This document shows positions 1 to 50,939 of a DNA stretch of 50,939 nt, piece after piece; positions within the stretch are counted from its first letter, which is position 1; every line of letters begins with the position of its first letter. Where the stretch lies: contig DATMAT010000025.1 in NCBI GenBank assembly GCA_035559815.1, positions 1-50,939 on the forward strand, given 5' to 3'. The stretch comes from Thermodesulfobacteriota bacterium (GTDB lineage Bacteria; Desulfobacterota_D; UBA1144; Nemesobacterales; CSP1-2). The position numbers and the translations under genes were made by a program. The notes beneath the pieces are model-generated. The model was not told the DNA's origin, did no database searches, and was given only the letters and a program-made list of their open reading frames with translations.

Positions 1-9
1 GAGTTATTA

Positions 10-324
10 ATGTCCGTCGCAGAAACCAGGTACGAACATATTGTAATTGGTGAGGATGGAACACCCATCATCTCCGGAACAACTATGAAAGTGGTCGAAC
101 TTGTTGCTGAAAGAATTGCTTACGGCTGGAGTCCGGAGGAATTACACTTTCAGCACCCTTATTTGACTTTAGGGCAAATCTATTCAGCCCTGGCATATTA
201 CTGGGACCACTTGGAAGAACTCCACAAAGACCTGGAGCGCCGACTGCAAAACGTGGAGAAGATCAGGCAGGCAAGCGGGCCATCACCTTTAGTTGCCAGG
301 TTAAAATCCAAAGGTTTACTGTAA
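10..324 (+). CDS. DUF433-family antitoxin
   Basis: A 104-residue protein with the DUF433 pattern: a Gly-Thr-Pro-Ile-Ile-Ser-Gly-Thr stretch near residues 17-24, then GWSPEEL and a YLTLGQIYSAL helix at about residues 39-61. DUF433 proteins are small helix-turn-helix-like proteins that usually act as the antitoxin of a DUF5615 (PIN-like) toxin, binding and repressing their own promoter. The stop codon overlaps the start of the next gene by one base (TAATG), so the pair is translationally coupled. The promoter and any operator lie outside or at the very edge of the window, and no Shine-Dalgarno is visible in the nine bases before the ATG. The family call is confident; the antitoxin role follows from family and context. 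Confidence 0.85.
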   Translation: MSVAETRYEHIVIGEDGTPIISGTTMKVVELVAERIAYGWSPEELHFQHPYLTLGQIYSALAYYWDHLEELHKDLERRLQNVEKIRQASGPSPLVARLKSKGLL

Positions 325-671
325 TGGCCATCGCCATTTACATGGACGTCCATATTCCCAGAGCCATTACAGTAGGTTTACGGCTTCGTGGTGTTGATGT
401 TCTTACCGCACAAGAAGATAACTCGGCTAATCTGTCTGACCCAGAGTTGCTGGAGCGTGCTACTGCATCAAAACGAGTCCTATTCACATTCGACGATGAC
501 CTTCTGATCGAAGCTAGAAAACGGCAACTAGTAGGTAATCCGTTTACCGGCCTAATCTATGCTCATCCTTCGCGTGTGTCTATCGGAACCTGCATCCGTG
601 ATATAGAAATTATCGCTAAGGCAGCGGAGCTTGATGATATAGCCAATCGAGTGGAATTTCTACCTCTTTAA
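324..671 (+). CDS. DUF5615 PIN-like toxin (partner of DUF433)
   Basis: A 115-residue Mut7-C/PIN-like protein. It starts with a hydrophobic strand ending in an acidic residue (IYMDVHIP, Asp8), typical of DUF5615 proteins that normally read LLDENLP. It continues with a GVDVLTAQE segment, a SDPELLERAT helix and the FTFDDDLL acidic cluster near residues 54-60, which would supply further metal ligands. PIN-type toxins are Mg-dependent RNases. It overlaps the DUF433 antitoxin by one base. The first strand reads MDVHIP instead of the common DE(N/H)(L/V)(P/S), so one acidic position may be changed; whether the nuclease is active cannot be judged from sequence alone. Its 3' end is followed by about 420 bases without a gene. 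Confidence 0.8.
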   Translation: MAIAIYMDVHIPRAITVGLRLRGVDVLTAQEDNSANLSDPELLERATASKRVLFTFDDDLLIEARKRQLVGNPFTGLIYAHPSRVSIGTCIRDIEIIAKAAELDDIANRVEFLPL

Positions 672-1042
672 CAACGTAGGAACTCAGATTAACAGCGTAT
701 GAACCCTGCAGTGGTAATTACTGCTTATCGAACAGGCGTGTATGAAGCTAACTTATGATGCTGAGCAATTGTTTGCCTTCCAGGTGTTGAAATAAGAGGG
801 GAATTTCAGATAGTGTACACACCCCTATATCCCCTCCTTCGACTGAGTTTATCCAGCGTAGTCGAAGGGCTCAGGACAGGTCTCGAGAGGGGACTTGACA
901 ATCCTCCCTAAAAACTAAGTCCATCGTAAATGAGAGTCCCCCCCGGGATAACTACTTGTCCTTGTCTTTAGTTATCGAATCAAGTAATTCTCTCTTTGCT
1001 GCATTCCCACGAATATTACGATAAGACTGTGGAATCATAGTA
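672..1042. other. gene-free stretch with dispersed repeat copy
   Basis: About 370 bases between two toxin-antitoxin pairs with no convincing reading frame. It carries one copy of the dispersed repeat (about 798-911). The right end leads into the AbrB promoter/operator. I see no RNA gene here. Confidence 0.5.
798..911. repeat. dispersed repeat, copy 1
   Basis: Shares the segments ACACACCCCTA, ATCCCCTCCTTCGAC, GGCTCAGGACAG and CTCGAGAGGGGACTTGACAAT with the copy near 1780-1875. Its left part matches the partial copy near 2763-2797. It contains internal inverted segments (CCTTCGACT...AGTCGAAGG). This resembles the short non-coding repeats scattered through many environmental genomes. There is no transposase and no coding potential. 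Confidence 0.75.
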
Positions 1043-1079
1043 TTGACCTCTGCTTTACATTTATTTAAAATGTAAAGCA
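1043..1079 (+). promoter_or_regulatory. promoter plus palindromic operator of AbrB/PIN module
   Basis: A sigma-70-type promoter TTGACC (1043-1048), 17-base spacer, TAAAAT (1066-1071). A perfect 12-base inverted repeat lies over the -10 box: TGCTTTACATTT at 1051-1062 and its complement at 1068-1079, with a 5-base centre. The Shine-Dalgarno AAGGAG (1079-1084) follows, then the ATG at 1092. An operator in this position would block RNA polymerase, the usual autoregulation of AbrB/MazE-type antitoxins. The promoter and palindrome are seen directly; the binding partner is inferred. Confidence 0.75.
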
Positions 1080-1091
1080 AGGAGAAATGAT

Positions 1092-1313
1092 ATGAATGAA
1101 GTTAAGCTATCGAGCAAAAATCAGGTAGTGATACCGCGTGAGGCCCGGAATGCTCTGGGAGTCAAGGCGGGCGATAAACTGCTGGTGGTGGTGCGTGGCG
1201 ATACGCTTATTTTGCTTCGCAAACCCAAGAAATATTCGAGGGCGACCGCCGGAATTGCCAAAGGGCTTTATCCACCCGAGTACCTGGAAAAGGAGAGAGA
1301 AGGCTGGAAGTGA
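1092..1313 (+). CDS. AbrB/MazE/SpoVT-type antitoxin
   Basis: A 73-residue swapped-hairpin AbrB DNA-binding protein. The N-terminus reads LSSKNQVVIPREARNALGVKAGDKL, the hallmark of the AbrB/VapB fold, and a short basic-then-acidic C-terminal tail (YPPEYLEKEREGWK) probably wraps the toxin. It is the predicted antitoxin of the PIN protein that starts at its stop codon (GTGA overlap of four bases). A good Shine-Dalgarno (AAGGAG) lies seven bases upstream of the ATG. A 12-base perfect palindrome over the -10 box just upstream is the likely autoregulatory operator. The family is clear; exact toxin specificity is unknown. Confidence 0.9.
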   Translation: MNEVKLSSKNQVVIPREARNALGVKAGDKLLVVVRGDTLILLRKPKKYSRATAGIAKGLYPPEYLEKEREGWK

Positions 1314-1771
1314 CCTTAACAAGACTAGAAGGTTTCCTCAAACAGCACAGAAAGATCGGACTTGATACAAGCATCTTTATCTTCCAGGTGGAAGAAAACC
1401 CGAAGTACCTTAAGCTTGTTGAGCCGATTTTTCTCTGGATTGAAAGACCCAAGGCTCGTGCTGTGACCTCCACGATCACAATGCTTGAACTTCTCGTCCG
1501 GCCCTATCAGCTTTCAGATATCGATCGGGTCAATAAGTTCTATTCTCTGTTATCTACCTACCCACACCTGGATTGGATCGCGCCAACGCTCGAGATCGCC
1601 GACCTGGCGGCACGACTTAGGGCGGAATATAATCTGAGAACCCCTGACGCCCTGCAGGCCGCTTCAGCTTTGGCCAGCCAGGCGCCGGGATTTATCTCGA
1701 ACGATGCCGTATTTCAAAGAGTGACTGAGCTTGAAGTACTCATTCTGGATGATTTGCTACGACTTAAATAG
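1310..1771 (+). CDS. VapC-like PIN-domain ribonuclease toxin
   Basis: A 153-residue PIN-domain protein starting at GTG, whose last two bases overlap the TGA stop of the AbrB antitoxin. All four PIN acidic positions are visible: Asp19 (GLDTSIFIF), Glu60 (ITMLELL), Asp113 (RTPDALQAAS) and Asp132 (ISNDAVF). PIN toxins of type II modules are Mg2+-dependent endoribonucleases, commonly acting on tRNA or rRNA. The intact active site and length suggest a functional toxin. The alternative of a non-toxin PIN nuclease is unlikely given the coupled antitoxin. A dispersed repeat copy begins immediately after the stop codon. Confidence 0.88.
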   Translation: MTLTRLEGFLKQHRKIGLDTSIFIFQVEENPKYLKLVEPIFLWIERPKARAVTSTITMLELLVRPYQLSDIDRVNKFYSLLSTYPHLDWIAPTLEIADLAARLRAEYNLRTPDALQAASALASQAPGFISNDAVFQRVTELEVLILDDLLRLK

Positions 1772-1779
1772 GAGGATAT

Positions 1780-1875
1780 ACACACCCCTAAATCCCCTCC
1801 TTCGACCCTTCGACTACGCTCAGGGCAGGCAAGGCTCAGGACAGATCTCGAGAGGGGACTTGACAATTCTCGACT
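1780..1875. repeat. dispersed repeat, copy 2
   Basis: The most complete copy of the repeat also seen at 798-911. It begins with ACACACCCCTAAATCCCC, carries a CCTTCGACTACGCTCAGGGCA segment, then GGCTCAGGACAG and CTCGAGAGGGGACTTGACAAT. It fills the gap between the 3' ends of two convergent toxin genes (stops at 1771 and 1874). Open frames that read through it are products of the repeat, not genes. Confidence 0.8.
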
Positions 1876-2332
1876 ACGATGAGGACGGTAACCCCTCAAG
1901 CTTAGCAATAAACTCTCTCGGCTTAAGAATCCTAATTCCTTTAAACTCTTTCAAATCCAGAAGATCCAAGTCTCCGGTAACTATAAATTTGGCACTTGAG
2001 GCCAAGGCGCCGGCAAGAATGTTGTTGTCAGATGGGTCTCTTTCGCAAACTCCTTCCACTTTTATACTAGTCTCATCGGGGTTGATTATCTCGAGCGCTT
2101 CCTCGATAAGCTTCATAGTCTCTTTTTTAGCCCGACTAAACTCTCTTTCACTAAATTCCCTATCCAGAACTTTTCTAAGCTCGTTCATTACAAAGGGAGA
2201 TGTAAATCCCAAGAATTCTCTATCTCTTGCCCTTTCCAGAATCTCCGAGCAAAGGCCTTCCGTAATAAACGCAGCCATGAGTATGTTAGTATCAATAAAG
2301 GCTCTTAATTTATGAGATTCTTCTGAAGACAT
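1874..2332 (-). CDS. PIN-domain toxin (COG1569-like)
   Basis: A 152-residue PIN-domain protein. Catalytic acidic residues are visible at Asp14 (FIDTNILMAAF), Glu51 (VMNELRKVL), Asp99/Asp102 (CERDPSDNNILAGAL) and Asp121/Asp123 (VTGDLDLL). The DPxDNxILA and TGDxDLL motifs are typical of the 'putative toxin-antitoxin system toxin component, PIN family' group. It overlaps the end of the ribbon-helix-helix gene by 23 bases, so the antitoxin is first and the toxin second in one transcript. The predicted activity is Mg-dependent RNase. It ends against the repeat copy at 1780-1875 and is convergent with the other PIN toxin. Confidence 0.87.
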   Translation of the reverse strand: MSSEESHKLRAFIDTNILMAAFITEGLCSEILERARDREFLGFTSPFVMNELRKVLDREFSEREFSRAKKETMKLIEEALEIINPDETSIKVEGVCERDPSDNNILAGALASSAKFIVTGDLDLLDLKEFKGIRILKPREFIAKLEGLPSSS

Positions 2333-2672
2333 CCTCTTCGGTAACTATACCTTTCTGCCTGGCGGCAGGAACAAGCTTTTCCCTGACCCTATCGGCCCGC
2401 ACCCTCCATAGATATTTATGTACAGCTTCGATGACTATCTGATCACCGGGAATCCCGGTTTCCCGAGATAATCTGTCCAGTTGTTCCTTAATACCCGGTG
2501 GCAAATCAAGCAGGGTTTTATCCCCGAAATAGTTTTGAATTGCCTGCCTTATGAGATTGCTCTTTTCCACGCCCCTCTCTTTTGCCACCTTCTCCACTTG
2601 TTTTAAGAGTTTTTGTTCTACCCTGATCGTTATGAATTTATTCTTACCCTTTGTCCTGGCCTTTGATGCCAT
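2310..2672 (-). CDS. ribbon-helix-helix (CopG/RHH) antitoxin
   Basis: A 120-residue protein with an N-terminal ribbon-helix-helix at about residues 12-50: a strand KFITIRVEQKLLKQVEKVAKE followed by a GVEKSNLIRQAIQNYF helix. The C-terminal half (LPPGIKEQLDRLSRETGIPGDQIVIEAVHKYL) looks like a second RHH-type segment, making it longer than simple CopG antitoxins. It is followed by a coupled PIN toxin. A Shine-Dalgarno GGAGGG precedes the ATG, and a TGTTACA/TGTAACA palindrome lies just upstream over the predicted -10 box. It probably represses its own operon and neutralises the PIN toxin. Confidence 0.85.
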   Translation of the reverse strand: MASKARTKGKNKFITIRVEQKLLKQVEKVAKERGVEKSNLIRQAIQNYFGDKTLLDLPPGIKEQLDRLSRETGIPGDQIVIEAVHKYLWRVRADRVREKLVPAARQKGIVTEEDVFRRIS

Positions 2673-2688
2673 AGTTATCCCTCCATGA

Positions 2689-2726
2689 TGTTACACAATT
2701 GTAACACATACCATTGCCTGCGTAAA
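2689..2726 (-). promoter_or_regulatory. promoter plus palindromic operator of RHH/PIN module
   Basis: Read on the minus strand: TTTACG (2726-2721), 17-base spacer, TACAAT (2703-2698). A perfect inverted repeat TGTTACA (2689-2695) / TGTAACA (2700-2706) with a 4-base centre covers the -10 box. The Shine-Dalgarno and ATG (2672) follow at once. This is the expected place for an RHH antitoxin dimer to repress its own operon. Confidence 0.65.
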
Positions 2727-2762
2727 CTTCTCGAAGGATCCTAGTCCGGCAAATCAAATTCA

Positions 2763-2797
2763 TGAGGAGGATTTCAAATAGCCTACACACCCCTAAA
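2763..2797. repeat. dispersed repeat, partial copy 3
   Basis: Matches the left part of copy 1 (GAGGRRRATTTCARATAG-like lead followed by CTACACACCCCTAAATCCC) but lacks the CTCGAGAGGGG right part. It lies just beyond the third toxin-antitoxin module, so each module is bordered by a copy. Confidence 0.6.
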
Positions 2798-2911
2798 TCC
2801 CACATCACCGGGAATTCCCCGCTACTCTAAAAGAATTTTTTATTGACAGTAGCCCTTCTCTAATGCGAAAATGGTAATAGAAATTACAAATTCATAGACA
2901 AGGAGGACGAT

Positions 2912-3781
2912 ATGGCAAGAGGAAAATCGGCAAGATCAAAAACCAAGAAAAAAGGAGTCGACAGGAAGAATCCCGGCGGAAACAAGAAGAACGGTTCATT
3001 CAAGTTCGACTATGTTCTTTATGATAAGAAAGACCGCATAGCCCGCGTCACCATCAACCGTCCGGAGGTGCGAAACGCTCTCGACTCAAAAACAAGGGCG
3101 GAGCTGGCCACAGCCATCGAAGACGCATGGATGGACGATGACATAGGAGTGATCGTGCTTACCGGAGCGGGAGACAGGGCATTCTCTGCCGGTGGAGATT
3201 TGTCCTGGATAGTCGACCCCAAGAGAAAGGTGGATGCGGAATACATGCTGGTGCACTACCGGCTGGCCACGGCCATGCGCTCCTGCGGAAAACCGATCAT
3301 AGCCCGGGTAAACGGGTTCTGCATCGGCGGGGGCAACGAGCTTAACATGCTCTGCGACCTGACCATCGCCTCCGAGGATTCCATATTCGGGCAGGCCGGG
3401 CCGCTCGTGGGAAGCTGCCCTATATGGTACGGGCTTCAGGGGCTTCAACACTCCGTCGGCGATAAGAAGGCCCGGGAGATCGTCTATCTCTGTAACCGTT
3501 ACACGGCCAAGGAGGCAGAGCAAATGGGATGGGTGAATAAAGTAGTGCCGAAGGAAAAATTGGACGAGGAAGTCGACGCCTGGTGCAACAGGCTTCTGGA
3601 AATGAGTCCCCAGTCCCTACGGATCGCCAAATTGCAGATTAACTTCGTCTCGGACATGGCTTCTCCTCAGATAACTCACGGACTGGAGCTGGCCAGGTTC
3701 TTCCTTAAATCCCCGCAGATGATCGAGGGGGCAAGTGCGTTTTTGGAGAAGCGGAAGCCGGATTTTTATAAGTACCTTTAA
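2912..3781 (+). CDS. enoyl-CoA hydratase/isomerase family protein, MenB-like
   Basis: A 289-residue crotonase-fold protein. Oxyanion-hole elements are visible at SAGGD (92-96) and IGGGNE (138-143). The CDLTIAS...IFGQAGPLVGS block (148-168), the KKAREI-YLC segment and the final KRKPDF are typical of the 1,4-dihydroxy-2-naphthoyl-CoA synthase (MenB)/BadI branch. However, the MenB GSFD motif reads GSCP (167-170), so the usual Asp is missing and MenB activity is doubtful. An acyl-CoA hydratase or ring hydrolase role is equally possible. The first about 30 residues are an unusual Lys/Arg-rich tail ahead of the fold (start ATG preceded by AAGGAGG). A TTGACA at 2843-2848 may be its -35 box. There is no menaquinone or beta-oxidation neighbour. 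Confidence 0.8.
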   Translation: MARGKSARSKTKKKGVDRKNPGGNKKNGSFKFDYVLYDKKDRIARVTINRPEVRNALDSKTRAELATAIEDAWMDDDIGVIVLTGAGDRAFSAGGDLSWIVDPKRKVDAEYMLVHYRLATAMRSCGKPIIARVNGFCIGGGNELNMLCDLTIASEDSIFGQAGPLVGSCPIWYGLQGLQHSVGDKKAREIVYLCNRYTAKEAEQMGWVNKVVPKEKLDEEVDAWCNRLLEMSPQSLRIAKLQINFVSDMASPQITHGLELARFFLKSPQMIEGASAFLEKRKPDFYKYL

Positions 3782-3849
3782 CTTAAACCTGAAAGGCTCT
3801 GCAATTCAAATCAGGGAGAATCTTAACCTGATTCATCAAGACTCATTGT

Positions 3850-3880
3850 CCCATCCTTCCCGGATTATAGGGAGGATGGG
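3850..3880. repeat. inverted repeat between crotonase and cyclase genes
   Basis: CCCATCCTTCCC (3850-3861) pairs with GGGAGGATGGG (3870-3880) across an 8-base loop with one bulged T. No T-tract follows on either strand, so it is a strong hairpin but not a classic intrinsic terminator. Confidence 0.6.
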
Positions 3881-3966
3881 ATAAAGGGTAATGTTCGAAC
3901 TGGTGATGCAATCTAAGTATCCCATGTCCCACGGGTTTCGGTAAATTCTTTGCATCAGTATAATTA

Positions 3967-6126
3967 ATGCCTAATACCCGGATGAAAGGCACGAGAAAGG
4001 GCACCAGAATTTTCTCATACGTATCACTGGCCATCGGTCTCCTATCCGCTTTAATCGTTATATGCCTTTATATATGGAATGCCGCTTTTCTTAGGGAGAT
4101 TGACCTTCGATATAGCGACTTGCGTTTTAAGATGCGGGGAACAGTGGAACCCAATCCCCAAGTGGCTATAGTAGCCATAGACGAGAAGAGTATCAATGAG
4201 CTAGGAAGATGGCCCTGGTCACGCCACCAGCTGGCCGAACTCTTGAACAGGCTTACGGATTACAGGCCCAGGGTGGTAGCGTTTGACGTATTGTTTTCAG
4301 AGCCGGAATCCATGGATGCAGATGCCGCACTCGGTGAAGCCATGGAGAAAAGCGGAAACGTGGTGCTCGGTTATTTCTTTCGGAAGGATGCTACAGAAAA
4401 ACCCTCTCCCTCATCGCTTAAAGAGCTCGATAACTCCAGCATCAAGCTGACAAAATTTCTGGGCCTGCCTAAAGGAGAGTTTCTAACACAATTTGACTCA
4501 GCAGACCTCAATATAAGCGAAATAGGAGCCCATGCTGGAGGATTCGGGTTTTTCAACGCCTTTCCGGATACGGATGGGGTTGTCCGTCGCGCCCAGATGC
4601 TCATAGAATACAAAGACAAGATTTATCCTTCTCTCAACCTGGAGGGCATTCGCCGTTACCTTGGACAGGACATACTTCTTCAAGTAGCTTCCTACGGCGT
4701 AGAGGAACTCTACGTCGGGCAAGAGCCTATTCCGGTAGACGAAAAAGCACAGTTTCTCATCAACTACTACGGCCCCCATGGCATTTTCCCCATCTATTCG
4801 GCTGTAGACGTCATATCCGGCGAAGTCCCGGAGGATGCCTTGAGGGACAAGCTGGTCTTCGTAGGAGCAACCGAGATAGGCATCTCGGACGTGAAACCCA
4901 CGGCGTTCGACCCGGTGCTTCCGGGCGTGGAAATACATGCTACCGTGGCCGGGAACATACTCGACGGGCGATTCCTCATCAAGAATACCCTTACCAGGGC
5001 ACTGGACCTGGCTTTAATCCTGATTTTACCGATGGTGCTTATATGGCTCCTTATGCGGGTTCAGAAGACATTCATCGCATTCGTCATTTTTGCGGCCGCG
5101 GTGCTCTTTCACACCTTAGTTAATTACCTATTTTTCACTGAGCTCAATTCACTACTCAGCTTTATTTATCCGGGTTTATCGTTAGCCCTTGCCTACGTGC
5201 TCTTCGAGGGTTATCGAAACATCGTTGTGGAAAGGAGGAATCGTTACCTGCGTATGGCCTTCAGCACCTATGTTTCTCCAGAGCTTGTAGCCGGTATATT
5301 GCAAGACCCGGATAAACTTAAACTGGGCGGTGAAAAGAGAAGTATCACGGTCCTGTTCTCAGATATAAGAAACTTCACCTCTTTTTCGGAAAAGATCCCC
5401 CCGGAGACGCTCGTAACCATTCTCAACGAGTATCTGAGCCCCATGACTCAAATTGTCATGAAAGAACGGGGCACACTGGATAAGTACATAGGAGACGCAA
5501 TAATGGCTATCTTCGGAGCCCCCCTCGACGTCCCGGACCATCCGAAGAGAGCATGCCAGGCCGCTATCTACATGCTCGAAAAACTGGAGAAGCTCAACAC
5601 CGAATGGAGCAAAAAAGGCTGGCCCCATATATCCATCGGCATAGGAATAAACACCGGCGAGGCCATCGTTGGGAATATGGGTGCAAACGTCCGGTTCGAC
5701 TACACGGCGATAGGCGACACGGTCAACCTGGCTTCACGACTGGAGGGTCTCAACAAAATTTATGGCACCGAGATAATCCTAACCAAATCAACCTTGGATA
5801 ACATTGAATCCCCCGAACTAGCCTTCTTGGTGAGGGAACTCGACCTGGTACAGGTGAAGGGGAAAGAAAAACCTATCCCCATATTTCAACTCATTGACTT
5901 CTATCCCGGGAACCTCAAGCAGAGAACACTGGTTAAATTCTTCTCCGAGGCCCTTTCTCTCTTCAGAGAGAGGAGCTTCCACAAGGCCCGGGACAGGTTT
6001 GCCGATATTCTGGGAACGTTTCCGGATGACGTACCTTCAAGTGTTTATTTCGAGCGCTGTTCTCAGTACATTACACATCCGCCGCCGGCTGAATGGGAAG
6101 GTATATATATCGCCAAGGAAAAGTAA
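3967..6126 (+). CDS. CHASE2-domain class III adenylate/guanylate cyclase
   Basis: A 719-residue membrane receptor cyclase. Order: TM helix about 17-37; extracytoplasmic CHASE2 sensor about 45-335 (PQVAIVAIDEKSINELGRWPWSR is a CHASE2 hallmark); three closely spaced TM helices about 340-415; cytoplasmic class III cyclase domain about 450-640. The cyclase motifs are FSDIRNF, DKYIGDAIMAIFGAP, NTGEAIVGNMG and GDTVNLASRLEGL, so both metal Asp residues, the purine-selecting Lys and the transition-state Asn/Arg are present. The Lys and the Thr of DYTAIGD favour ATP, i.e. cAMP. A TATAAT lies only two bases upstream of this ATG, so Met6 (3982) may be the real start. It is followed in the same direction by TPR/barrel, FecR and lipoprotein genes. 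Confidence 0.92.
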   Translation: MPNTRMKGTRKGTRIFSYVSLAIGLLSALIVICLYIWNAAFLREIDLRYSDLRFKMRGTVEPNPQVAIVAIDEKSINELGRWPWSRHQLAELLNRLTDYRPRVVAFDVLFSEPESMDADAALGEAMEKSGNVVLGYFFRKDATEKPSPSSLKELDNSSIKLTKFLGLPKGEFLTQFDSADLNISEIGAHAGGFGFFNAFPDTDGVVRRAQMLIEYKDKIYPSLNLEGIRRYLGQDILLQVASYGVEELYVGQEPIPVDEKAQFLINYYGPHGIFPIYSAVDVISGEVPEDALRDKLVFVGATEIGISDVKPTAFDPVLPGVEIHATVAGNILDGRFLIKNTLTRALDLALILILPMVLIWLLMRVQKTFIAFVIFAAAVLFHTLVNYLFFTELNSLLSFIYPGLSLALAYVLFEGYRNIVVERRNRYLRMAFSTYVSPELVAGILQDPDKLKLGGEKRSITVLFSDIRNFTSFSEKIPPETLVTILNEYLSPMTQIVMKERGTLDKYIGDAIMAIFGAPLDVPDHPKRACQAAIYMLEKLEKLNTEWSKKGWPHISIGIGINTGEAIVGNMGANVRFDYTAIGDTVNLASRLEGLNKIYGTEIILTKSTLDNIESPELAFLVRELDLVQVKGKEKPIPIFQLIDFYPGNLKQRTLVKFFSEALSLFRERSFHKARDRFADILGTFPDDVPSSVYFERCSQYITHPPPAEWEGIYIAKEK

Positions 6127-6201
6127 TAGCCATCCAATACGAGCCCTTGAGCGAATGAACTAAATACCGGGGAAGGGCGTTAACCCTAGCGAGAAATCCA
6201 C

Positions 6202-6230
6202 TTGACAACCAATGGTGAAGCTTGTAGAGT
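6202..6230 (+). promoter_or_regulatory. sigma-70-type promoter for the TPR-FecR-lipoprotein operon
   Basis: TTGACA (6202-6207), 17-base spacer, TAGAGT (6225-6230), predicted start near 6237. It is followed by two purine-rich Shine-Dalgarno-like stretches before the TTG start at 6313. This implies the three downstream genes can be transcribed independently of the cyclase. Confidence 0.65.
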
Positions 6231-6312
6231 CAGTCTAAGTTCTGGGAGCGTACTTGTCGGCCCGAATAGGTGTTCAATTCCGGCTGAACTTAGAGGAGGA
6301 TAGAGAGGAGGG

Positions 6313-7815
6313 TTGAGCTACAGAAGGCTGCTTATAACCTGCTTCCTACTAGTTTATTTTACCCACCCCGTATCGGCTGATTTCGAGCTTAAACTCAACC
6401 AGGGCGTTGCCGCTTACCTTAAAAAGGACTACCAGGCAGCGGTAAATTTTTTAAAACTGGCCCTGGAAGAAAACCCGGACAGCGCTACGGCTAATCACAT
6501 ACTGGGCCTTTCCCTGTCAAGACTAGAAAAATATGATGAAGCTATTACCTATCTGGAAAAAACAAAAGAGCTCGACCCCAACATTAGAGGTATATACTTG
6601 GACCTGGGAACCGCCTACCTGAAGGGTGATGACCTTAAGATGGCCGAGAGTGAATTTAAAGAGGCGGTGCGCCAGGAGCCGGAAAACGGTCTTGCCTATT
6701 ACAACCTGGGCTACACCCAGTTCCAACTCGGAAATTTCGAAGAGGCCATTACCGCCCTGGATAAAGCGGCTAATCTTGACCCGGAGCTGGCTACTCAGGC
6801 CCGTTTCTACGCCGGACTAAGCCGCTATAAGCTTACCGATTACCAAGCCTCTATAAGCGATTTTCAGTCTGCGCGCGAGCTAGGGTTGGGAACGGATTTT
6901 GCGATTGCCTCCGAGGAGTACCTGGACTTAATATCCAGACTCAACAAAAAATACTATGGAACGGTTAGCTCGGGTGTTCAGTACGATACAAACGTAGTCC
7001 TCGACCCGGACGGCGTCGAGATTATAAGCGACCAGAGCGCAGCGCGGGCAATCTTCTACTTGAACCTGGGATATAAGCCCTATCTTAAACCGGATGCGGT
7101 TATAGGCGGGGACTACACCGGCTATTTTTCTTTCAATCATGACTTGGAAGACTTCAACGTTCAAAGTCATCTTTTCAGAATTTATGGAGAAAAAACGGTC
7201 TCCGTGCGTAAAAGGCCCACTGCCTTTTACCTGGAATACTTTTATAACATCATCTTCGTGGGCGGCTCTCCGGCCGATAACCTCTTCTCTCAGAGCAACT
7301 CGGTAAGGCCGAAAGTGACCGTGCAATGGTCAAGCCTCACCCAGACCGAGCTTTCTTATCAGTTCAGGTATGACAACTTCGATAATTTCCCGGAGAGAGA
7401 CGCCGCAAATAACAATTTGACCCTGGCTCAGCTATTTCGGCTCTGCGATGGGAAGTTATTCTTGAGGCCGGGAATTAACGTCGCCATAAATAGCGCAAAG
7501 GACATTACCGGCAGGCGCAACTTTGATTATTTCTCGCCGGAAGTCTTTTTAGAAACCGTTTCATTCCTTCCCCATGGGATTACGGTTTTAACCAACACTT
7601 ATTATTTTAATGCAGACTACTACAACGACCCTTTCGACAGAGTGGACAATCAGATCGGGGTGAGGGCCGTGGTTTCAAAGAAGCTGTATAAGGTATTATC
7701 ATTAGACCTGAGCTATCAGTACATCAAAAATTTCTCCAGCAGCGATTTTCCCGGGCCGGAGCCGTTTAAGTATTCAACCAACATATTCTCGGCCGTACTG
7801 AGCGCCAGATTTTAG
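6313..7815 (+). CDS. TPR protein with C-terminal outer-membrane beta-barrel
   Basis: A 500-residue exported protein read from TTG, because the signal peptide (SYRRLLITCFLLVYFTHPVSA) begins there and GAGGAGG sequences precede it. Residues about 25-205 are TPR repeats (AAVNFLKLALEENPDSATANHILGLS-type units, five or six copies). Residues about 213-500 are alternating aromatic/polar strands (VSSGVQYDTNVVL, IFYLNLGYKPYL, VLSARF) ending in Phe, the usual signal for outer-membrane barrel assembly. It is likely a surface barrel with a periplasmic TPR platform. The FecR-domain gene follows 13 bases later. Substrate or partner is unknown; polysaccharide export or surface assembly is one possibility given similar TPR-barrel proteins. 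Confidence 0.8.
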   Translation: MSYRRLLITCFLLVYFTHPVSADFELKLNQGVAAYLKKDYQAAVNFLKLALEENPDSATANHILGLSLSRLEKYDEAITYLEKTKELDPNIRGIYLDLGTAYLKGDDLKMAESEFKEAVRQEPENGLAYYNLGYTQFQLGNFEEAITALDKAANLDPELATQARFYAGLSRYKLTDYQASISDFQSARELGLGTDFAIASEEYLDLISRLNKKYYGTVSSGVQYDTNVVLDPDGVEIISDQSAARAIFYLNLGYKPYLKPDAVIGGDYTGYFSFNHDLEDFNVQSHLFRIYGEKTVSVRKRPTAFYLEYFYNIIFVGGSPADNLFSQSNSVRPKVTVQWSSLTQTELSYQFRYDNFDNFPERDAANNNLTLAQLFRLCDGKLFLRPGINVAINSAKDITGRRNFDYFSPEVFLETVSFLPHGITVLTNTYYFNADYYNDPFDRVDNQIGVRAVVSKKLYKVLSLDLSYQYIKNFSSSDFPGPEPFKYSTNIFSAVLSARF

Positions 7816-7828
7816 GAGCGTAACAAAC

Positions 7829-8638
7829 ATGCGGGATGGACTCTCGAAATTCTGGATTGCTTCGCTGACCATATTCGTGTTAGGCCTTGCCGCCGCTCAT
7901 ACCCATGCCCAGGAGCCCGAGCCAATAGGTATCGTCACCGCAGCCAGGGGACAGGTTACCGTGGTAGGAGAAGATGGTGTGAGCGAGGCGGTTGAGGAAG
8001 GGGCCAGGGTCTATCTTGGGGACAGGTTTGAGACAGGAGAGGACTCCGGGGTAAAAATCCTGTTTAATGACGATACGCTTATATCGTTGGGGGCAAATAC
8101 CACTTATGAAATAAACGAATTCGTCTATACTCCCAATACCAGGAGGTCCTTATCGAACATACTCCGGGGAAAACTGAAAGGCATAATCCAAACCTTTGAA
8201 GGCGAGGAATCTAACGTCGAATTCGCCACCCCTAAAGGGGTCATCGGGATAAAGGGAACCATAGTCTACATAGACGCAGATAGGGGCATATTCTTCGTCC
8301 TCGAGGGCAAGGGTAGGGTAAGAGGGGTTACAGAGGAGGTAGAACTGCTATCCGGAGAATTTACGATCATCGGACCGGATGGGAATCCGTCTCTTCCTAA
8401 GCCCATAACGCCGGAGCTAAGGAAAGAATTGGAAGAAGTGACCCTGGTCCTAGAAGAGGCACCACCCAGGGATTCATTATACAAAGAAGATTACCCGGGG
8501 AAAGAACCCCCTCCGGCAGTTCCGCCTGAGGGTATGGTGACGACTATTGGCGATGTGCCCACAGGCCAGCCGGTCGACCTGCTCCCTGGGGTTAATCCTG
8601 ATGACGAAGCGCCGGTGGACGTTATCATAAACCCGTAG
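7829..8638 (+). CDS. exported FecR-domain protein
   Basis: A 269-residue protein with an N-terminal signal peptide (IASLTIFVLGLAAAHTHA, cleavage near residue 27). A FecR domain follows at about 35-160: a GIVTAARGQVTV strand, RVYLGDRFETGEDSGVKILFNDDTLISLGANT and the ATPKGVIGIKGT segment. Unlike anti-sigma FecR it has no cytoplasmic anti-sigma region or internal TM helix, so it is a free periplasmic sensor or scaffold domain. The C-terminal 100 residues are acidic and Pro-rich. The TPR/barrel gene is 13 bases upstream and the lipoprotein 19 bases downstream. FecR domains of this free type are often found near CHASE2 cyclases, as here. Confidence 0.88.
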   Translation: MRDGLSKFWIASLTIFVLGLAAAHTHAQEPEPIGIVTAARGQVTVVGEDGVSEAVEEGARVYLGDRFETGEDSGVKILFNDDTLISLGANTTYEINEFVYTPNTRRSLSNILRGKLKGIIQTFEGEESNVEFATPKGVIGIKGTIVYIDADRGIFFVLEGKGRVRGVTEEVELLSGEFTIIGPDGNPSLPKPITPELRKELEEVTLVLEEAPPRDSLYKEDYPGKEPPPAVPPEGMVTTIGDVPTGQPVDLLPGVNPDDEAPVDVIINP

Positions 8639-8657
8639 TGATGCTTGGAGATAAGGA

Positions 8658-9704
8658 ATGAGGAAAGACCGCTTGAGACTTCATCTGTTATTATTGTTTC
8701 TGGTTACTGCTATTTCCTGCGGAGGTGGCAGCAGCGGAGGAGGAACTGGTCAAGCCTCGGTCAGGATCGTTATTCAATTCCCGGAAGTAGAATCGAGCGA
8801 GGTGGTATACAAGCAGGTCTCTACCAGGCAGGGTGTCGAGGACATCCGCATAATAACCATTACTATAGAGGATGGATTCCCTACGATAGAGAGAACCTTT
8901 GATGTCACCGACCTTCCCTTAGAGGAGAGGATTTTCGTCCCGGTGGGAAGTGACAGAATAGTCACGGTTAGAGCGAGAGATATAAATGGGCTCCTGATAG
9001 CCATAGGAAGCACAACCATAGACGTCTTCCCCGGAGCAAGCAACACCGCCACTATACAGCTTGAACTGGTAGGAGAGGTCTGCGACGACGGTATAGATAA
9101 TAACGAAGACGGGAATGCGGACTGTGCTGACCCAGATTGCGATGGAGAAAGGTGCGACCCGGAGGATGATTCCTTTGTGTGTGAAAACGGGGAGTGTGTG
9201 ATACCGACACCGTCACCCACCCCCACTCCTCCGCCCAGTGAGTCCTTGTGCTTCGACAATATTGACAACGATGAGGATGAGTTGGTGGATTGTGCCGACC
9301 CTGACTGCGATGGAAGGATCTGCCGGGTCGGGGGCGTTTCCGGAGTATGTGATAATGGAGCGTGCAGGATCATTGATTTAGTCCCTTCGATCGACGACCT
9401 GTGCGGGGTTGATTTTACAGTTACCAATCAAGGTAATACTACCGCCCCGGCCTCGGTTACACAGGTTGTATTCTTCACCGAGGATGACAGCGGAAACCCT
9501 GGCACCGCTACAGCCAATATAGCCACACCTTCTTTATCCCCGGGCCAATCGGTCAACCTTAACGCCGATATTGGGACCACTGTTCCCTCCGGCTCTTTCT
9601 GCTTCATTCCGAATTGCGTCTACACAATCGGAGTTGACGCAAACAATCAGATACCGGAATCCGATGAAGGAAACAACACTATAATCGGCCTCTGCCCCGG
9701 ATGA
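8658..9704 (+). CDS. lipoprotein with Cys/Asp-rich repeats and CARDB-like domain
   Basis: A 348-residue predicted lipoprotein: signal peptide with lipobox TAISC (Cys21), then a Gly/Ser linker. Residues about 30-135 form a beta-rich domain. Two copies of a Cys/Asp-rich motif follow: C-DDGIDNNEDGNADCADPDCDG at about 142 and the related C-FDNIDNDEDELVDCADPDCDG at about 198, separated by a PTPSPTPTPPPSES linker. These DxDxDG-like loops look Ca-binding and disulfide-stabilised. The C-terminus (about 238-348) resembles a CARDB adhesion module (FTVTNQGNTTAPASVTQVVFFT, IPESDEGNNT). It ends the operon that starts at 6313 and is probably displayed at the outer membrane. Confidence 0.8.
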   Translation: MRKDRLRLHLLLLFLVTAISCGGGSSGGGTGQASVRIVIQFPEVESSEVVYKQVSTRQGVEDIRIITITIEDGFPTIERTFDVTDLPLEERIFVPVGSDRIVTVRARDINGLLIAIGSTTIDVFPGASNTATIQLELVGEVCDDGIDNNEDGNADCADPDCDGERCDPEDDSFVCENGECVIPTPSPTPTPPPSESLCFDNIDNDEDELVDCADPDCDGRICRVGGVSGVCDNGACRIIDLVPSIDDLCGVDFTVTNQGNTTAPASVTQVVFFTEDDSGNPGTATANIATPSLSPGQSVNLNADIGTTVPSGSFCFIPNCVYTIGVDANNQIPESDEGNNTIIGLCPG

Positions 9705-9792
9705 CGAGGCTAGGAAAAACAGTCGCTTAAATGCATAGCTACTTCTTCTTGAACTCGAGAATTCCCTGCGGCTTGCCACAGTTTACCTTATC

Positions 9793-9864
9793 CATCCTCC
9801 CCCCTGAGGAGGGATTAAGGTGGAGGTTCACCCTCCCCTTCATCCCCTCCCATCAAGGGAGGGG
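9793..9864. repeat. C/G-run inverted repeat element
   Basis: Contains a perfect CCCCTCCC (9844-9851) / GGGAGGGG (9857-9864) hairpin and a second CCTCC/GGAGG hairpin just upstream (about 9796-9812). It is non-coding and lies in the 250-base gap between the lipoprotein and antiporter genes. It looks like one of the scattered repeats of this genome and could also stop transcripts in a factor-dependent way. Confidence 0.6.
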
Positions 9865-9954
9865 AAATGTTGGGATACGCTGCGGATTGCAGGGTGGTTC
9901 ATTAGAGACAAATAAGCTGTATCCTATTAGTCCTCCTAGCTAGAATAAGTAAAC

Positions 9955-11646
9955 ATGGAATCCAGCCTCTTAGTCGATATCGGCCTATCCGTAATCACCG
10001 CCACGCTATTTGCGTACATAGTAAAGATTCTCAAGCAGCCGCTCATACTGGGCTACATTGCCGCCGGTATACTTATTGGCCCCGTAGGGCTGGGGTTGAT
10101 AAAGGACCAGCACTCCATAGAAGTCCTTTCTGAACTCGGCCTTGCCTTCCTGATGTTCATAATCGGGCTGGAAATCGACTTAAAAAAGCTGATAAAAGCC
10201 GGAAAGGTGGTGATTATAGCCGGGCTGGTTAAGGTGGTATTATGCGGGCTCCTGGGGTTCGTCGTGGCCACTTGGCTAGGTTATACCGGCCTGACGGCGG
10301 CCTACGTTGCCGTTATCTTTTGTTTCAGCAGTACACTGGTCACGGTCAAATTACTATCGGATAAAAGCGAACTGGATACGATCGCCGGGAGAATCACCTT
10401 AGGCATTCTTCTCCTAGAAGACGTGATAAGCATATTTGTCCTGGGACTGCAATCCAATATCACCAACCCCTCCATCCTGCCCATATCCTTCTCCCTGGCC
10501 AAAGGCGCGGCGTTGGTGCTGGTTTCAATGCTCGCCACCAGGTATCTTCTTCCATCCCTCTTTAGGTTCGTGGCAAAGTTGCCCGAAGTACTCCTCCTCT
10601 CCACGATCTCCTGGTGTTTTTTGGTATCCTGGCTGGCCATGAAAGCCGGGTTTTCCATAGCCATGGGGGCATTGATAGCCGGGGTGAGCATATCCAATTT
10701 CCCTTATAACCTGGATGTATTGGCCAAGATAAGGGCACTCCGGGATTTTTTCGTAACCCTCTTTTTTGTCTCCCTGGGTATGCAGGTGGTCATAAGCTCT
10801 TCTTCGATAATTACCTCGGCCCTGGTGATATCCTTCTTTGTCATACTGAGCAGTTTCTTCACAATTATCCCCACGCTGAGGCTCCTCCAGTACGGCTATA
10901 GGTTTGGAATCCTATCGGCTATATCGTTAGCCCAGATCAGTGAGTTTGCCCTGGTAATCGTCGCTCTCGGCTATAAACTCGGGCACATATCCCAGGATAT
11001 CGTATCGCTCACGGCAATAGTGCTTATAATTACCGCGACCATATCCACCTACATGACCCTGAATAACCATTCTATATGCGGATTTCTTCTCGAACTCCTC
11101 AAGAGAATGGGAATAAGGGAAAGCGCATCAACAGAAACACCCGGCGCCGACCATAAGGGGAGAAGCCTCGTCCTCCTAGGGTGCCACCGGGTCGGAAGTT
11201 CCCTGGTGGAATCCTTGAAGAAGAGATACGACGACCTTCTGGTAGTGGATTTCAGCCCGGAGGTGGAAGCTAATCTCAAAGCTCAGAATATACCCTTTGT
11301 CTATGCCGATATAAGCCATATGGACACGCTTGAGGAAATAAACATCCGTGAGGCAAAGGTGGTAGTTTCTTCCATCTCCGACGATTTTCTGAGAGGAACC
11401 AGCAATATCCGGCTTCTTCGGCATATAAAGAGCTTGAACCCCGAGGCCAGGGTGATTGTCACTGCGGAAACGATCAAAAACGCTATCGAGATGTATAAGG
11501 AAGGGGCGGATTATGTACTAATCCCCAGGATATTATCGGCGAACTACCTCACCGAGATCATAGACATAGCCATTAGCGGAAGAATGGACGAGCTCAAAAA
11601 ACGCGAGCTCGAGGAATTAGAAAATAGAAGAGAGGTTCTTGATTGA
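9955..11646 (+). CDS. KefB-type monovalent cation:proton antiporter with TrkA-N domain
   Basis: A 563-residue CPA2 antiporter. Residues about 1-385 contain a dozen or so hydrophobic helices with the family motifs GYIAAGILIGP, LGLAFLMFIIGLEID, FSSTLVTVKLLSD and ALVIVALGYKLG. Residues about 400-530 form a cytoplasmic Rossmann (TrkA-N/RCK) domain (SLVLLGCHRVGSSLVESL, with a Cys where GxGxxG usually has Gly) that would bind NAD(H) or another nucleotide. It exchanges K+ or Na+ for protons. A TAGAAT hexamer ends 8 bases before the ATG and no Shine-Dalgarno is visible, so translation may be near-leaderless. A weak terminator follows the stop. Confidence 0.92.
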   Translation: MESSLLVDIGLSVITATLFAYIVKILKQPLILGYIAAGILIGPVGLGLIKDQHSIEVLSELGLAFLMFIIGLEIDLKKLIKAGKVVIIAGLVKVVLCGLLGFVVATWLGYTGLTAAYVAVIFCFSSTLVTVKLLSDKSELDTIAGRITLGILLLEDVISIFVLGLQSNITNPSILPISFSLAKGAALVLVSMLATRYLLPSLFRFVAKLPEVLLLSTISWCFLVSWLAMKAGFSIAMGALIAGVSISNFPYNLDVLAKIRALRDFFVTLFFVSLGMQVVISSSSIITSALVISFFVILSSFFTIIPTLRLLQYGYRFGILSAISLAQISEFALVIVALGYKLGHISQDIVSLTAIVLIITATISTYMTLNNHSICGFLLELLKRMGIRESASTETPGADHKGRSLVLLGCHRVGSSLVESLKKRYDDLLVVDFSPEVEANLKAQNIPFVYADISHMDTLEEINIREAKVVVSSISDDFLRGTSNIRLLRHIKSLNPEARVIVTAETIKNAIEMYKEGADYVLIPRILSANYLTEIIDIAISGRMDELKKRELEELENRREVLD

Positions 11647-11671
11647 AGCACAGTTTTGAGGATGCACCGGG

Positions 11672-11717
11672 CTTGTAAGACCGACCGGCTCGAGCAAACC
11701 CGACCTTACAATTTTTT
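11672..11717 (+). terminator. candidate intrinsic terminator after the antiporter gene
   Basis: TTGTAAG (11673-11679) pairs with CTTACAA (11705-11711), followed directly by TTTTTT (11712-11717). The stem is only seven base pairs and the loop is long (25 bases), so strength is uncertain. The same inverted repeat could instead be an activator site for the sigma-54 promoter about 110 bases downstream. Confidence 0.45.
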
Positions 11718-11817
11718 GCCGTTAATTTCCCAACCCGGTCAGACGGCCTGTAATTAAAACCCTGTCATTGAATGGTTTTTGAATTGATAATAGTAGGTTA
11801 AGTAGGTACAGGTATTA

Positions 11818-11833
11818 TGGCACGCACGTTGCA
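11818..11833 (+). promoter_or_regulatory. sigma-54 (RpoN) promoter, full consensus
   Basis: TGGCACG-CACG-TTGCA matches the sigma-54 consensus TGGCACR-N4-TTGCW at every defined position (-24 GG and -12 GC with the correct ten-base gap). The predicted start is about 11844, giving an about 88-base leader to the ATG at 11932. Transcription would need an enhancer-binding activator, none of which is encoded in the window. Confidence 0.8.
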
Positions 11834-11931
11834 ATAAGAACATTAATGTGTATCCGACGAGATTGATATAAAACAGAAATCGGTAACCGAATAACAAATC
11901 AATCTACAGGTCAATAACTTACGGAGGGAAA

Positions 11932-12159
11932 ATGAAGAATTTTGAATTTGTGGCCCTGAACTCGTCCGGGAGAAAGGAAATAGGCGTGGTAAGGGCTTGG
12001 AGATTGGCAGAGGCAAAAAGAAAGGTACAACAGAAGGGGTTTTACCTAGTTTCCATCAAAATAGAAGACGGATCGGCTCCTGGAATAGAGAAAAATCTTT
12101 CCTTCTTCCAGGAACTAAAAAATATTTTGTTTCCGAAGGTTAGAATAAACCGTATTTAA
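11932..12159 (+). CDS. orphan GspF/PilC N-terminal domain (possible truncated gene)
   Basis: A 75-residue protein with a strong Shine-Dalgarno (GGAGGG) five bases before ATG. The pattern MKNFEFVALNSSGRKEIGVVRAW..AEAKRKVQQKGFYLVSIK matches the start of type II secretion/type IV pilus inner-membrane platform proteins (GspF/PilC: F.Y.A.d..G....G.i.A.s..eA...L...g..p..i). It ends at the point where the linker to the first helical/TM domain would begin (LFPKVRINRI, stop). No continuation is visible in other frames before 12282, and no pilus genes are nearby. Either it is a remnant of a deleted gspF/pilC, or a stand-alone cytoplasmic domain kept under a sigma-54 promoter. Confidence 0.6.
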   Translation: MKNFEFVALNSSGRKEIGVVRAWRLAEAKRKVQQKGFYLVSIKIEDGSAPGIEKNLSFFQELKNILFPKVRINRI

Positions 12160-12282
12160 AAGATAAGGCTGTGTGCTTCTGTTTAGGCCATTACACTGTT
12201 TGCTTTAGCAAAATCCAGATCCAAAAACCCAAGACATTTTTGAGGTTAATCTCCGAACTGCCCGGTTTGATTTTTTTCGGCG

Positions 12283-13205
12283 CTACGCTTTTTTAGCTTC
12301 CCTGAGCACCTCATGCAAAACCTTGAGAAGCGCTTTTGCTGTGAAAGGCTTCCATAAATAAACCTGGGCATCGGAGTTTCCAGCCCAGCTATACTTATCC
12401 TTCTCGTCAAATCCGCTGGCAGAGACGATTTTAACTGCCGGGTTGATTTTTCTAAGTTTACCGATGGTTTCCGCCCCGTCCATAACCGGCATCATATTAT
12501 CCACAATCACCGCCCTTACCTCCTCCTTATACCTATTGAAAATGGCCAGAGCCTCCCGGCCGTCCCTTGCCGTGACCGCGCTATAATTGTATCTCTCCAG
12601 CGTCATGTTGGTAATCTCGCAAATCGAGGCTTCATCGTCGACAACCAATATCAGTTCTCCATTTCCAGAAGGGGCTTGTATATTGTCTTCATCCGCTTTT
12701 GATGATTCATTCGATCTACTAGCCGGCAAGTAGACCATAAACTTCGTTCCCTTCCCCACCTCGCTATAGACTTTTATAAAACCGCCATGACCCTTGATGA
12801 TTCCAAAAACTATGGCCAGCCCCAACCCGGTACCCTTGCCGTATTCCTTTGTGATGAAAAATGGCTCGAATATCCTGCCAACATTGTCCGGGGGGATTCC
12901 GATTCCGGTATTGGAAAAACCGACTACGACATAAGGACCTACCCCAGCACCGGCGGTCATACGCGCGTAATTTTCATCGATAAAGATATTCTCGATAAAA
13001 ATACTTAATTTGCCCCCATCGGGCATGGCATCGCGGGCATTAACACACAGGTTCATGAAAACTTGATGAAGCTGAGTTGGGTCGCGTCCCGAGCCTTGTC
13101 CAGTAGCTCAGCCTGTTCTCGTATTCTTTGCTCCACCGGGAACTCGCTACCATCCATTCGGAGACCATAAAGGCCTTTGCCGTTACTCATCGCTTCCTCG
13201 GCAAG
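12283..13205 (-). pseudogene. decayed hybrid histidine kinase (PAS fragment, HATPase, receiver)
   Basis: The open part (12283-13056) encodes an N-box MNLCVNARDAMPDGG, an HATPase domain and a C-terminal receiver (LILVVDDEAS, VIVDNMMPVMDG). Upstream the same frame continues as DPTQLHQVF. A different frame from about 13199 down to 13057 reads AMSNGKGLYGLRMDGSEFPVEQRIREQAELLDKARDA, a PAS-type fragment joined to the start of another PAS, then meets a stop. So the H-box domain is deleted and a frameshift separates the pieces. The ATP-lid DTGxG motif reads NTGIG, losing the key Asp. It is closest to the 42360-45299 kinase (shared GGFI-VYSEVGKGT-F-VYLPA). A receiver-only product is possible but no start signal for it is visible. 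Confidence 0.8.
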
Positions 13206-13250
13206 AAATGATTACCACCATCCAAACAATCGTCTTCTTCTAGCCCTTAT

Positions 13251-14969
13251 CTACCAGCTAGGCTGTGCGGCGATTAACGCCCTGGTACTCTCACAGTCCA
13301 TAGGTTTTGAAAAATAATAGCCCTGTCCGTGTGTACATTTCATCAGTCTAAGTTTTGTTAGTTGATTGGCGGTCTCTATGCCCTCTGCCGTAACATCCAT
13401 ACCCAAACCATGTGCCAGCATTATGATCGCCCGGACAATATTCCAATCTTTTTCATCGCCGTTTATCCCTTTGATGAAAGAACGGTCTATCTTTAATGTG
13501 TCCACCGGCAGATTGTTGAATGAGCCAAAGGATGAATATCCGGTTCCAAAGTCATCCAGGCTTAACCGAACCCCCAATGCCCTCAATTGCCGTAAGATAC
13601 CGGTCACACAATGAGCATTCTTCGTAATTGCATCCTCTATGATCTCCAGTCTCAGTTTGGAAGGGTCCAGGTCGGTATCTTTAAGGACCTGCTCGACCTG
13701 GTCTACGAGATTAGACTGGGTACACTGCTTACCGGATAGGTTAACATTCATGGAGAAAGGGGTTTTTCTATAAAATTCATCCTGCCACACACGAGCCTGT
13801 CGGCACGCCTCTCTCAGCACCCAGTCTCCTATCGGAATAATTAATCTAGTTACTTCCGCACCCGGAATAAACTCCGCTGGTAATAACAGTCCGCGCTTCG
13901 GGTGTCGCCAGCGAAGAAGAGCCTCGATCCCGGTTATTTTACCGTTGTCTAACGACACGACCGGCTGGTAATGAAGCTCAAACTCCTGACGCTCGATTGC
14001 CTGGTGAAGGTCAACCTCCAGCTCCAGAAGCTTTGCTGCCATGTCCCTCATGCTATGGTCAAAAACCTCGTATCGCCCTCCCCCAAGCGACTTGGCCCGA
14101 AGCATAGCCAGGTCAGCATCATGCAGGATGTCTTCTGTACGCTCGTAGCCCGCCGAGCTAAGGACTACTCCAATACTGGCACTGGTGAATACCCGGTGAC
14201 CGTTGAGATTAAAGGGCAAGTTGACTTCCCTGCTTATACGGTTAGCCACCCGTATGGCATCGCTAATGTCCTTGATGTCATCGAGTATAATAGTAAACTC
14301 ATCGCCACCCAGGCGGCCCACGGTATCGTTAGAACGCAGGCACCCTTCCAACCTTTGCGCAACCGCTCTAAGCAATAGATCCCCAATCCTGTGCCCTAGA
14401 GAATCGTTGATTTTCTTGAAACGGTCCAGGTCCAGGAATAAAACGGCAAACAAGTAGTCTTTTCGCCTCATGCCGTGTCTGATTAACTGATTCAACCGAT
14501 CTAAGAATAAGTTTCTATTCGGTACACCGGTTAAGGCATCGTGGAAGGCATTATAAATCAATTGCTCTTCCAATTTTTTGCGCATGCCCCTTTCCTCCAC
14601 TTCCTTCAATGCCCCATGTATGGAAGGCACTAACCGGGAGAGGCGATCTTTAAGGACATAATCAGTCGCACCGCTTTTTAGGGTTTCAATCGCCGTTTCT
14701 TCCCCTAGCGAACCGGTGACAAATATGAATGGCACTTCGGGGCATTTTTCCTTGGCTATAGCCAATGCAGACATGCCGTCAAACGATGGAAGCGTATAGT
14801 CCGAGAGAATAAGGTCGGGTGCAAATTCCTTGAGTTCTTTGAGATAGGTTTCTTCAGTGTCCGCCTGTCTTAATAAAAACTGTGTGCTTGCCTTACTGAG
14901 CTCGTGTCTAATCAAATCTGCGTCGGCAGGATTATCCTCCAATAACAAGATGCGAAGTTCCCTAATCAC
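13251..14969 (-). CDS. response regulator with GGDEF and EAL domains
   Basis: A 572-residue protein read from GTG at 14969, which follows a GGGAAAGGG stretch; the frame stays open to 15047, but that extension is not receiver-like. Receiver about 4-120 (phosphoacceptor Asp57 in LILSDYTLPSFDG). Diguanylate cyclase about 138-300 with GGDEF intact (221-225) and the inhibitory I-site RSND (212-215) exactly five residues before it. EAL phosphodiesterase about 315-560 with EAL (349-351), LEIIEDAI, DDFGTGYSS, IDRSFIKGI and AEGIET. Both catalytic sites look complete, so it may make or degrade c-di-GMP depending on phosphorylation. It lies between a decayed kinase and a NarL-type two-component pair. 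Confidence 0.93.
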   Translation of the reverse strand: MIRELRILLLEDNPADADLIRHELSKASTQFLLRQADTEETYLKELKEFAPDLILSDYTLPSFDGMSALAIAKEKCPEVPFIFVTGSLGEETAIETLKSGATDYVLKDRLSRLVPSIHGALKEVEERGMRKKLEEQLIYNAFHDALTGVPNRNLFLDRLNQLIRHGMRRKDYLFAVLFLDLDRFKKINDSLGHRIGDLLLRAVAQRLEGCLRSNDTVGRLGGDEFTIILDDIKDISDAIRVANRISREVNLPFNLNGHRVFTSASIGVVLSSAGYERTEDILHDADLAMLRAKSLGGGRYEVFDHSMRDMAAKLLELEVDLHQAIERQEFELHYQPVVSLDNGKITGIEALLRWRHPKRGLLLPAEFIPGAEVTRLIIPIGDWVLREACRQARVWQDEFYRKTPFSMNVNLSGKQCTQSNLVDQVEQVLKDTDLDPSKLRLEIIEDAITKNAHCVTGILRQLRALGVRLSLDDFGTGYSSFGSFNNLPVDTLKIDRSFIKGINGDEKDWNIVRAIIMLAHGLGMDVTAEGIETANQLTKLRLMKCTHGQGYYFSKPMDCESTRALIAAQPSW

Positions 14970-15550
14970 GAAATGCCCTTTCCCGTTTACAATCTGGTGT
15001 TGGACACCGGACTGCGCGTCGCAAGGTATAAGTACCAGTGCAAGCACTCTCGAGCTAGAACGTCCCTATTCTATAACACCGCATCTCTTAATAAAATCAG
15101 GAAAAACCTTAGTTTGATTGGGGAAAAACCCTAATTGAAATAGCTAGCTAGAATTAAGGGGGAATTGATCAACTCGTAGTGTCCGCCGTTTTTAAACCTG
15201 TCCAAAATAAGAGATTTATTGTCAGAGCCGACCCGATGGTAAACTAAGGACTTCAATTATGGAAAAGAAACAACCCCTCTTTAAATCCACCCTTACTAAG
15301 GGCGGAAACACAGGGTGGAATGGCTATTTACATGAATAGAGTTAGGATAGCGCTTGGATAGCAAACATAGACGACGGGAAACTGATTTTAAAAAGACGTT
15401 TTTATCTATCTAAAGACCTTATCTTACGAAAGTGAATCGTTGGTTTCTAATTATCTTGGACAGCAATAGGTCGTTTTCTGGGGCAGATGCCCACAGCGAT
15501 TTTAGTATGATTGTTCTCATTGTTACCCTTAATCATTGGGAATTCGGGAA
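14970..15550. other. gene-free stretch upstream of the GGDEF/EAL gene
   Basis: About 580 bases with no convincing gene. It holds an inverted repeat TCCACCCT (15286-15293) / AGGGTGGA (15312-15319). A 16-base string TCCAAAATAAGAGATT near 15189 recurs near 20141 in another gene-free stretch. I see no clear promoter or RNA gene. Confidence 0.4.
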
Positions 15551-16204
15551 TTACTCCGGCTTTATTATCCCCATGCGGATGGCATAGCGCACCAAGCCGG
15601 CAATATCATGAATATCCAGTCGCTCCATCATCTTGGTGCGGTGGGTGTCCACGGTTTTGACGCTCAAGTTAAGCATACGGGCAATCTTTTTGGTCGAGCA
15701 GCCCTCGGCAATCAACTGTAGAATTTCGCGCTGCCGCGGCGTTAATAAATTTAAGGAAGTGCCTCCGGCTTCGGCTCGCTGTAAGTAATCGGCCACGATA
15801 TGCTTGGACACACCCGGGCTTAGATAGGTCTGACCACCGGCAACCGCCCTGATAGCGATTTCAAGCTCGGCCTGGTCCGCGCCCTTCACTAGATAGCCGG
15901 ATGCCCCGCTTCGTAATGCTTGAAGCACGTACTCTTCATTTAAATGCATAGACAAGATTATAACACCCACTTCCGGGAACTCCTTTGTTGCGCGTGCGGT
16001 CACCTCCAAGCCGTTCAAACCAGGCATAGAAATATCGATTAAAGCTATGTCCGGCCGATAAGCTTCGATGAAACTTAGAGCATTGCGGCCATCACCCACT
16101 TCCCCTATAACCTCCATACCGTCTATATTCTGTATTAACGACCGAATCCCGGCCCGCACGAGGTTATGGTCATCCGCGAGTAAAATTCGAATCGGCTTGG
16201 TCAT
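15551..16204 (-). CDS. NarL/FixJ-family response regulator
   Basis: A 217-residue regulator: receiver domain 1-120 with ADDH (acidic pocket) and phosphoacceptor Asp57 (ALIDISMPGLNG), Lys in YLVKGAD, then a LuxR-type helix-turn-helix at about 150-210 (LTPRQREILQLIAEG.STKKIARMLNLSVKTVDTHRTKMMERL). It is encoded 24 bases downstream of the large HisKA_3-type kinase, its obvious partner. On phosphorylation it should dimerise and activate target promoters. Targets are unknown; the neighbouring GGDEF/EAL gene is a candidate. Confidence 0.95.
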   Translation of the reverse strand: MTKPIRILLADDHNLVRAGIRSLIQNIDGMEVIGEVGDGRNALSFIEAYRPDIALIDISMPGLNGLEVTARATKEFPEVGVIILSMHLNEEYVLQALRSGASGYLVKGADQAELEIAIRAVAGGQTYLSPGVSKHIVADYLQRAEAGGTSLNLLTPRQREILQLIAEGCSTKKIARMLNLSVKTVDTHRTKMMERLDIHDIAGLVRYAIRMGIIKPE

Positions 16205-16228
16205 AAGATTCTCTTTGCTATAGCTGTT

Positions 16229-19200
16229 TTAAGATTCAAAGCTTAGTGGAAAGTAAGCTCTAATCATGGTTCCCTTATTTGGCTTTGTCTTGATCTCAAT
16301 CCTACCGCCGACAAGCTGGACACGCTCTTGCATACTGAGCAGGCCGAAACTCAAGCCGCGAGCCATCCTTTCCTGCACCGCATCCAGGTCAAACCCTATT
16401 CCGTCGTCGCGAATCACCAGTTCGAGCATGCTATCATGCTGCCTTAGCTCTACCGATACCCTCTTTGCATTTGCGTGGCGTAAAACATTAGTCAACGCCT
16501 CCTGCGCGGTGCGAAAGCAAACAGTCTCAAGATTCGGCTCAAAACGCATGTTTTCCGGGCTGGCGTTAAATTCCCCCACAAACCCTCCCAACTGCGCCTG
16601 CTGATTTATATACCACCGCAAGGTAGCGACCAGCCCCAGGTCATCCAGCATCGAGGGCCTTAAATTCAGCGACAAATCCCGAACCTGTCTTAAAGCCTTA
16701 TCAACCACCGACATGCTCTCCTTCAGGTGGGTTATGTAGGAATCATTCTCCCCGAGACCTCGCAAAGCCTGCAAGTGAATCTTCACCACCGTCAGCACCT
16801 GGCCTATTTCGTCGTGCAATTCTTTAGCTAGAAAACGGCGTTCGATCTCCTGTACACTCATCAAGCGATGGGACAGACTCTGCAGTTGCCGGGCATAATT
16901 ATTCAGTCTCTCCTCCGCATTCTTTCTTTCGGTAATATCGATACATGAACCCATAAATCCAACAAACCTGCCGTCTGGAAGAAACCGGGGCACACCCTTA
17001 TCTAAGACCCACCGGTATTCCCCATCAAACCGCTTCAAACGGTATTCCATCTCAAATTCCTGACGGGCGTTAAAAGCAGCAAAATAGGTGTCTAAACACC
17101 GTTCTTGGTCATCGGGGTGCAAATTCTCAGCCCAACTACTGCCCAGTTCCTGCTCCAAAGTCCTTCCGGTAAACTCCAGCCAGCCCTTGTTGACGTAACT
17201 CCAGAGCTTATCGACCCCCGACATCCATATCATAACTGGAGCTGCATCGGCCATGCTTCTGAATCTTTTCTCGCTTTCCCTGAGCGCCTCTGCCTTCTGA
17301 GCATTATTGATCGCTATCTCTATTTGTTGCGCTATGATTTCGAGCAACTTTAGCTCTTCCTTTCGAAATGCATTCTTCTTCAGGGAATTAATATTTATAA
17401 CCCCTACCGTCTCGTCCTGGAACCTAATGGGCATGGCCGCATAACTTTTTGTTCCGAGGTCCCTTCCTGCTTGACCGATAATCGTATCTTGGTCTGTATC
17501 TGCACAATATATTGGCTTGCCTTCTATTATCGTTTTCCATGTAAAGCCTTTCGGATAAGGTATTCTTCTTAAACGTTCGACAAACCAGCCGGGGTAACCC
17601 CGGTAAGCTCTCATGACAGCTTCCTCTTCCTCTACCAAGTAGATACCGACATTGTCTATTCCCTCTATTTCTTCACTCATAGCCTCGACGGCATTTTCCA
17701 GGACGTCTTGTAAGTCGATGGATTGATGCACTGCCCGGGTCACACTGCCGACTACAGGCTCATAACGATTCTTTCTGGATAATTCCCGGTATTGCTCCGT
17801 CTTTGCTATGGCTATAGCGATCTGGTTACCAACGGCGGAAAGTAAACCTATCTCCTTTTCATTAAATTTATGCTCCTTATACGCAGCAAACCAAATAACC
17901 CCTATGACTTTTTCTTTGAGAAATATAGGTATGCCCAAGCTGCCACGGAGTCCCAGGTCTCTACCGGCCGGCCCGGTATCCGGGTCCTTTTGGGCATCCT
18001 CGATATTAATTACCCTGCCGGCATTAATAGCCTTCCAGGTTAATCCTTTAGGATAGGGAATTCTTCCCGCTCTTCTTATATAATCCTCGGGAAGATTTAC
18101 ATGAGCTTGAAGCACTGCTTCATCTTTTTCTTCGTCTATCACATAAACCATCACCGCGTCCACATTTTCTAGCTCGAGGATTTTATTCAAGGCAACCCGG
18201 TAAATCTGCTGAAGGTCAAATGACTGGTTTATGGCTTGAGTAATGGCGTTTACTACTTCCAAGTCCTTGTTTCTTTCATTTAACCTTTCATTCAAGGCTT
18301 TCAGTTCCTTGGCCTGCTTCGCACGGGTCAAAGCCACTCCGATTTGCTTTGTCACAGCCTCCATTAACTTTATGTCTTCTTCATCGAAGGCATGTTTTTG
18401 CAGAGAATTTATATTCACACAACCGATAGTTTTATCCCCAAAAAAGATAGGCGTGGATAAATAGCTTTTCGTGCCAACCTGTTTGCCTGCCGGTCCGATG
18501 ATTGTGTCCCGTTCTACGTCGCCGCAATAAAGAGCCTTTCCTTCTAATATCGCCTTCCAGGTATAGCCCTTAGGATAGGGGATTCTCCCCGTCTGTTCTA
18601 CAAACCAATCTGGAAAACCTCTATGGGCCTTCAAAACCGCCGTCGGTGGACCTTGAGCCGAGGTCACCAGGTTTAACCGGGGGAAGGAAGTTGAATCCCA
18701 CCACTCTCCTTCGACCAGATAAATACCGATATGGCTGGCCTGTCTTATGTTCTTGATCATGGACTCTACGGCGTTTTCCAGAACCTCTTGAAGATTAATG
18801 GATTTATGTACAGCCTGGGTTACGTGGCTCATTATCGACTCGTAACGGTTCCTCTTGGAAATATAGTCCAGGCTTTTTTTTAATTCTTCTTCAACTTTGA
18901 CCCGGTTTGAGATTTCTACACGTAAAGCCTCGTTGGTTTTTAGAAGCTGGCTCGTTCGTTCTTTAACCCTTATCTCTAGCTCATCCAAGGCTTTATCGAG
19001 CTTTTCCTTGGACTGCCTTTGTTCGGTAATATCGAGTATTGCAATTCTAAAATGAACGAAATTCCCCTCAGAATTAAATACGGCCACGCTGTCTAACCTG
19101 GAATAAAAAGTGGCTCCGTCATTACGGAGCATCTGCAATTCACAAGACTCTCGAGTATTTGTCTTGAGGAGCCTTTTTCGATAACTGTAAAAAACGTCGT

Positions 19201-19597
19201 GATTTTTATGGGCAATATATCGAGTAAACCGCTTCCCTATCAAAAATTGTTTCTCGGCTCTAAGCAACTCCGCACCGGCTAGATTGACATCTAAAATAAT
19301 TGTCCTCGCATTCAAGGTAAAATATCCGACCGGGGCAAAATTGTATAAGTCAAGGTACTTGTTGCAGGATTCCTCAAGCTCCAGTTGTATTCTGCGAAGC
19401 TCTTCGTTTTGTATCTCCAGCTCAGCTTGATACACCCTCAGTTCATGGATTAAGCTGGAGAGGTCGGCCTTAGAAAAATCATCTACCTTTGCTGGCTCAT
19501 AGTCTAATAATCTCGGGGCGCGTCTGCGCAAGACTTCACCAGCCTCACTCTGCAGGAGACCCTTTTTCCCCTGGGATCGTTTGTATTTCTTCTCCAT
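16229..19597 (-). CDS. NarL-partner sensor kinase with PAS and three GAF domains
   Basis: A 1122-residue predicted soluble kinase (no TM helix seen). N-terminal coiled-coil 45-75; PAS about 77-205; coiled-coil; three GAF domains at about 245-430, 445-620 and 630-805; a second PAS about 815-920; HisKA_3 dimerisation domain with the phospho-His in ELHDEIGQ (His928); HATPase about 1020-1118 (DDGIGFD, GLLSMQERV). GAF1 and GAF3 carry the signature RIPYPKG-TWK...YC-D and GAF2 a Cys-less variant. GAF1 has an about 20-residue loop insertion (SFPRLNLVTSAQGPP region). The paired regulator is 24 bases downstream. Ligands are unknown; multiple GAFs suggest small-molecule or redox input. Confidence 0.93.
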   Translation of the reverse strand: MEKKYKRSQGKKGLLQSEAGEVLRRRAPRLLDYEPAKVDDFSKADLSSLIHELRVYQAELEIQNEELRRIQLELEESCNKYLDLYNFAPVGYFTLNARTIILDVNLAGAELLRAEKQFLIGKRFTRYIAHKNHDVFYSYRKRLLKTNTRESCELQMLRNDGATFYSRLDSVAVFNSEGNFVHFRIAILDITEQRQSKEKLDKALDELEIRVKERTSQLLKTNEALRVEISNRVKVEEELKKSLDYISKRNRYESIMSHVTQAVHKSINLQEVLENAVESMIKNIRQASHIGIYLVEGEWWDSTSFPRLNLVTSAQGPPTAVLKAHRGFPDWFVEQTGRIPYPKGYTWKAILEGKALYCGDVERDTIIGPAGKQVGTKSYLSTPIFFGDKTIGCVNINSLQKHAFDEEDIKLMEAVTKQIGVALTRAKQAKELKALNERLNERNKDLEVVNAITQAINQSFDLQQIYRVALNKILELENVDAVMVYVIDEEKDEAVLQAHVNLPEDYIRRAGRIPYPKGLTWKAINAGRVINIEDAQKDPDTGPAGRDLGLRGSLGIPIFLKEKVIGVIWFAAYKEHKFNEKEIGLLSAVGNQIAIAIAKTEQYRELSRKNRYEPVVGSVTRAVHQSIDLQDVLENAVEAMSEEIEGIDNVGIYLVEEEEAVMRAYRGYPGWFVERLRRIPYPKGFTWKTIIEGKPIYCADTDQDTIIGQAGRDLGTKSYAAMPIRFQDETVGVININSLKKNAFRKEELKLLEIIAQQIEIAINNAQKAEALRESEKRFRSMADAAPVMIWMSGVDKLWSYVNKGWLEFTGRTLEQELGSSWAENLHPDDQERCLDTYFAAFNARQEFEMEYRLKRFDGEYRWVLDKGVPRFLPDGRFVGFMGSCIDITERKNAEERLNNYARQLQSLSHRLMSVQEIERRFLAKELHDEIGQVLTVVKIHLQALRGLGENDSYITHLKESMSVVDKALRQVRDLSLNLRPSMLDDLGLVATLRWYINQQAQLGGFVGEFNASPENMRFEPNLETVCFRTAQEALTNVLRHANAKRVSVELRQHDSMLELVIRDDGIGFDLDAVQERMARGLSFGLLSMQERVQLVGGRIEIKTKPNKGTMIRAYFPLSFES

Positions 19598-19611
19598 GTT
19601 TACTCTTTTAA

Positions 19612-19641
19612 ACTATATTATATCGCCAACTTCATCGTCAA
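19612..19641 (-). promoter_or_regulatory. candidate promoter of the PAS/GAF kinase operon
   Basis: On the minus strand TTGACG (19641-19636), 18-base spacer, TATAGT (19617-19612); an alternative TATAAT lies a few bases earlier but too close to the -35 box. The predicted start is within about ten bases of the ATG at 19597, implying a very short leader. Confidence 0.5.
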
Positions 19642-20196
19642 CTATGGGCACACATCCTTTGACTGTGAGATTGAGTCCAAAAAAACTCTTTAATTTAACC
19701 GTAATTTAACCGTCCATCACAGTACCAGTATAAGACCCTAATTTTCAGAGATGATTCATTTGTGAAGCTTTTCCAGATCTATTTCGGGGAGATAACCTGA
19801 AGCGTTGATAAACCGAGTTCGCAGTTTTATGTCCAATTGTACTGAGTCCGCAGGCCGCTTCCATAACTTACTCTTAAGTTTATTACAGGGTGATTAAAAT
19901 TAAATCAATAGTACTTTTATACTAGCACCAATGTACTCGTACTACATCTTTCTATCTTACTTTTATGCCTGAATAGATGTATGTATAAGGAATTAGTCGA
20001 AAGATACTCAGACTGAAAGTTCGCGGTCTACAAGCCAGGCCTTTTCATATTATTTTTTTACCGACACCCACTCCGACAATCAAGAGGGTTTTACAATATG
20101 AATTGACCTGACTTGATTTATTATTAAGCACCTAACTTTTCCAAAATAAGAGATTGCTTCACCGCAAAAAGAAAGGATAGAATTTTTTGAGGTGTT

Positions 20197-20366
20197 TCCC
20201 CTTCGACTCCGTCCTTCGTCAAGCCTGTCCTGAGGAAATCGAAGGGCTCAGGACGAACGGGTCTTTTATTCCTGATTAACAGCGGATGCTTGCATCCGCT
20301 CATCCTGAGCCCCGTCGAAGGATGCCAAATGTACTTATTCGGAACCCTATCTAGCTTGTCGAAGGG
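20197..20366. repeat. dispersed repeat cluster
   Basis: Contains several CTTCGAC/GTCGAAG units in both directions (CCCTTCGACTCC, ATCGAAGGGCTCAGGAC, CATCCTGAGCCCCGTCGAAGG, CTTGTCGAAGGG). It also has a perfect palindrome AGCGGATGC-TT-GCATCCGCT (20281-20300). The CGAAGGGCTCAGGAC segment is shared with the repeats around the toxin-antitoxin modules, so this is the same repeat family. Confidence 0.7.
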
Positions 20367-20599
20367 ATAAATTCCACGAACGAAGCAATCCCATTTCTAA
20401 AAACTAATCTCATCAGGGCATACACGGCTTGGTTGAACGGATATGATTTGGACAGCATTTACACGAGAAAGATAAAAGAAAGCAGCCTGATTTGAGAAAT
20501 GCCTTTTTATCCGCCTAAAAGCCTTGTTTAAAACGATGGATTTCTTGATTTTTTATTATTTTGAACAGCGGCGAATAAGACCACTTTTCATGAAAGGCT

Positions 20600-21607
20600 T
20601 CAAATTATTAGCATAGCATCGCCGTAGCTGAGGAATCTATATCCTTCCCTTTTGGCCTCTTCGTACGCCTTGAAAATAAGCTCTTTCCCGGCAAAAGCGG
20701 AAACAAGCATAAGGAGTGTGGAACGGGGGAGGTGAAAATTTGTGATTAAGGCATCGACTACCCGGAAACGAAACCCGGGGTAGATAAAAAGGTCCGTAGG
20801 TCCATTCTCTTTTCTTACCCTGCCCGTTTGATCCGCTGCCGATTCGAGGGTCCTCACCACAGTGGTCCCGACAGCAACTACCCTCCTGTGCTCGCTCTTG
20901 GCCTTATTCACGGCAAGAGCGGTCTCCTCCGGAATCTCCCTGTGTTCCGGGTGCATCTTGTGTTCACTAATATCATCTGTCTTGACCGGTCTAAAGGTTC
21001 CTACCCCTACGTGTAGCGTTACATAGCGAACTTCCACCCCGCTTCGGTGTATTTCATCAATAAGCTCTTTGGTGAAATGAAGGCCCGCCGTCGGGGCGGC
21101 TATGGCTCCATATTTCTCCGCATAAACGGTCTGGTAAGAAGCCCTGTCCCTATCTTCCGGTTCACGCTCGATGTAAGGGGGAAGAGGCATCCTGCCATAT
21201 TGCTCTACATAATCATCGGCATTCACCTCATATTCAATCAACCACTCGTCTTTCCCATTCTTAAGAACCCGGCCCCTTAACCCTCCGTCGAATTCGACCG
21301 AAACACCTTGTTTGGGATTTCTCATAATCGCTTTCCATAGACGGGGATTTACCCTCTCGGTAAGTAGAACCTCGAACCTATCGCCGTTACTTAGCTTACC
21401 GAATAACCGGGCCGGTATGACCTTTGTGTCGTTAAGCACGAGGAGATCGCCCTTTTTCAGTAAGCCGGGCAACTGGTAAAACCTTCGATGTCCTATTTCT
21501 CCATCCCCTCTCCTTACAACCATCAACCGGGACTGTTCCCTCTTGGCAAGGGGATAGAAGGGTATCAACTCTTTAGGAAGGTGATAGTCAAAATCAGAGG
21601 TTTTCAT
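20600..21607 (-). CDS. queA: S-adenosylmethionine:tRNA ribosyltransferase-isomerase QueA
   Basis: A 335-residue enzyme transferring and isomerising the ribosyl part of SAM onto preQ1-tRNA to give epoxyqueuosine, in the cytoplasm. Family motifs in order: SDFDYHLPKELIP at the N-terminus, LVLNDTKVIPARLFG, APTAGLHFT, LHVGVGTFRPV, EHREIP, AVGTTVVRTLES and ITNFHLPRSTLLMLVSAF. I start at 21607 (MKTSDFDY), where known QueA proteins begin; the frame is open to 21715, but the extra 36 residues are not conserved family sequence. argG lies just upstream in the same direction. Ordinary housekeeping gene. Confidence 0.95.
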   Translation of the reverse strand: MKTSDFDYHLPKELIPFYPLAKREQSRLMVVRRGDGEIGHRRFYQLPGLLKKGDLLVLNDTKVIPARLFGKLSNGDRFEVLLTERVNPRLWKAIMRNPKQGVSVEFDGGLRGRVLKNGKDEWLIEYEVNADDYVEQYGRMPLPPYIEREPEDRDRASYQTVYAEKYGAIAAPTAGLHFTKELIDEIHRSGVEVRYVTLHVGVGTFRPVKTDDISEHKMHPEHREIPEETALAVNKAKSEHRRVVAVGTTVVRTLESAADQTGRVRKENGPTDLFIYPGFRFRVVDALITNFHLPRSTLLMLVSAFAGKELIFKAYEEAKREGYRFLSYGDAMLII

Positions 21608-21735
21608 GGATTTTATTCTACCTAAAACATTTTCCAAAGACGCCATAAATGGCCTCCCTATAACCACCGGTGCTCGCGAAAGCGCTCTTTTAGATTTTTC
21701 TGATATTGGGTGCATAAAGGTGTGCCGTTTAGCTA

Positions 21736-22938
21736 TTACTCTTTCTGTAATAGGGTTTTGACCGCCAGCCTCAATGCATTAAGCCTGATGAATCCGGTTG
21801 CGTCTTTTTGATTGTATATTTTGTCCTCTTCGAATGTGGCCAGGTCCCTTTGGTATAGGGAAAAGGGAGAACGCCTTCCAGCGACCGATACATTTCCTTT
21901 ATAAATTTTCATCCTGGCAGTACCGGTGACGTTCTTTTGTGATTCGTCTATGGCCGCTCTCAGCATGGACATCTCCGGGGAATACCAGAAGCCATAGTAA
22001 ATAAGCTCGGCGTATTTGGGGGCTAGGGTATCTCTTAGATGCATGACCTCCCGGTCCATGGTGATAGATTCAACTGCTCTATGCGCTGAATGGAGTATCG
22101 TACCGCCGGGGGTTTCATATACCCCTCGGGACTTTATCCCCACAAACCGGTTTTCCACCATGTCCACCCTGCCTATCCCGTTCCTGCCTCCCATCTCGTT
22201 CAGCCGGTAGAGGAGTTCTACCGGCGAAAGCTCATGTCCGTCTATGCTTATGGGCACGCCCTTTTCAAAGTCTATGTCGATGTAGGTCGGTCTATCCGGA
22301 GCCTTCTCCGGAGAAACGGTCATCTCAAACATTTCTTCGGGCGGCTCGTCCCACGGGTCTTCCAGGATTCCTCCCTCATAACTGGTATGAAGCAAATTCC
22401 TGTCACAGCTATACGGTTTTTTAGGAGTCACCGGGACGGGAATACCGTGTCTCTGGGCGTAGGAAACGAGGTCTCCCCTCGATTTCAAATCCCACTCCCG
22501 CCAGGGAGCTATGACCCGGATGTTAGGCTCGAGCGCATAGTATGTAAGCTCGAACCTTACCTGGTCATTTCCCTTGCCGGTAGCACCATGTGCCACCGCA
22601 TCAGCATGCTCTTTCTTGGCAATCTCGATTTGTTTCTTTGCAATCAACGGACGCGCTATGGAGGTTCCCAGGAGGTAATCGCCTTCATAAACCGCATTTG
22701 CCTTGAGTGCGGAGAAAACGAAATCCCTGACGAATTCTTCTCTCAGGTCCTCGACATACACCTTGCTTGCACCCGTTTTTAATGCTTTTTCTCTTACTTC
22801 CTCCAAATCCTCTCCCTGGCCGAGGTCGGCAACAAAGGCTACTACATGAGCCTTGTACTCCTCGATAAGCCACCTTAGTATCACCGAGGTATCGAGACCA
22901 CCAGAGTAAGCCAGTACTATCTTATTTATCTTTGCCAT
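21736..22938 (-). CDS. argG: argininosuccinate synthase
   Basis: A 400-residue enzyme joining citrulline and aspartate with ATP, the penultimate step of arginine synthesis. The N-terminal ATP pyrophosphatase motif AYSGGLDTS (10-18) is present, with [27 protein letters not shown] and [13 protein letters not shown] further on; length is normal. It is upstream of queA and downstream of a PilZ-like gene. No other arginine genes are in the window, so the pathway is scattered. A 9-bp inverted repeat lies in the 127-base gap upstream. Confidence 0.97.
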
Positions 22939-22984
22939 TTAAAAAGCTCCGTTCCAAGCTGGGATTTATCCAATCGAATGAAAG

Positions 22985-23049
22985 ATATCAAATCCAAAAT
23001 CGTAAATTCCAAAAAATACCCGATAAACCCTGAATTCTAAATTTGATAT
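22985..23049. repeat. A/T-rich inverted repeat upstream of argG
   Basis: ATATCAAAT (22985-22993) pairs perfectly with ATTTGATAT (23041-23049); the interior contains further complementary AAATTC/GAATTC pieces. The AATCCAAAAT...AAATTCC...TGAATTCTAAATTTG style is typical of non-coding repeats scattered between genes. Confidence 0.5.
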
Positions 23050-23065
23050 TTGGTCACTGGTGTTT

Positions 23066-23494
23066 TCACTTAGACTTGCTGCCCCTAAGGTCAAAGAGAT
23101 AAAACGTAGCGCCTTTATTTTCATAAAACTTCTCCAAAGAAAACCCTACGTACTCCAGCCTTTCGTTATCGTCTCCCATATAAGAGGCCCTCTTGACCTC
23201 ATCGGATAGCTTGCAAACAACCGGGATATCGTCAGACAGACGGTCATTACACACAAAGTTAAGCTGGAACTCGCCGTCCACGGAAAAACCGGGGGGAAGG
23301 GCAAACCCCACTGCCAAATTAGCGTTGATCAATTCAACAACCATGAGCTTTACCACGCTTCCTCCGCCCGAAGTTTCCCCTCCGCCCTCCACTTCAAACA
23401 TGTAACCATAGTAGTTAACCGGTATGTTTTTCTCTCCTAGGGAATTGAGATACCAGTAATCCTCTGAATTTACCCAGCACATAATCTGTAGCAT
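23066..23494 (-). CDS. hypothetical protein, possibly divergent PilZ-like
   Basis: A 142-residue protein read from ATG at 23494, which has a strong Shine-Dalgarno GGAGGG five bases upstream; a TTG at 23509 is in frame but sits before that site. I do not recognise a firm family. The order of strands (VVKLMVVELINANLAVGFALP, VDGEFQLNFVCND, DIPVVCKL, LEYVGFSLEKF) resembles the PilZ barrel, but the c-di-GMP-binding RxxxR and (D/N)xSxxG motifs are absent. If a PilZ relative, it would be a non-binding one. No signal peptide or TM helix. It lies between argG and pgeF with gaps on both sides, so it may be transcribed separately. Confidence 0.55.
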   Translation of the reverse strand: MLQIMCWVNSEDYWYLNSLGEKNIPVNYYGYMFEVEGGGETSGGGSVVKLMVVELINANLAVGFALPPGFSVDGEFQLNFVCNDRLSDDIPVVCKLSDEVKRASYMGDDNERLEYVGFSLEKFYENKGATFYLFDLRGSKSK

Positions 23495-23604
23495 TTTTAC
23501 CCTCCGCAAGTTTAATCATGAGCTAAGAGCGAACACTTTTTCAACTCCTAACCCTTGGTCATTCACTAGTTAGAATGATAATAATAACATGTTTATCCCC
23601 GAGA

Positions 23605-24285
23605 CTAAACCAAGCCGATAATGCTGAGCTGGGAGCCCACCATTTTGCCGTCTCTCCGGTAGGAGTGGAAATTATTATTGCACTTGGTGCATATACTCAT
23701 TACCTCTATATTCTTTACTCCCTCTTCAAGGAGTAAAAGCCTATTTATTTCCTTAAGGTCGAGTGTGTATTTGGAATTGCCTTTCTCGAAGAGATAACGC
23801 TGATTATCCTTGAACTTCTCCATAAACGGTGAGGCCACGTCCTCACCAACCTCATAACAGCAGTTTCCGATAGATGGTCCCAATACCACATGAACCCTCG
23901 AAGGATCAGCCCCAAAATGCCGGCGCATCTCCTGGAGGGTCTTTTGAGAAAGCTGATAGAGCGTTCCCCGCCATCCGGCATGCACAACTGCTACGCAAGA
24001 TGCGCGTTCGTCAACCAGAAGAATAGGCACGCAATCCGCGGTAAAAACCCCTATGCCCATTCCTTTCTGCCCGGTTATAATCGCATCCCCCTTCGTTCCC
24101 GGCTCTTCTTTGAACCCGTCTTTTAGTACGATAACATCGGCGCTGTGAACCTGAGCCATGGTAAAAACGGTGCCGAGTCCGAAATTTCTAGCCGTCTCCT
24201 CCAAATCACCGTTAAACTGACGATCAGAAAAGCCATGCACGACAAACCTAAAATTGGATAAAGTATCGGACCTAAACCATACCAT
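23605..24285 (-). CDS. pgeF: multicopper-type polyphenol oxidase/purine nucleoside phosphorylase (YfiH/PgeF family)
   Basis: A 226-residue YfiH-family protein. The metal/active-site residues are visible: His47 (QVHSADV), Cys85 (FTADCVPILL) and His102 (VVHAGWRGT), followed by the LGPSIGNCCYEVGEDV block and a C-terminal CTKCNNNFHSYRRDG. Members have been described both as purine nucleoside phosphorylases/adenosine deaminases and as peptidoglycan-editing factors (PgeF), so the in vivo role is not settled. The start overlaps the last 14 bases of rluD, a very common gene pair in bacteria, which supports co-transcription. Confidence 0.93.
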   Translation of the reverse strand: MVWFRSDTLSNFRFVVHGFSDRQFNGDLEETARNFGLGTVFTMAQVHSADVIVLKDGFKEEPGTKGDAIITGQKGMGIGVFTADCVPILLVDERASCVAVVHAGWRGTLYQLSQKTLQEMRRHFGADPSRVHVVLGPSIGNCCYEVGEDVASPFMEKFKDNQRYLFEKGNSKYTLDLKEINRLLLLEEGVKNIEVMSICTKCNNNFHSYRRDGKMVGSQLSIIGLV

Positions 24286-25246
24286 TTTTGGCTATATCTT
24301 GTCCTTCCAGAAGATTAATTGCCTCCTTCATATCGTCAGGAAGAGGGGCATTAAACTGTACCTCCTCTCCGCTCCGGGGATGCTTGAACGAGAGCATCTC
24401 TGCATGGAGTGCCTGCCTTCCCAGGGTTCTGGAGATAGCTTCCAGATGAGCAGATTTATGCTTTTTTAGACCGTAAACCTTATCCCCCAGGATCGGATGG
24501 CCGTTTTCCGAAAAATGAACCCTTATTTGATGCGTCCTTCCGGTCCTGGGCTCGGCTTCGACCAGGGTTGCCCCATTATATCTCCTGATGACCTTCCATA
24601 CCGTATGAGCCTCTCTTCCTGCCCTTGCCGCCGAGGACATCCTCTTCCTGTCGATCGGGTGCCTTCCTATAGAAGAGGTGAAGGAACCGGCTTCCTCTTT
24701 GACATTGCTCAATACCAAAGCCAAATACCTTTTCTTGACACTTCTCCGCTTGAACTGCTCGATTAAGGACTGATGGGCAAAATCGTTCTTGGCTACGACC
24801 ATAACCCCCGAGGTCTCCTTGTCCAATCTGTGTACTATACCCGGCCTAATCTTGCCCCCGATCCCGGAGAGCCCTTTGCATTTGTATAAGAGCGCGTTCA
24901 CCAAGGTCCCGCTCTTCACCCCGGCTCCCGGATGCACGGTCATTCCGGCCGATTTGTTAACCACTACGATATCATCGTCCTCATACAATATCTCTATGGG
25001 TATATTCTCTGGTTCTGCTTCTATGGGCTCCGGTGGAAGCAAGGTTATAGAGGCGGTCTCGCCTCCGCTCAGTTTCTTTGACGGCTTTATCGCCTCTCCG
25101 TCCACCAAGATAAACCTCTCTTCTATAAGCTTCCTTACTTGTGAACGGGTCAGGCTGGGAATTATATGGGAGAAAGCAACGTCCGCTCTCATGCCGGAAA
25201 AAACTAAAGGTATTTCCAATATCTCCTTCTCAGCTTCCCTTTTCAT
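24272..25246 (-). CDS. rluD: RluA-family pseudouridine synthase (RluD-like)
   Basis: A 324-residue enzyme isomerising specific uridines of 23S rRNA. An N-terminal S4 RNA-binding domain (about 13-75) is followed by the synthase domain with the catalytic motif GIVHRLDKETSGVMVVAK (Asp142) and the RTGRTHQIRVHF motif near 245. Length and S4 domain match RluD rather than RluA/RluC strictly, but exact target uridines cannot be read from sequence. It is 26 bases downstream of the helical-repeat gene and overlaps pgeF. Confidence 0.94.
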   Translation of the reverse strand: MKREAEKEILEIPLVFSGMRADVAFSHIIPSLTRSQVRKLIEERFILVDGEAIKPSKKLSGGETASITLLPPEPIEAEPENIPIEILYEDDDIVVVNKSAGMTVHPGAGVKSGTLVNALLYKCKGLSGIGGKIRPGIVHRLDKETSGVMVVAKNDFAHQSLIEQFKRRSVKKRYLALVLSNVKEEAGSFTSSIGRHPIDRKRMSSAARAGREAHTVWKVIRRYNGATLVEAEPRTGRTHQIRVHFSENGHPILGDKVYGLKKHKSAHLEAISRTLGRQALHAEMLSFKHPRSGEEVQFNAPLPDDMKEAINLLEGQDIAKNGMV

Positions 25247-25271
25247 GATTAGCCTCTATCTCCCCCCACCC

Positions 25272-26378
25272 TTAATCTTTTTCGTCTTTCCTCTTTTCCT
25301 GCATTATCCTCTTGGCAGTACTGGTAATAACCCCGGGAAGATTTTTATTCCATAAAAGAGCACGGACTTCCCTATCCCTTAAATGCCGAATAAGGTGGAG
25401 AGAAACGTGGGACGGCGTCTTAGGATTATTTACCAAAGCCACCTTCACCTGATAAATCTTAGCCCATTTGCGCGACATGGAGATTTCCCGAAGTATGTCC
25501 TCATCGACGGTCTTTGACTGGGCTATGTTTATTATCTCCATGTCGGTAAGGCGTGGATTTTTGAGCACTGCACCGGCTACTATCCGGTTTGGGTCTCTAA
25601 CCAAGATCGTCCGTGCCTCCCGGTTCCCCAAGATCGCTAGCTTAACCCTCTCGGCTATATTCATCTGTTTTATAGTATGGAGTAAACTCTCCCGCCTAGC
25701 CTCCCCTATATCTTCTTCGCTTTCTTCCACCAAGTCATCCGAAAAGCCAATGTCATCCAAGAACGATGACTGGACATCATCGATTATGGCTGATCCAGCT
25801 TCTTCATCGGATTCTTCGGGGACATCCGGGGCTTCACCATCTATTCTCAGGAACTCCGGGATTACCCCTTTCTTGTCCAGATAAAGACGAAAGAAGGAAA
25901 TTACCCGGTCAAGCGTCGAGCGGCTGATAGTAGGATTCTTGCTGAGCGCTTCGACGATCTCCGCCGAACGAAGGATTCGCTCCTGGTTGTTAGCTATAAG
26001 GTCTAGGAGCGATTGTATATGAGTCGCTTCTGCCAGATAGGCTATCGTGGCATCACTCGTAGAAAAGTTTAATATTATTTTTTGCAGTAAGGTTTCGCTC
26101 TCCGTACTTCTGGCGATATAATCGAGAAGCTCACTCGGCGATGATGAATCGGCCAGCACACCCACCATGACGCTTTCCGGAATGGATTTCAGGGACTTTG
26201 CCGCCTCCTCGCTTATCTCTTCATCCTCATCCTGAGTGAGGCCGTATAGGACGAACGCAAGGTCTTTTGGTGGGATCGGTACGACGCCCTGCGCAGCCAT
26301 GAGACGCATTTCTCTGGGAAGGGAAGGGTCTATGAATTTCTTTATGGATTCGGGAATCTTTTCCAGAAAACTTTTCAT
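25272..26378 (-). CDS. HEAT-like helical-repeat protein of unknown function
   Basis: A 368-residue cytoplasmic protein without a family I can name. Two alpha-helical repeat regions (about 1-190 and 230-368) with short helices ending in degenerate NP-L or DPS motifs (RDPNRIVAGAVLKNPRLTDMEIINIAQ, VNNPKTPSHVSLHLIRHL) look like HEAT/DUF2336-type repeats. They flank an acidic linker (about 195-228, PDVPEESDEEAG...EESEEDIGE). It is the first gene of the rluD-pgeF group (26-base gap). No enzyme motif is seen. A scaffold role is a guess from the fold only. Confidence 0.6.
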   Translation of the reverse strand: MKSFLEKIPESIKKFIDPSLPREMRLMAAQGVVPIPPKDLAFVLYGLTQDEDEEISEEAAKSLKSIPESVMVGVLADSSSPSELLDYIARSTESETLLQKIILNFSTSDATIAYLAEATHIQSLLDLIANNQERILRSAEIVEALSKNPTISRSTLDRVISFFRLYLDKKGVIPEFLRIDGEAPDVPEESDEEAGSAIIDDVQSSFLDDIGFSDDLVEESEEDIGEARRESLLHTIKQMNIAERVKLAILGNREARTILVRDPNRIVAGAVLKNPRLTDMEIINIAQSKTVDEDILREISMSRKWAKIYQVKVALVNNPKTPSHVSLHLIRHLRDREVRALLWNKNLPGVITSTAKRIMQEKRKDEKD

Positions 26379-26533
26379 CAGGGGTAAGGTTTATTTTAAG
26401 TAAAAACAACCCTGTATACAAGCTTCCCCGAATTGCCAAACCCCTGACGAAATTTGTTATTGAAGGCTATCCATGGCACCCGTACCCTAGGAAAATTGCT
26501 GTGTTTTAAATTAGTTAAGGCCGGAAATATTTA

Positions 26534-26549
26534 TGGCATATTTTTTGCG
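26534..26549 (+). promoter_or_regulatory. sigma-54-like promoter
   Basis: TGGCAT (26534-26539), N5, TTGCG (26545-26549): the invariant GG and GC with the correct ten-base gap are present, with two departures from consensus (T for C at the end of the -24 box, G for A/T at the end of -12). The predicted start is about 26560, 49 bases before the ATG of the unknown gene at 26609. Confidence 0.55.
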
Positions 26550-26608
26550 ATTAAGGCTAGGGGTGATCGGAGCTTAGTTTGCTGGCACATTTCCTGTAGA
26601 GGAATGAT

Positions 26609-27073
26609 ATGAAACGTCGAGTAGAGAGTTATAAGCTTAGGAGAGAAAAAATGAAGAACTACGCCATGGGTCTTGCAGAGAAGGACTATTCAAAATCAAA
26701 TGAAGTAACACTAAAATGGAGCGAGGTGCTCGAAAGCGCCTTTGATTACTATTACGCTGAATACATCCCGGCCTGGGCTTTGAATGAAACTTCGTTCAAT
26801 AACTGCGGTGATAAGCTTTTCATCTCCAAAAAAAGCAATGAGTGGGTAAGCTGGGAGAAAATCGCCGAGTCGGAGCGGCCGGATATAGCAACGCTGTTCG
26901 ACCTCCTGCCCGATCTCCCCGGAGACGACCAATACCGGCAAATTCTCCGGGAAATCCGGAACTCCGGGATAGAAGAACCCGAGGACTATTTCTGGGAAAA
27001 CATGTTTTCCTACAAACAGGCAAACGAAGTTAAGATCAATGGAAAGAAGTATAGAATCGAGTGGGAAGCATAG
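26609..27073 (+). CDS. hypothetical protein behind a sigma-54-like promoter
   Basis: A 154-residue protein I do not recognise: basic N-terminus, acidic middle (SEVLESAFDYYYAEYIPAW, PDIATLFDLLPDLPGDD), no TM helix, no signal peptide and no known motif; two Trp-rich segments (WVSWEKIAE, EDYFWENMF). ATG at 26609 has GAGG upstream; the in-frame ATG at 26651 also has an AGGAG, so the protein may start 14 residues later. It lies divergently from the helical-repeat gene and 113 bases upstream of a hybrid kinase in the same direction. The sigma-54-like site upstream suggests conditional expression. Confidence 0.65.
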   Translation: MKRRVESYKLRREKMKNYAMGLAEKDYSKSNEVTLKWSEVLESAFDYYYAEYIPAWALNETSFNNCGDKLFISKKSNEWVSWEKIAESERPDIATLFDLLPDLPGDDQYRQILREIRNSGIEEPEDYFWENMFSYKQANEVKINGKKYRIEWEA

Positions 27074-27186
27074 CCCGGGATAACTATCTACCAGCACAAT
27101 CCAGAGTCTAACGCAAAGATTTAGTGAATATCTGGAAATTCTAGTTAGATCATTACAGGACGAAGGAAATCCCCGACGAGCCCGGC

Positions 27187-30100
27187 ATGGCTGGATTATA
27201 TAAAGAGCTATTCGATAAGATTTTTCGGGAATCGCTGGATGTGGTCGCCATTGTCGACCCGGCCAGCGGAAACGTAATAAGAATCAACAACGCCGTCCGT
27301 TATAGCCTGGGATACGGCATAGAGGACCTTGTTGGAAAAAACCTCTCTGTGCTTTTCTCTAAAGAAAGCTCGCCGAAAATACAAAACTGGCTTGAAGAAA
27401 CCAAGAACCATGGGCCGGTATTCACAGAAGAAAACCTAATCCGCGCCGATGGCTCAACTTATCCCATGAAATTAACCACCACACTTACACCCTGGGATGA
27501 AGGTGACGCTATCCTGGTAACCTTTCGGGATGTAGTAGGAGAAAGACGAAATGAGGAGGTATTGAGGCGCAGTGAACATCTTCTTGAGAACTCTTTCGAG
27601 CTTATCACCATTCTTGGCCCGGACGGAGCATACCGATACGCCAGTCCTTCATACAAACAGATATCGGGATACGAGCCCGAAGAATTATCAGACCAGGACT
27701 TCTTCCGGTTTATTCACACGGAGGATGTGAGTCGGCTTTGTGCTAGTCTTGACAGTTTGCAAGCAGACCACGGAGTTAACCATACTGCTGAATTTCGCTT
27801 CAAACGTAAGGACGGCTTATGGGCTTACCTTGAATCCCGAATGAAGACCCTTCCCGGTGAATCCGAAGAGGCAATCACAATCATTATTGCCCGTGACCTG
27901 ACCGAACTTAAGCAAGCGGAAAAAGCCTTTTTGGAAAACCTGACACAGCTATCCAAAAAGAACCGCTATGAAACCATAATCAATTCCGTAACCCAAAGCG
28001 TACACCAATCAATAAACCTGCAAGAAGTCCTGGAAAACGCCGCCGACTCCATGAGTAGGAACATACAGGGCGCCGATTTTGTAGCCATTTACCTGGTCGA
28101 AGGAGCAACCCAATCGACCGGAGTTAATCAAGCTCCAGACTCACCACAGGCAGTTTTAAAAGCTTACCGAGGCTATCCCGATTGGTTTATCGAACGGGTA
28201 AGAAGGATACCCTATCCCAAAGACTTTACCTGGAAAACCATAATTAGTGGAGCGCTCAGATACTGTGCGGATGCCGAAACAGATACGGTAATAGGCCCGG
28301 CTGGAAGGGAGGTGGGAACCAAAAGCTACGTATCGATGCCTATACGTTTAAAAAACGAGGTCATCGGCGTGATAAACATAAACTCTTTGGAAAAGAACTC
28401 ATTCGACGAAGAGGAGCTTAAGCTCGTAGAGGGCGTCGCCAGACAGATAGAGGTAGCTATCAAGAATGCTCAACAGGCCGAGGAATTACGTCAATCAGAG
28501 GAGCGTTACCACACCCTATTCGACCAGTCCCCGGTCGGCGTATACATCTTCGACAGAGATTTCACCATAACCCATTGCAATAAAAAAATGGTTCAAATTC
28601 TCCAATCTTCCTACGACAGAATCATAGGTACGGACATGCGAAGGCTATGCGACCACCGTGTCCAAGCAGTATTGGATACGGTCTTAGCGGGAGAAAGCGT
28701 AACATACGAAGGGTCTTACGTAGGAACCACCACGCCGGCCAAACTATGGGTGTCAAAACGGCTCTCTCCGCTCCGGGATTCAAAGGGAAAGGTCATCGGC
28801 GGGATGGCGGTGGTGGAAGACATAACCGAGCGCAAGCGGGCAGAGGAAGAGCTCCTTAAGTCTCAGGCCAAGTATGCTGACCTCTTCGAGAATGCTAACG
28901 ATATGATTTTTACCTTCGACCTTTCCGGCAATCTTACCTCGGCCAATCGCGTGGCCTTCACCACCCTGGGTTACGACCTGGAAGATGTTTCCAAAAGCAA
29001 CTTGTCCGAGATACTCACTCCTGAGGGCTTTAGGTTTGCTCTCGACATGCTCCAAAATGCGATCATACGGAAATCAGACCTGACCGAGTTACAACCCTGG
29101 GAATTAGAGGCGGTCAAGAAAGACGGAAGCAAACTCTCTCTTGAGGTGCGTACCAGGCTCATTTGGGAAGGAGAGAAAATAGTCGGGGTACAGGGCATTG
29201 CCCGGGATGTTACCGAGAGAAAGAAAATGCAAGAAGAAATAGTGAAAGCCCAGAAATTGGAGTCCCTGGGCATTCTTGCCGGCGGTATAGCCCACGATTT
29301 TAATAATCTTCTTACTTCCATTCTGGGTAACATCTCCCTTGCCAAGATGTACGCCAATCCGAACGATAAAGGATACAAGAGACTTTCCGAGGCGGAAAAG
29401 GCCTGTATCAGGACGAGGGATTTAACCCAGCAATTGCTCACGTTTTCCCGGGGTGGAGCACCGGTGAAAAGGGTAGTATCATCACTCGGCGAGATAATTA
29501 AAGACTCGGCCAGCTTCGCGGTAAGCGGGTCAAAGGTCAAATGTGAATTCGTTATAGAAGAAAAGCTATGGCCGGTGGAGGTTGACCAGGGACAGATAAG
29601 TCAGGTTATGAACAACCTGGTAATAAATGCCGACCAGGCTATGCCAAAGGGAGGGGTAATAAAGATAAAAGTAGAGAACGCTGTACTGGAAAAGGATGAA
29701 ACCCCACATCTAATGCCAGGACGCTACGTAAAGATAACTATAGAGGACAGCGGGGTGGGAATACCGGAAGAGCTTTTAACCAGGATCTTTGACCCCTATT
29801 TTACGACGAAGCAAAGGGGGAGCGGTCTTGGGCTTGCCACCGTTTACTCGATAATTAAGAATCACGATGGGTACGTGGGGGTGGAATCAAGATTAGGGGT
29901 GGGAACAAGGTTCAAAGTATATATCCCGGCAAAGGAGGGAGGAGCATCAACCGAGTCAGAAGCTCAGGAATCCCTCAAAAGGGGCAAAGGAAGGGTTTTG
30001 GTAGTCGACGACGTGGATATTGTGAGGGAGACTGCCGGAGAAATACTGTCGCACCTGGGATATGAGGTAGATTATGCCAAGAACGGCAATGAGGTAATCG

Positions 30101-30366
30101 AGAAATACGCCCGGTCGAGAGAAAATGGAAAGCCAATCGATACGGTTATAATTGACTTGAACATACCCGGAGAGATCGGCGGCCAGGAAGCTATCCAGAA
30201 GCTCCTGGACAAATATCCGGGTGTTAAAGCCATAGTATCTACAGGATATTCAAACGACCCGATATTATCCGATTACGGCAAGTATGGATTCAGGGGCGTA
30301 ATCAGCAAGCCATATAAAATAGAGGAGCTAGGCGACATCGTGTACGAAGTAATCAATGGTAATTAA
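27187..30366 (+). CDS. hybrid histidine kinase PAS-PAS-GAF-PAS-PAS-HisKA-HATPase-REC
   Basis: A 1059-residue soluble hybrid kinase. PAS about 8-115 and 125-245; one GAF about 255-435 with the window's signature (RIPYPKDFTWK...YCAD, GTKSYVSMPI) and an inserted loop (ATQSTGVNQAPDSP); PAS about 440-555 and 560-680; HisKA with the phospho-His in LAGGIAHDFNN (His703); HATPase about 805-915 (DSGVGIPEE, GSGLGLATVYSII); C-terminal receiver about 935-1058 with phosphoacceptor Asp990 (VIIDLNIPGEIGG). Both transmitter and receiver look active. No separate response regulator is adjacent; the next gene is convergent. Phosphate probably goes to its own receiver, then to another phosphotransfer protein. Confidence 0.93.
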   Translation: MAGLYKELFDKIFRESLDVVAIVDPASGNVIRINNAVRYSLGYGIEDLVGKNLSVLFSKESSPKIQNWLEETKNHGPVFTEENLIRADGSTYPMKLTTTLTPWDEGDAILVTFRDVVGERRNEEVLRRSEHLLENSFELITILGPDGAYRYASPSYKQISGYEPEELSDQDFFRFIHTEDVSRLCASLDSLQADHGVNHTAEFRFKRKDGLWAYLESRMKTLPGESEEAITIIIARDLTELKQAEKAFLENLTQLSKKNRYETIINSVTQSVHQSINLQEVLENAADSMSRNIQGADFVAIYLVEGATQSTGVNQAPDSPQAVLKAYRGYPDWFIERVRRIPYPKDFTWKTIISGALRYCADAETDTVIGPAGREVGTKSYVSMPIRLKNEVIGVININSLEKNSFDEEELKLVEGVARQIEVAIKNAQQAEELRQSEERYHTLFDQSPVGVYIFDRDFTITHCNKKMVQILQSSYDRIIGTDMRRLCDHRVQAVLDTVLAGESVTYEGSYVGTTTPAKLWVSKRLSPLRDSKGKVIGGMAVVEDITERKRAEEELLKSQAKYADLFENANDMIFTFDLSGNLTSANRVAFTTLGYDLEDVSKSNLSEILTPEGFRFALDMLQNAIIRKSDLTELQPWELEAVKKDGSKLSLEVRTRLIWEGEKIVGVQGIARDVTERKKMQEEIVKAQKLESLGILAGGIAHDFNNLLTSILGNISLAKMYANPNDKGYKRLSEAEKACIRTRDLTQQLLTFSRGGAPVKRVVSSLGEIIKDSASFAVSGSKVKCEFVIEEKLWPVEVDQGQISQVMNNLVINADQAMPKGGVIKIKVENAVLEKDETPHLMPGRYVKITIEDSGVGIPEELLTRIFDPYFTTKQRGSGLGLATVYSIIKNHDGYVGVESRLGVGTRFKVYIPAKEGGASTESEAQESLKRGKGRVLVVDDVDIVRETAGEILSHLGYEVDYAKNGNEVIEKYARSRENGKPIDTVIIDLNIPGEIGGQEAIQKLLDKYPGVKAIVSTGYSNDPILSDYGKYGFRGVISKPYKIEELGDIVYEVINGN

Positions 30367-30373
30367 TACATCT

Positions 30374-31144
30374 TCATTCTTCATTCTTCACTCTTAAAGT
30401 TTCATTCATCCCAATCACATCAGAAGCCCTGCCCTGGTTTATAGATATCTCCAGGAAACCGGAGCTACCGATTATGGCCAGGAGTTCACCCTTGGAAACA
30501 TCTGAATACGACTTAGAAACTCCTTCGACTACCCTTTGCCCAATATGGATTTTCGATTTTCCTTTTATAAGATTGGACGGTATATTCGTAACCAGATTGC
30601 CAAAAGAGTCTACATGAATAAACTCACCGATTATTTCCCCCCTCCGAACCACCGGCTCCTTAATTTCAAGCCTAACCGGTTTCCCAACCTTCTTTCCCAA
30701 GTCTTCGACCGGAACCCCCAAAGAAAGATGAGCCGCGGCAGGAGCGAATATGTCCCTTCCGTGAAAGGTATTGCTTATCCGGGATAAAACGTATTTTGAA
30801 TCGGTTATCTGGTAAGCGCGATACCTCTTTGATAGGGCATAAACAAAGGTAAATAGCCCATTATCCGGCCCGATAAAAAAGTGTCCGTCGGCTTCCACGG
30901 CTATCGGTTTTCTTTTACTTCCCACACCCGGGTCAACCACTACAACATGGATTGTCCCTACTGGGAAATAACGGTAAAAGTTCATCAGTGTGAATGCCGC
31001 ATCGAAGATGCTATGTGGCGGTATTTCGTGGGTGATATCCGTGGGGATAGCGTCGGGATTTATGGAGAGAATAACCCCCTTCATCGCACCGACGTAGTAG
31101 TCTTTTAAACCGAAGTCAGTAGTAAGGGTTATTATGCGTCCCAT
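30374..31144 (-). CDS. SAM hydroxide adenosyltransferase (DUF62)
   Basis: A 256-residue enzyme of the SAM-dependent halogenase-like fold which hydrolyses SAM to adenosine and methionine. Motifs: TTDFG-KDYYVGAMKGVI at the N-terminus, VVVDPGVGS, FIGPDNGLFT, FHGRDIFAPAAAHLSLG and IHVDSFGNLVTN. It starts at ATG 31144 (MGRIITLTTDFG) preceded by AAGGTG; the frame is open to 31243 but the family begins here. The family is related to chlorinases/fluorinases, but the VGS/HGRD pattern is that of the hydroxide-using enzymes. Convergent with the upstream kinase, with only seven bases between the stops. Confidence 0.92.
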   Translation of the reverse strand: MGRIITLTTDFGLKDYYVGAMKGVILSINPDAIPTDITHEIPPHSIFDAAFTLMNFYRYFPVGTIHVVVVDPGVGSKRKPIAVEADGHFFIGPDNGLFTFVYALSKRYRAYQITDSKYVLSRISNTFHGRDIFAPAAAHLSLGVPVEDLGKKVGKPVRLEIKEPVVRRGEIIGEFIHVDSFGNLVTNIPSNLIKGKSKIHIGQRVVEGVSKSYSDVSKGELLAIIGSSGFLEISINQGRASDVIGMNETLRVKNEE

Positions 31145-31324
31145 CGGTAACACCTTTTTACCTGAGAAAGCATTTAGTTGCAAAAATTGTTCACAAACCA
31201 GAAAAGGCCGCCCTTCACTGAACAAACTGAGTAAGTTCGTCAAGAAAGAACGAAGGGATACTTAGTTGATAAATTAGCCTTACTCCGCTTGGGCTGCAGA
31301 TTAAAGATCATGTAAATTACATAC

Positions 31325-32074
31325 ATGAAGCTCTACATACTCGGCTCGGGCACCTGTGTTCCTTATGAAAGAAGAGGCTCCTCTGGCTATGCATTAAGAC
31401 TCCCCAAATCAACCCTTCTGCTCGACTGCGGAAACGGCACTACCTGGAAACTCGAAAAAGCGGGCATAAATTATCTGGATATCGACCATATATTCCTATC
31501 CCACTTCCATCCCGACCATACTGCCGACCTGATTCCATTTTTATTCGCTACGAAATACACCCAAAGCTCTCAAAGGGTAAAACAACTTCATATCTGGGGA
31601 GCGGAGGGCTTTTTAAACTTTTTCTCGGCACTGAAAGAGGCCTATAACGGCTGGATCACCCCTGATTGCCTGAATGTATCAGAAATTAAAGAGGGGGCTA
31701 TAGAATTTCGGGACTTCCGAGTAATCGTGAGGAAAACCGTTCATATTGAAAGCAGCCTCGCCTATAGAATCGAATCCGAGGGCAAGTCCCTGGTTTATTC
31801 CGGCGACACCGATTATTCGGAATCTTTAATCGAACTGGCAAAAGGCGCCGATGCACTAATCCTGGAATGCTCCGCACCGGACCAAAAATCAAAGGTTAAA
31901 GGCCACCTTACCCCTGACGAGGTTACCAAAATAGCAAATGAGGCCAGAGTAAAAAGGCTTATCATCACCCATTTGTATCCCGTCTGCGACGAAAATAAGG
32001 TGATAGAAAAAATTAGAAGAAAAACAGCAGTTGAAACAATCCTGGCTGAGGATTTAATGGAAATCAAAATCTAG
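31325..32074 (+). CDS. MBL-fold metallo-hydrolase (RNase Z-like)
   Basis: A 249-residue beta-lactamase-fold hydrolase with the binuclear zinc motif SHFHPDH (His60, His62, Asp64, His65), SGDTDYS (bridging Asp) and a C-terminal ITHLYP. It resembles the elaC/RNase Z-like branch (LYILGSGTCVP, DCGNGTTWKL) but lacks the long exosite arm of true RNase Z; the substrate is unknown. A palindrome ATGTAA-A-TTACAT (31310-31322) ends two bases before the ATG and no Shine-Dalgarno is visible. Followed by the nitroreductase gene, which has its own promoter. Confidence 0.88.
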   Translation: MKLYILGSGTCVPYERRGSSGYALRLPKSTLLLDCGNGTTWKLEKAGINYLDIDHIFLSHFHPDHTADLIPFLFATKYTQSSQRVKQLHIWGAEGFLNFFSALKEAYNGWITPDCLNVSEIKEGAIEFRDFRVIVRKTVHIESSLAYRIESEGKSLVYSGDTDYSESLIELAKGADALILECSAPDQKSKVKGHLTPDEVTKIANEARVKRLIITHLYPVCDENKVIEKIRRKTAVETILAEDLMEIKI

Positions 32075-32109
32075 AATAGAGACCGGCAAATGTGTATCCT
32101 AATACTCCC

Positions 32110-32138
32110 TTGACAATAAAACCGAACACTGTTTTAAT
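32110..32138 (+). promoter_or_regulatory. sigma-70-type promoter of the nitroreductase gene
   Basis: TTGACA (32110-32115), 17-base spacer, TTTAAT (32133-32138). The predicted start near 32145 is at the beginning of the AAGGAGG Shine-Dalgarno, so the leader is only about 16 bases. Confidence 0.7.
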
Positions 32139-32160
32139 TGGGAAAAAGGAGGTACATAAA

Positions 32161-33042
32161 ATGGAACTTTTTGAAGCAATAGGGGCAAGAAGAAGTATAA
32201 GGTTTTTTAAGCCCTGGAAACCAGTAGAAGAATGGAAGATTCAGATGATGCTCCAGGCGGCGAGATATGCATCCTGCCAGGGGAATTGCGGCTCAACCGA
32301 AGCCATAGTGATCGACAAAAGCAAGTATCCCAAGGAAAAATTCGAACAGATCGTCGAGTGCGCATCGCTTTTTAATGAAATACATCTTCGTCAGGCTCCA
32401 ATAGTCATCGCTTGGCTTCTGAATCTAGATGCCTGGTATAAGGAGTTGGTTCAATCTTTCGCCGTGCTTTTCCCGGCAAGAGCAATAACCGCAGCCCATG
32501 GTTGGACTTACAAACTTCTCACCGAGGTAACCTATCCCCGTCTAATGAGCTTCCCCCGTGAAAGAACGGAAGGCTTGTTGAGAATAGAAGCAGGCCAGGC
32601 AATAGCGCATTCAATGCTCGTAGCCACCGAACTTGGACTGGGTTGCTGTCTTCTGGCCACTGGAAGAAAGCCAGCGGAGTTTCCAAAGGTGTTGGGGACT
32701 CCAGATAACGTCGTGCCAATATGGCTTATGGCGGTAGGTTACCCACTTGAGTCTCCGGGGCAGAGACCGAGAAAGCGCTTTGACCGACTGTTTCACCTGA
32801 ACCAATATGGAAACCCGCTGAAGGAAGACGAACAGGTTAGAGAGGAACTAAAAAAGAGGAAAATGATTCAGCCAATGGACCCGCTGCCGGGGCGAGAAGA
32901 AGAGCTTAAACACATATGCAGGATGTTCGGATATTCAGAGGATATGCCGGACATGCCCAAAGACCATATAAAAGCCCTGTATAGTGAAGATTCTCCCTAT
33001 TACGGTGAGCTACCCCCAGGCCTCGAAGAAAGAGGGGTGTAG
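32161..33042 (+). CDS. nitroreductase-family flavoprotein
   Basis: A 293-residue FMN-dependent oxidoreductase. ELFEAIGARRSIRFFKP is the family N-terminus with the FMN phosphate-binding Arg cluster; LRIEAGQAIAHSMLVATELGLGCC and VPIWLMAVGYPLESPGQRPRK complete the nitroreductase fold. It starts at 32161 because AAAGGAGG lies nine bases upstream; an earlier in-frame codon (32092) would put the promoter inside the gene. The C-terminal about 80 residues (after RPRKRFDRLFH) extend beyond most family members and have no motif I know. Substrate (nitro compound, quinone or other) is unknown. It converges on GT9 with a long inverted repeat between the stops. Confidence 0.92.
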   Translation: MELFEAIGARRSIRFFKPWKPVEEWKIQMMLQAARYASCQGNCGSTEAIVIDKSKYPKEKFEQIVECASLFNEIHLRQAPIVIAWLLNLDAWYKELVQSFAVLFPARAITAAHGWTYKLLTEVTYPRLMSFPRERTEGLLRIEAGQAIAHSMLVATELGLGCCLLATGRKPAEFPKVLGTPDNVVPIWLMAVGYPLESPGQRPRKRFDRLFHLNQYGNPLKEDEQVREELKKRKMIQPMDPLPGREEELKHICRMFGYSEDMPDMPKDHIKALYSEDSPYYGELPPGLEERGV

Positions 33043-33132
33043 TAGCTTAATGCGGATTTCGGGATGCGGATTGGAGAGTTGAAATACCTTTTAATCCGCA
33101 ATCCGAAATCCCAAATCCGAAATAAGCTACTC
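33041..33132. repeat. long imperfect inverted repeat between convergent genes
   Basis: The outer arms AGTAGCTTA (33041-33049) and TAAGCTACT (33124-33132) are perfect complements. The inner arms GGATTTCGGGATGCGGATT (33054-33072) and AATCCGCAATCCGAAATCC (about 33093-33111) match at all but two positions, with a short extra CGGATTT-type unit on the right arm. The outer arms reach the stop codons of both converging genes. It probably acts as a bidirectional transcript end; no long T-tract is present. Confidence 0.75.
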
Positions 33133-34252
33133 ACTTCCGCTGATTCAACAAAAGGGTTAATACAGCTTCCTTGACCTCATTAACAGCTATATCATTCAGG
33201 CACTTGACACCATAAGGGCATTTCGGAGTGTAACCGAACTTGGTGCAAGGGCTACAGCGCAAATTCTTATTTATTACGATATGATTCTTGCCTATCGGGG
33301 CCCATTTCTTTTGAATCCCGGCGCCAAAAAGAGAAACCGTTGGGGTGCCAACACCGTAAGAAACGTGCATAAGTCCAGTATCGCCCGTAACAAACAAATC
33401 TAGAAGCGAGATTACCGCCGCTGTTTCCATGAGCGACGTCCGCCCGACAAAGCTGAGAAAGTTTTCCTTGCCCAGAATTTCTTCAAATCTTCTCTGATCA
33501 TGGAGGTCGGACTTGCCGCCTACCAGCACTATTCCCAAGCCTTCGCCCAGAAGGTCTTTGGCAAGCTGGGCGAACCTATGTATCCCCCATTTTCTTTCTC
33601 GAACCGTTGCCCCGCCAAACATCCCGGCAATTGCCCTATTCTTTTTCCTCAACCCTTCTATTTCTGGTGCAACTTTAGAAATAATACTCGAATCGACCGG
33701 AATAAATGGCTCATCTCCATCAAAAGCGTATTTTTGCCCGGTTATGGACGATACCAGATTCAAGAAGCTATAAACCTCATAGTCACAATGGCTATAAGGG
33801 ACGGCATGGCTAAAAAGCTCAGCCCTTTCGTTGGTAGCAAATCCCACTCTCACTGGCGCGCCAGTTAAATAAGAGATAGCGGAGGTCAGGCGGTGCCACT
33901 GCTCGGTGTCGATAACCATGTCGTATTTTATCTTGAGAACATTAAGAAGCTCGATTGGGGGTTTAAAATCATACCGGAATAATCCATCGATGTATGGACA
34001 GGGGTACAAGATACCGTAGTTCCTCTTCTCCGCTAGTATATTTATTTCCGCATTAGGGAAACCCTCCTTAAGTACCTTTAGAGCGGGGTAAAGAAGGACG
34101 GCATCCCCTATCCCTCCAGGTCGGATTACCAGGACTTTTGGCTGCTGGTTATCGGTTTCTTTTCTAGGTGTAACAGTCAGTCTTGAGGCTGAGCAGGCCA
34201 ATCTTCCGAACGTACTGTCGAGTCTCTTAAGGAATTCTATTTTCCAATTCAC
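33131..34252 (-). CDS. family 9 glycosyltransferase (heptosyltransferase-like)
   Basis: A 373-residue GT9 protein. Motifs: VLVIRPGGIGDAVLLYPAL (donor/acceptor loop), INILAEKRNYGILY, and C-terminal LFVTGDTGLMHVSYGVGTPTVSLFGAG with the WAPIG tail. These enzymes add heptose or related sugars to the lipopolysaccharide core on the cytoplasmic face of the inner membrane. A C-terminal Cys cluster (CSPCTKFGYTPKCPYGVKCL, four Cys) is the one often seen in the waaF/rfaF relatives. No other LPS genes are nearby, so acceptor and donor cannot be assigned. Confidence 0.9.
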   Translation of the reverse strand: MNWKIEFLKRLDSTFGRLACSASRLTVTPRKETDNQQPKVLVIRPGGIGDAVLLYPALKVLKEGFPNAEINILAEKRNYGILYPCPYIDGLFRYDFKPPIELLNVLKIKYDMVIDTEQWHRLTSAISYLTGAPVRVGFATNERAELFSHAVPYSHCDYEVYSFLNLVSSITGQKYAFDGDEPFIPVDSSIISKVAPEIEGLRKKNRAIAGMFGGATVRERKWGIHRFAQLAKDLLGEGLGIVLVGGKSDLHDQRRFEEILGKENFLSFVGRTSLMETAAVISLLDLFVTGDTGLMHVSYGVGTPTVSLFGAGIQKKWAPIGKNHIVINKNLRCSPCTKFGYTPKCPYGVKCLNDIAVNEVKEAVLTLLLNQRK

Positions 34253-34575
34253 TTGTCGTATTAACCCGTTTGTTTGACCGCTATAGTGGATAACGATACT
34301 TATTGTCCTGATTGCCAGTCTTGAGGCAATTTATTCCTTATCCTGTTTATTCTTATCAGAACAAGGAAGGACTATACCTAAGATTGACCTGGTGACCCCA
34401 TAGCTGTAGAAAGACAATCAAAGAATCAATTCTTTTAAATATAATGAAAATAGATTTTCCCGACAAAGCCATCTCCGCAAGCAATTATCGGGTTATAGTA
34501 GAACTTTTTCGCTGGATTTATAGGCTGAATGGAAGAAAGTTATGAAGAGAGGACTTTTACCTTGGCCCGGTAATC
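34253..34575. other. gene-free stretch upstream of GT9
   Basis: About 320 bases. No convincing reading frame, no clear promoter pair and no RNA signature were seen; the sequence contains short scattered A/T-rich runs only. The GT9 promoter must lie here. Confidence 0.35.
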
Positions 34576-34950
34576 TTATTTCCTGAGCCAATCAAGAAAT
34601 TCCCCATAGGAGTAAAAATGATAATCGGGCCCATATCCAGAAGAGGGGATTCTTATTTTAGCTATTTCCTTCTCCAGCCTCTCAAACAAGTCCTGAGGCT
34701 TGATGTCTTTAAACTCGGAGACACCCCAAGGTTTAAACAAACCATCATCTTCCCTCACATTTATATGGCCATTTGCGAATAGGGAAATGTAGTTCCTTCT
34801 GTTCTTGAAATAGAAAAAGACCTTCCCGTTCGGTTCTCTTCTTTTTAAGAGCATTGCTACATACTTCGGGTTATAATCATTCCGAGCATGCCCTTCATCC
34901 TCAGGCTCGGCAAATATATAGTGAAAATGATGAATGAGCTGACCTATCAT
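34576..34950 (-). CDS. hypothetical protein coupled to the sigma factor gene
   Basis: A 124-residue protein I do not recognise. It is rich in aromatic residues and His near the N-terminus ([12 protein letters not shown]), with a beta-rich centre ([39 protein letters not shown]) and a C-terminal helix ending FLDWLRK. No TM helix or known motif. Its ATG overlaps the stop of the sigma factor (ATGA), so it is co-translated with it. An anti-sigma or sigma-modulating role is possible only from position; nothing in the sequence shows it. Confidence 0.7.
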
Positions 34951-36131
34951 TCTATAAAATCCTTGAGTAGCGTGCCTATTTCCAGTTGTTTGAGTTTCCT
35001 GAGGGCACGTCTCTCGATCTGTCTTATCCGCTCCCTGGTTAGTCGGTAATGATTTCCAATCTCGTCGAGCGTGTACGAATTATCATAGCCGATTCCGAAT
35101 CGCATCCTTAGAATTTCTTCTTCCCGGTCGTTCAAGCTGGAAAGGGCTTCCTCTATTTTTTCACTCATAGTTGCTTTAGCTATGAGCGAGTCGGTGGATA
35201 GACCGTTGTCCGGAATAAAATCTATGAGTGCGGTACGGTCATCTTCCAAGCTCGGGCTGGGCGCATCCAGGTATATCATGCTGGTAGTGGTTGCGTTCAT
35301 AACCTTCTTCACCTTCTGGACGGAGAGCCCGGATTCTTGGGCGATTTCATCTATATTTGGAATCTCGCCATTCTCATTCTGTAGCATTGTCGTGGTCTTA
35401 TAAACTTTATTTGCTTGTTCCAGCACTCTAATCGGCACCCGAATAACCCTGGTCTGGTCGAAAAGAGAACGGGAGATACTCTGGATTATCCACCATGAAG
35501 CGTATGTGGAAAACCGGTATCCCTTGGTATGGTCAAATTTCTCAACCGCCTTAATAAGCCCTATATTACCTTCCTGAATAAGGTCGGCTAACGGAAGTCC
35601 ACGGCCCATATACTTCTTAGCTATGCTTATAACTAACCGGAGGTTAGCTTTAACAAACCTATCTTTAAACGATTTTGCTTTCTTCGAATAGGCCCTCTCC
35701 ATAGCCGTCAGCCTCAGCAGCCTCATTGGGGAAATGGAGAGGTGATTCGTAGTCCTTTTAGCCGTATTTTTCCCCTTCCTGGAACACCCATTCCCAGAAC
35801 AATTACAGTTCTTCTGGCTCCTGTTCTTGTTATGAATTGTGATTTTGTCAATTAGTTCTTGTACCTCTTTTGTTTTGGCCTCGTATTTTTTTATCTTAAT
35901 AGAAATTTCCACCTCATCGTTCGGGCTGAGGAGGTTTTCGTTTCCCACTTCCTTAAAATAGGATTGCAGAATACGGTAATCGTCTTCAGACACCACTTTA
36001 TGGCCATTGCCATTTGCAGAGCCATTTCCTTCTTTGGTGGCCGTCTCACTCTGATTGATCAAGGCATCCTCTTCCACCAAATTTTCGATCGAGAACATGT
36101 CAAGCGCTTCTACCAGGTTTTCTTGAGCCAT
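34947..36131 (-). CDS. sigma-70-family RNA polymerase sigma factor (group 1/2-like)
   Basis: A 394-residue sigma factor. Region 1.2 ([13 protein letters not shown]...[15 protein letters not shown]), region 2 ([56 protein letters not shown]), region 3 ([16 protein letters not shown]) and region 4 with DNA-binding [19 protein letters not shown] are complete. It lacks a long region 1.1 and the large non-conserved insert of primary RpoD, so it is more like an RpoS/RpoD-type alternative factor. A Gly/Asn-rich linker (GNGSANGNG) precedes 1.2, and a Cys-rich insert ([15 protein letters not shown]109, C111, C116) separates 1.2 from 2.1. ATG at 36131 is chosen because GGAGGT sits seven bases upstream and the sigma-54 start at about 36146 excludes the earlier TTG. 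Confidence 0.92.
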
Positions 36132-36156
36132 TTTGCGCACCTCCAATTAAATTTAG

Positions 36157-36172
36157 GGCAATATTCGTGCCA
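36157..36172 (-). promoter_or_regulatory. sigma-54 promoter of the sigma-70-family gene
   Basis: On the minus strand TGGCACG-AATA-TTGCC: only the last base departs from the TGGCACR-N4-TTGCW consensus. The predicted start, about 36146, lies immediately before the GGAGGT Shine-Dalgarno and 15 bases before the ATG at 36131, a geometry that fits the site being real. Confidence 0.78.
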
Positions 36173-36660
36173 TAATTGACCCTGCTATAACTTTTTGAAA
36201 TCACTTTAAAAATTGTGATGTCCCTCGGTTTATGAGGCGTTTTACGGTAGTGAATCAGGAATTTGTGACAAAATTTGTTAATGGTACCCCAATCCCCTCG
36301 GTTGTCGCAAGCAAATATTAGTTTTTCTCGAAGAATATGCATCAGAATTATTCACTGGGCCGAATCAACATTTCCCAGTGGAGTAGGCTTACTGATGGTA
36401 GGTCCGGAGCACTTTCCAATCCCGGTAAACGATCAGTTTTTATCAAGAAGAGAATGACCAATTCGTAGATAGAACAGGATTGTTACCAAATCCTTGCTCA
36501 AATGCCGGGAGTAAGGAGGTCAAGTAGAACTCGGAGAAACTGTTTTCGACATGCCCGCTTTCAACACTGACACTAAAGTACCAATCCCAATCGGGGAGAA
36601 ATCAATTAAGGCAGACGTTTTTCCACTCGCACTTTGCAAAAACAACTTTGGGCGCCTATA

Positions 36661-36688
36661 TTGACTTAAAGATAAGAAAGCATAAACT
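36661..36688 (+). promoter_or_regulatory. candidate promoter of the zinc-ribbon gene
   Basis: TTGACT (36661-36666), 16-base spacer, TAAACT (36683-36688). Both boxes are close to but not full sigma-70 consensus; the start codon is about 80 bases downstream. Confidence 0.4.
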
Positions 36689-36769
36689 TTTGCTTAGAGC
36701 GTGGGAGCATACGAGCGCCAAATAAAGACAACCTCCGTAACTTTCCTCAAACATTAAAAGAACACGATT

Positions 36770-38116
36770 ATGATAATTCAATGTGAACGGTGTAACAGAA
36801 AATTTAAAATAGACGATTCGCTCATCAAGCCACCAGGAAGCAGAGTTAGATGTTCTAAGTGTGGAAACACCTTTTTCGTGGAAAAAAAGCAGGATGTAGA
36901 ATCAAAGTCACCACCGGAAATAGAACAAGGCATAGGAAATGAATTCGAATATAGAGACAACCTTTCGAGCATTGATGGGGAAAAAATAAAGGCCTTTGAA
37001 TCCAAAAGTTATTCCCTCGAGTTGGAAGAGGCCAAGGAGAGGCTGGATGATTCCTCCCCTTTGTCCCCCCTGCAAACTAAAGAACCAGAGACAGATATAA
37101 GTAAAGGGCCAACTGATGCTATTAATTGGGAGAAATTCGTCAGTATTACCAAGTCTAAAGCAGAAGAGGGAAGATTTAATATCGATGTAGAGAAAGACCC
37201 TGAAGTCGAAAGAAAGGGGGATCAATCCGGGTTTAACTGGTCAAAACTTTCCATAGACGACGAGCCCGAAGAATCCTTTGCCGAAACACCACAGCTATTT
37301 GATGAACCACAACAAGAGGAACATATTTCTTCAAGAGACTACGAACCAGTAAAGGAGGATATACCGAATATTGAATTCTCTTCAGCGACAACCGAACTGA
37401 CAGTAGATAGAGAAAAGCTAATAACCGCTCCACAGGGAACCAGGTCGAGCTCTCATCGCTACAAACCACAACATAATCCGCACGCATTTACCGAGGAAGC
37501 CCTGCCCCGAAAGGAAGGTTTTATCGGTAGCGCTATAAAAAAACTGATTTATGCCTCATTCACCGTCTTGATCCTAGCCGTGATAATAGGGGCCGGAATG
37601 ATAATATTGGCAAACAAGGGGTTAATTCCAAAAGAGAAGGTGAGCAAGGTTGGCGATATACTATCAGGGCTCCCGATAAAGCTTATTGAAGACCCCAGAA
37701 AGGATTTGATTGTATCTGATCTATCCGGCAAATGGCTAAGCACCAGGAATGGGCTTGTCTATGTAGTTTCCGGCAACATAACTAATCAATCCAAAAACAT
37801 AGTAAACTACATCCGGATTAAAACCGAGTTTGCGAGCGGCGGGAAAAGTCTCTTTGAGAGGGTCGTATATGCCGGAAATACCTTCTCGGAAGACGAGCTC
37901 AAAATTTTGCCGTTAGACCAGATATGGCAAAGGCTAAGCCGAAAAAACGGGGACATAGATTTCAATAATCCTAACAAATTAGCCGGGCTCAATTATGGCA
38001 TAGAACCCGGTGAGTCGGTTCCATTTTTCGCTATCTTCCCGTCAGAAAGTCAAATATTGGGGTTAAAGTACCGGGTCGAAGTGGAAGGGTTCGACAAATC
38101 GGTTTCTAGCCAATAA
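36770..38116 (+). CDS. zinc-ribbon/DUF3426-type membrane protein
   Basis: A 448-residue protein. An MJ0042-type zinc ribbon at the N-terminus (C5-x2-C8, C28-x2-C31) is followed by an acidic, low-complexity stretch (about 45-250), one TM helix (about 258-282, SFTVLILAVIIGAGMIILA) and an exported C-terminal domain (about 310-448) with the DUF3426 pattern (VVSGNITNQSKNIVNYIRIKTEF, FNNPNKLAGLNYGIEPGESVPFFAIF). Such proteins are common in Gram-negative bacteria; function is not settled. The Zn ribbon sits in the cytoplasm and the beta domain outside. The long acidic linker is unusual compared with shorter homologues I know. Confidence 0.82.
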   Translation: MIIQCERCNRKFKIDDSLIKPPGSRVRCSKCGNTFFVEKKQDVESKSPPEIEQGIGNEFEYRDNLSSIDGEKIKAFESKSYSLELEEAKERLDDSSPLSPLQTKEPETDISKGPTDAINWEKFVSITKSKAEEGRFNIDVEKDPEVERKGDQSGFNWSKLSIDDEPEESFAETPQLFDEPQQEEHISSRDYEPVKEDIPNIEFSSATTELTVDREKLITAPQGTRSSSHRYKPQHNPHAFTEEALPRKEGFIGSAIKKLIYASFTVLILAVIIGAGMIILANKGLIPKEKVSKVGDILSGLPIKLIEDPRKDLIVSDLSGKWLSTRNGLVYVVSGNITNQSKNIVNYIRIKTEFASGGKSLFERVVYAGNTFSEDELKILPLDQIWQRLSRKNGDIDFNNPNKLAGLNYGIEPGESVPFFAIFPSESQILGLKYRVEVEGFDKSVSSQ

Positions 38117-38534
38117 ACCTCTTCGGATATCCAGTTATTTAGTTTAAAAGCATGTCGCCGGCTTAAGTGTAATTCTTACTAACATAGCCAGTAGACAACG
38201 GAACCATAACAACCATTTACAGAAGAAACAACATTAATTACCCGCTTTTTTCTTCTGGAATACACCCCTTTAATTAAAAACCTAATTTCTGACGGGGTCT
38301 CGTTTAATGAGTTATATTCTCTTTGCCATTCCGGTTCTTGACATATCTGAAATATAAGCTATAGTCGTTGCACAAGATTTTTCCCTCTACATAATTTAAA
38401 AATAGGCATAGAGTTTGGGGAATTATGTGCTAATGATGAGGTGCTGATGGAAAGAGAATAAATAAGGTTTGCCTTACTATTTCTCGCCATTTCAGGCCTT
38501 TATTTAATGTATTTTCCTCACAACGGAGGCTGTT
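38117..38534. other. gene-free stretch upstream of pcrA
   Basis: About 420 bases. A strong promoter (38338-38365) lies in the second half; the rest shows no reading frame with coding signs and no RNA signature. Confidence 0.45.
38338..38365 (+). promoter_or_regulatory. sigma-70-type promoter of pcrA
   Basis: TTGACA (38338-38343), 16-base spacer, TATAGT (38360-38365). The predicted start, about 38372, leaves a leader of about 160 bases before the ATG at 38535. Confidence 0.65.
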
Positions 38535-40712
38535 ATGCAATCTAATCTTTTGGATGAGCTTAACTCATCCCAAGCAGAGGCGGTTACCCATCCAGGTGGA
38601 CCTGTGCTGGTTCTTGCTGGCGCCGGCTCCGGCAAGACCAGAATCATCACTCAGAGGATAGCTTTTCTGATAAAAGAAAAGGAAACTGCCCCCTTCAACA
38701 TTCTCGCCGTTACCTTCACCAATAAAGCAGCAAATGAAATGAAGGAGAGGGTGCATCGCCTGGTAGCACGCGACGCCCGGGAACTGTGGATAGGAACGTT
38801 TCATTCCGTCTGCTTGAGGATATTAAAGAGGGAAATCGACAAGCTGGAAGGTCGTAGAAGAGATTTCATAATCTACGACGAGGTCGACCAGATTAAACTG
38901 ATAAGGGAGTGCATGAACCAACTAGGTTTTAGCGACCGAGTTCTTGACCCCCGGTCAGTTCGCTCGCAAATAGACTGCGCCAAGAATAGAGGTCTTCATC
39001 CCGGCGATTTTGGGGCAAATATATACGACGAGAGAGTCTCAAGAATTTACCAAATATACGAAAGAGAGCTCAGGAGATTAAACTCGCTCGACTTCGGGGA
39101 CCTGCTCGATTTTACGGTTACTCTGTTTGAAAAAAGACCGGATGTGCTGGAAAGATACCAGAAACAGTTCCATCACATATTGGTCGACGAATATCAAGAT
39201 ACGAATCATCTGCAGTATAAAATAGTCAAATTACTGTCCGGCAAATACCGAAATATCTTCGTAGTGGGGGACGATAATCAGTCCATATACGGCTGGCGCG
39301 GCGCAGATATAGGAAACATACTTCACTTCGAGAAGGATTTTCCCGACGCCAAGGTAATAAAACTGGAGAAGAACTACCGGTCTACCAAGAACATATTGAG
39401 GGCAGCAAATGCAGTAATTTTGAGAAACAGGTACAGGAGCGACAAAAGGCTCTGGACGGAAAATCAAGAAGGGGAGCTTATTACCTACTACGAAGCTCGT
39501 GATGAAAAAGACGAGGCCAAATATGTTGCCTCTCAGATACAAATGCAAATAGACAGTCATGGACGTTCTTATAGAGATTTTGCCGTTTTCTACAGGACAA
39601 ATAGCCAATCCCGTCTGTTAGAAGAAGAGCTACTACATAGAGGAATTCCCTACACCATCGTAGGAGGAGTCGGGTTTTACGAAAGGACTGAAGTAAAAGA
39701 CATTATGGCCTATCTTAGAGTAATTTCTAATCCCTCTGACGAGTTAAGCTTGAGACGTATAATAAACGTGCCCCCTCGAGGCATAGGAAAAAGTACCCTA
39801 GAAATTCTGGATAATATATCCAAGGAAAGGCAAATTTCATTGTTCGAAGCGCTTGAATTGGCTATCAGAGAAGAGCTTCTTCCCAAGAAGGCATCACAAA
39901 ACCTGGATAAGTTTTATAAGCTCATCGGCGAGCTAGTAAAAATCTCTAGAAAGCAAAGCATAGGAAAACTCCTCCAGATAATCTTAGAGAAAACAAAATA
40001 CTTAGAGATCCTGAACAAAGAAGATGAAAAGAAAAAAAACGTCGGAGAGATTTTGAATCTGGCAACAGAATTTGAGAATGAGGAGAAGCATAAAAGCATA
40101 CACGATTTTCTGGACTGGGTTACCCTAGCCAGCGACGTCGACCAGGTAAGCGAGAAAGCAGACCAAGTCACCTTTATGACGTTACACTGCGCTAAGGGGC
40201 TCGAATTCCCGGTGGTATTCATCATAGGAATGGAAGAGAACCTCTTTCCTCACGCAAAATCACAGGGAAACGGTAAACTTATCGAAGAGGAAAGGCGACT
40301 CTGTTACGTGGGGATTACCCGGGCAATGGAGAAGATATATCTCACCAGCACCTCTAAAAGAAGGCTGTTTGGGCTAGAACAAAGATCAATCCCATCGAGA
40401 TTCATATTGGAGATTCCCAGAAAACTCCTCCACTGGGAAAGCTACCAAATGAGGCAGACCGATGAAAGTTACGACTCTTATCACACCCTTGCCTCTACAA
40501 AGGCCGGTGTAAGTTTGAACCTGGATGGAAACGGCAACGGAATTCACAATAATGGTTATAGGATAGGAGAAAGAGTTATACACCCCTCGTTCGGACAAGG
40601 CATAGTAAAAAAGATAGAAGGTATAGGCAACGACACTAAAATGGTAATTTCATTTTCCAACCACGGTAATAAGAAGATCCTGGCAAGCTTTCTCGGACTG
40701 AGAAAGGCTTGA
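38535..40712 (+). CDS. pcrA: UvrD/PcrA-type 3'-5' DNA helicase
   Basis: A 725-residue SF1A helicase unwinding DNA in repair and removing RNA polymerase or recombination intermediates. Walker A GAGSGKT (29-35), VDEYQDTNH (Walker B), QSIYGWRGADI, LEKNYRST, VTFMTLHCAKGLEFPVVF and YVGITRAMEKIYLT are all present. The C-terminus ends with the Tudor-like RNAP-interacting segment (GERVIHPSFGQGIVKKIEG) joined by a Gly/Asn-rich linker. The AACGGAGG Shine-Dalgarno is well placed. uvrD and pcrA names are both used; the C-terminal domain and length fit PcrA. A 15-bp hairpin follows the gene. Confidence 0.94.
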   Translation: MQSNLLDELNSSQAEAVTHPGGPVLVLAGAGSGKTRIITQRIAFLIKEKETAPFNILAVTFTNKAANEMKERVHRLVARDARELWIGTFHSVCLRILKREIDKLEGRRRDFIIYDEVDQIKLIRECMNQLGFSDRVLDPRSVRSQIDCAKNRGLHPGDFGANIYDERVSRIYQIYERELRRLNSLDFGDLLDFTVTLFEKRPDVLERYQKQFHHILVDEYQDTNHLQYKIVKLLSGKYRNIFVVGDDNQSIYGWRGADIGNILHFEKDFPDAKVIKLEKNYRSTKNILRAANAVILRNRYRSDKRLWTENQEGELITYYEARDEKDEAKYVASQIQMQIDSHGRSYRDFAVFYRTNSQSRLLEEELLHRGIPYTIVGGVGFYERTEVKDIMAYLRVISNPSDELSLRRIINVPPRGIGKSTLEILDNISKERQISLFEALELAIREELLPKKASQNLDKFYKLIGELVKISRKQSIGKLLQIILEKTKYLEILNKEDEKKKNVGEILNLATEFENEEKHKSIHDFLDWVTLASDVDQVSEKADQVTFMTLHCAKGLEFPVVFIIGMEENLFPHAKSQGNGKLIEEERRLCYVGITRAMEKIYLTSTSKRRLFGLEQRSIPSRFILEIPRKLLHWESYQMRQTDESYDSYHTLASTKAGVSLNLDGNGNGIHNNGYRIGERVIHPSFGQGIVKKIEGIGNDTKMVISFSNHGNKKILASFLGLRKA

Positions 40713-40734
40713 TTCGGCACAGTATTAATCATGA

Positions 40735-40782
40735 TACAAGATGCATGATAAATATGTTTTTTCGTGCATCGTGTATCTTGTA
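40735..40782 (+). repeat. hairpin after pcrA
   Basis: TACAAGATGCATGAT (40735-40749) pairs with ATCGTGTATCTTGTA (40768-40782), with two G-U pairs in RNA, around an 18-base loop containing TTTTTT. Because the T-run is in the loop and not after the stem, it is not a standard intrinsic terminator, but it probably ends or stabilises the pcrA mRNA. The ATACAAGATGCA style recalls short non-coding repeats. Confidence 0.6.
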
Positions 40783-40843
40783 CCCAGCATCAATTTATTA
40801 GTGAGACTTTGTGCTTATCGATAGCTTAACTTCAGGAGGTATC

Positions 40844-41383
40844 ATGGGACAGGAACTAAAGATTGGCGATGTTGCCCCGGATTTTAACCTTCCCGGTGTC
40901 GACGGAAACGATCATTCCCTAGCCGATTTTAAGGATAAAAAAGTCGTAGTGGTTATATTTAGCTGCAATCACTGCCCCTACGTACAGGCTTATGAGGATA
41001 GAATTATTTCACTACAGGAGGAATTTAAGGAAAAAGGTGTTATTTTTATAGCAATAAATTCGAATGACGATAGAAACTACCCGGAGGACAGCTTCGACAA
41101 TATGGTAAAAAGGGCAAAGAAGAAAGGATTTAACTTTCTCTACTTAAGAGACCAATCTCAAAAGATAGCCCATGCTTACGGAGCCAGTCACACCCCTCAG
41201 ATATTCGTCTTCGATGAAAGAAGGAATCTACGCTACACCGGCAAGATCGACGACAACTGGAGAGAACCCGGTAAGGTAAGAGAACGCTATCTTAGGGACG
41301 CAATCCTGGCTTTGCTCGAAGAAAAAGAAATAAAGAACCCGGAAACACATGCCATCGGCTGTACTATAAAATGGGCAAGATAG
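40844..41383 (+). CDS. thioredoxin-like (AhpC/TSA-type) redox protein
   Basis: A 179-residue thioredoxin-fold protein read from ATG 40844, where CAGGAGGT precedes it by four bases. VAPDFNLPGVDGNDHSL is the AhpC/TSA N-terminus; the active site is CNHCPY (Cys41, Cys44) and HTPQIFVFD supplies the cis-Pro. It belongs to the 'thioredoxin family protein' branch with C-x-x-C (C-N-H-C) as in TlpA-like or resolvase-type reductants, not a one-Cys peroxiredoxin. No signal peptide, so it is cytoplasmic. Substrates unknown. Confidence 0.9.
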   Translation: MGQELKIGDVAPDFNLPGVDGNDHSLADFKDKKVVVVIFSCNHCPYVQAYEDRIISLQEEFKEKGVIFIAINSNDDRNYPEDSFDNMVKRAKKKGFNFLYLRDQSQKIAHAYGASHTPQIFVFDERRNLRYTGKIDDNWREPGKVRERYLRDAILALLEEKEIKNPETHAIGCTIKWAR

Positions 41384-41615
41384 TAATCACACTACCCTAC
41401 TCTACCAATTCGTATTGAGCCATTTCTAATCATCGACTAGACAATAATATTCCATTGACTTCCTTAGTAACTTCATTCGAATAGAAGCGCACGCTTCACC
41501 AAGGATATATTGCTACATATTCCCGTCGCCATGTATGACCATCTTTCAAAGTTTGAAGCGCAGACCGATGTTTGTTAAATTCTTTGCATACTGACTGAAT
41601 ACCAAGAGTTACATC

Positions 41616-41909
41616 GTGAGACACCGTAAGCATAAAATAAAGCGCCAGCATAGCATGATAAAGGGATTGAAGGACTTTCTCGAGGGAAAGATCTCATCAC
41701 TCGACTTCGTCGAAGGCATCATACCCGGAGAAATAAAGGTGGGCAGCGCCACCGGAGAGAACCTGGTCGTAAAATACAAGTACAGCACGGTGAGCGGCGC
41801 TAAGTTAATTGCCAGAAGCGGCTCCTCAATTCAGGAGGTGTTTGTCATAACCAGGTTTCCGGAGAGACTACGAGAGGTGATTGAAACCTCAGGTGAGCGG
41901 CCAGAATAA
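41616..41909 (+). CDS. small DUF2103-like protein
   Basis: A 97-residue protein starting at GTG. The tail YSTVSGAKLIARSGSSIQEVFVITRFPERLREVI matches the pattern of DUF2103 (often called predicted metal-binding; K-IAR-G-S-QEVFV-T). The N-terminus is short and basic with several His (RHRKHKIKRQHS), a plausible metal or nucleic-acid contact. No close Shine-Dalgarno is visible before the GTG, so the start is uncertain. Function unknown. It stands alone between the thioredoxin-like gene and the next kinase. Confidence 0.6.
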   Translation: MRHRKHKIKRQHSMIKGLKDFLEGKISSLDFVEGIIPGEIKVGSATGENLVVKYKYSTVSGAKLIARSGSSIQEVFVITRFPERLREVIETSGERPE

Positions 41910-42359
41910 ATGCCAAGTGTAACTAAAAAAACATACCAGCCAGCCCGTTTACTTATAAATCCTGAGAAGTGTGCAATATTCCCCCTCACTACTCACCTAT
42001 GATTCTGGGTAAAGGAAATACCCACAAAAACCTTAAGAGTATAGGCGTAGAAAATTCGTAAGTCCAAAATAGCCAAAAAGTATTACTTAAATAGTACTAA
42101 AGAGGTATTTTTTAATCCTCAAATAATTCTAAAATAATTCTTACGCTCTTTGTGAGCACCGATACCTCCAAGAAGTAGCTTATGGTATGGAATTCGATTA
42201 AAGGATTAATACTCATCCGATTCCCTGGAATAAATAAGAATGGAGGCATTGAACCATTTCAAACAACATTGATTTCTGAAAGCTCATCCTTTGGCTATCA
42301 CCAAATTACCATGTTTTTAACCCCTTATCGTGTCTCTATAACATTTTAAAAAATAGGCT
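41910..42359. other. gene-free stretch before the third hybrid kinase
   Basis: About 450 A/T-rich bases with repeated AATAATTCT-like words near 42120-42140. No clear promoter pair; a TATAAC at 42337-42342 has no good -35 box. No RNA gene or reading frame with coding signs. Confidence 0.4.
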
Positions 42360-45299
42360 ATGAGACCTGACCAGGAACTAGGACAACAAAATAAAGACCT
42401 GGAGTTGCTAATTAGCCTTACTCAGGCTGTACACCAGTCTACCGACTTGAAAGAAATATACAAGCTGGCCCTAGACTCGGTTATCGAGCTGGAAAACGTC
42501 GACATGGTGGCAATTTATCTGGTAAATGAAGAAAGGCAAGAGGCGGTGCTGGAGGCCCATAGGAACCTTCCTCCAGATTATATTCGGAGAGCGGAAAGGA
42601 TCCCCTACCCAAAAGGAATAACCTGGAAGGTGATCAACAGCGGTGAGATGCTAAATGTGGAGGACGCTCAAAAAGACCCGGAGATAGGACAAGCGGGCAG
42701 AGACCTGGGGCATCACGGTATCCTGGGAATACCCATAATTTTAGAGGAAAAGACAATAGGGGTAATCTGGTTTTTCAGCTATAAAGAACGCCGTTTCGAC
42801 CAGAAGCAGATAAAACTACTTACCGCTATCGGCAATCAACTCGCTATAGCCATAGCCAAAGCAAAGATGTTTTCAGAGATAAAACAAAGTGAAGAGGCAC
42901 TCCGGAAAAGCCTATCCCATCTATCAAAAAAGAAGCGTTACGAAACTATCGTCAGCATAGTGACACGTAGTATACATCAATCACTCAACCTCCAGGATAT
43001 TCTGGAAAACGCAGTTGAAACCATGAGTCAGAACATAGAAGGAGTAAGGCATTATGCGATTTACTTGGTAGAAGGGGAAGCCGTTTTAAAAGCTCACCGG
43101 GGTTACCCTGATTGGTTTATTGATCGTGTAAGAAGAATACCCTACCCAAAAGGTTTTACCTGGAAGACAATTTTGGAAGGAAAGCCTATCTATTGTCCGG
43201 ACGTAGACGAGGATACATTTATTGGCCCTGCTGGAAGGGAGGTAGGGACAAAGAGCTATGTGTCTATGCCCATACGCTCTGAGGGCAAAGTAGTAGGGTG
43301 TATAAACATAAGTGCCTTAGAAAAGTATGCATTTGATGATGATGATTTAGCTTTACTTGAAATTATAGGGCAGCAAATTGGGGCTGCTATTGGTAATGCG
43401 CAAAAGGTAGAGGCACTGAGAGAAAGCGAAAAGCGTTTCGCTTTATTCATGAAGAATCTCCCGGGAGTGGCATTCATGAAGGATGCACGAGGACATTATA
43501 TTTACGCCAACGAAGCACTGGCAAAAATTTTACGCAAGGAACCGAGGGAATGGCTTGGAAATACGGATGACGACTTGTGGCCGCCGGCTGTAGCCAGGCA
43601 ATTCAGAAAAAATGACCGGATCGTCATCGAGAATAGAAAAGCTTTACAAGTAATCGAAACCTTTCCACACGAGGATGGGCCTCGTTACTGGCTTACGAGC
43701 AAATTCCCAATATTAGATAAGAATGAAGACCCGGTAGTGGTGGGAGGAATTGCCATAGACATTACCGACCATAAAAGAGCAGAGGAACGAATCAGAGAAC
43801 AGGCCGCTTTGCTCGATATAGCCACGGACGCTATTACGGTCCGGGATATGGAACACCTTATCCTATTCTGGAGTAAAGGTGCCGAGCGGATCTACGGCTG
43901 GAGGTCAGAGGAGATCCTGGGAAAAAAGGTAACCGACCTACTATTCAAAGAAGACACTACGGCATTCGAAGAAGCTCTCAGGATTGTGAAAGAAAAAGGA
44001 GAGTGGCAGGGGGAATTGCGCGAGATAAATAAAGACGGTGGAGAAATCATCGTTCAAAGCCGCTGGACTCTCGTGCATGATGAAGAAGGAAATCCAAAGT
44101 CAATATTTGTTGTCAGTACCGATATTACGGAAAAGAAGAAGATAGAAACGCAGTTTCTCCGTGCACAGAGGCTGGAAAGCATCGGTACCCTTGCCGGGGG
44201 TATAGCACACGACTTGAACAATATGCTCTCACCAATTTTGATGGCATTGCAATTGCTAAAACAAAAATTTACAGACGAAAAAAGCCAGAACCTACTCAAC
44301 ACACTCGAGACAAGCACCCAACGTGCAGCGGACCTGGTAAGGCAGGTTCTTTCCTTTGCCAGAGGAATGGAAGGCGAGCATACAGTTCTTCAGGTAAGAC
44401 ACATTATTTCCGAACTGGAGAGGATTCTTAAAGATACCTTTCCCAAATCTATCCGAATACGTACCGATACACCCAAAGAGCTATGGACTGTATCTGGTGA
44501 CCCAACACAACTCCATCAAGTACTAATGAACCTCTCCTTGAATGCCCGTGATGCTATGCCTCACGGGGGCACGCTGACTATTTTTGCCGAGAATCTTTTC
44601 CTGGATGAATACTATGCCCAGATGAATATCGAAGCTAAACCCGGCCCTTACATAGTTATAACCATCTCCGATACAGGAACCGGCATACCGCCTGCGATAA
44701 TCGATAGAGTCTTTGAGCCTTTTTTTACCACCAAGAAACTCGAAGAAGGCACTGGGCTAGGACTTTCTACTGCCTACGCCATTGTCAAAAGCCACGGTGG
44801 ATTCATAAACGTTTATAGTGAGGTAGGAAAAGGAACAAACTTTAAAGTTTATCTGCCGGCGATCGAGACAACCGAGACCAAAAAATTGGTAGATAAACAG
44901 CCCCAAGAACCACCCATGGGACAGGGGGAATTGATACTAGTGATCGATGACGAACCGTCAGTTCGTGATATTACCAGAATTACATTAGAGAAGTATGGAT
45001 ATAGGGTAATAACGGCAAATGATGGAGCGGAGGGCATTGCACTTTACGTGCAAAAGAAGGAAGAAATAGAGGCGGTCATAGTAGACATGATGATGCCGAT
45101 AATGGATGGTTCAGCAACCATAAGAGCTCTACGAAGGATTGACCCGAGCCTAAAAATCATACTAGTTAGCGGAATAAAAGGGAACGAAAAGCCCACCCGA
45201 ACAAATGGTGTCAATCTACCAAACGCCTTTTTACCGAAGCCATTCACGGCAAACGCACTTCTCAAAACCCTACGCGCGGTACTAAACTATAAGAATTGA
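42360..45299 (+). CDS. hybrid histidine kinase GAF-GAF-PAS-PAS-HisKA-HATPase-REC
   Basis: A 979-residue soluble hybrid kinase. GAF1 about 12-180 (Cys-less subtype, RIPYPKGITWK...NVEDAQKDP); GAF2 about 195-345 (Cys subtype, RIPYPKGFTWK...YCPD); PAS about 360-475 and 480-595; HisKA with the phospho-His in LAGGIAHDLNN (His617); HATPase about 710-830 (SDTGTGIPP, GTGLGLSTAYAIV); receiver about 855-978, phosphoacceptor Asp909 (VIVDMMMPIMDG). No Shine-Dalgarno is obvious before this ATG. A REC-HD-GYP gene follows 92 bases later and is a likely phosphorelay target. It is the closest relative of the decayed kinase at 12283-13205. Confidence 0.93.
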   Translation: MRPDQELGQQNKDLELLISLTQAVHQSTDLKEIYKLALDSVIELENVDMVAIYLVNEERQEAVLEAHRNLPPDYIRRAERIPYPKGITWKVINSGEMLNVEDAQKDPEIGQAGRDLGHHGILGIPIILEEKTIGVIWFFSYKERRFDQKQIKLLTAIGNQLAIAIAKAKMFSEIKQSEEALRKSLSHLSKKKRYETIVSIVTRSIHQSLNLQDILENAVETMSQNIEGVRHYAIYLVEGEAVLKAHRGYPDWFIDRVRRIPYPKGFTWKTILEGKPIYCPDVDEDTFIGPAGREVGTKSYVSMPIRSEGKVVGCINISALEKYAFDDDDLALLEIIGQQIGAAIGNAQKVEALRESEKRFALFMKNLPGVAFMKDARGHYIYANEALAKILRKEPREWLGNTDDDLWPPAVARQFRKNDRIVIENRKALQVIETFPHEDGPRYWLTSKFPILDKNEDPVVVGGIAIDITDHKRAEERIREQAALLDIATDAITVRDMEHLILFWSKGAERIYGWRSEEILGKKVTDLLFKEDTTAFEEALRIVKEKGEWQGELREINKDGGEIIVQSRWTLVHDEEGNPKSIFVVSTDITEKKKIETQFLRAQRLESIGTLAGGIAHDLNNMLSPILMALQLLKQKFTDEKSQNLLNTLETSTQRAADLVRQVLSFARGMEGEHTVLQVRHIISELERILKDTFPKSIRIRTDTPKELWTVSGDPTQLHQVLMNLSLNARDAMPHGGTLTIFAENLFLDEYYAQMNIEAKPGPYIVITISDTGTGIPPAIIDRVFEPFFTTKKLEEGTGLGLSTAYAIVKSHGGFINVYSEVGKGTNFKVYLPAIETTETKKLVDKQPQEPPMGQGELILVIDDEPSVRDITRITLEKYGYRVITANDGAEGIALYVQKKEEIEAVIVDMMMPIMDGSATIRALRRIDPSLKIILVSGIKGNEKPTRTNGVNLPNAFLPKPFTANALLKTLRAVLNYKN

Positions 45300-45391
45300 A
45301 GTTCTCCGGTAGCTTCGCCGAAAAAAGTATGCAGTTATGACAGATAAAGTATAATTTTGTAAAGAATGATGAAACTAAAAAGGAGAAATAG

Positions 45392-46465
45392 ATGCCGAAG
45401 CGTATTCTCATCGTGGACGACGAAGAGGCGAACAGGGAATTGTTGAGGACGTTACTGGAATCCTTCGGGCACGAGGCAGAAATAGCCGAAGACGGTTTTG
45501 AAGCATTGGCCAAGTTCAAGCTGGACATTGACCTGATTCTCCTGGACGTAAACATGCCCGGAATGGATGGTTTTACCGTGGCACGAAGTATCCGGAAGGA
45601 CTCCGATTATGGGAATATCCCTATTCTAATGGTTACCGCATTGACCAGCAAAACCGACCGACTTCGTGCCGTCGAGGCCGGCGCCAACGACTTCATCACA
45701 AAACCCGTCGACGTCACCGAGCTTAAAGTACGCATGACCTCTCTGCTCAAAGTGAAAGAGGCGCAAGACTTCATGAAACAGCAACAAGAAGAGCTGGAGC
45801 GGACAGTAGAAAAGCGTACCGCTACGCTCCGCCAATCCTTAGAGAGCCTAGCTAAAGCACATCGGGCTACTTACGAAGCACACCTAGATACGGTTCGCTG
45901 TCTGGCAGTGGCGGCGGAATACAAAGACGAAAACACGGCCAATCATATTCACCGCATGAGTCACTACTCCGCCCTCTTAGCCCAGGGCTTGCACCTACCC
46001 CCGGATGAAGTAGAGCTGATACTCCACGCCAGCAAAATGCACGACGTCGGGAAAATCGGGATTCCCGATGCAATTCTGCTAAAACCGGACAAGCTCACCC
46101 CCGAAGAATGGGAGATGATGAAGCAGCATACCATCATCGGCGCGCGCATCCTCGATGGGTCTATATCGGAAATACTGAAGGCGGGAAAGGTGATGGCTAT
46201 TTCCCACCATGAGAAGTGGGATGGAACCGGCTATCCCAACGGACTGGCCGGAGAAGACATACCGCTCTGGGGGAGAATCTGTGCCGTTGCCGATGTTTTC
46301 GACGCGGTGACCAGCGAGCGGCCTTACCGAAAAGCTCTACCAAATGAGAAGGCCTACGATATGCTCAGGGAGGGTCGAGGGGCTCATTTCGACTCCCACA
46401 TCGTCGACGTGTTCTTCGATAAACTAGACCAGGTAGAAACTATCCAGAAAAAATTCCAGGAATAA
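45392..46465 (+). CDS. response regulator with HD-GYP c-di-GMP phosphodiesterase
   Basis: A 357-residue two-domain regulator: receiver 1-120 with VDDEE and phosphoacceptor Asp52 (LILLDVNMPGMDG), a coiled-coil linker 122-160 and an HD-GYP domain about 165-350. Metal-binding HD is at 217-218 (MHDVGKIGIPD), and HHEKWDGTGYPNGL at 272-285 contains GYP (280-282). HD-GYP enzymes hydrolyse c-di-GMP to GMP; the fusion makes it phosphorylation-controlled. AAAAGGAG precedes the ATG. It lies 92 bases after the hybrid kinase and converges on dnaE. Confidence 0.95.
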   Translation: MPKRILIVDDEEANRELLRTLLESFGHEAEIAEDGFEALAKFKLDIDLILLDVNMPGMDGFTVARSIRKDSDYGNIPILMVTALTSKTDRLRAVEAGANDFITKPVDVTELKVRMTSLLKVKEAQDFMKQQQEELERTVEKRTATLRQSLESLAKAHRATYEAHLDTVRCLAVAAEYKDENTANHIHRMSHYSALLAQGLHLPPDEVELILHASKMHDVGKIGIPDAILLKPDKLTPEEWEMMKQHTIIGARILDGSISEILKAGKVMAISHHEKWDGTGYPNGLAGEDIPLWGRICAVADVFDAVTSERPYRKALPNEKAYDMLREGRGAHFDSHIVDVFFDKLDQVETIQKKFQE

Positions 46466-46510
46466 GACTATTGTTCTCCTTGATTCTCCGGGCTGAGATT
46501 ACTGTCCTAT

Positions 46511-49500
46511 TCAGCCGAGCCTTAAAACCCCGCTCCCGAAAAGCCTTTCGATATCGTCAAGAAATCTATCATGAACATTAACCTTGTATTCACCGACCTC
46601 AACCACCGCTTCACCACTACTGGTCTCCACGTGAAGGTGTATCAAGGATTCACCGGGATGGGTTTCAAAAACACCTTTTAATTTGAGTAGGTTTTCCCTG
46701 GTGGCATCTTCCCTTTTTAGGCTAATATGTACGGTGGAACCGTTTCTGACTTCCCTAAGAGAGAATATGTCCTTTGCTCTAATCTTCACCCTTTCTTCAG
46801 ATGACTCCACGGTCCCTTTCACGATCACCGGCTCCGCTTTTTCCTCCAATATGGGCAATGACTTTCGGAGAAGGTCGTTAAAAACTATAACCTCGACCGA
46901 GCCCTTCATATCCTCGAGGACCAGATTGCCAAAGATACCGGAACCGCTTTTGGTATGTTTAACGGTAAGCGAGCGAACCACTCCGGCAACCGAGACCTCT
47001 CGCCTATCCTTGACCTCGGAAAGTTCCTCGGTGTCGGTGTTGGTATACTTCCTTATCTCTCCCAAGTACTTTGCCATTGGATGACCGGTGACGTAAAAGC
47101 CTAGAACCTCCATCTCGTTTTTTAATAACTCTTTTTCGTCCCACTCCGGCAAATCAGGGAGCTTAGGTGGTGAGATGGAGTCATTGAGCGTAAAAAGGAA
47201 CTTTTGACCCTCCGGGGCGCTTTTCTGAACGGCCGAGGTGTAGTTGATAAGGCTGTCGATAGCCTCGCTTAGTTGGGCCCGGTTGGCCCCGAGCGAATCG
47301 AAGGCCCCGCTTTTTATCAGGCTTTCCAGCGTCCTTCTATTAATCTTTTTGGCATCTACCCTCTCGCAAAAATCGAATATGGATTTGAACTTTCCGTCCT
47401 CTCTAGCCTTTATCACCGAATCAACCGAACCTTCGCCGATGTTCTTGATTGCGGAGAGGCCGAACCTGATCTTGCCTCCAGAAGCGGTGAATCCGGCCAT
47501 ACTCTCGTTAACGTCCGGGGGAAGTACCTCGATCCCCATCTCCTTACACTCGGCTATGCTGGCTATGACTTTATCACTATTGCCTGATTCCACGGAGAGG
47601 AGCGCGGCCATGAACTCTGCCGGATAGTGAGTCTTAAGATAGGCGGTTTGGTAAGTTATCAGCGCATAGGCAGCGCTGTGGCTTTTATTGAACGAATACT
47701 CGGCGAATTTCTCCATGGCATCAAAGATTTCCTCCGCCTTCTTAAGACTTATCCCCTTTTTCTTTGCTCCTTCTAAAAACCTCTCCCTCTGCGCCTTCAT
47801 TTCGTCCGGCTTTTTCTTCCCCATAGCTCGTCTCAGAAGGTCCGCCTCTCCCAGGCTATAGTCCGCGAGCACACTTGCCGTTTTCATGATCTGTTCCTGA
47901 TAAACAAAGAGCCCGTAGGTGTCTTTCAAGATTTCCTTAAGCTCGGAAAGAGGGTAGTTAATCCTCCTCTGTCCGTGTTTTCTCTTTATGAACTCATCCA
48001 CCATTCCGCTGTCCAGCGGGCCCGGGCGGTAAAGGGCAAGAACGGCGATTATATCCTCAAAATTGGATGGTTGAAGCCTCACTAGAAGCTCCTTCATTCC
48101 GGCAGATTCAATCTGGAAAACTCCCCGAGTACGCCCGCTGGACAGAAGCTTGTACACCTCTGGGTCGTCGAGAGGAATTGCTTTTATGTTAAACCCGGAG
48201 GCTTTTACCCTGTGGTTTTCCTTGATGAATTTAATCGTTTTGTCGATGACCGTTAGTGTTTTCAGTCCCAGAAAATCGAACTTCACAAAACCGAGACTCT
48301 CTATGGAGTTCATGTCGAATTGAGTGACGATTTCATCCCGGGAGCCTTTGTATAAAGGAATATACTCTGCCAGCGGCTCATTGGAGATGACGATCCCGGC
48401 GGCATGGGTAGACGAGTGTCTCACCATGTCCTCCAGGGGACGGGCTATCTCGATAAGCTCTTTAATGCCGGGCGACCTCTGCACCAGCTCTCTGAGCTGG
48501 GGGATCTGGGAAATGGATTCTTCGATGCTGAACACCTTACCCCTAAAGGTGGGAATGAGCTTGGTGACCCGGTCTACCTCGGCATAGGCAATTCCCAGGA
48601 CCCTGCCCACATCCTTCACCACCGCTTTAGCAGACATCGTCCCGAAAGTCCCTATCTGGGCAACCTTGTCCGCTCCGTATCTTTCAGTGACATATTTTAT
48701 AACCTCATCCCTTCTCTCCGCACAGAAGTCAACGTCGATATCCGGCATGCTCACCCGCTCCGGGTTTAAAAACCTCTCGAAAATGAGGTTATAGGGAATG
48801 GGGTCAATCTCCGTAATCCCGAGCGCGTAAGCAACGAGACTACCGGCAGCGCTGCCCCTGCCCGGACCCACCGGGATTCCATGGGACTTGGCATGATTGA
48901 TAAAATCGGAGACCACCAGAAAGTAACCGGAAAATCCCATATTCTTTATAGTCTCTATCTCACTCTCAAGCCTTTCTCTGTACGAGCCCGCTTTATCCGG
49001 CGGGATCCCCGATTCAATTAACCTCTCCTCTAGTCCTTGCCGGGCAAGATCGGCCATGTACTCGTCCAGTGATTTTTTCCCCTCTACATCGATGACCGGG
49101 AGCTTATAGCCGTTTGTCTTGAACTCAAAACTACATCTCTCCGCTACCTCAACCGTGCGTTCTATCTCTTCTTCACAACCCCGGAGGCATTCCAGCATTT
49201 CCTCCCGGGATTTTAGAAAATATTCGTCTCCGCTGAATTTAAACCTCTTTTCATCCTTCACCGTCGTTCCGGTTTGTATGCATAGGAGTATTTCGTGTGG
49301 TTTTGAGTCCCCGCGTCTAAGGTAATGGCAATCGTTCGTAGCTACAACCGGGATGCCCAGCTTCTTCCCTATATCTTTTACTTTTTGGTTGACAATCTCC
49401 TGCTCCGAAATCCGGTTTGCCTGGATCTCCAGGTAGTAGCCGTCGCCGAAAATCTCTTTATATCTTGCCGCCGTGCGTACTGCCCCTTGCAGGTCGTTGG

Positions 49501-49942
49501 CCAGGATGTATTTACAGAATTCACTGTTGAGACAACCGCTCAGCACGATCAGTCCTTCCCGATGTTTATCCAGGAGCTCATGGTCAATTCTAGGCCGGCG
49601 ATAGAAACCCTCAAAATAGGCTTTAGTGACAAGCTGGGACAGATTCTTATACCCTTCCTCATTCTTGGAAAGGACGATCAGATGATGGTTCTTTTCCTCG
49701 GGAGACTTGTCCTGTCTCGACCCGGGGGAGACATAAACCTCGCACCCGATTATCGGCTTTATTCCGGCCTTTTTAGCCTCTTTGTAAAACTCGTAGGCGC
49801 CGAATAGATTTCCATGGTCGGTCAGGGCCACCGCAGACATGCCGTACTCCCTGGCCTGGGTGAATAGTTCGTCGAATTTTATCGCGCCGTCTAGGAGGGA
49901 ATACTGGGAGTGAAGATGTAAATGAACAAAGCCTTTTTCCAT
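46511..49942 (-). CDS. dnaE: DNA polymerase III alpha subunit
   Basis: A 1143-residue replicative polymerase subunit. N-terminal PHP domain (VHLHLHSQYSLLDG at 6-19), polymerase core with GPGRGSAAGSLVAYALGI and MPDIDVDF (catalytic Asp pair near 400), HhH region (ESLIKSGAFDSLG) and a C-terminal OB fold (VAGVVRSLTVKHTKSGSG). Length matches DnaE1, not the error-prone DnaE2, and no imuB partner is near. The ATG is preceded by TATAAT only nine bases upstream and by no Shine-Dalgarno, so the mRNA is likely leaderless or nearly so. It is divergent from ftsY. Confidence 0.97.
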   Translation of the reverse strand: MEKGFVHLHLHSQYSLLDGAIKFDELFTQAREYGMSAVALTDHGNLFGAYEFYKEAKKAGIKPIIGCEVYVSPGSRQDKSPEEKNHHLIVLSKNEEGYKNLSQLVTKAYFEGFYRRPRIDHELLDKHREGLIVLSGCLNSEFCKYILANDLQGAVRTAARYKEIFGDGYYLEIQANRISEQEIVNQKVKDIGKKLGIPVVATNDCHYLRRGDSKPHEILLCIQTGTTVKDEKRFKFSGDEYFLKSREEMLECLRGCEEEIERTVEVAERCSFEFKTNGYKLPVIDVEGKKSLDEYMADLARQGLEERLIESGIPPDKAGSYRERLESEIETIKNMGFSGYFLVVSDFINHAKSHGIPVGPGRGSAAGSLVAYALGITEIDPIPYNLIFERFLNPERVSMPDIDVDFCAERRDEVIKYVTERYGADKVAQIGTFGTMSAKAVVKDVGRVLGIAYAEVDRVTKLIPTFRGKVFSIEESISQIPQLRELVQRSPGIKELIEIARPLEDMVRHSSTHAAGIVISNEPLAEYIPLYKGSRDEIVTQFDMNSIESLGFVKFDFLGLKTLTVIDKTIKFIKENHRVKASGFNIKAIPLDDPEVYKLLSSGRTRGVFQIESAGMKELLVRLQPSNFEDIIAVLALYRPGPLDSGMVDEFIKRKHGQRRINYPLSELKEILKDTYGLFVYQEQIMKTASVLADYSLGEADLLRRAMGKKKPDEMKAQRERFLEGAKKKGISLKKAEEIFDAMEKFAEYSFNKSHSAAYALITYQTAYLKTHYPAEFMAALLSVESGNSDKVIASIAECKEMGIEVLPPDVNESMAGFTASGGKIRFGLSAIKNIGEGSVDSVIKAREDGKFKSIFDFCERVDAKKINRRTLESLIKSGAFDSLGANRAQLSEAIDSLINYTSAVQKSAPEGQKFLFTLNDSISPPKLPDLPEWDEKELLKNEMEVLGFYVTGHPMAKYLGEIRKYTNTDTEELSEVKDRREVSVAGVVRSLTVKHTKSGSGIFGNLVLEDMKGSVEVIVFNDLLRKSLPILEEKAEPVIVKGTVESSEERVKIRAKDIFSLREVRNGSTVHISLKREDATRENLLKLKGVFETHPGESLIHLHVETSSGEAVVEVGEYKVNVHDRFLDDIERLFGSGVLRLG

Positions 49943-49951
49943 CTAAGACGT

Positions 49952-49981
49952 ATTATATATCAGAAAAAATCGGGTAAGCAA
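49952..49981 (-). promoter_or_regulatory. promoter of dnaE giving a near-leaderless mRNA
   Basis: On the minus strand TTGCTT (49981-49976), 18-base spacer, TATAAT (49957-49952). The -10 box is nine bases before the ATG, so transcription should start within a few bases of the start codon. Confidence 0.6.
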
Positions 49982-50148
49982 GCTTAAATAAAATTTATCT
50001 TAATATTGAAATGTTGCATCTGTAACTTAAATCTTAACTGAGACAATGTTTTGTTTTCTAACCAGTTTAAATTATGAAATTTCGGCCACTCCTTTTAAAA
50101 ACCGGTATATGCCCCATTCTCAACAGGTTCTGAATCAAGCTTAAAACA

Positions 50149-50320
50149 TTGACAACCGATTCTGGACGTTATAAAGTCTTATAAGATGGGACATGAAAAA
50201 ATCTCTAGTCGTAAACCCTGATTTAACGCCACGCTAACCTTTACCATCTTCTGATATATGCAATCAAATAATCACAAAACCACGGTCGCTTTGAGCATGA
50301 TCTACGCTTTTTTGTTATAC
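50149..50320 (+). promoter_or_regulatory. two candidate promoters of ftsY
   Basis: Upstream candidate: TTGACA (50149-50154), 15-base spacer, TATAAA (50170-50175). Downstream candidate: TTGAGC (50291-50296), 18-base spacer, TTATAC (50315-50320). The spacing of the first is short and the boxes of the second are weaker, so I cannot decide between them. Confidence 0.4.
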
Positions 50321-50352
50321 TTAATTGGATAAAAATGGAGGCAGAAGAAATA

Positions 50353-50939
50353 ATGGAATCGATTATCTCTAGTCTAAGCAATATTTATGAAGCCAACCCT
50401 GAGCTTATCTTCCTGGCCGGGTCTATAGCCGGATTACTCCTGATTACGTCGATAATACTTTTGCTTTCGAGAGGAAAAACACAGGATAAATCCGGCGATA
50501 AACTATTAGAGCACTCTTCTAATATCCAAGGAACATCTTCCCAATTGATCACCGGCCCGGAAGAACAAATATTAGACATCCAGGAACCGAAGGCAGAGGA
50601 GGACATAAACGAGGAACTGGTCGAGGAGGCCGTATCGAAAGAAGTAGAACTCGAGGAAATGGCGGGAATAGAAGAGCCTGATATAACCGAGGAAGAAATA
50701 AGGGCAAAAGAGGATGAAGAACTCAACGTGGAGACTATGGAAGAACTAGAAGAGGAGATAGAAGAGACCAGAGAGGGGCTTTTTTCCAGGCTCAGGGCCG
50801 GGCTTTCCAGAACCCAGGCCGGCCTCATCGGTAAGCTCGATGAGATGCTTTCTATCAGAAAAGAGATAAACGATAACCTCTGGGACGACTTTGAAGAAAC
50901 CTTAATCATGTCCGATGTAGGGGTCGGGACCACGATGAA
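50353..50939 (+). CDS. ftsY: signal recognition particle receptor FtsY, N-terminal part (cut by window end)
   Basis: About 195 residues are visible before the window ends without a stop. Residues about 17-38 are a hydrophobic TM helix (ELIFLAGSIAGLLLITSIILLL). A long, very acidic A-domain follows (about 70-150, many Glu). Then the helical N domain starts: GLFSRLRAGLSRTQAGLIGKLDEML, WDDFEETLIMSDVGVGTT, the hallmark of FtsY; the GTPase domain lies beyond the window. FtsY docks SRP-ribosome complexes at the membrane. GGAGG precedes the ATG by about eleven bases; an in-frame ATG at 50335 would overlap it. Confidence 0.9.
   Translation, partial: MESIISSLSNIYEANPELIFLAGSIAGLLLITSIILLLSRGKTQDKSGDKLLEHSSNIQGTSSQLITGPEEQILDIQEPKAEEDINEELVEEAVSKEVELEEMAGIEEPDITEEEIRAKEDEELNVETMEELEEEIEETREGLFSRLRAGLSRTQAGLIGKLDEMLSIRKEINDNLWDDFEETLIMSDVGVGTTM

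Follow-up and report, generated by a model that had tools for sequence, protein, structure and literature searches.

A CHASE2 cyclase gene clustered with genes for a TPR protein, a FecR protein and a lipoprotein in a Thermodesulfobacteriota bacterium

In Sinorhizobium meliloti, the response to external uL2 protein requires the outer-membrane protein NsrA together with CyaK and involves CyaK-dependent cAMP signaling (PMC7529298, PMC13001267), with NsrA acting upstream of CyaK, not downstream (PMC7529298). CyaK is SMb20776, encoded on pSymB, and smc02177, a FecR gene adjoining cyaD1, is dispensable for perceiving the signal and is among the targets of cAMP-Clr (PMC5498481). Clusters in the Campylobacterota that combine a CHASE2 cyclase, a phosphodiesterase, a FecR protein and a TPR protein have been proposed to act as a single pathway (mBio 2022, PMC9239204). 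The Burkholderia BiofilmReg operon has a CHASE2 histidine kinase beside a LysM-FecR protein (PMC5192318), and in magnetospirilla an exported Ig and TPR protein is followed by a CHASE2 cyclase (PMC4439547).

The gene cluster and its products

The DNA analyzed here is a stretch of 50,939 nucleotides from a Thermodesulfobacteriota bacterium (contig DATMAT010000025.1; the window). Pfam and NCBIfam searches confirmed the four genes of the original prediction, which lie at the coordinates it gave and are all on the same strand. They encode a CHASE2 cyclase, a protein with TPR and barrel-like regions, a FecR protein devoid of an anti-sigma domain and a lipoprotein, and are designated CYC, TPRB, FECR and LIPO.

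3967..6126, + strand: CYC, CHASE2 receptor with a predicted class III adenylate cyclase domain (CHASE2, PF05226, 1.1e-65; Guanylate_cyc, PF00211, 2.7e-25; alignment to solved cyclases)
6202..6230, + strand: promoter-like TTGACA-17-TAGAGT upstream of TPRB, a candidate (consensus scan and comparison with relatives)
6313..7815, + strand: TPRB, exported TPR domain with a C-terminal barrel-like region and a Phe end (Pfam TPR; barrel profile against shuffled controls; orthologues)
7829..8638, + strand: FECR, signal peptide, FecR domain and acidic Pro-rich tail, no anti-sigma domain (PF04773, 5.9e-8; orthologues)
8658..9704, + strand: LIPO, lipoprotein with a conserved N-terminal domain, two acidic double-disulfide repeats and CARDB (NF033662, PF07705, lipobox)

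An enoyl-CoA hydratase gene flanks the cluster on one side and a sodium/proton exchanger gene on the other. TPRB and FECR are separated by 13 bases and FECR and LIPO by 19 bases, and the 186-base gap between CYC and TPRB contains the promoter-like sequence. A TTGACA or TTGACT box is present in the region matching this gap at all six loci compared, a candidate promoter by sequence. The box suggests that transcription of TPRB, FECR and LIPO is separable from that of CYC, such that the cluster may comprise two transcription units. A CRP-like TGTGA-N6-TCACA site was not seen in the intergenic regions of the cluster. The TPRB leader carries a perfect 9-base inverted repeat, TCTAAGTTC at 6234-6242 and GAACTTAGA at 6286-6294, whose 3′ end lies at the TPRB ribosome-binding site. 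The sole Rfam match, to mir-9168 at 9788-9878, was below threshold and was attributed to chance. Elsewhere in the window, inspection by eye pointed to three long GAF/PAS sensor kinases with similar GAF stretches (16229-19597, 27187-30366 and 42360-45299) and to short toxin-antitoxin-like gene pairs with PIN-like proteins and small partners (10-671, 1310-1771 and 1874-2672).

CYC has four hydrophobic segments, one (19-37) followed by three (345-363, 372-390 and 395-413), a pattern that would place a CHASE2 loop in the periplasm and the cyclase domain in the cytoplasm. With CHASE2 between transmembrane segments and a class III cyclase domain at the C-terminus, it has the architecture of a CHASE2 receptor cyclase. 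The metal-binding residues Asp466 and Asp510, the base-selecting residues Lys506 and Thr580 and the transition-state residues Asn587 and Arg591 are all present, and these catalytic positions agree in alignment with the solved CyaB of Pseudomonas aeruginosa. Given these intact residues, CYC is predicted to be an active adenylate cyclase.

The TPR domain of TPRB occupies approximately residues 30-190 (Pfam, 1.1e-24) and is followed by about 300 residues ending in Phe. Its length, this terminal Phe and its homologues among other TPR-barrel proteins suggest that the C-terminal part forms an outer-membrane barrel. A profile of this part scored 41.8 against a set of proteins from a Desulfovibrionaceae genome, Shinella and Paracoccus, compared to a maximum of 23.8 among 60 shuffled controls; a tblastn search of plasmids returned no homologues of the TPRB barrel. 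AlphaFold2 models built from two-sequence alignments had mean pLDDT values of 48.6 and 48.7 for TPRB and FECR, respectively, and only the TPR part of TPRB was modeled. SlipAM (PF04575) had no match in TPRB and TPR_Slam matched only below its cutoff. Because TPRB has no SlipAM match and its barrel part no usable model, we treat Slam-like export as an alternative explanation rather than as a finding.

FECR begins with a signal peptide and has FecR as its sole domain (33.5 bits against a cutoff of 24). A Fec-type anti-sigma function was rejected for lack of an anti-sigma domain, and no sigma factor gene adjoins the cluster in the window. Below cutoff, FECR resembles the LapA-type retention module and the surface adhesin Lsa33. 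LIPO has the lipobox LVTAISC, which ends in Cys21; its N-terminal half is conserved among relatives and its tail is variable. The repeats that had been proposed for LIPO were borne out in part, as CARDB (32.2 bits, cutoff 22.7) and two stretches of acidic double-disulfide repeats (52 bits, cutoff 41) exceeded their cutoffs; their description as Ca-loop-like was an impression from the sequence. Searches with Pfam and NCBIfam found no cargo-type C-terminal 8-stranded barrel domain in FECR or LIPO.

Linkage in relatives and in other bacteria

We surveyed linkage in 61 genomes comprising the host and its relatives (58 genomes in the set for the window's phylum; a single genome in the G058 survey). 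Close CYC homologues (at least 49% identity) occur in 8 of the 61. FECR homologues with more than 40% identity were found in five genomes representing three families, adjoining CYC every time (Fisher p = 9.4e-6, without correction for kinship). The barrel half of TPRB is confined to the same five genomes, and copies cut by contig ends adjoin CYC in G002 and G006. Among 21 genomes searched, the N-terminal half of LIPO was likewise detected in these five only, with LIPO nearby on the opposite strand in G012. The four-gene set is conserved in order-level relatives, and the linkage persists across families as the flanking genes vary. More distant FECR paralogues (34-35% identity) are located away from CYC on G020:C20 and G012:C11, and there is one weak match in G052. 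The original prediction was to be abandoned if the exported genes occurred without a CHASE2 cyclase in most genomes; within the window's lineage, close homologues of FECR, the TPRB barrel and LIPO are instead kept beside CYC in the relatives searched.

Some of the neighboring genes are consistent with a cyclic nucleotide pathway. CYC and TPRB flank a cyclic-nucleotide-binding protein gene in G012 and G020. A gene for a metallo-beta-lactamase-fold, class-II-phosphodiesterase-like protein abuts CYC in G002 and G006, and another gene of this type is found after FECR in G012, on the opposite strand. Several other features of these loci were recorded. Reading of the sequence placed two further genes, one ECF-sigma-like and the other probably for an anti-sigma factor, directly upstream of the CHASE2 cyclase in G012 and G016 (L064, 4828-6164; L079, 1001-2352). 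On G005:C24 (L063), cyclase and sodium/proton exchanger genes are each broken into two frames (2533-4103 and 8013-10116); since both genes are split, assembly error is likelier than gene decay. The host has a second CHASE2 cyclase (L069, G000:C38, 4714-10248) that is without FecR and is followed by genes for an SH3_3 protein, an M48-peptidase lipoprotein, an MscS-type channel with a cyclic-nucleotide-binding domain and a phosphodiesterase-like protein. This block is conserved, with similar versions in L070, L071 and L073 and a partial one in L072.

Separate genes are also found together in other bacteria. A scan of genome contigs returned one relative, a Desulfovibrionaceae metagenome-assembled genome (L003) in which genes for FecR, a TPR-barrel and a CHASE2 cyclase directly follow one another; its TPR-barrel protein exceeds the SlipAM cutoff (25.6 against 22 bits). 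Genes for a TPR protein, FecR and a CHASE2 cyclase are consecutive on Paracoccus and Shinella plasmids. FecR adjoins or is at most two genes away from CHASE2 in 16 of 18 loci read, both exceptions being cyanobacterial; these 18 loci were the top matches, a non-random sample, and most have no annotated TPR gene. Many alphaproteobacterial CHASE2 loci have FecR and no adjoining TPR-barrel. A search of 72,556 plasmid records with FECR matched 16. In 10 of these, CHASE2 also matches, at a distance of no more than about 3 kb; at three Ensifer loci that were checked, no CHASE2 was present within about 5 kb, and the remaining three are similar Ensifer matches. On Ensifer (L094) and Shinella (L093) plasmids, CHASE2 cyclase-FecR pairs adjoin genes for NHLP-type bacteriocin export and a cyclic-nucleotide-binding protein. 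The FecR proteins of Shinella (L093, 5458-8007) and Paracoccus (L095, 5844-7811) have weak, sub-cutoff TbpB/FHbp-like matches at their C-termini, hinting that they may be type 11 secretion cargo.

Fused forms occur as well. In G008, from the window's order, a single chain combining FecR, TPR and barrel-like parts is followed by a gene for a 251-amino acid protein and then a CHASE2 cyclase. Methylocystis encodes a 1221-amino acid FecR and TPR protein directly 5′ of a CHASE2 cyclase. The pSymB replicon of S. meliloti 1021 has one CHASE2 gene, and since SMb20776 is a pSymB gene, its product should be CyaK. CYC aligns with this cyclase at 33% over 600 residues. The gene that overlaps its start encodes a chain of about 1200 amino acids, in which FecR and TPR are accompanied by a long C-terminal region whose last residue is Phe. 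From its position, we take this fused gene to be, most likely, NsrA. Its barrel part is larger than that of TPRB and has no detectable sequence similarity to it.

Comparison with described systems

In both the window and the presumed NsrA-CyaK locus, FecR and TPR domains are encoded directly beside a CHASE2 cyclase, and neighboring genes specify an outer-membrane protein (predicted in the window) and an inner-membrane CHASE2 adenylate cyclase. In S. meliloti, FecR, TPR and a larger barrel part are in one chain and no lipoprotein was seen, whereas the window distributes FecR and TPR over two genes. By analogy, TPRB, FECR and LIPO look like a split NsrA-type receptor. The arrangement had been put forward as undescribed, but the Campylobacterota clusters already contain three of its four parts, namely a CHASE2 adenylate cyclase together with FecR-domain and TPR proteins, plus a phosphodiesterase (PMC9239204). 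That enzyme is absent from the window's cluster, although a phosphodiesterase-like gene lies beside it in G002, G006 and G012; conversely, a lipoprotein is not mentioned for the Campylobacterota clusters. Burkholderia BiofilmReg shares an exported FecR-domain protein adjoining a CHASE2 receptor but uses a histidine kinase and response regulator, has LysM on the FecR protein and lacks a TPR-barrel. As in FecI-FecR-FecA, a periplasmic FecR domain might relay from the outer membrane; unlike that system, the window's cluster has no anti-sigma domain, sigma factor or TonB-dependent receptor, and its FecR domain would pair with a cyclase at the inner membrane. Finally, Slam or type 11 secretion barrels (PF04575) resemble TPRB in that a TPR domain precedes an outer-membrane barrel (predicted for TPRB) of similar size, near a lipoprotein, and the homologous Desulfovibrionaceae cluster has a SlipAM-positive barrel. 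TPRB itself lacks a SlipAM match, however, and FECR and LIPO lack the C-terminal barrel of such cargo (PMC12282271).

A possible receptor and its alternatives

We favor, with moderate confidence, the interpretation that the cluster encodes a split version of an NsrA-CyaK-type trans-envelope receptor. The barrel of TPRB would be embedded in the outer membrane and its TPR domain would face the periplasm. FECR would serve as a periplasmic linker, and CYC, from the inner membrane, would sense the condition of this assembly through its CHASE2 ectodomain and produce cAMP. LIPO would have an accessory role at the outer membrane, possibly as a subunit that binds a ligand or confers stability. We infer the physical contact, the direction of signaling, the ligand and the role of LIPO in this receptor model. 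It is favored because of the linkage to CYC in five genomes from three families, the cyclic-nucleotide-binding and phosphodiesterase-like neighbors, the recurrence of the FecR, TPR and CHASE2 cyclase genes in Desulfovibrionaceae, Paracoccus and Shinella, the fused FecR-TPR-barrel forms and the NsrA/CyaK genetics. Counting against it are the dispensable smc02177, the dissimilar and larger S. meliloti barrel, the alphaproteobacterial FecR loci that have no TPR-barrel, the promoter-like box and the assignment of NsrA by gene position.

This box, as a promoter-like sequence of the trio's own, would also fit an opposite direction, in which cAMP made by CYC turns on an envelope or surface structure composed of TPRB, FECR and LIPO through a cyclic-nucleotide-binding regulator. 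The dispensability of smc02177 for perception and its being a Clr target (PMC5498481), as well as the sub-cutoff likeness of FECR to the LapA-type module and Lsa33, point the same way. We nevertheless consider this output role unlikely, given that NsrA is required upstream of CyaK rather than downstream (PMC7529298) and that a CRP-like site was not seen in the intergenic regions.

It is quite improbable that TPRB is a Slam-like or type-11-secretion-like exporter bringing LIPO (or FECR) to the surface, with the cyclase sensing or controlling export. The Desulfovibrionaceae protein over the SlipAM cutoff has a barrel related to that of TPRB, a lipoprotein gene lies 3′ in the window, and the TbpB/FHbp-like ends in Paracoccus and Shinella would suit such a role. 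On the other hand, TPRB matches neither SlipAM nor, above cutoff, TPR_Slam, its barrel part gave no usable AlphaFold2 model, and FECR and LIPO do not have the 8-stranded barrel typical of cargo (PMC12282271). In a further, doubtful reading, the cAMP receptor would be layered: a surface lipoprotein bearing acidic disulfide repeats, which a Slam-related TPR barrel delivers or holds, would signal to the CHASE2 cyclase by way of the free FecR protein; if true, an export-type barrel would have been turned into a signaling receptor. That the cyclase and the exported genes are functionally unrelated chance neighbors is very unlikely, because even with the separate promoter-like sequence and the FecR paralogues away from CHASE2 on G020:C20, G012:C11 and at the three Ensifer plasmid loci, the linkage survives changing flanks across families and recurs in Desulfovibrionaceae, Alphaproteobacteria and Campylobacterota (PMC9239204), and gene fusions occur as well.

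The signaling chain that was first proposed is plausible, draws support from gene linkage and fused forms and has a genetic precedent in the S. meliloti path from an outer-membrane protein through a CHASE2 cyclase to cAMP; its particular order, from surface lipoprotein to FecR to CHASE2, did not gain such support. The arrangement is largely described already, and what is new here is the split layout in the window's lineage, the lipoprotein linked to the module and the connection of the split form with the fused one. CHASE2 domains are widespread, and few of the signals they sense are known. Taken together, both forms and the S. meliloti genetics suggest a common role for FecR-TPR-barrel assemblies as the input from the outer membrane to CHASE2 cyclases, and separate genes would allow the barrel, FecR and lipoprotein to be removed or expressed singly, which a fused receptor would not.
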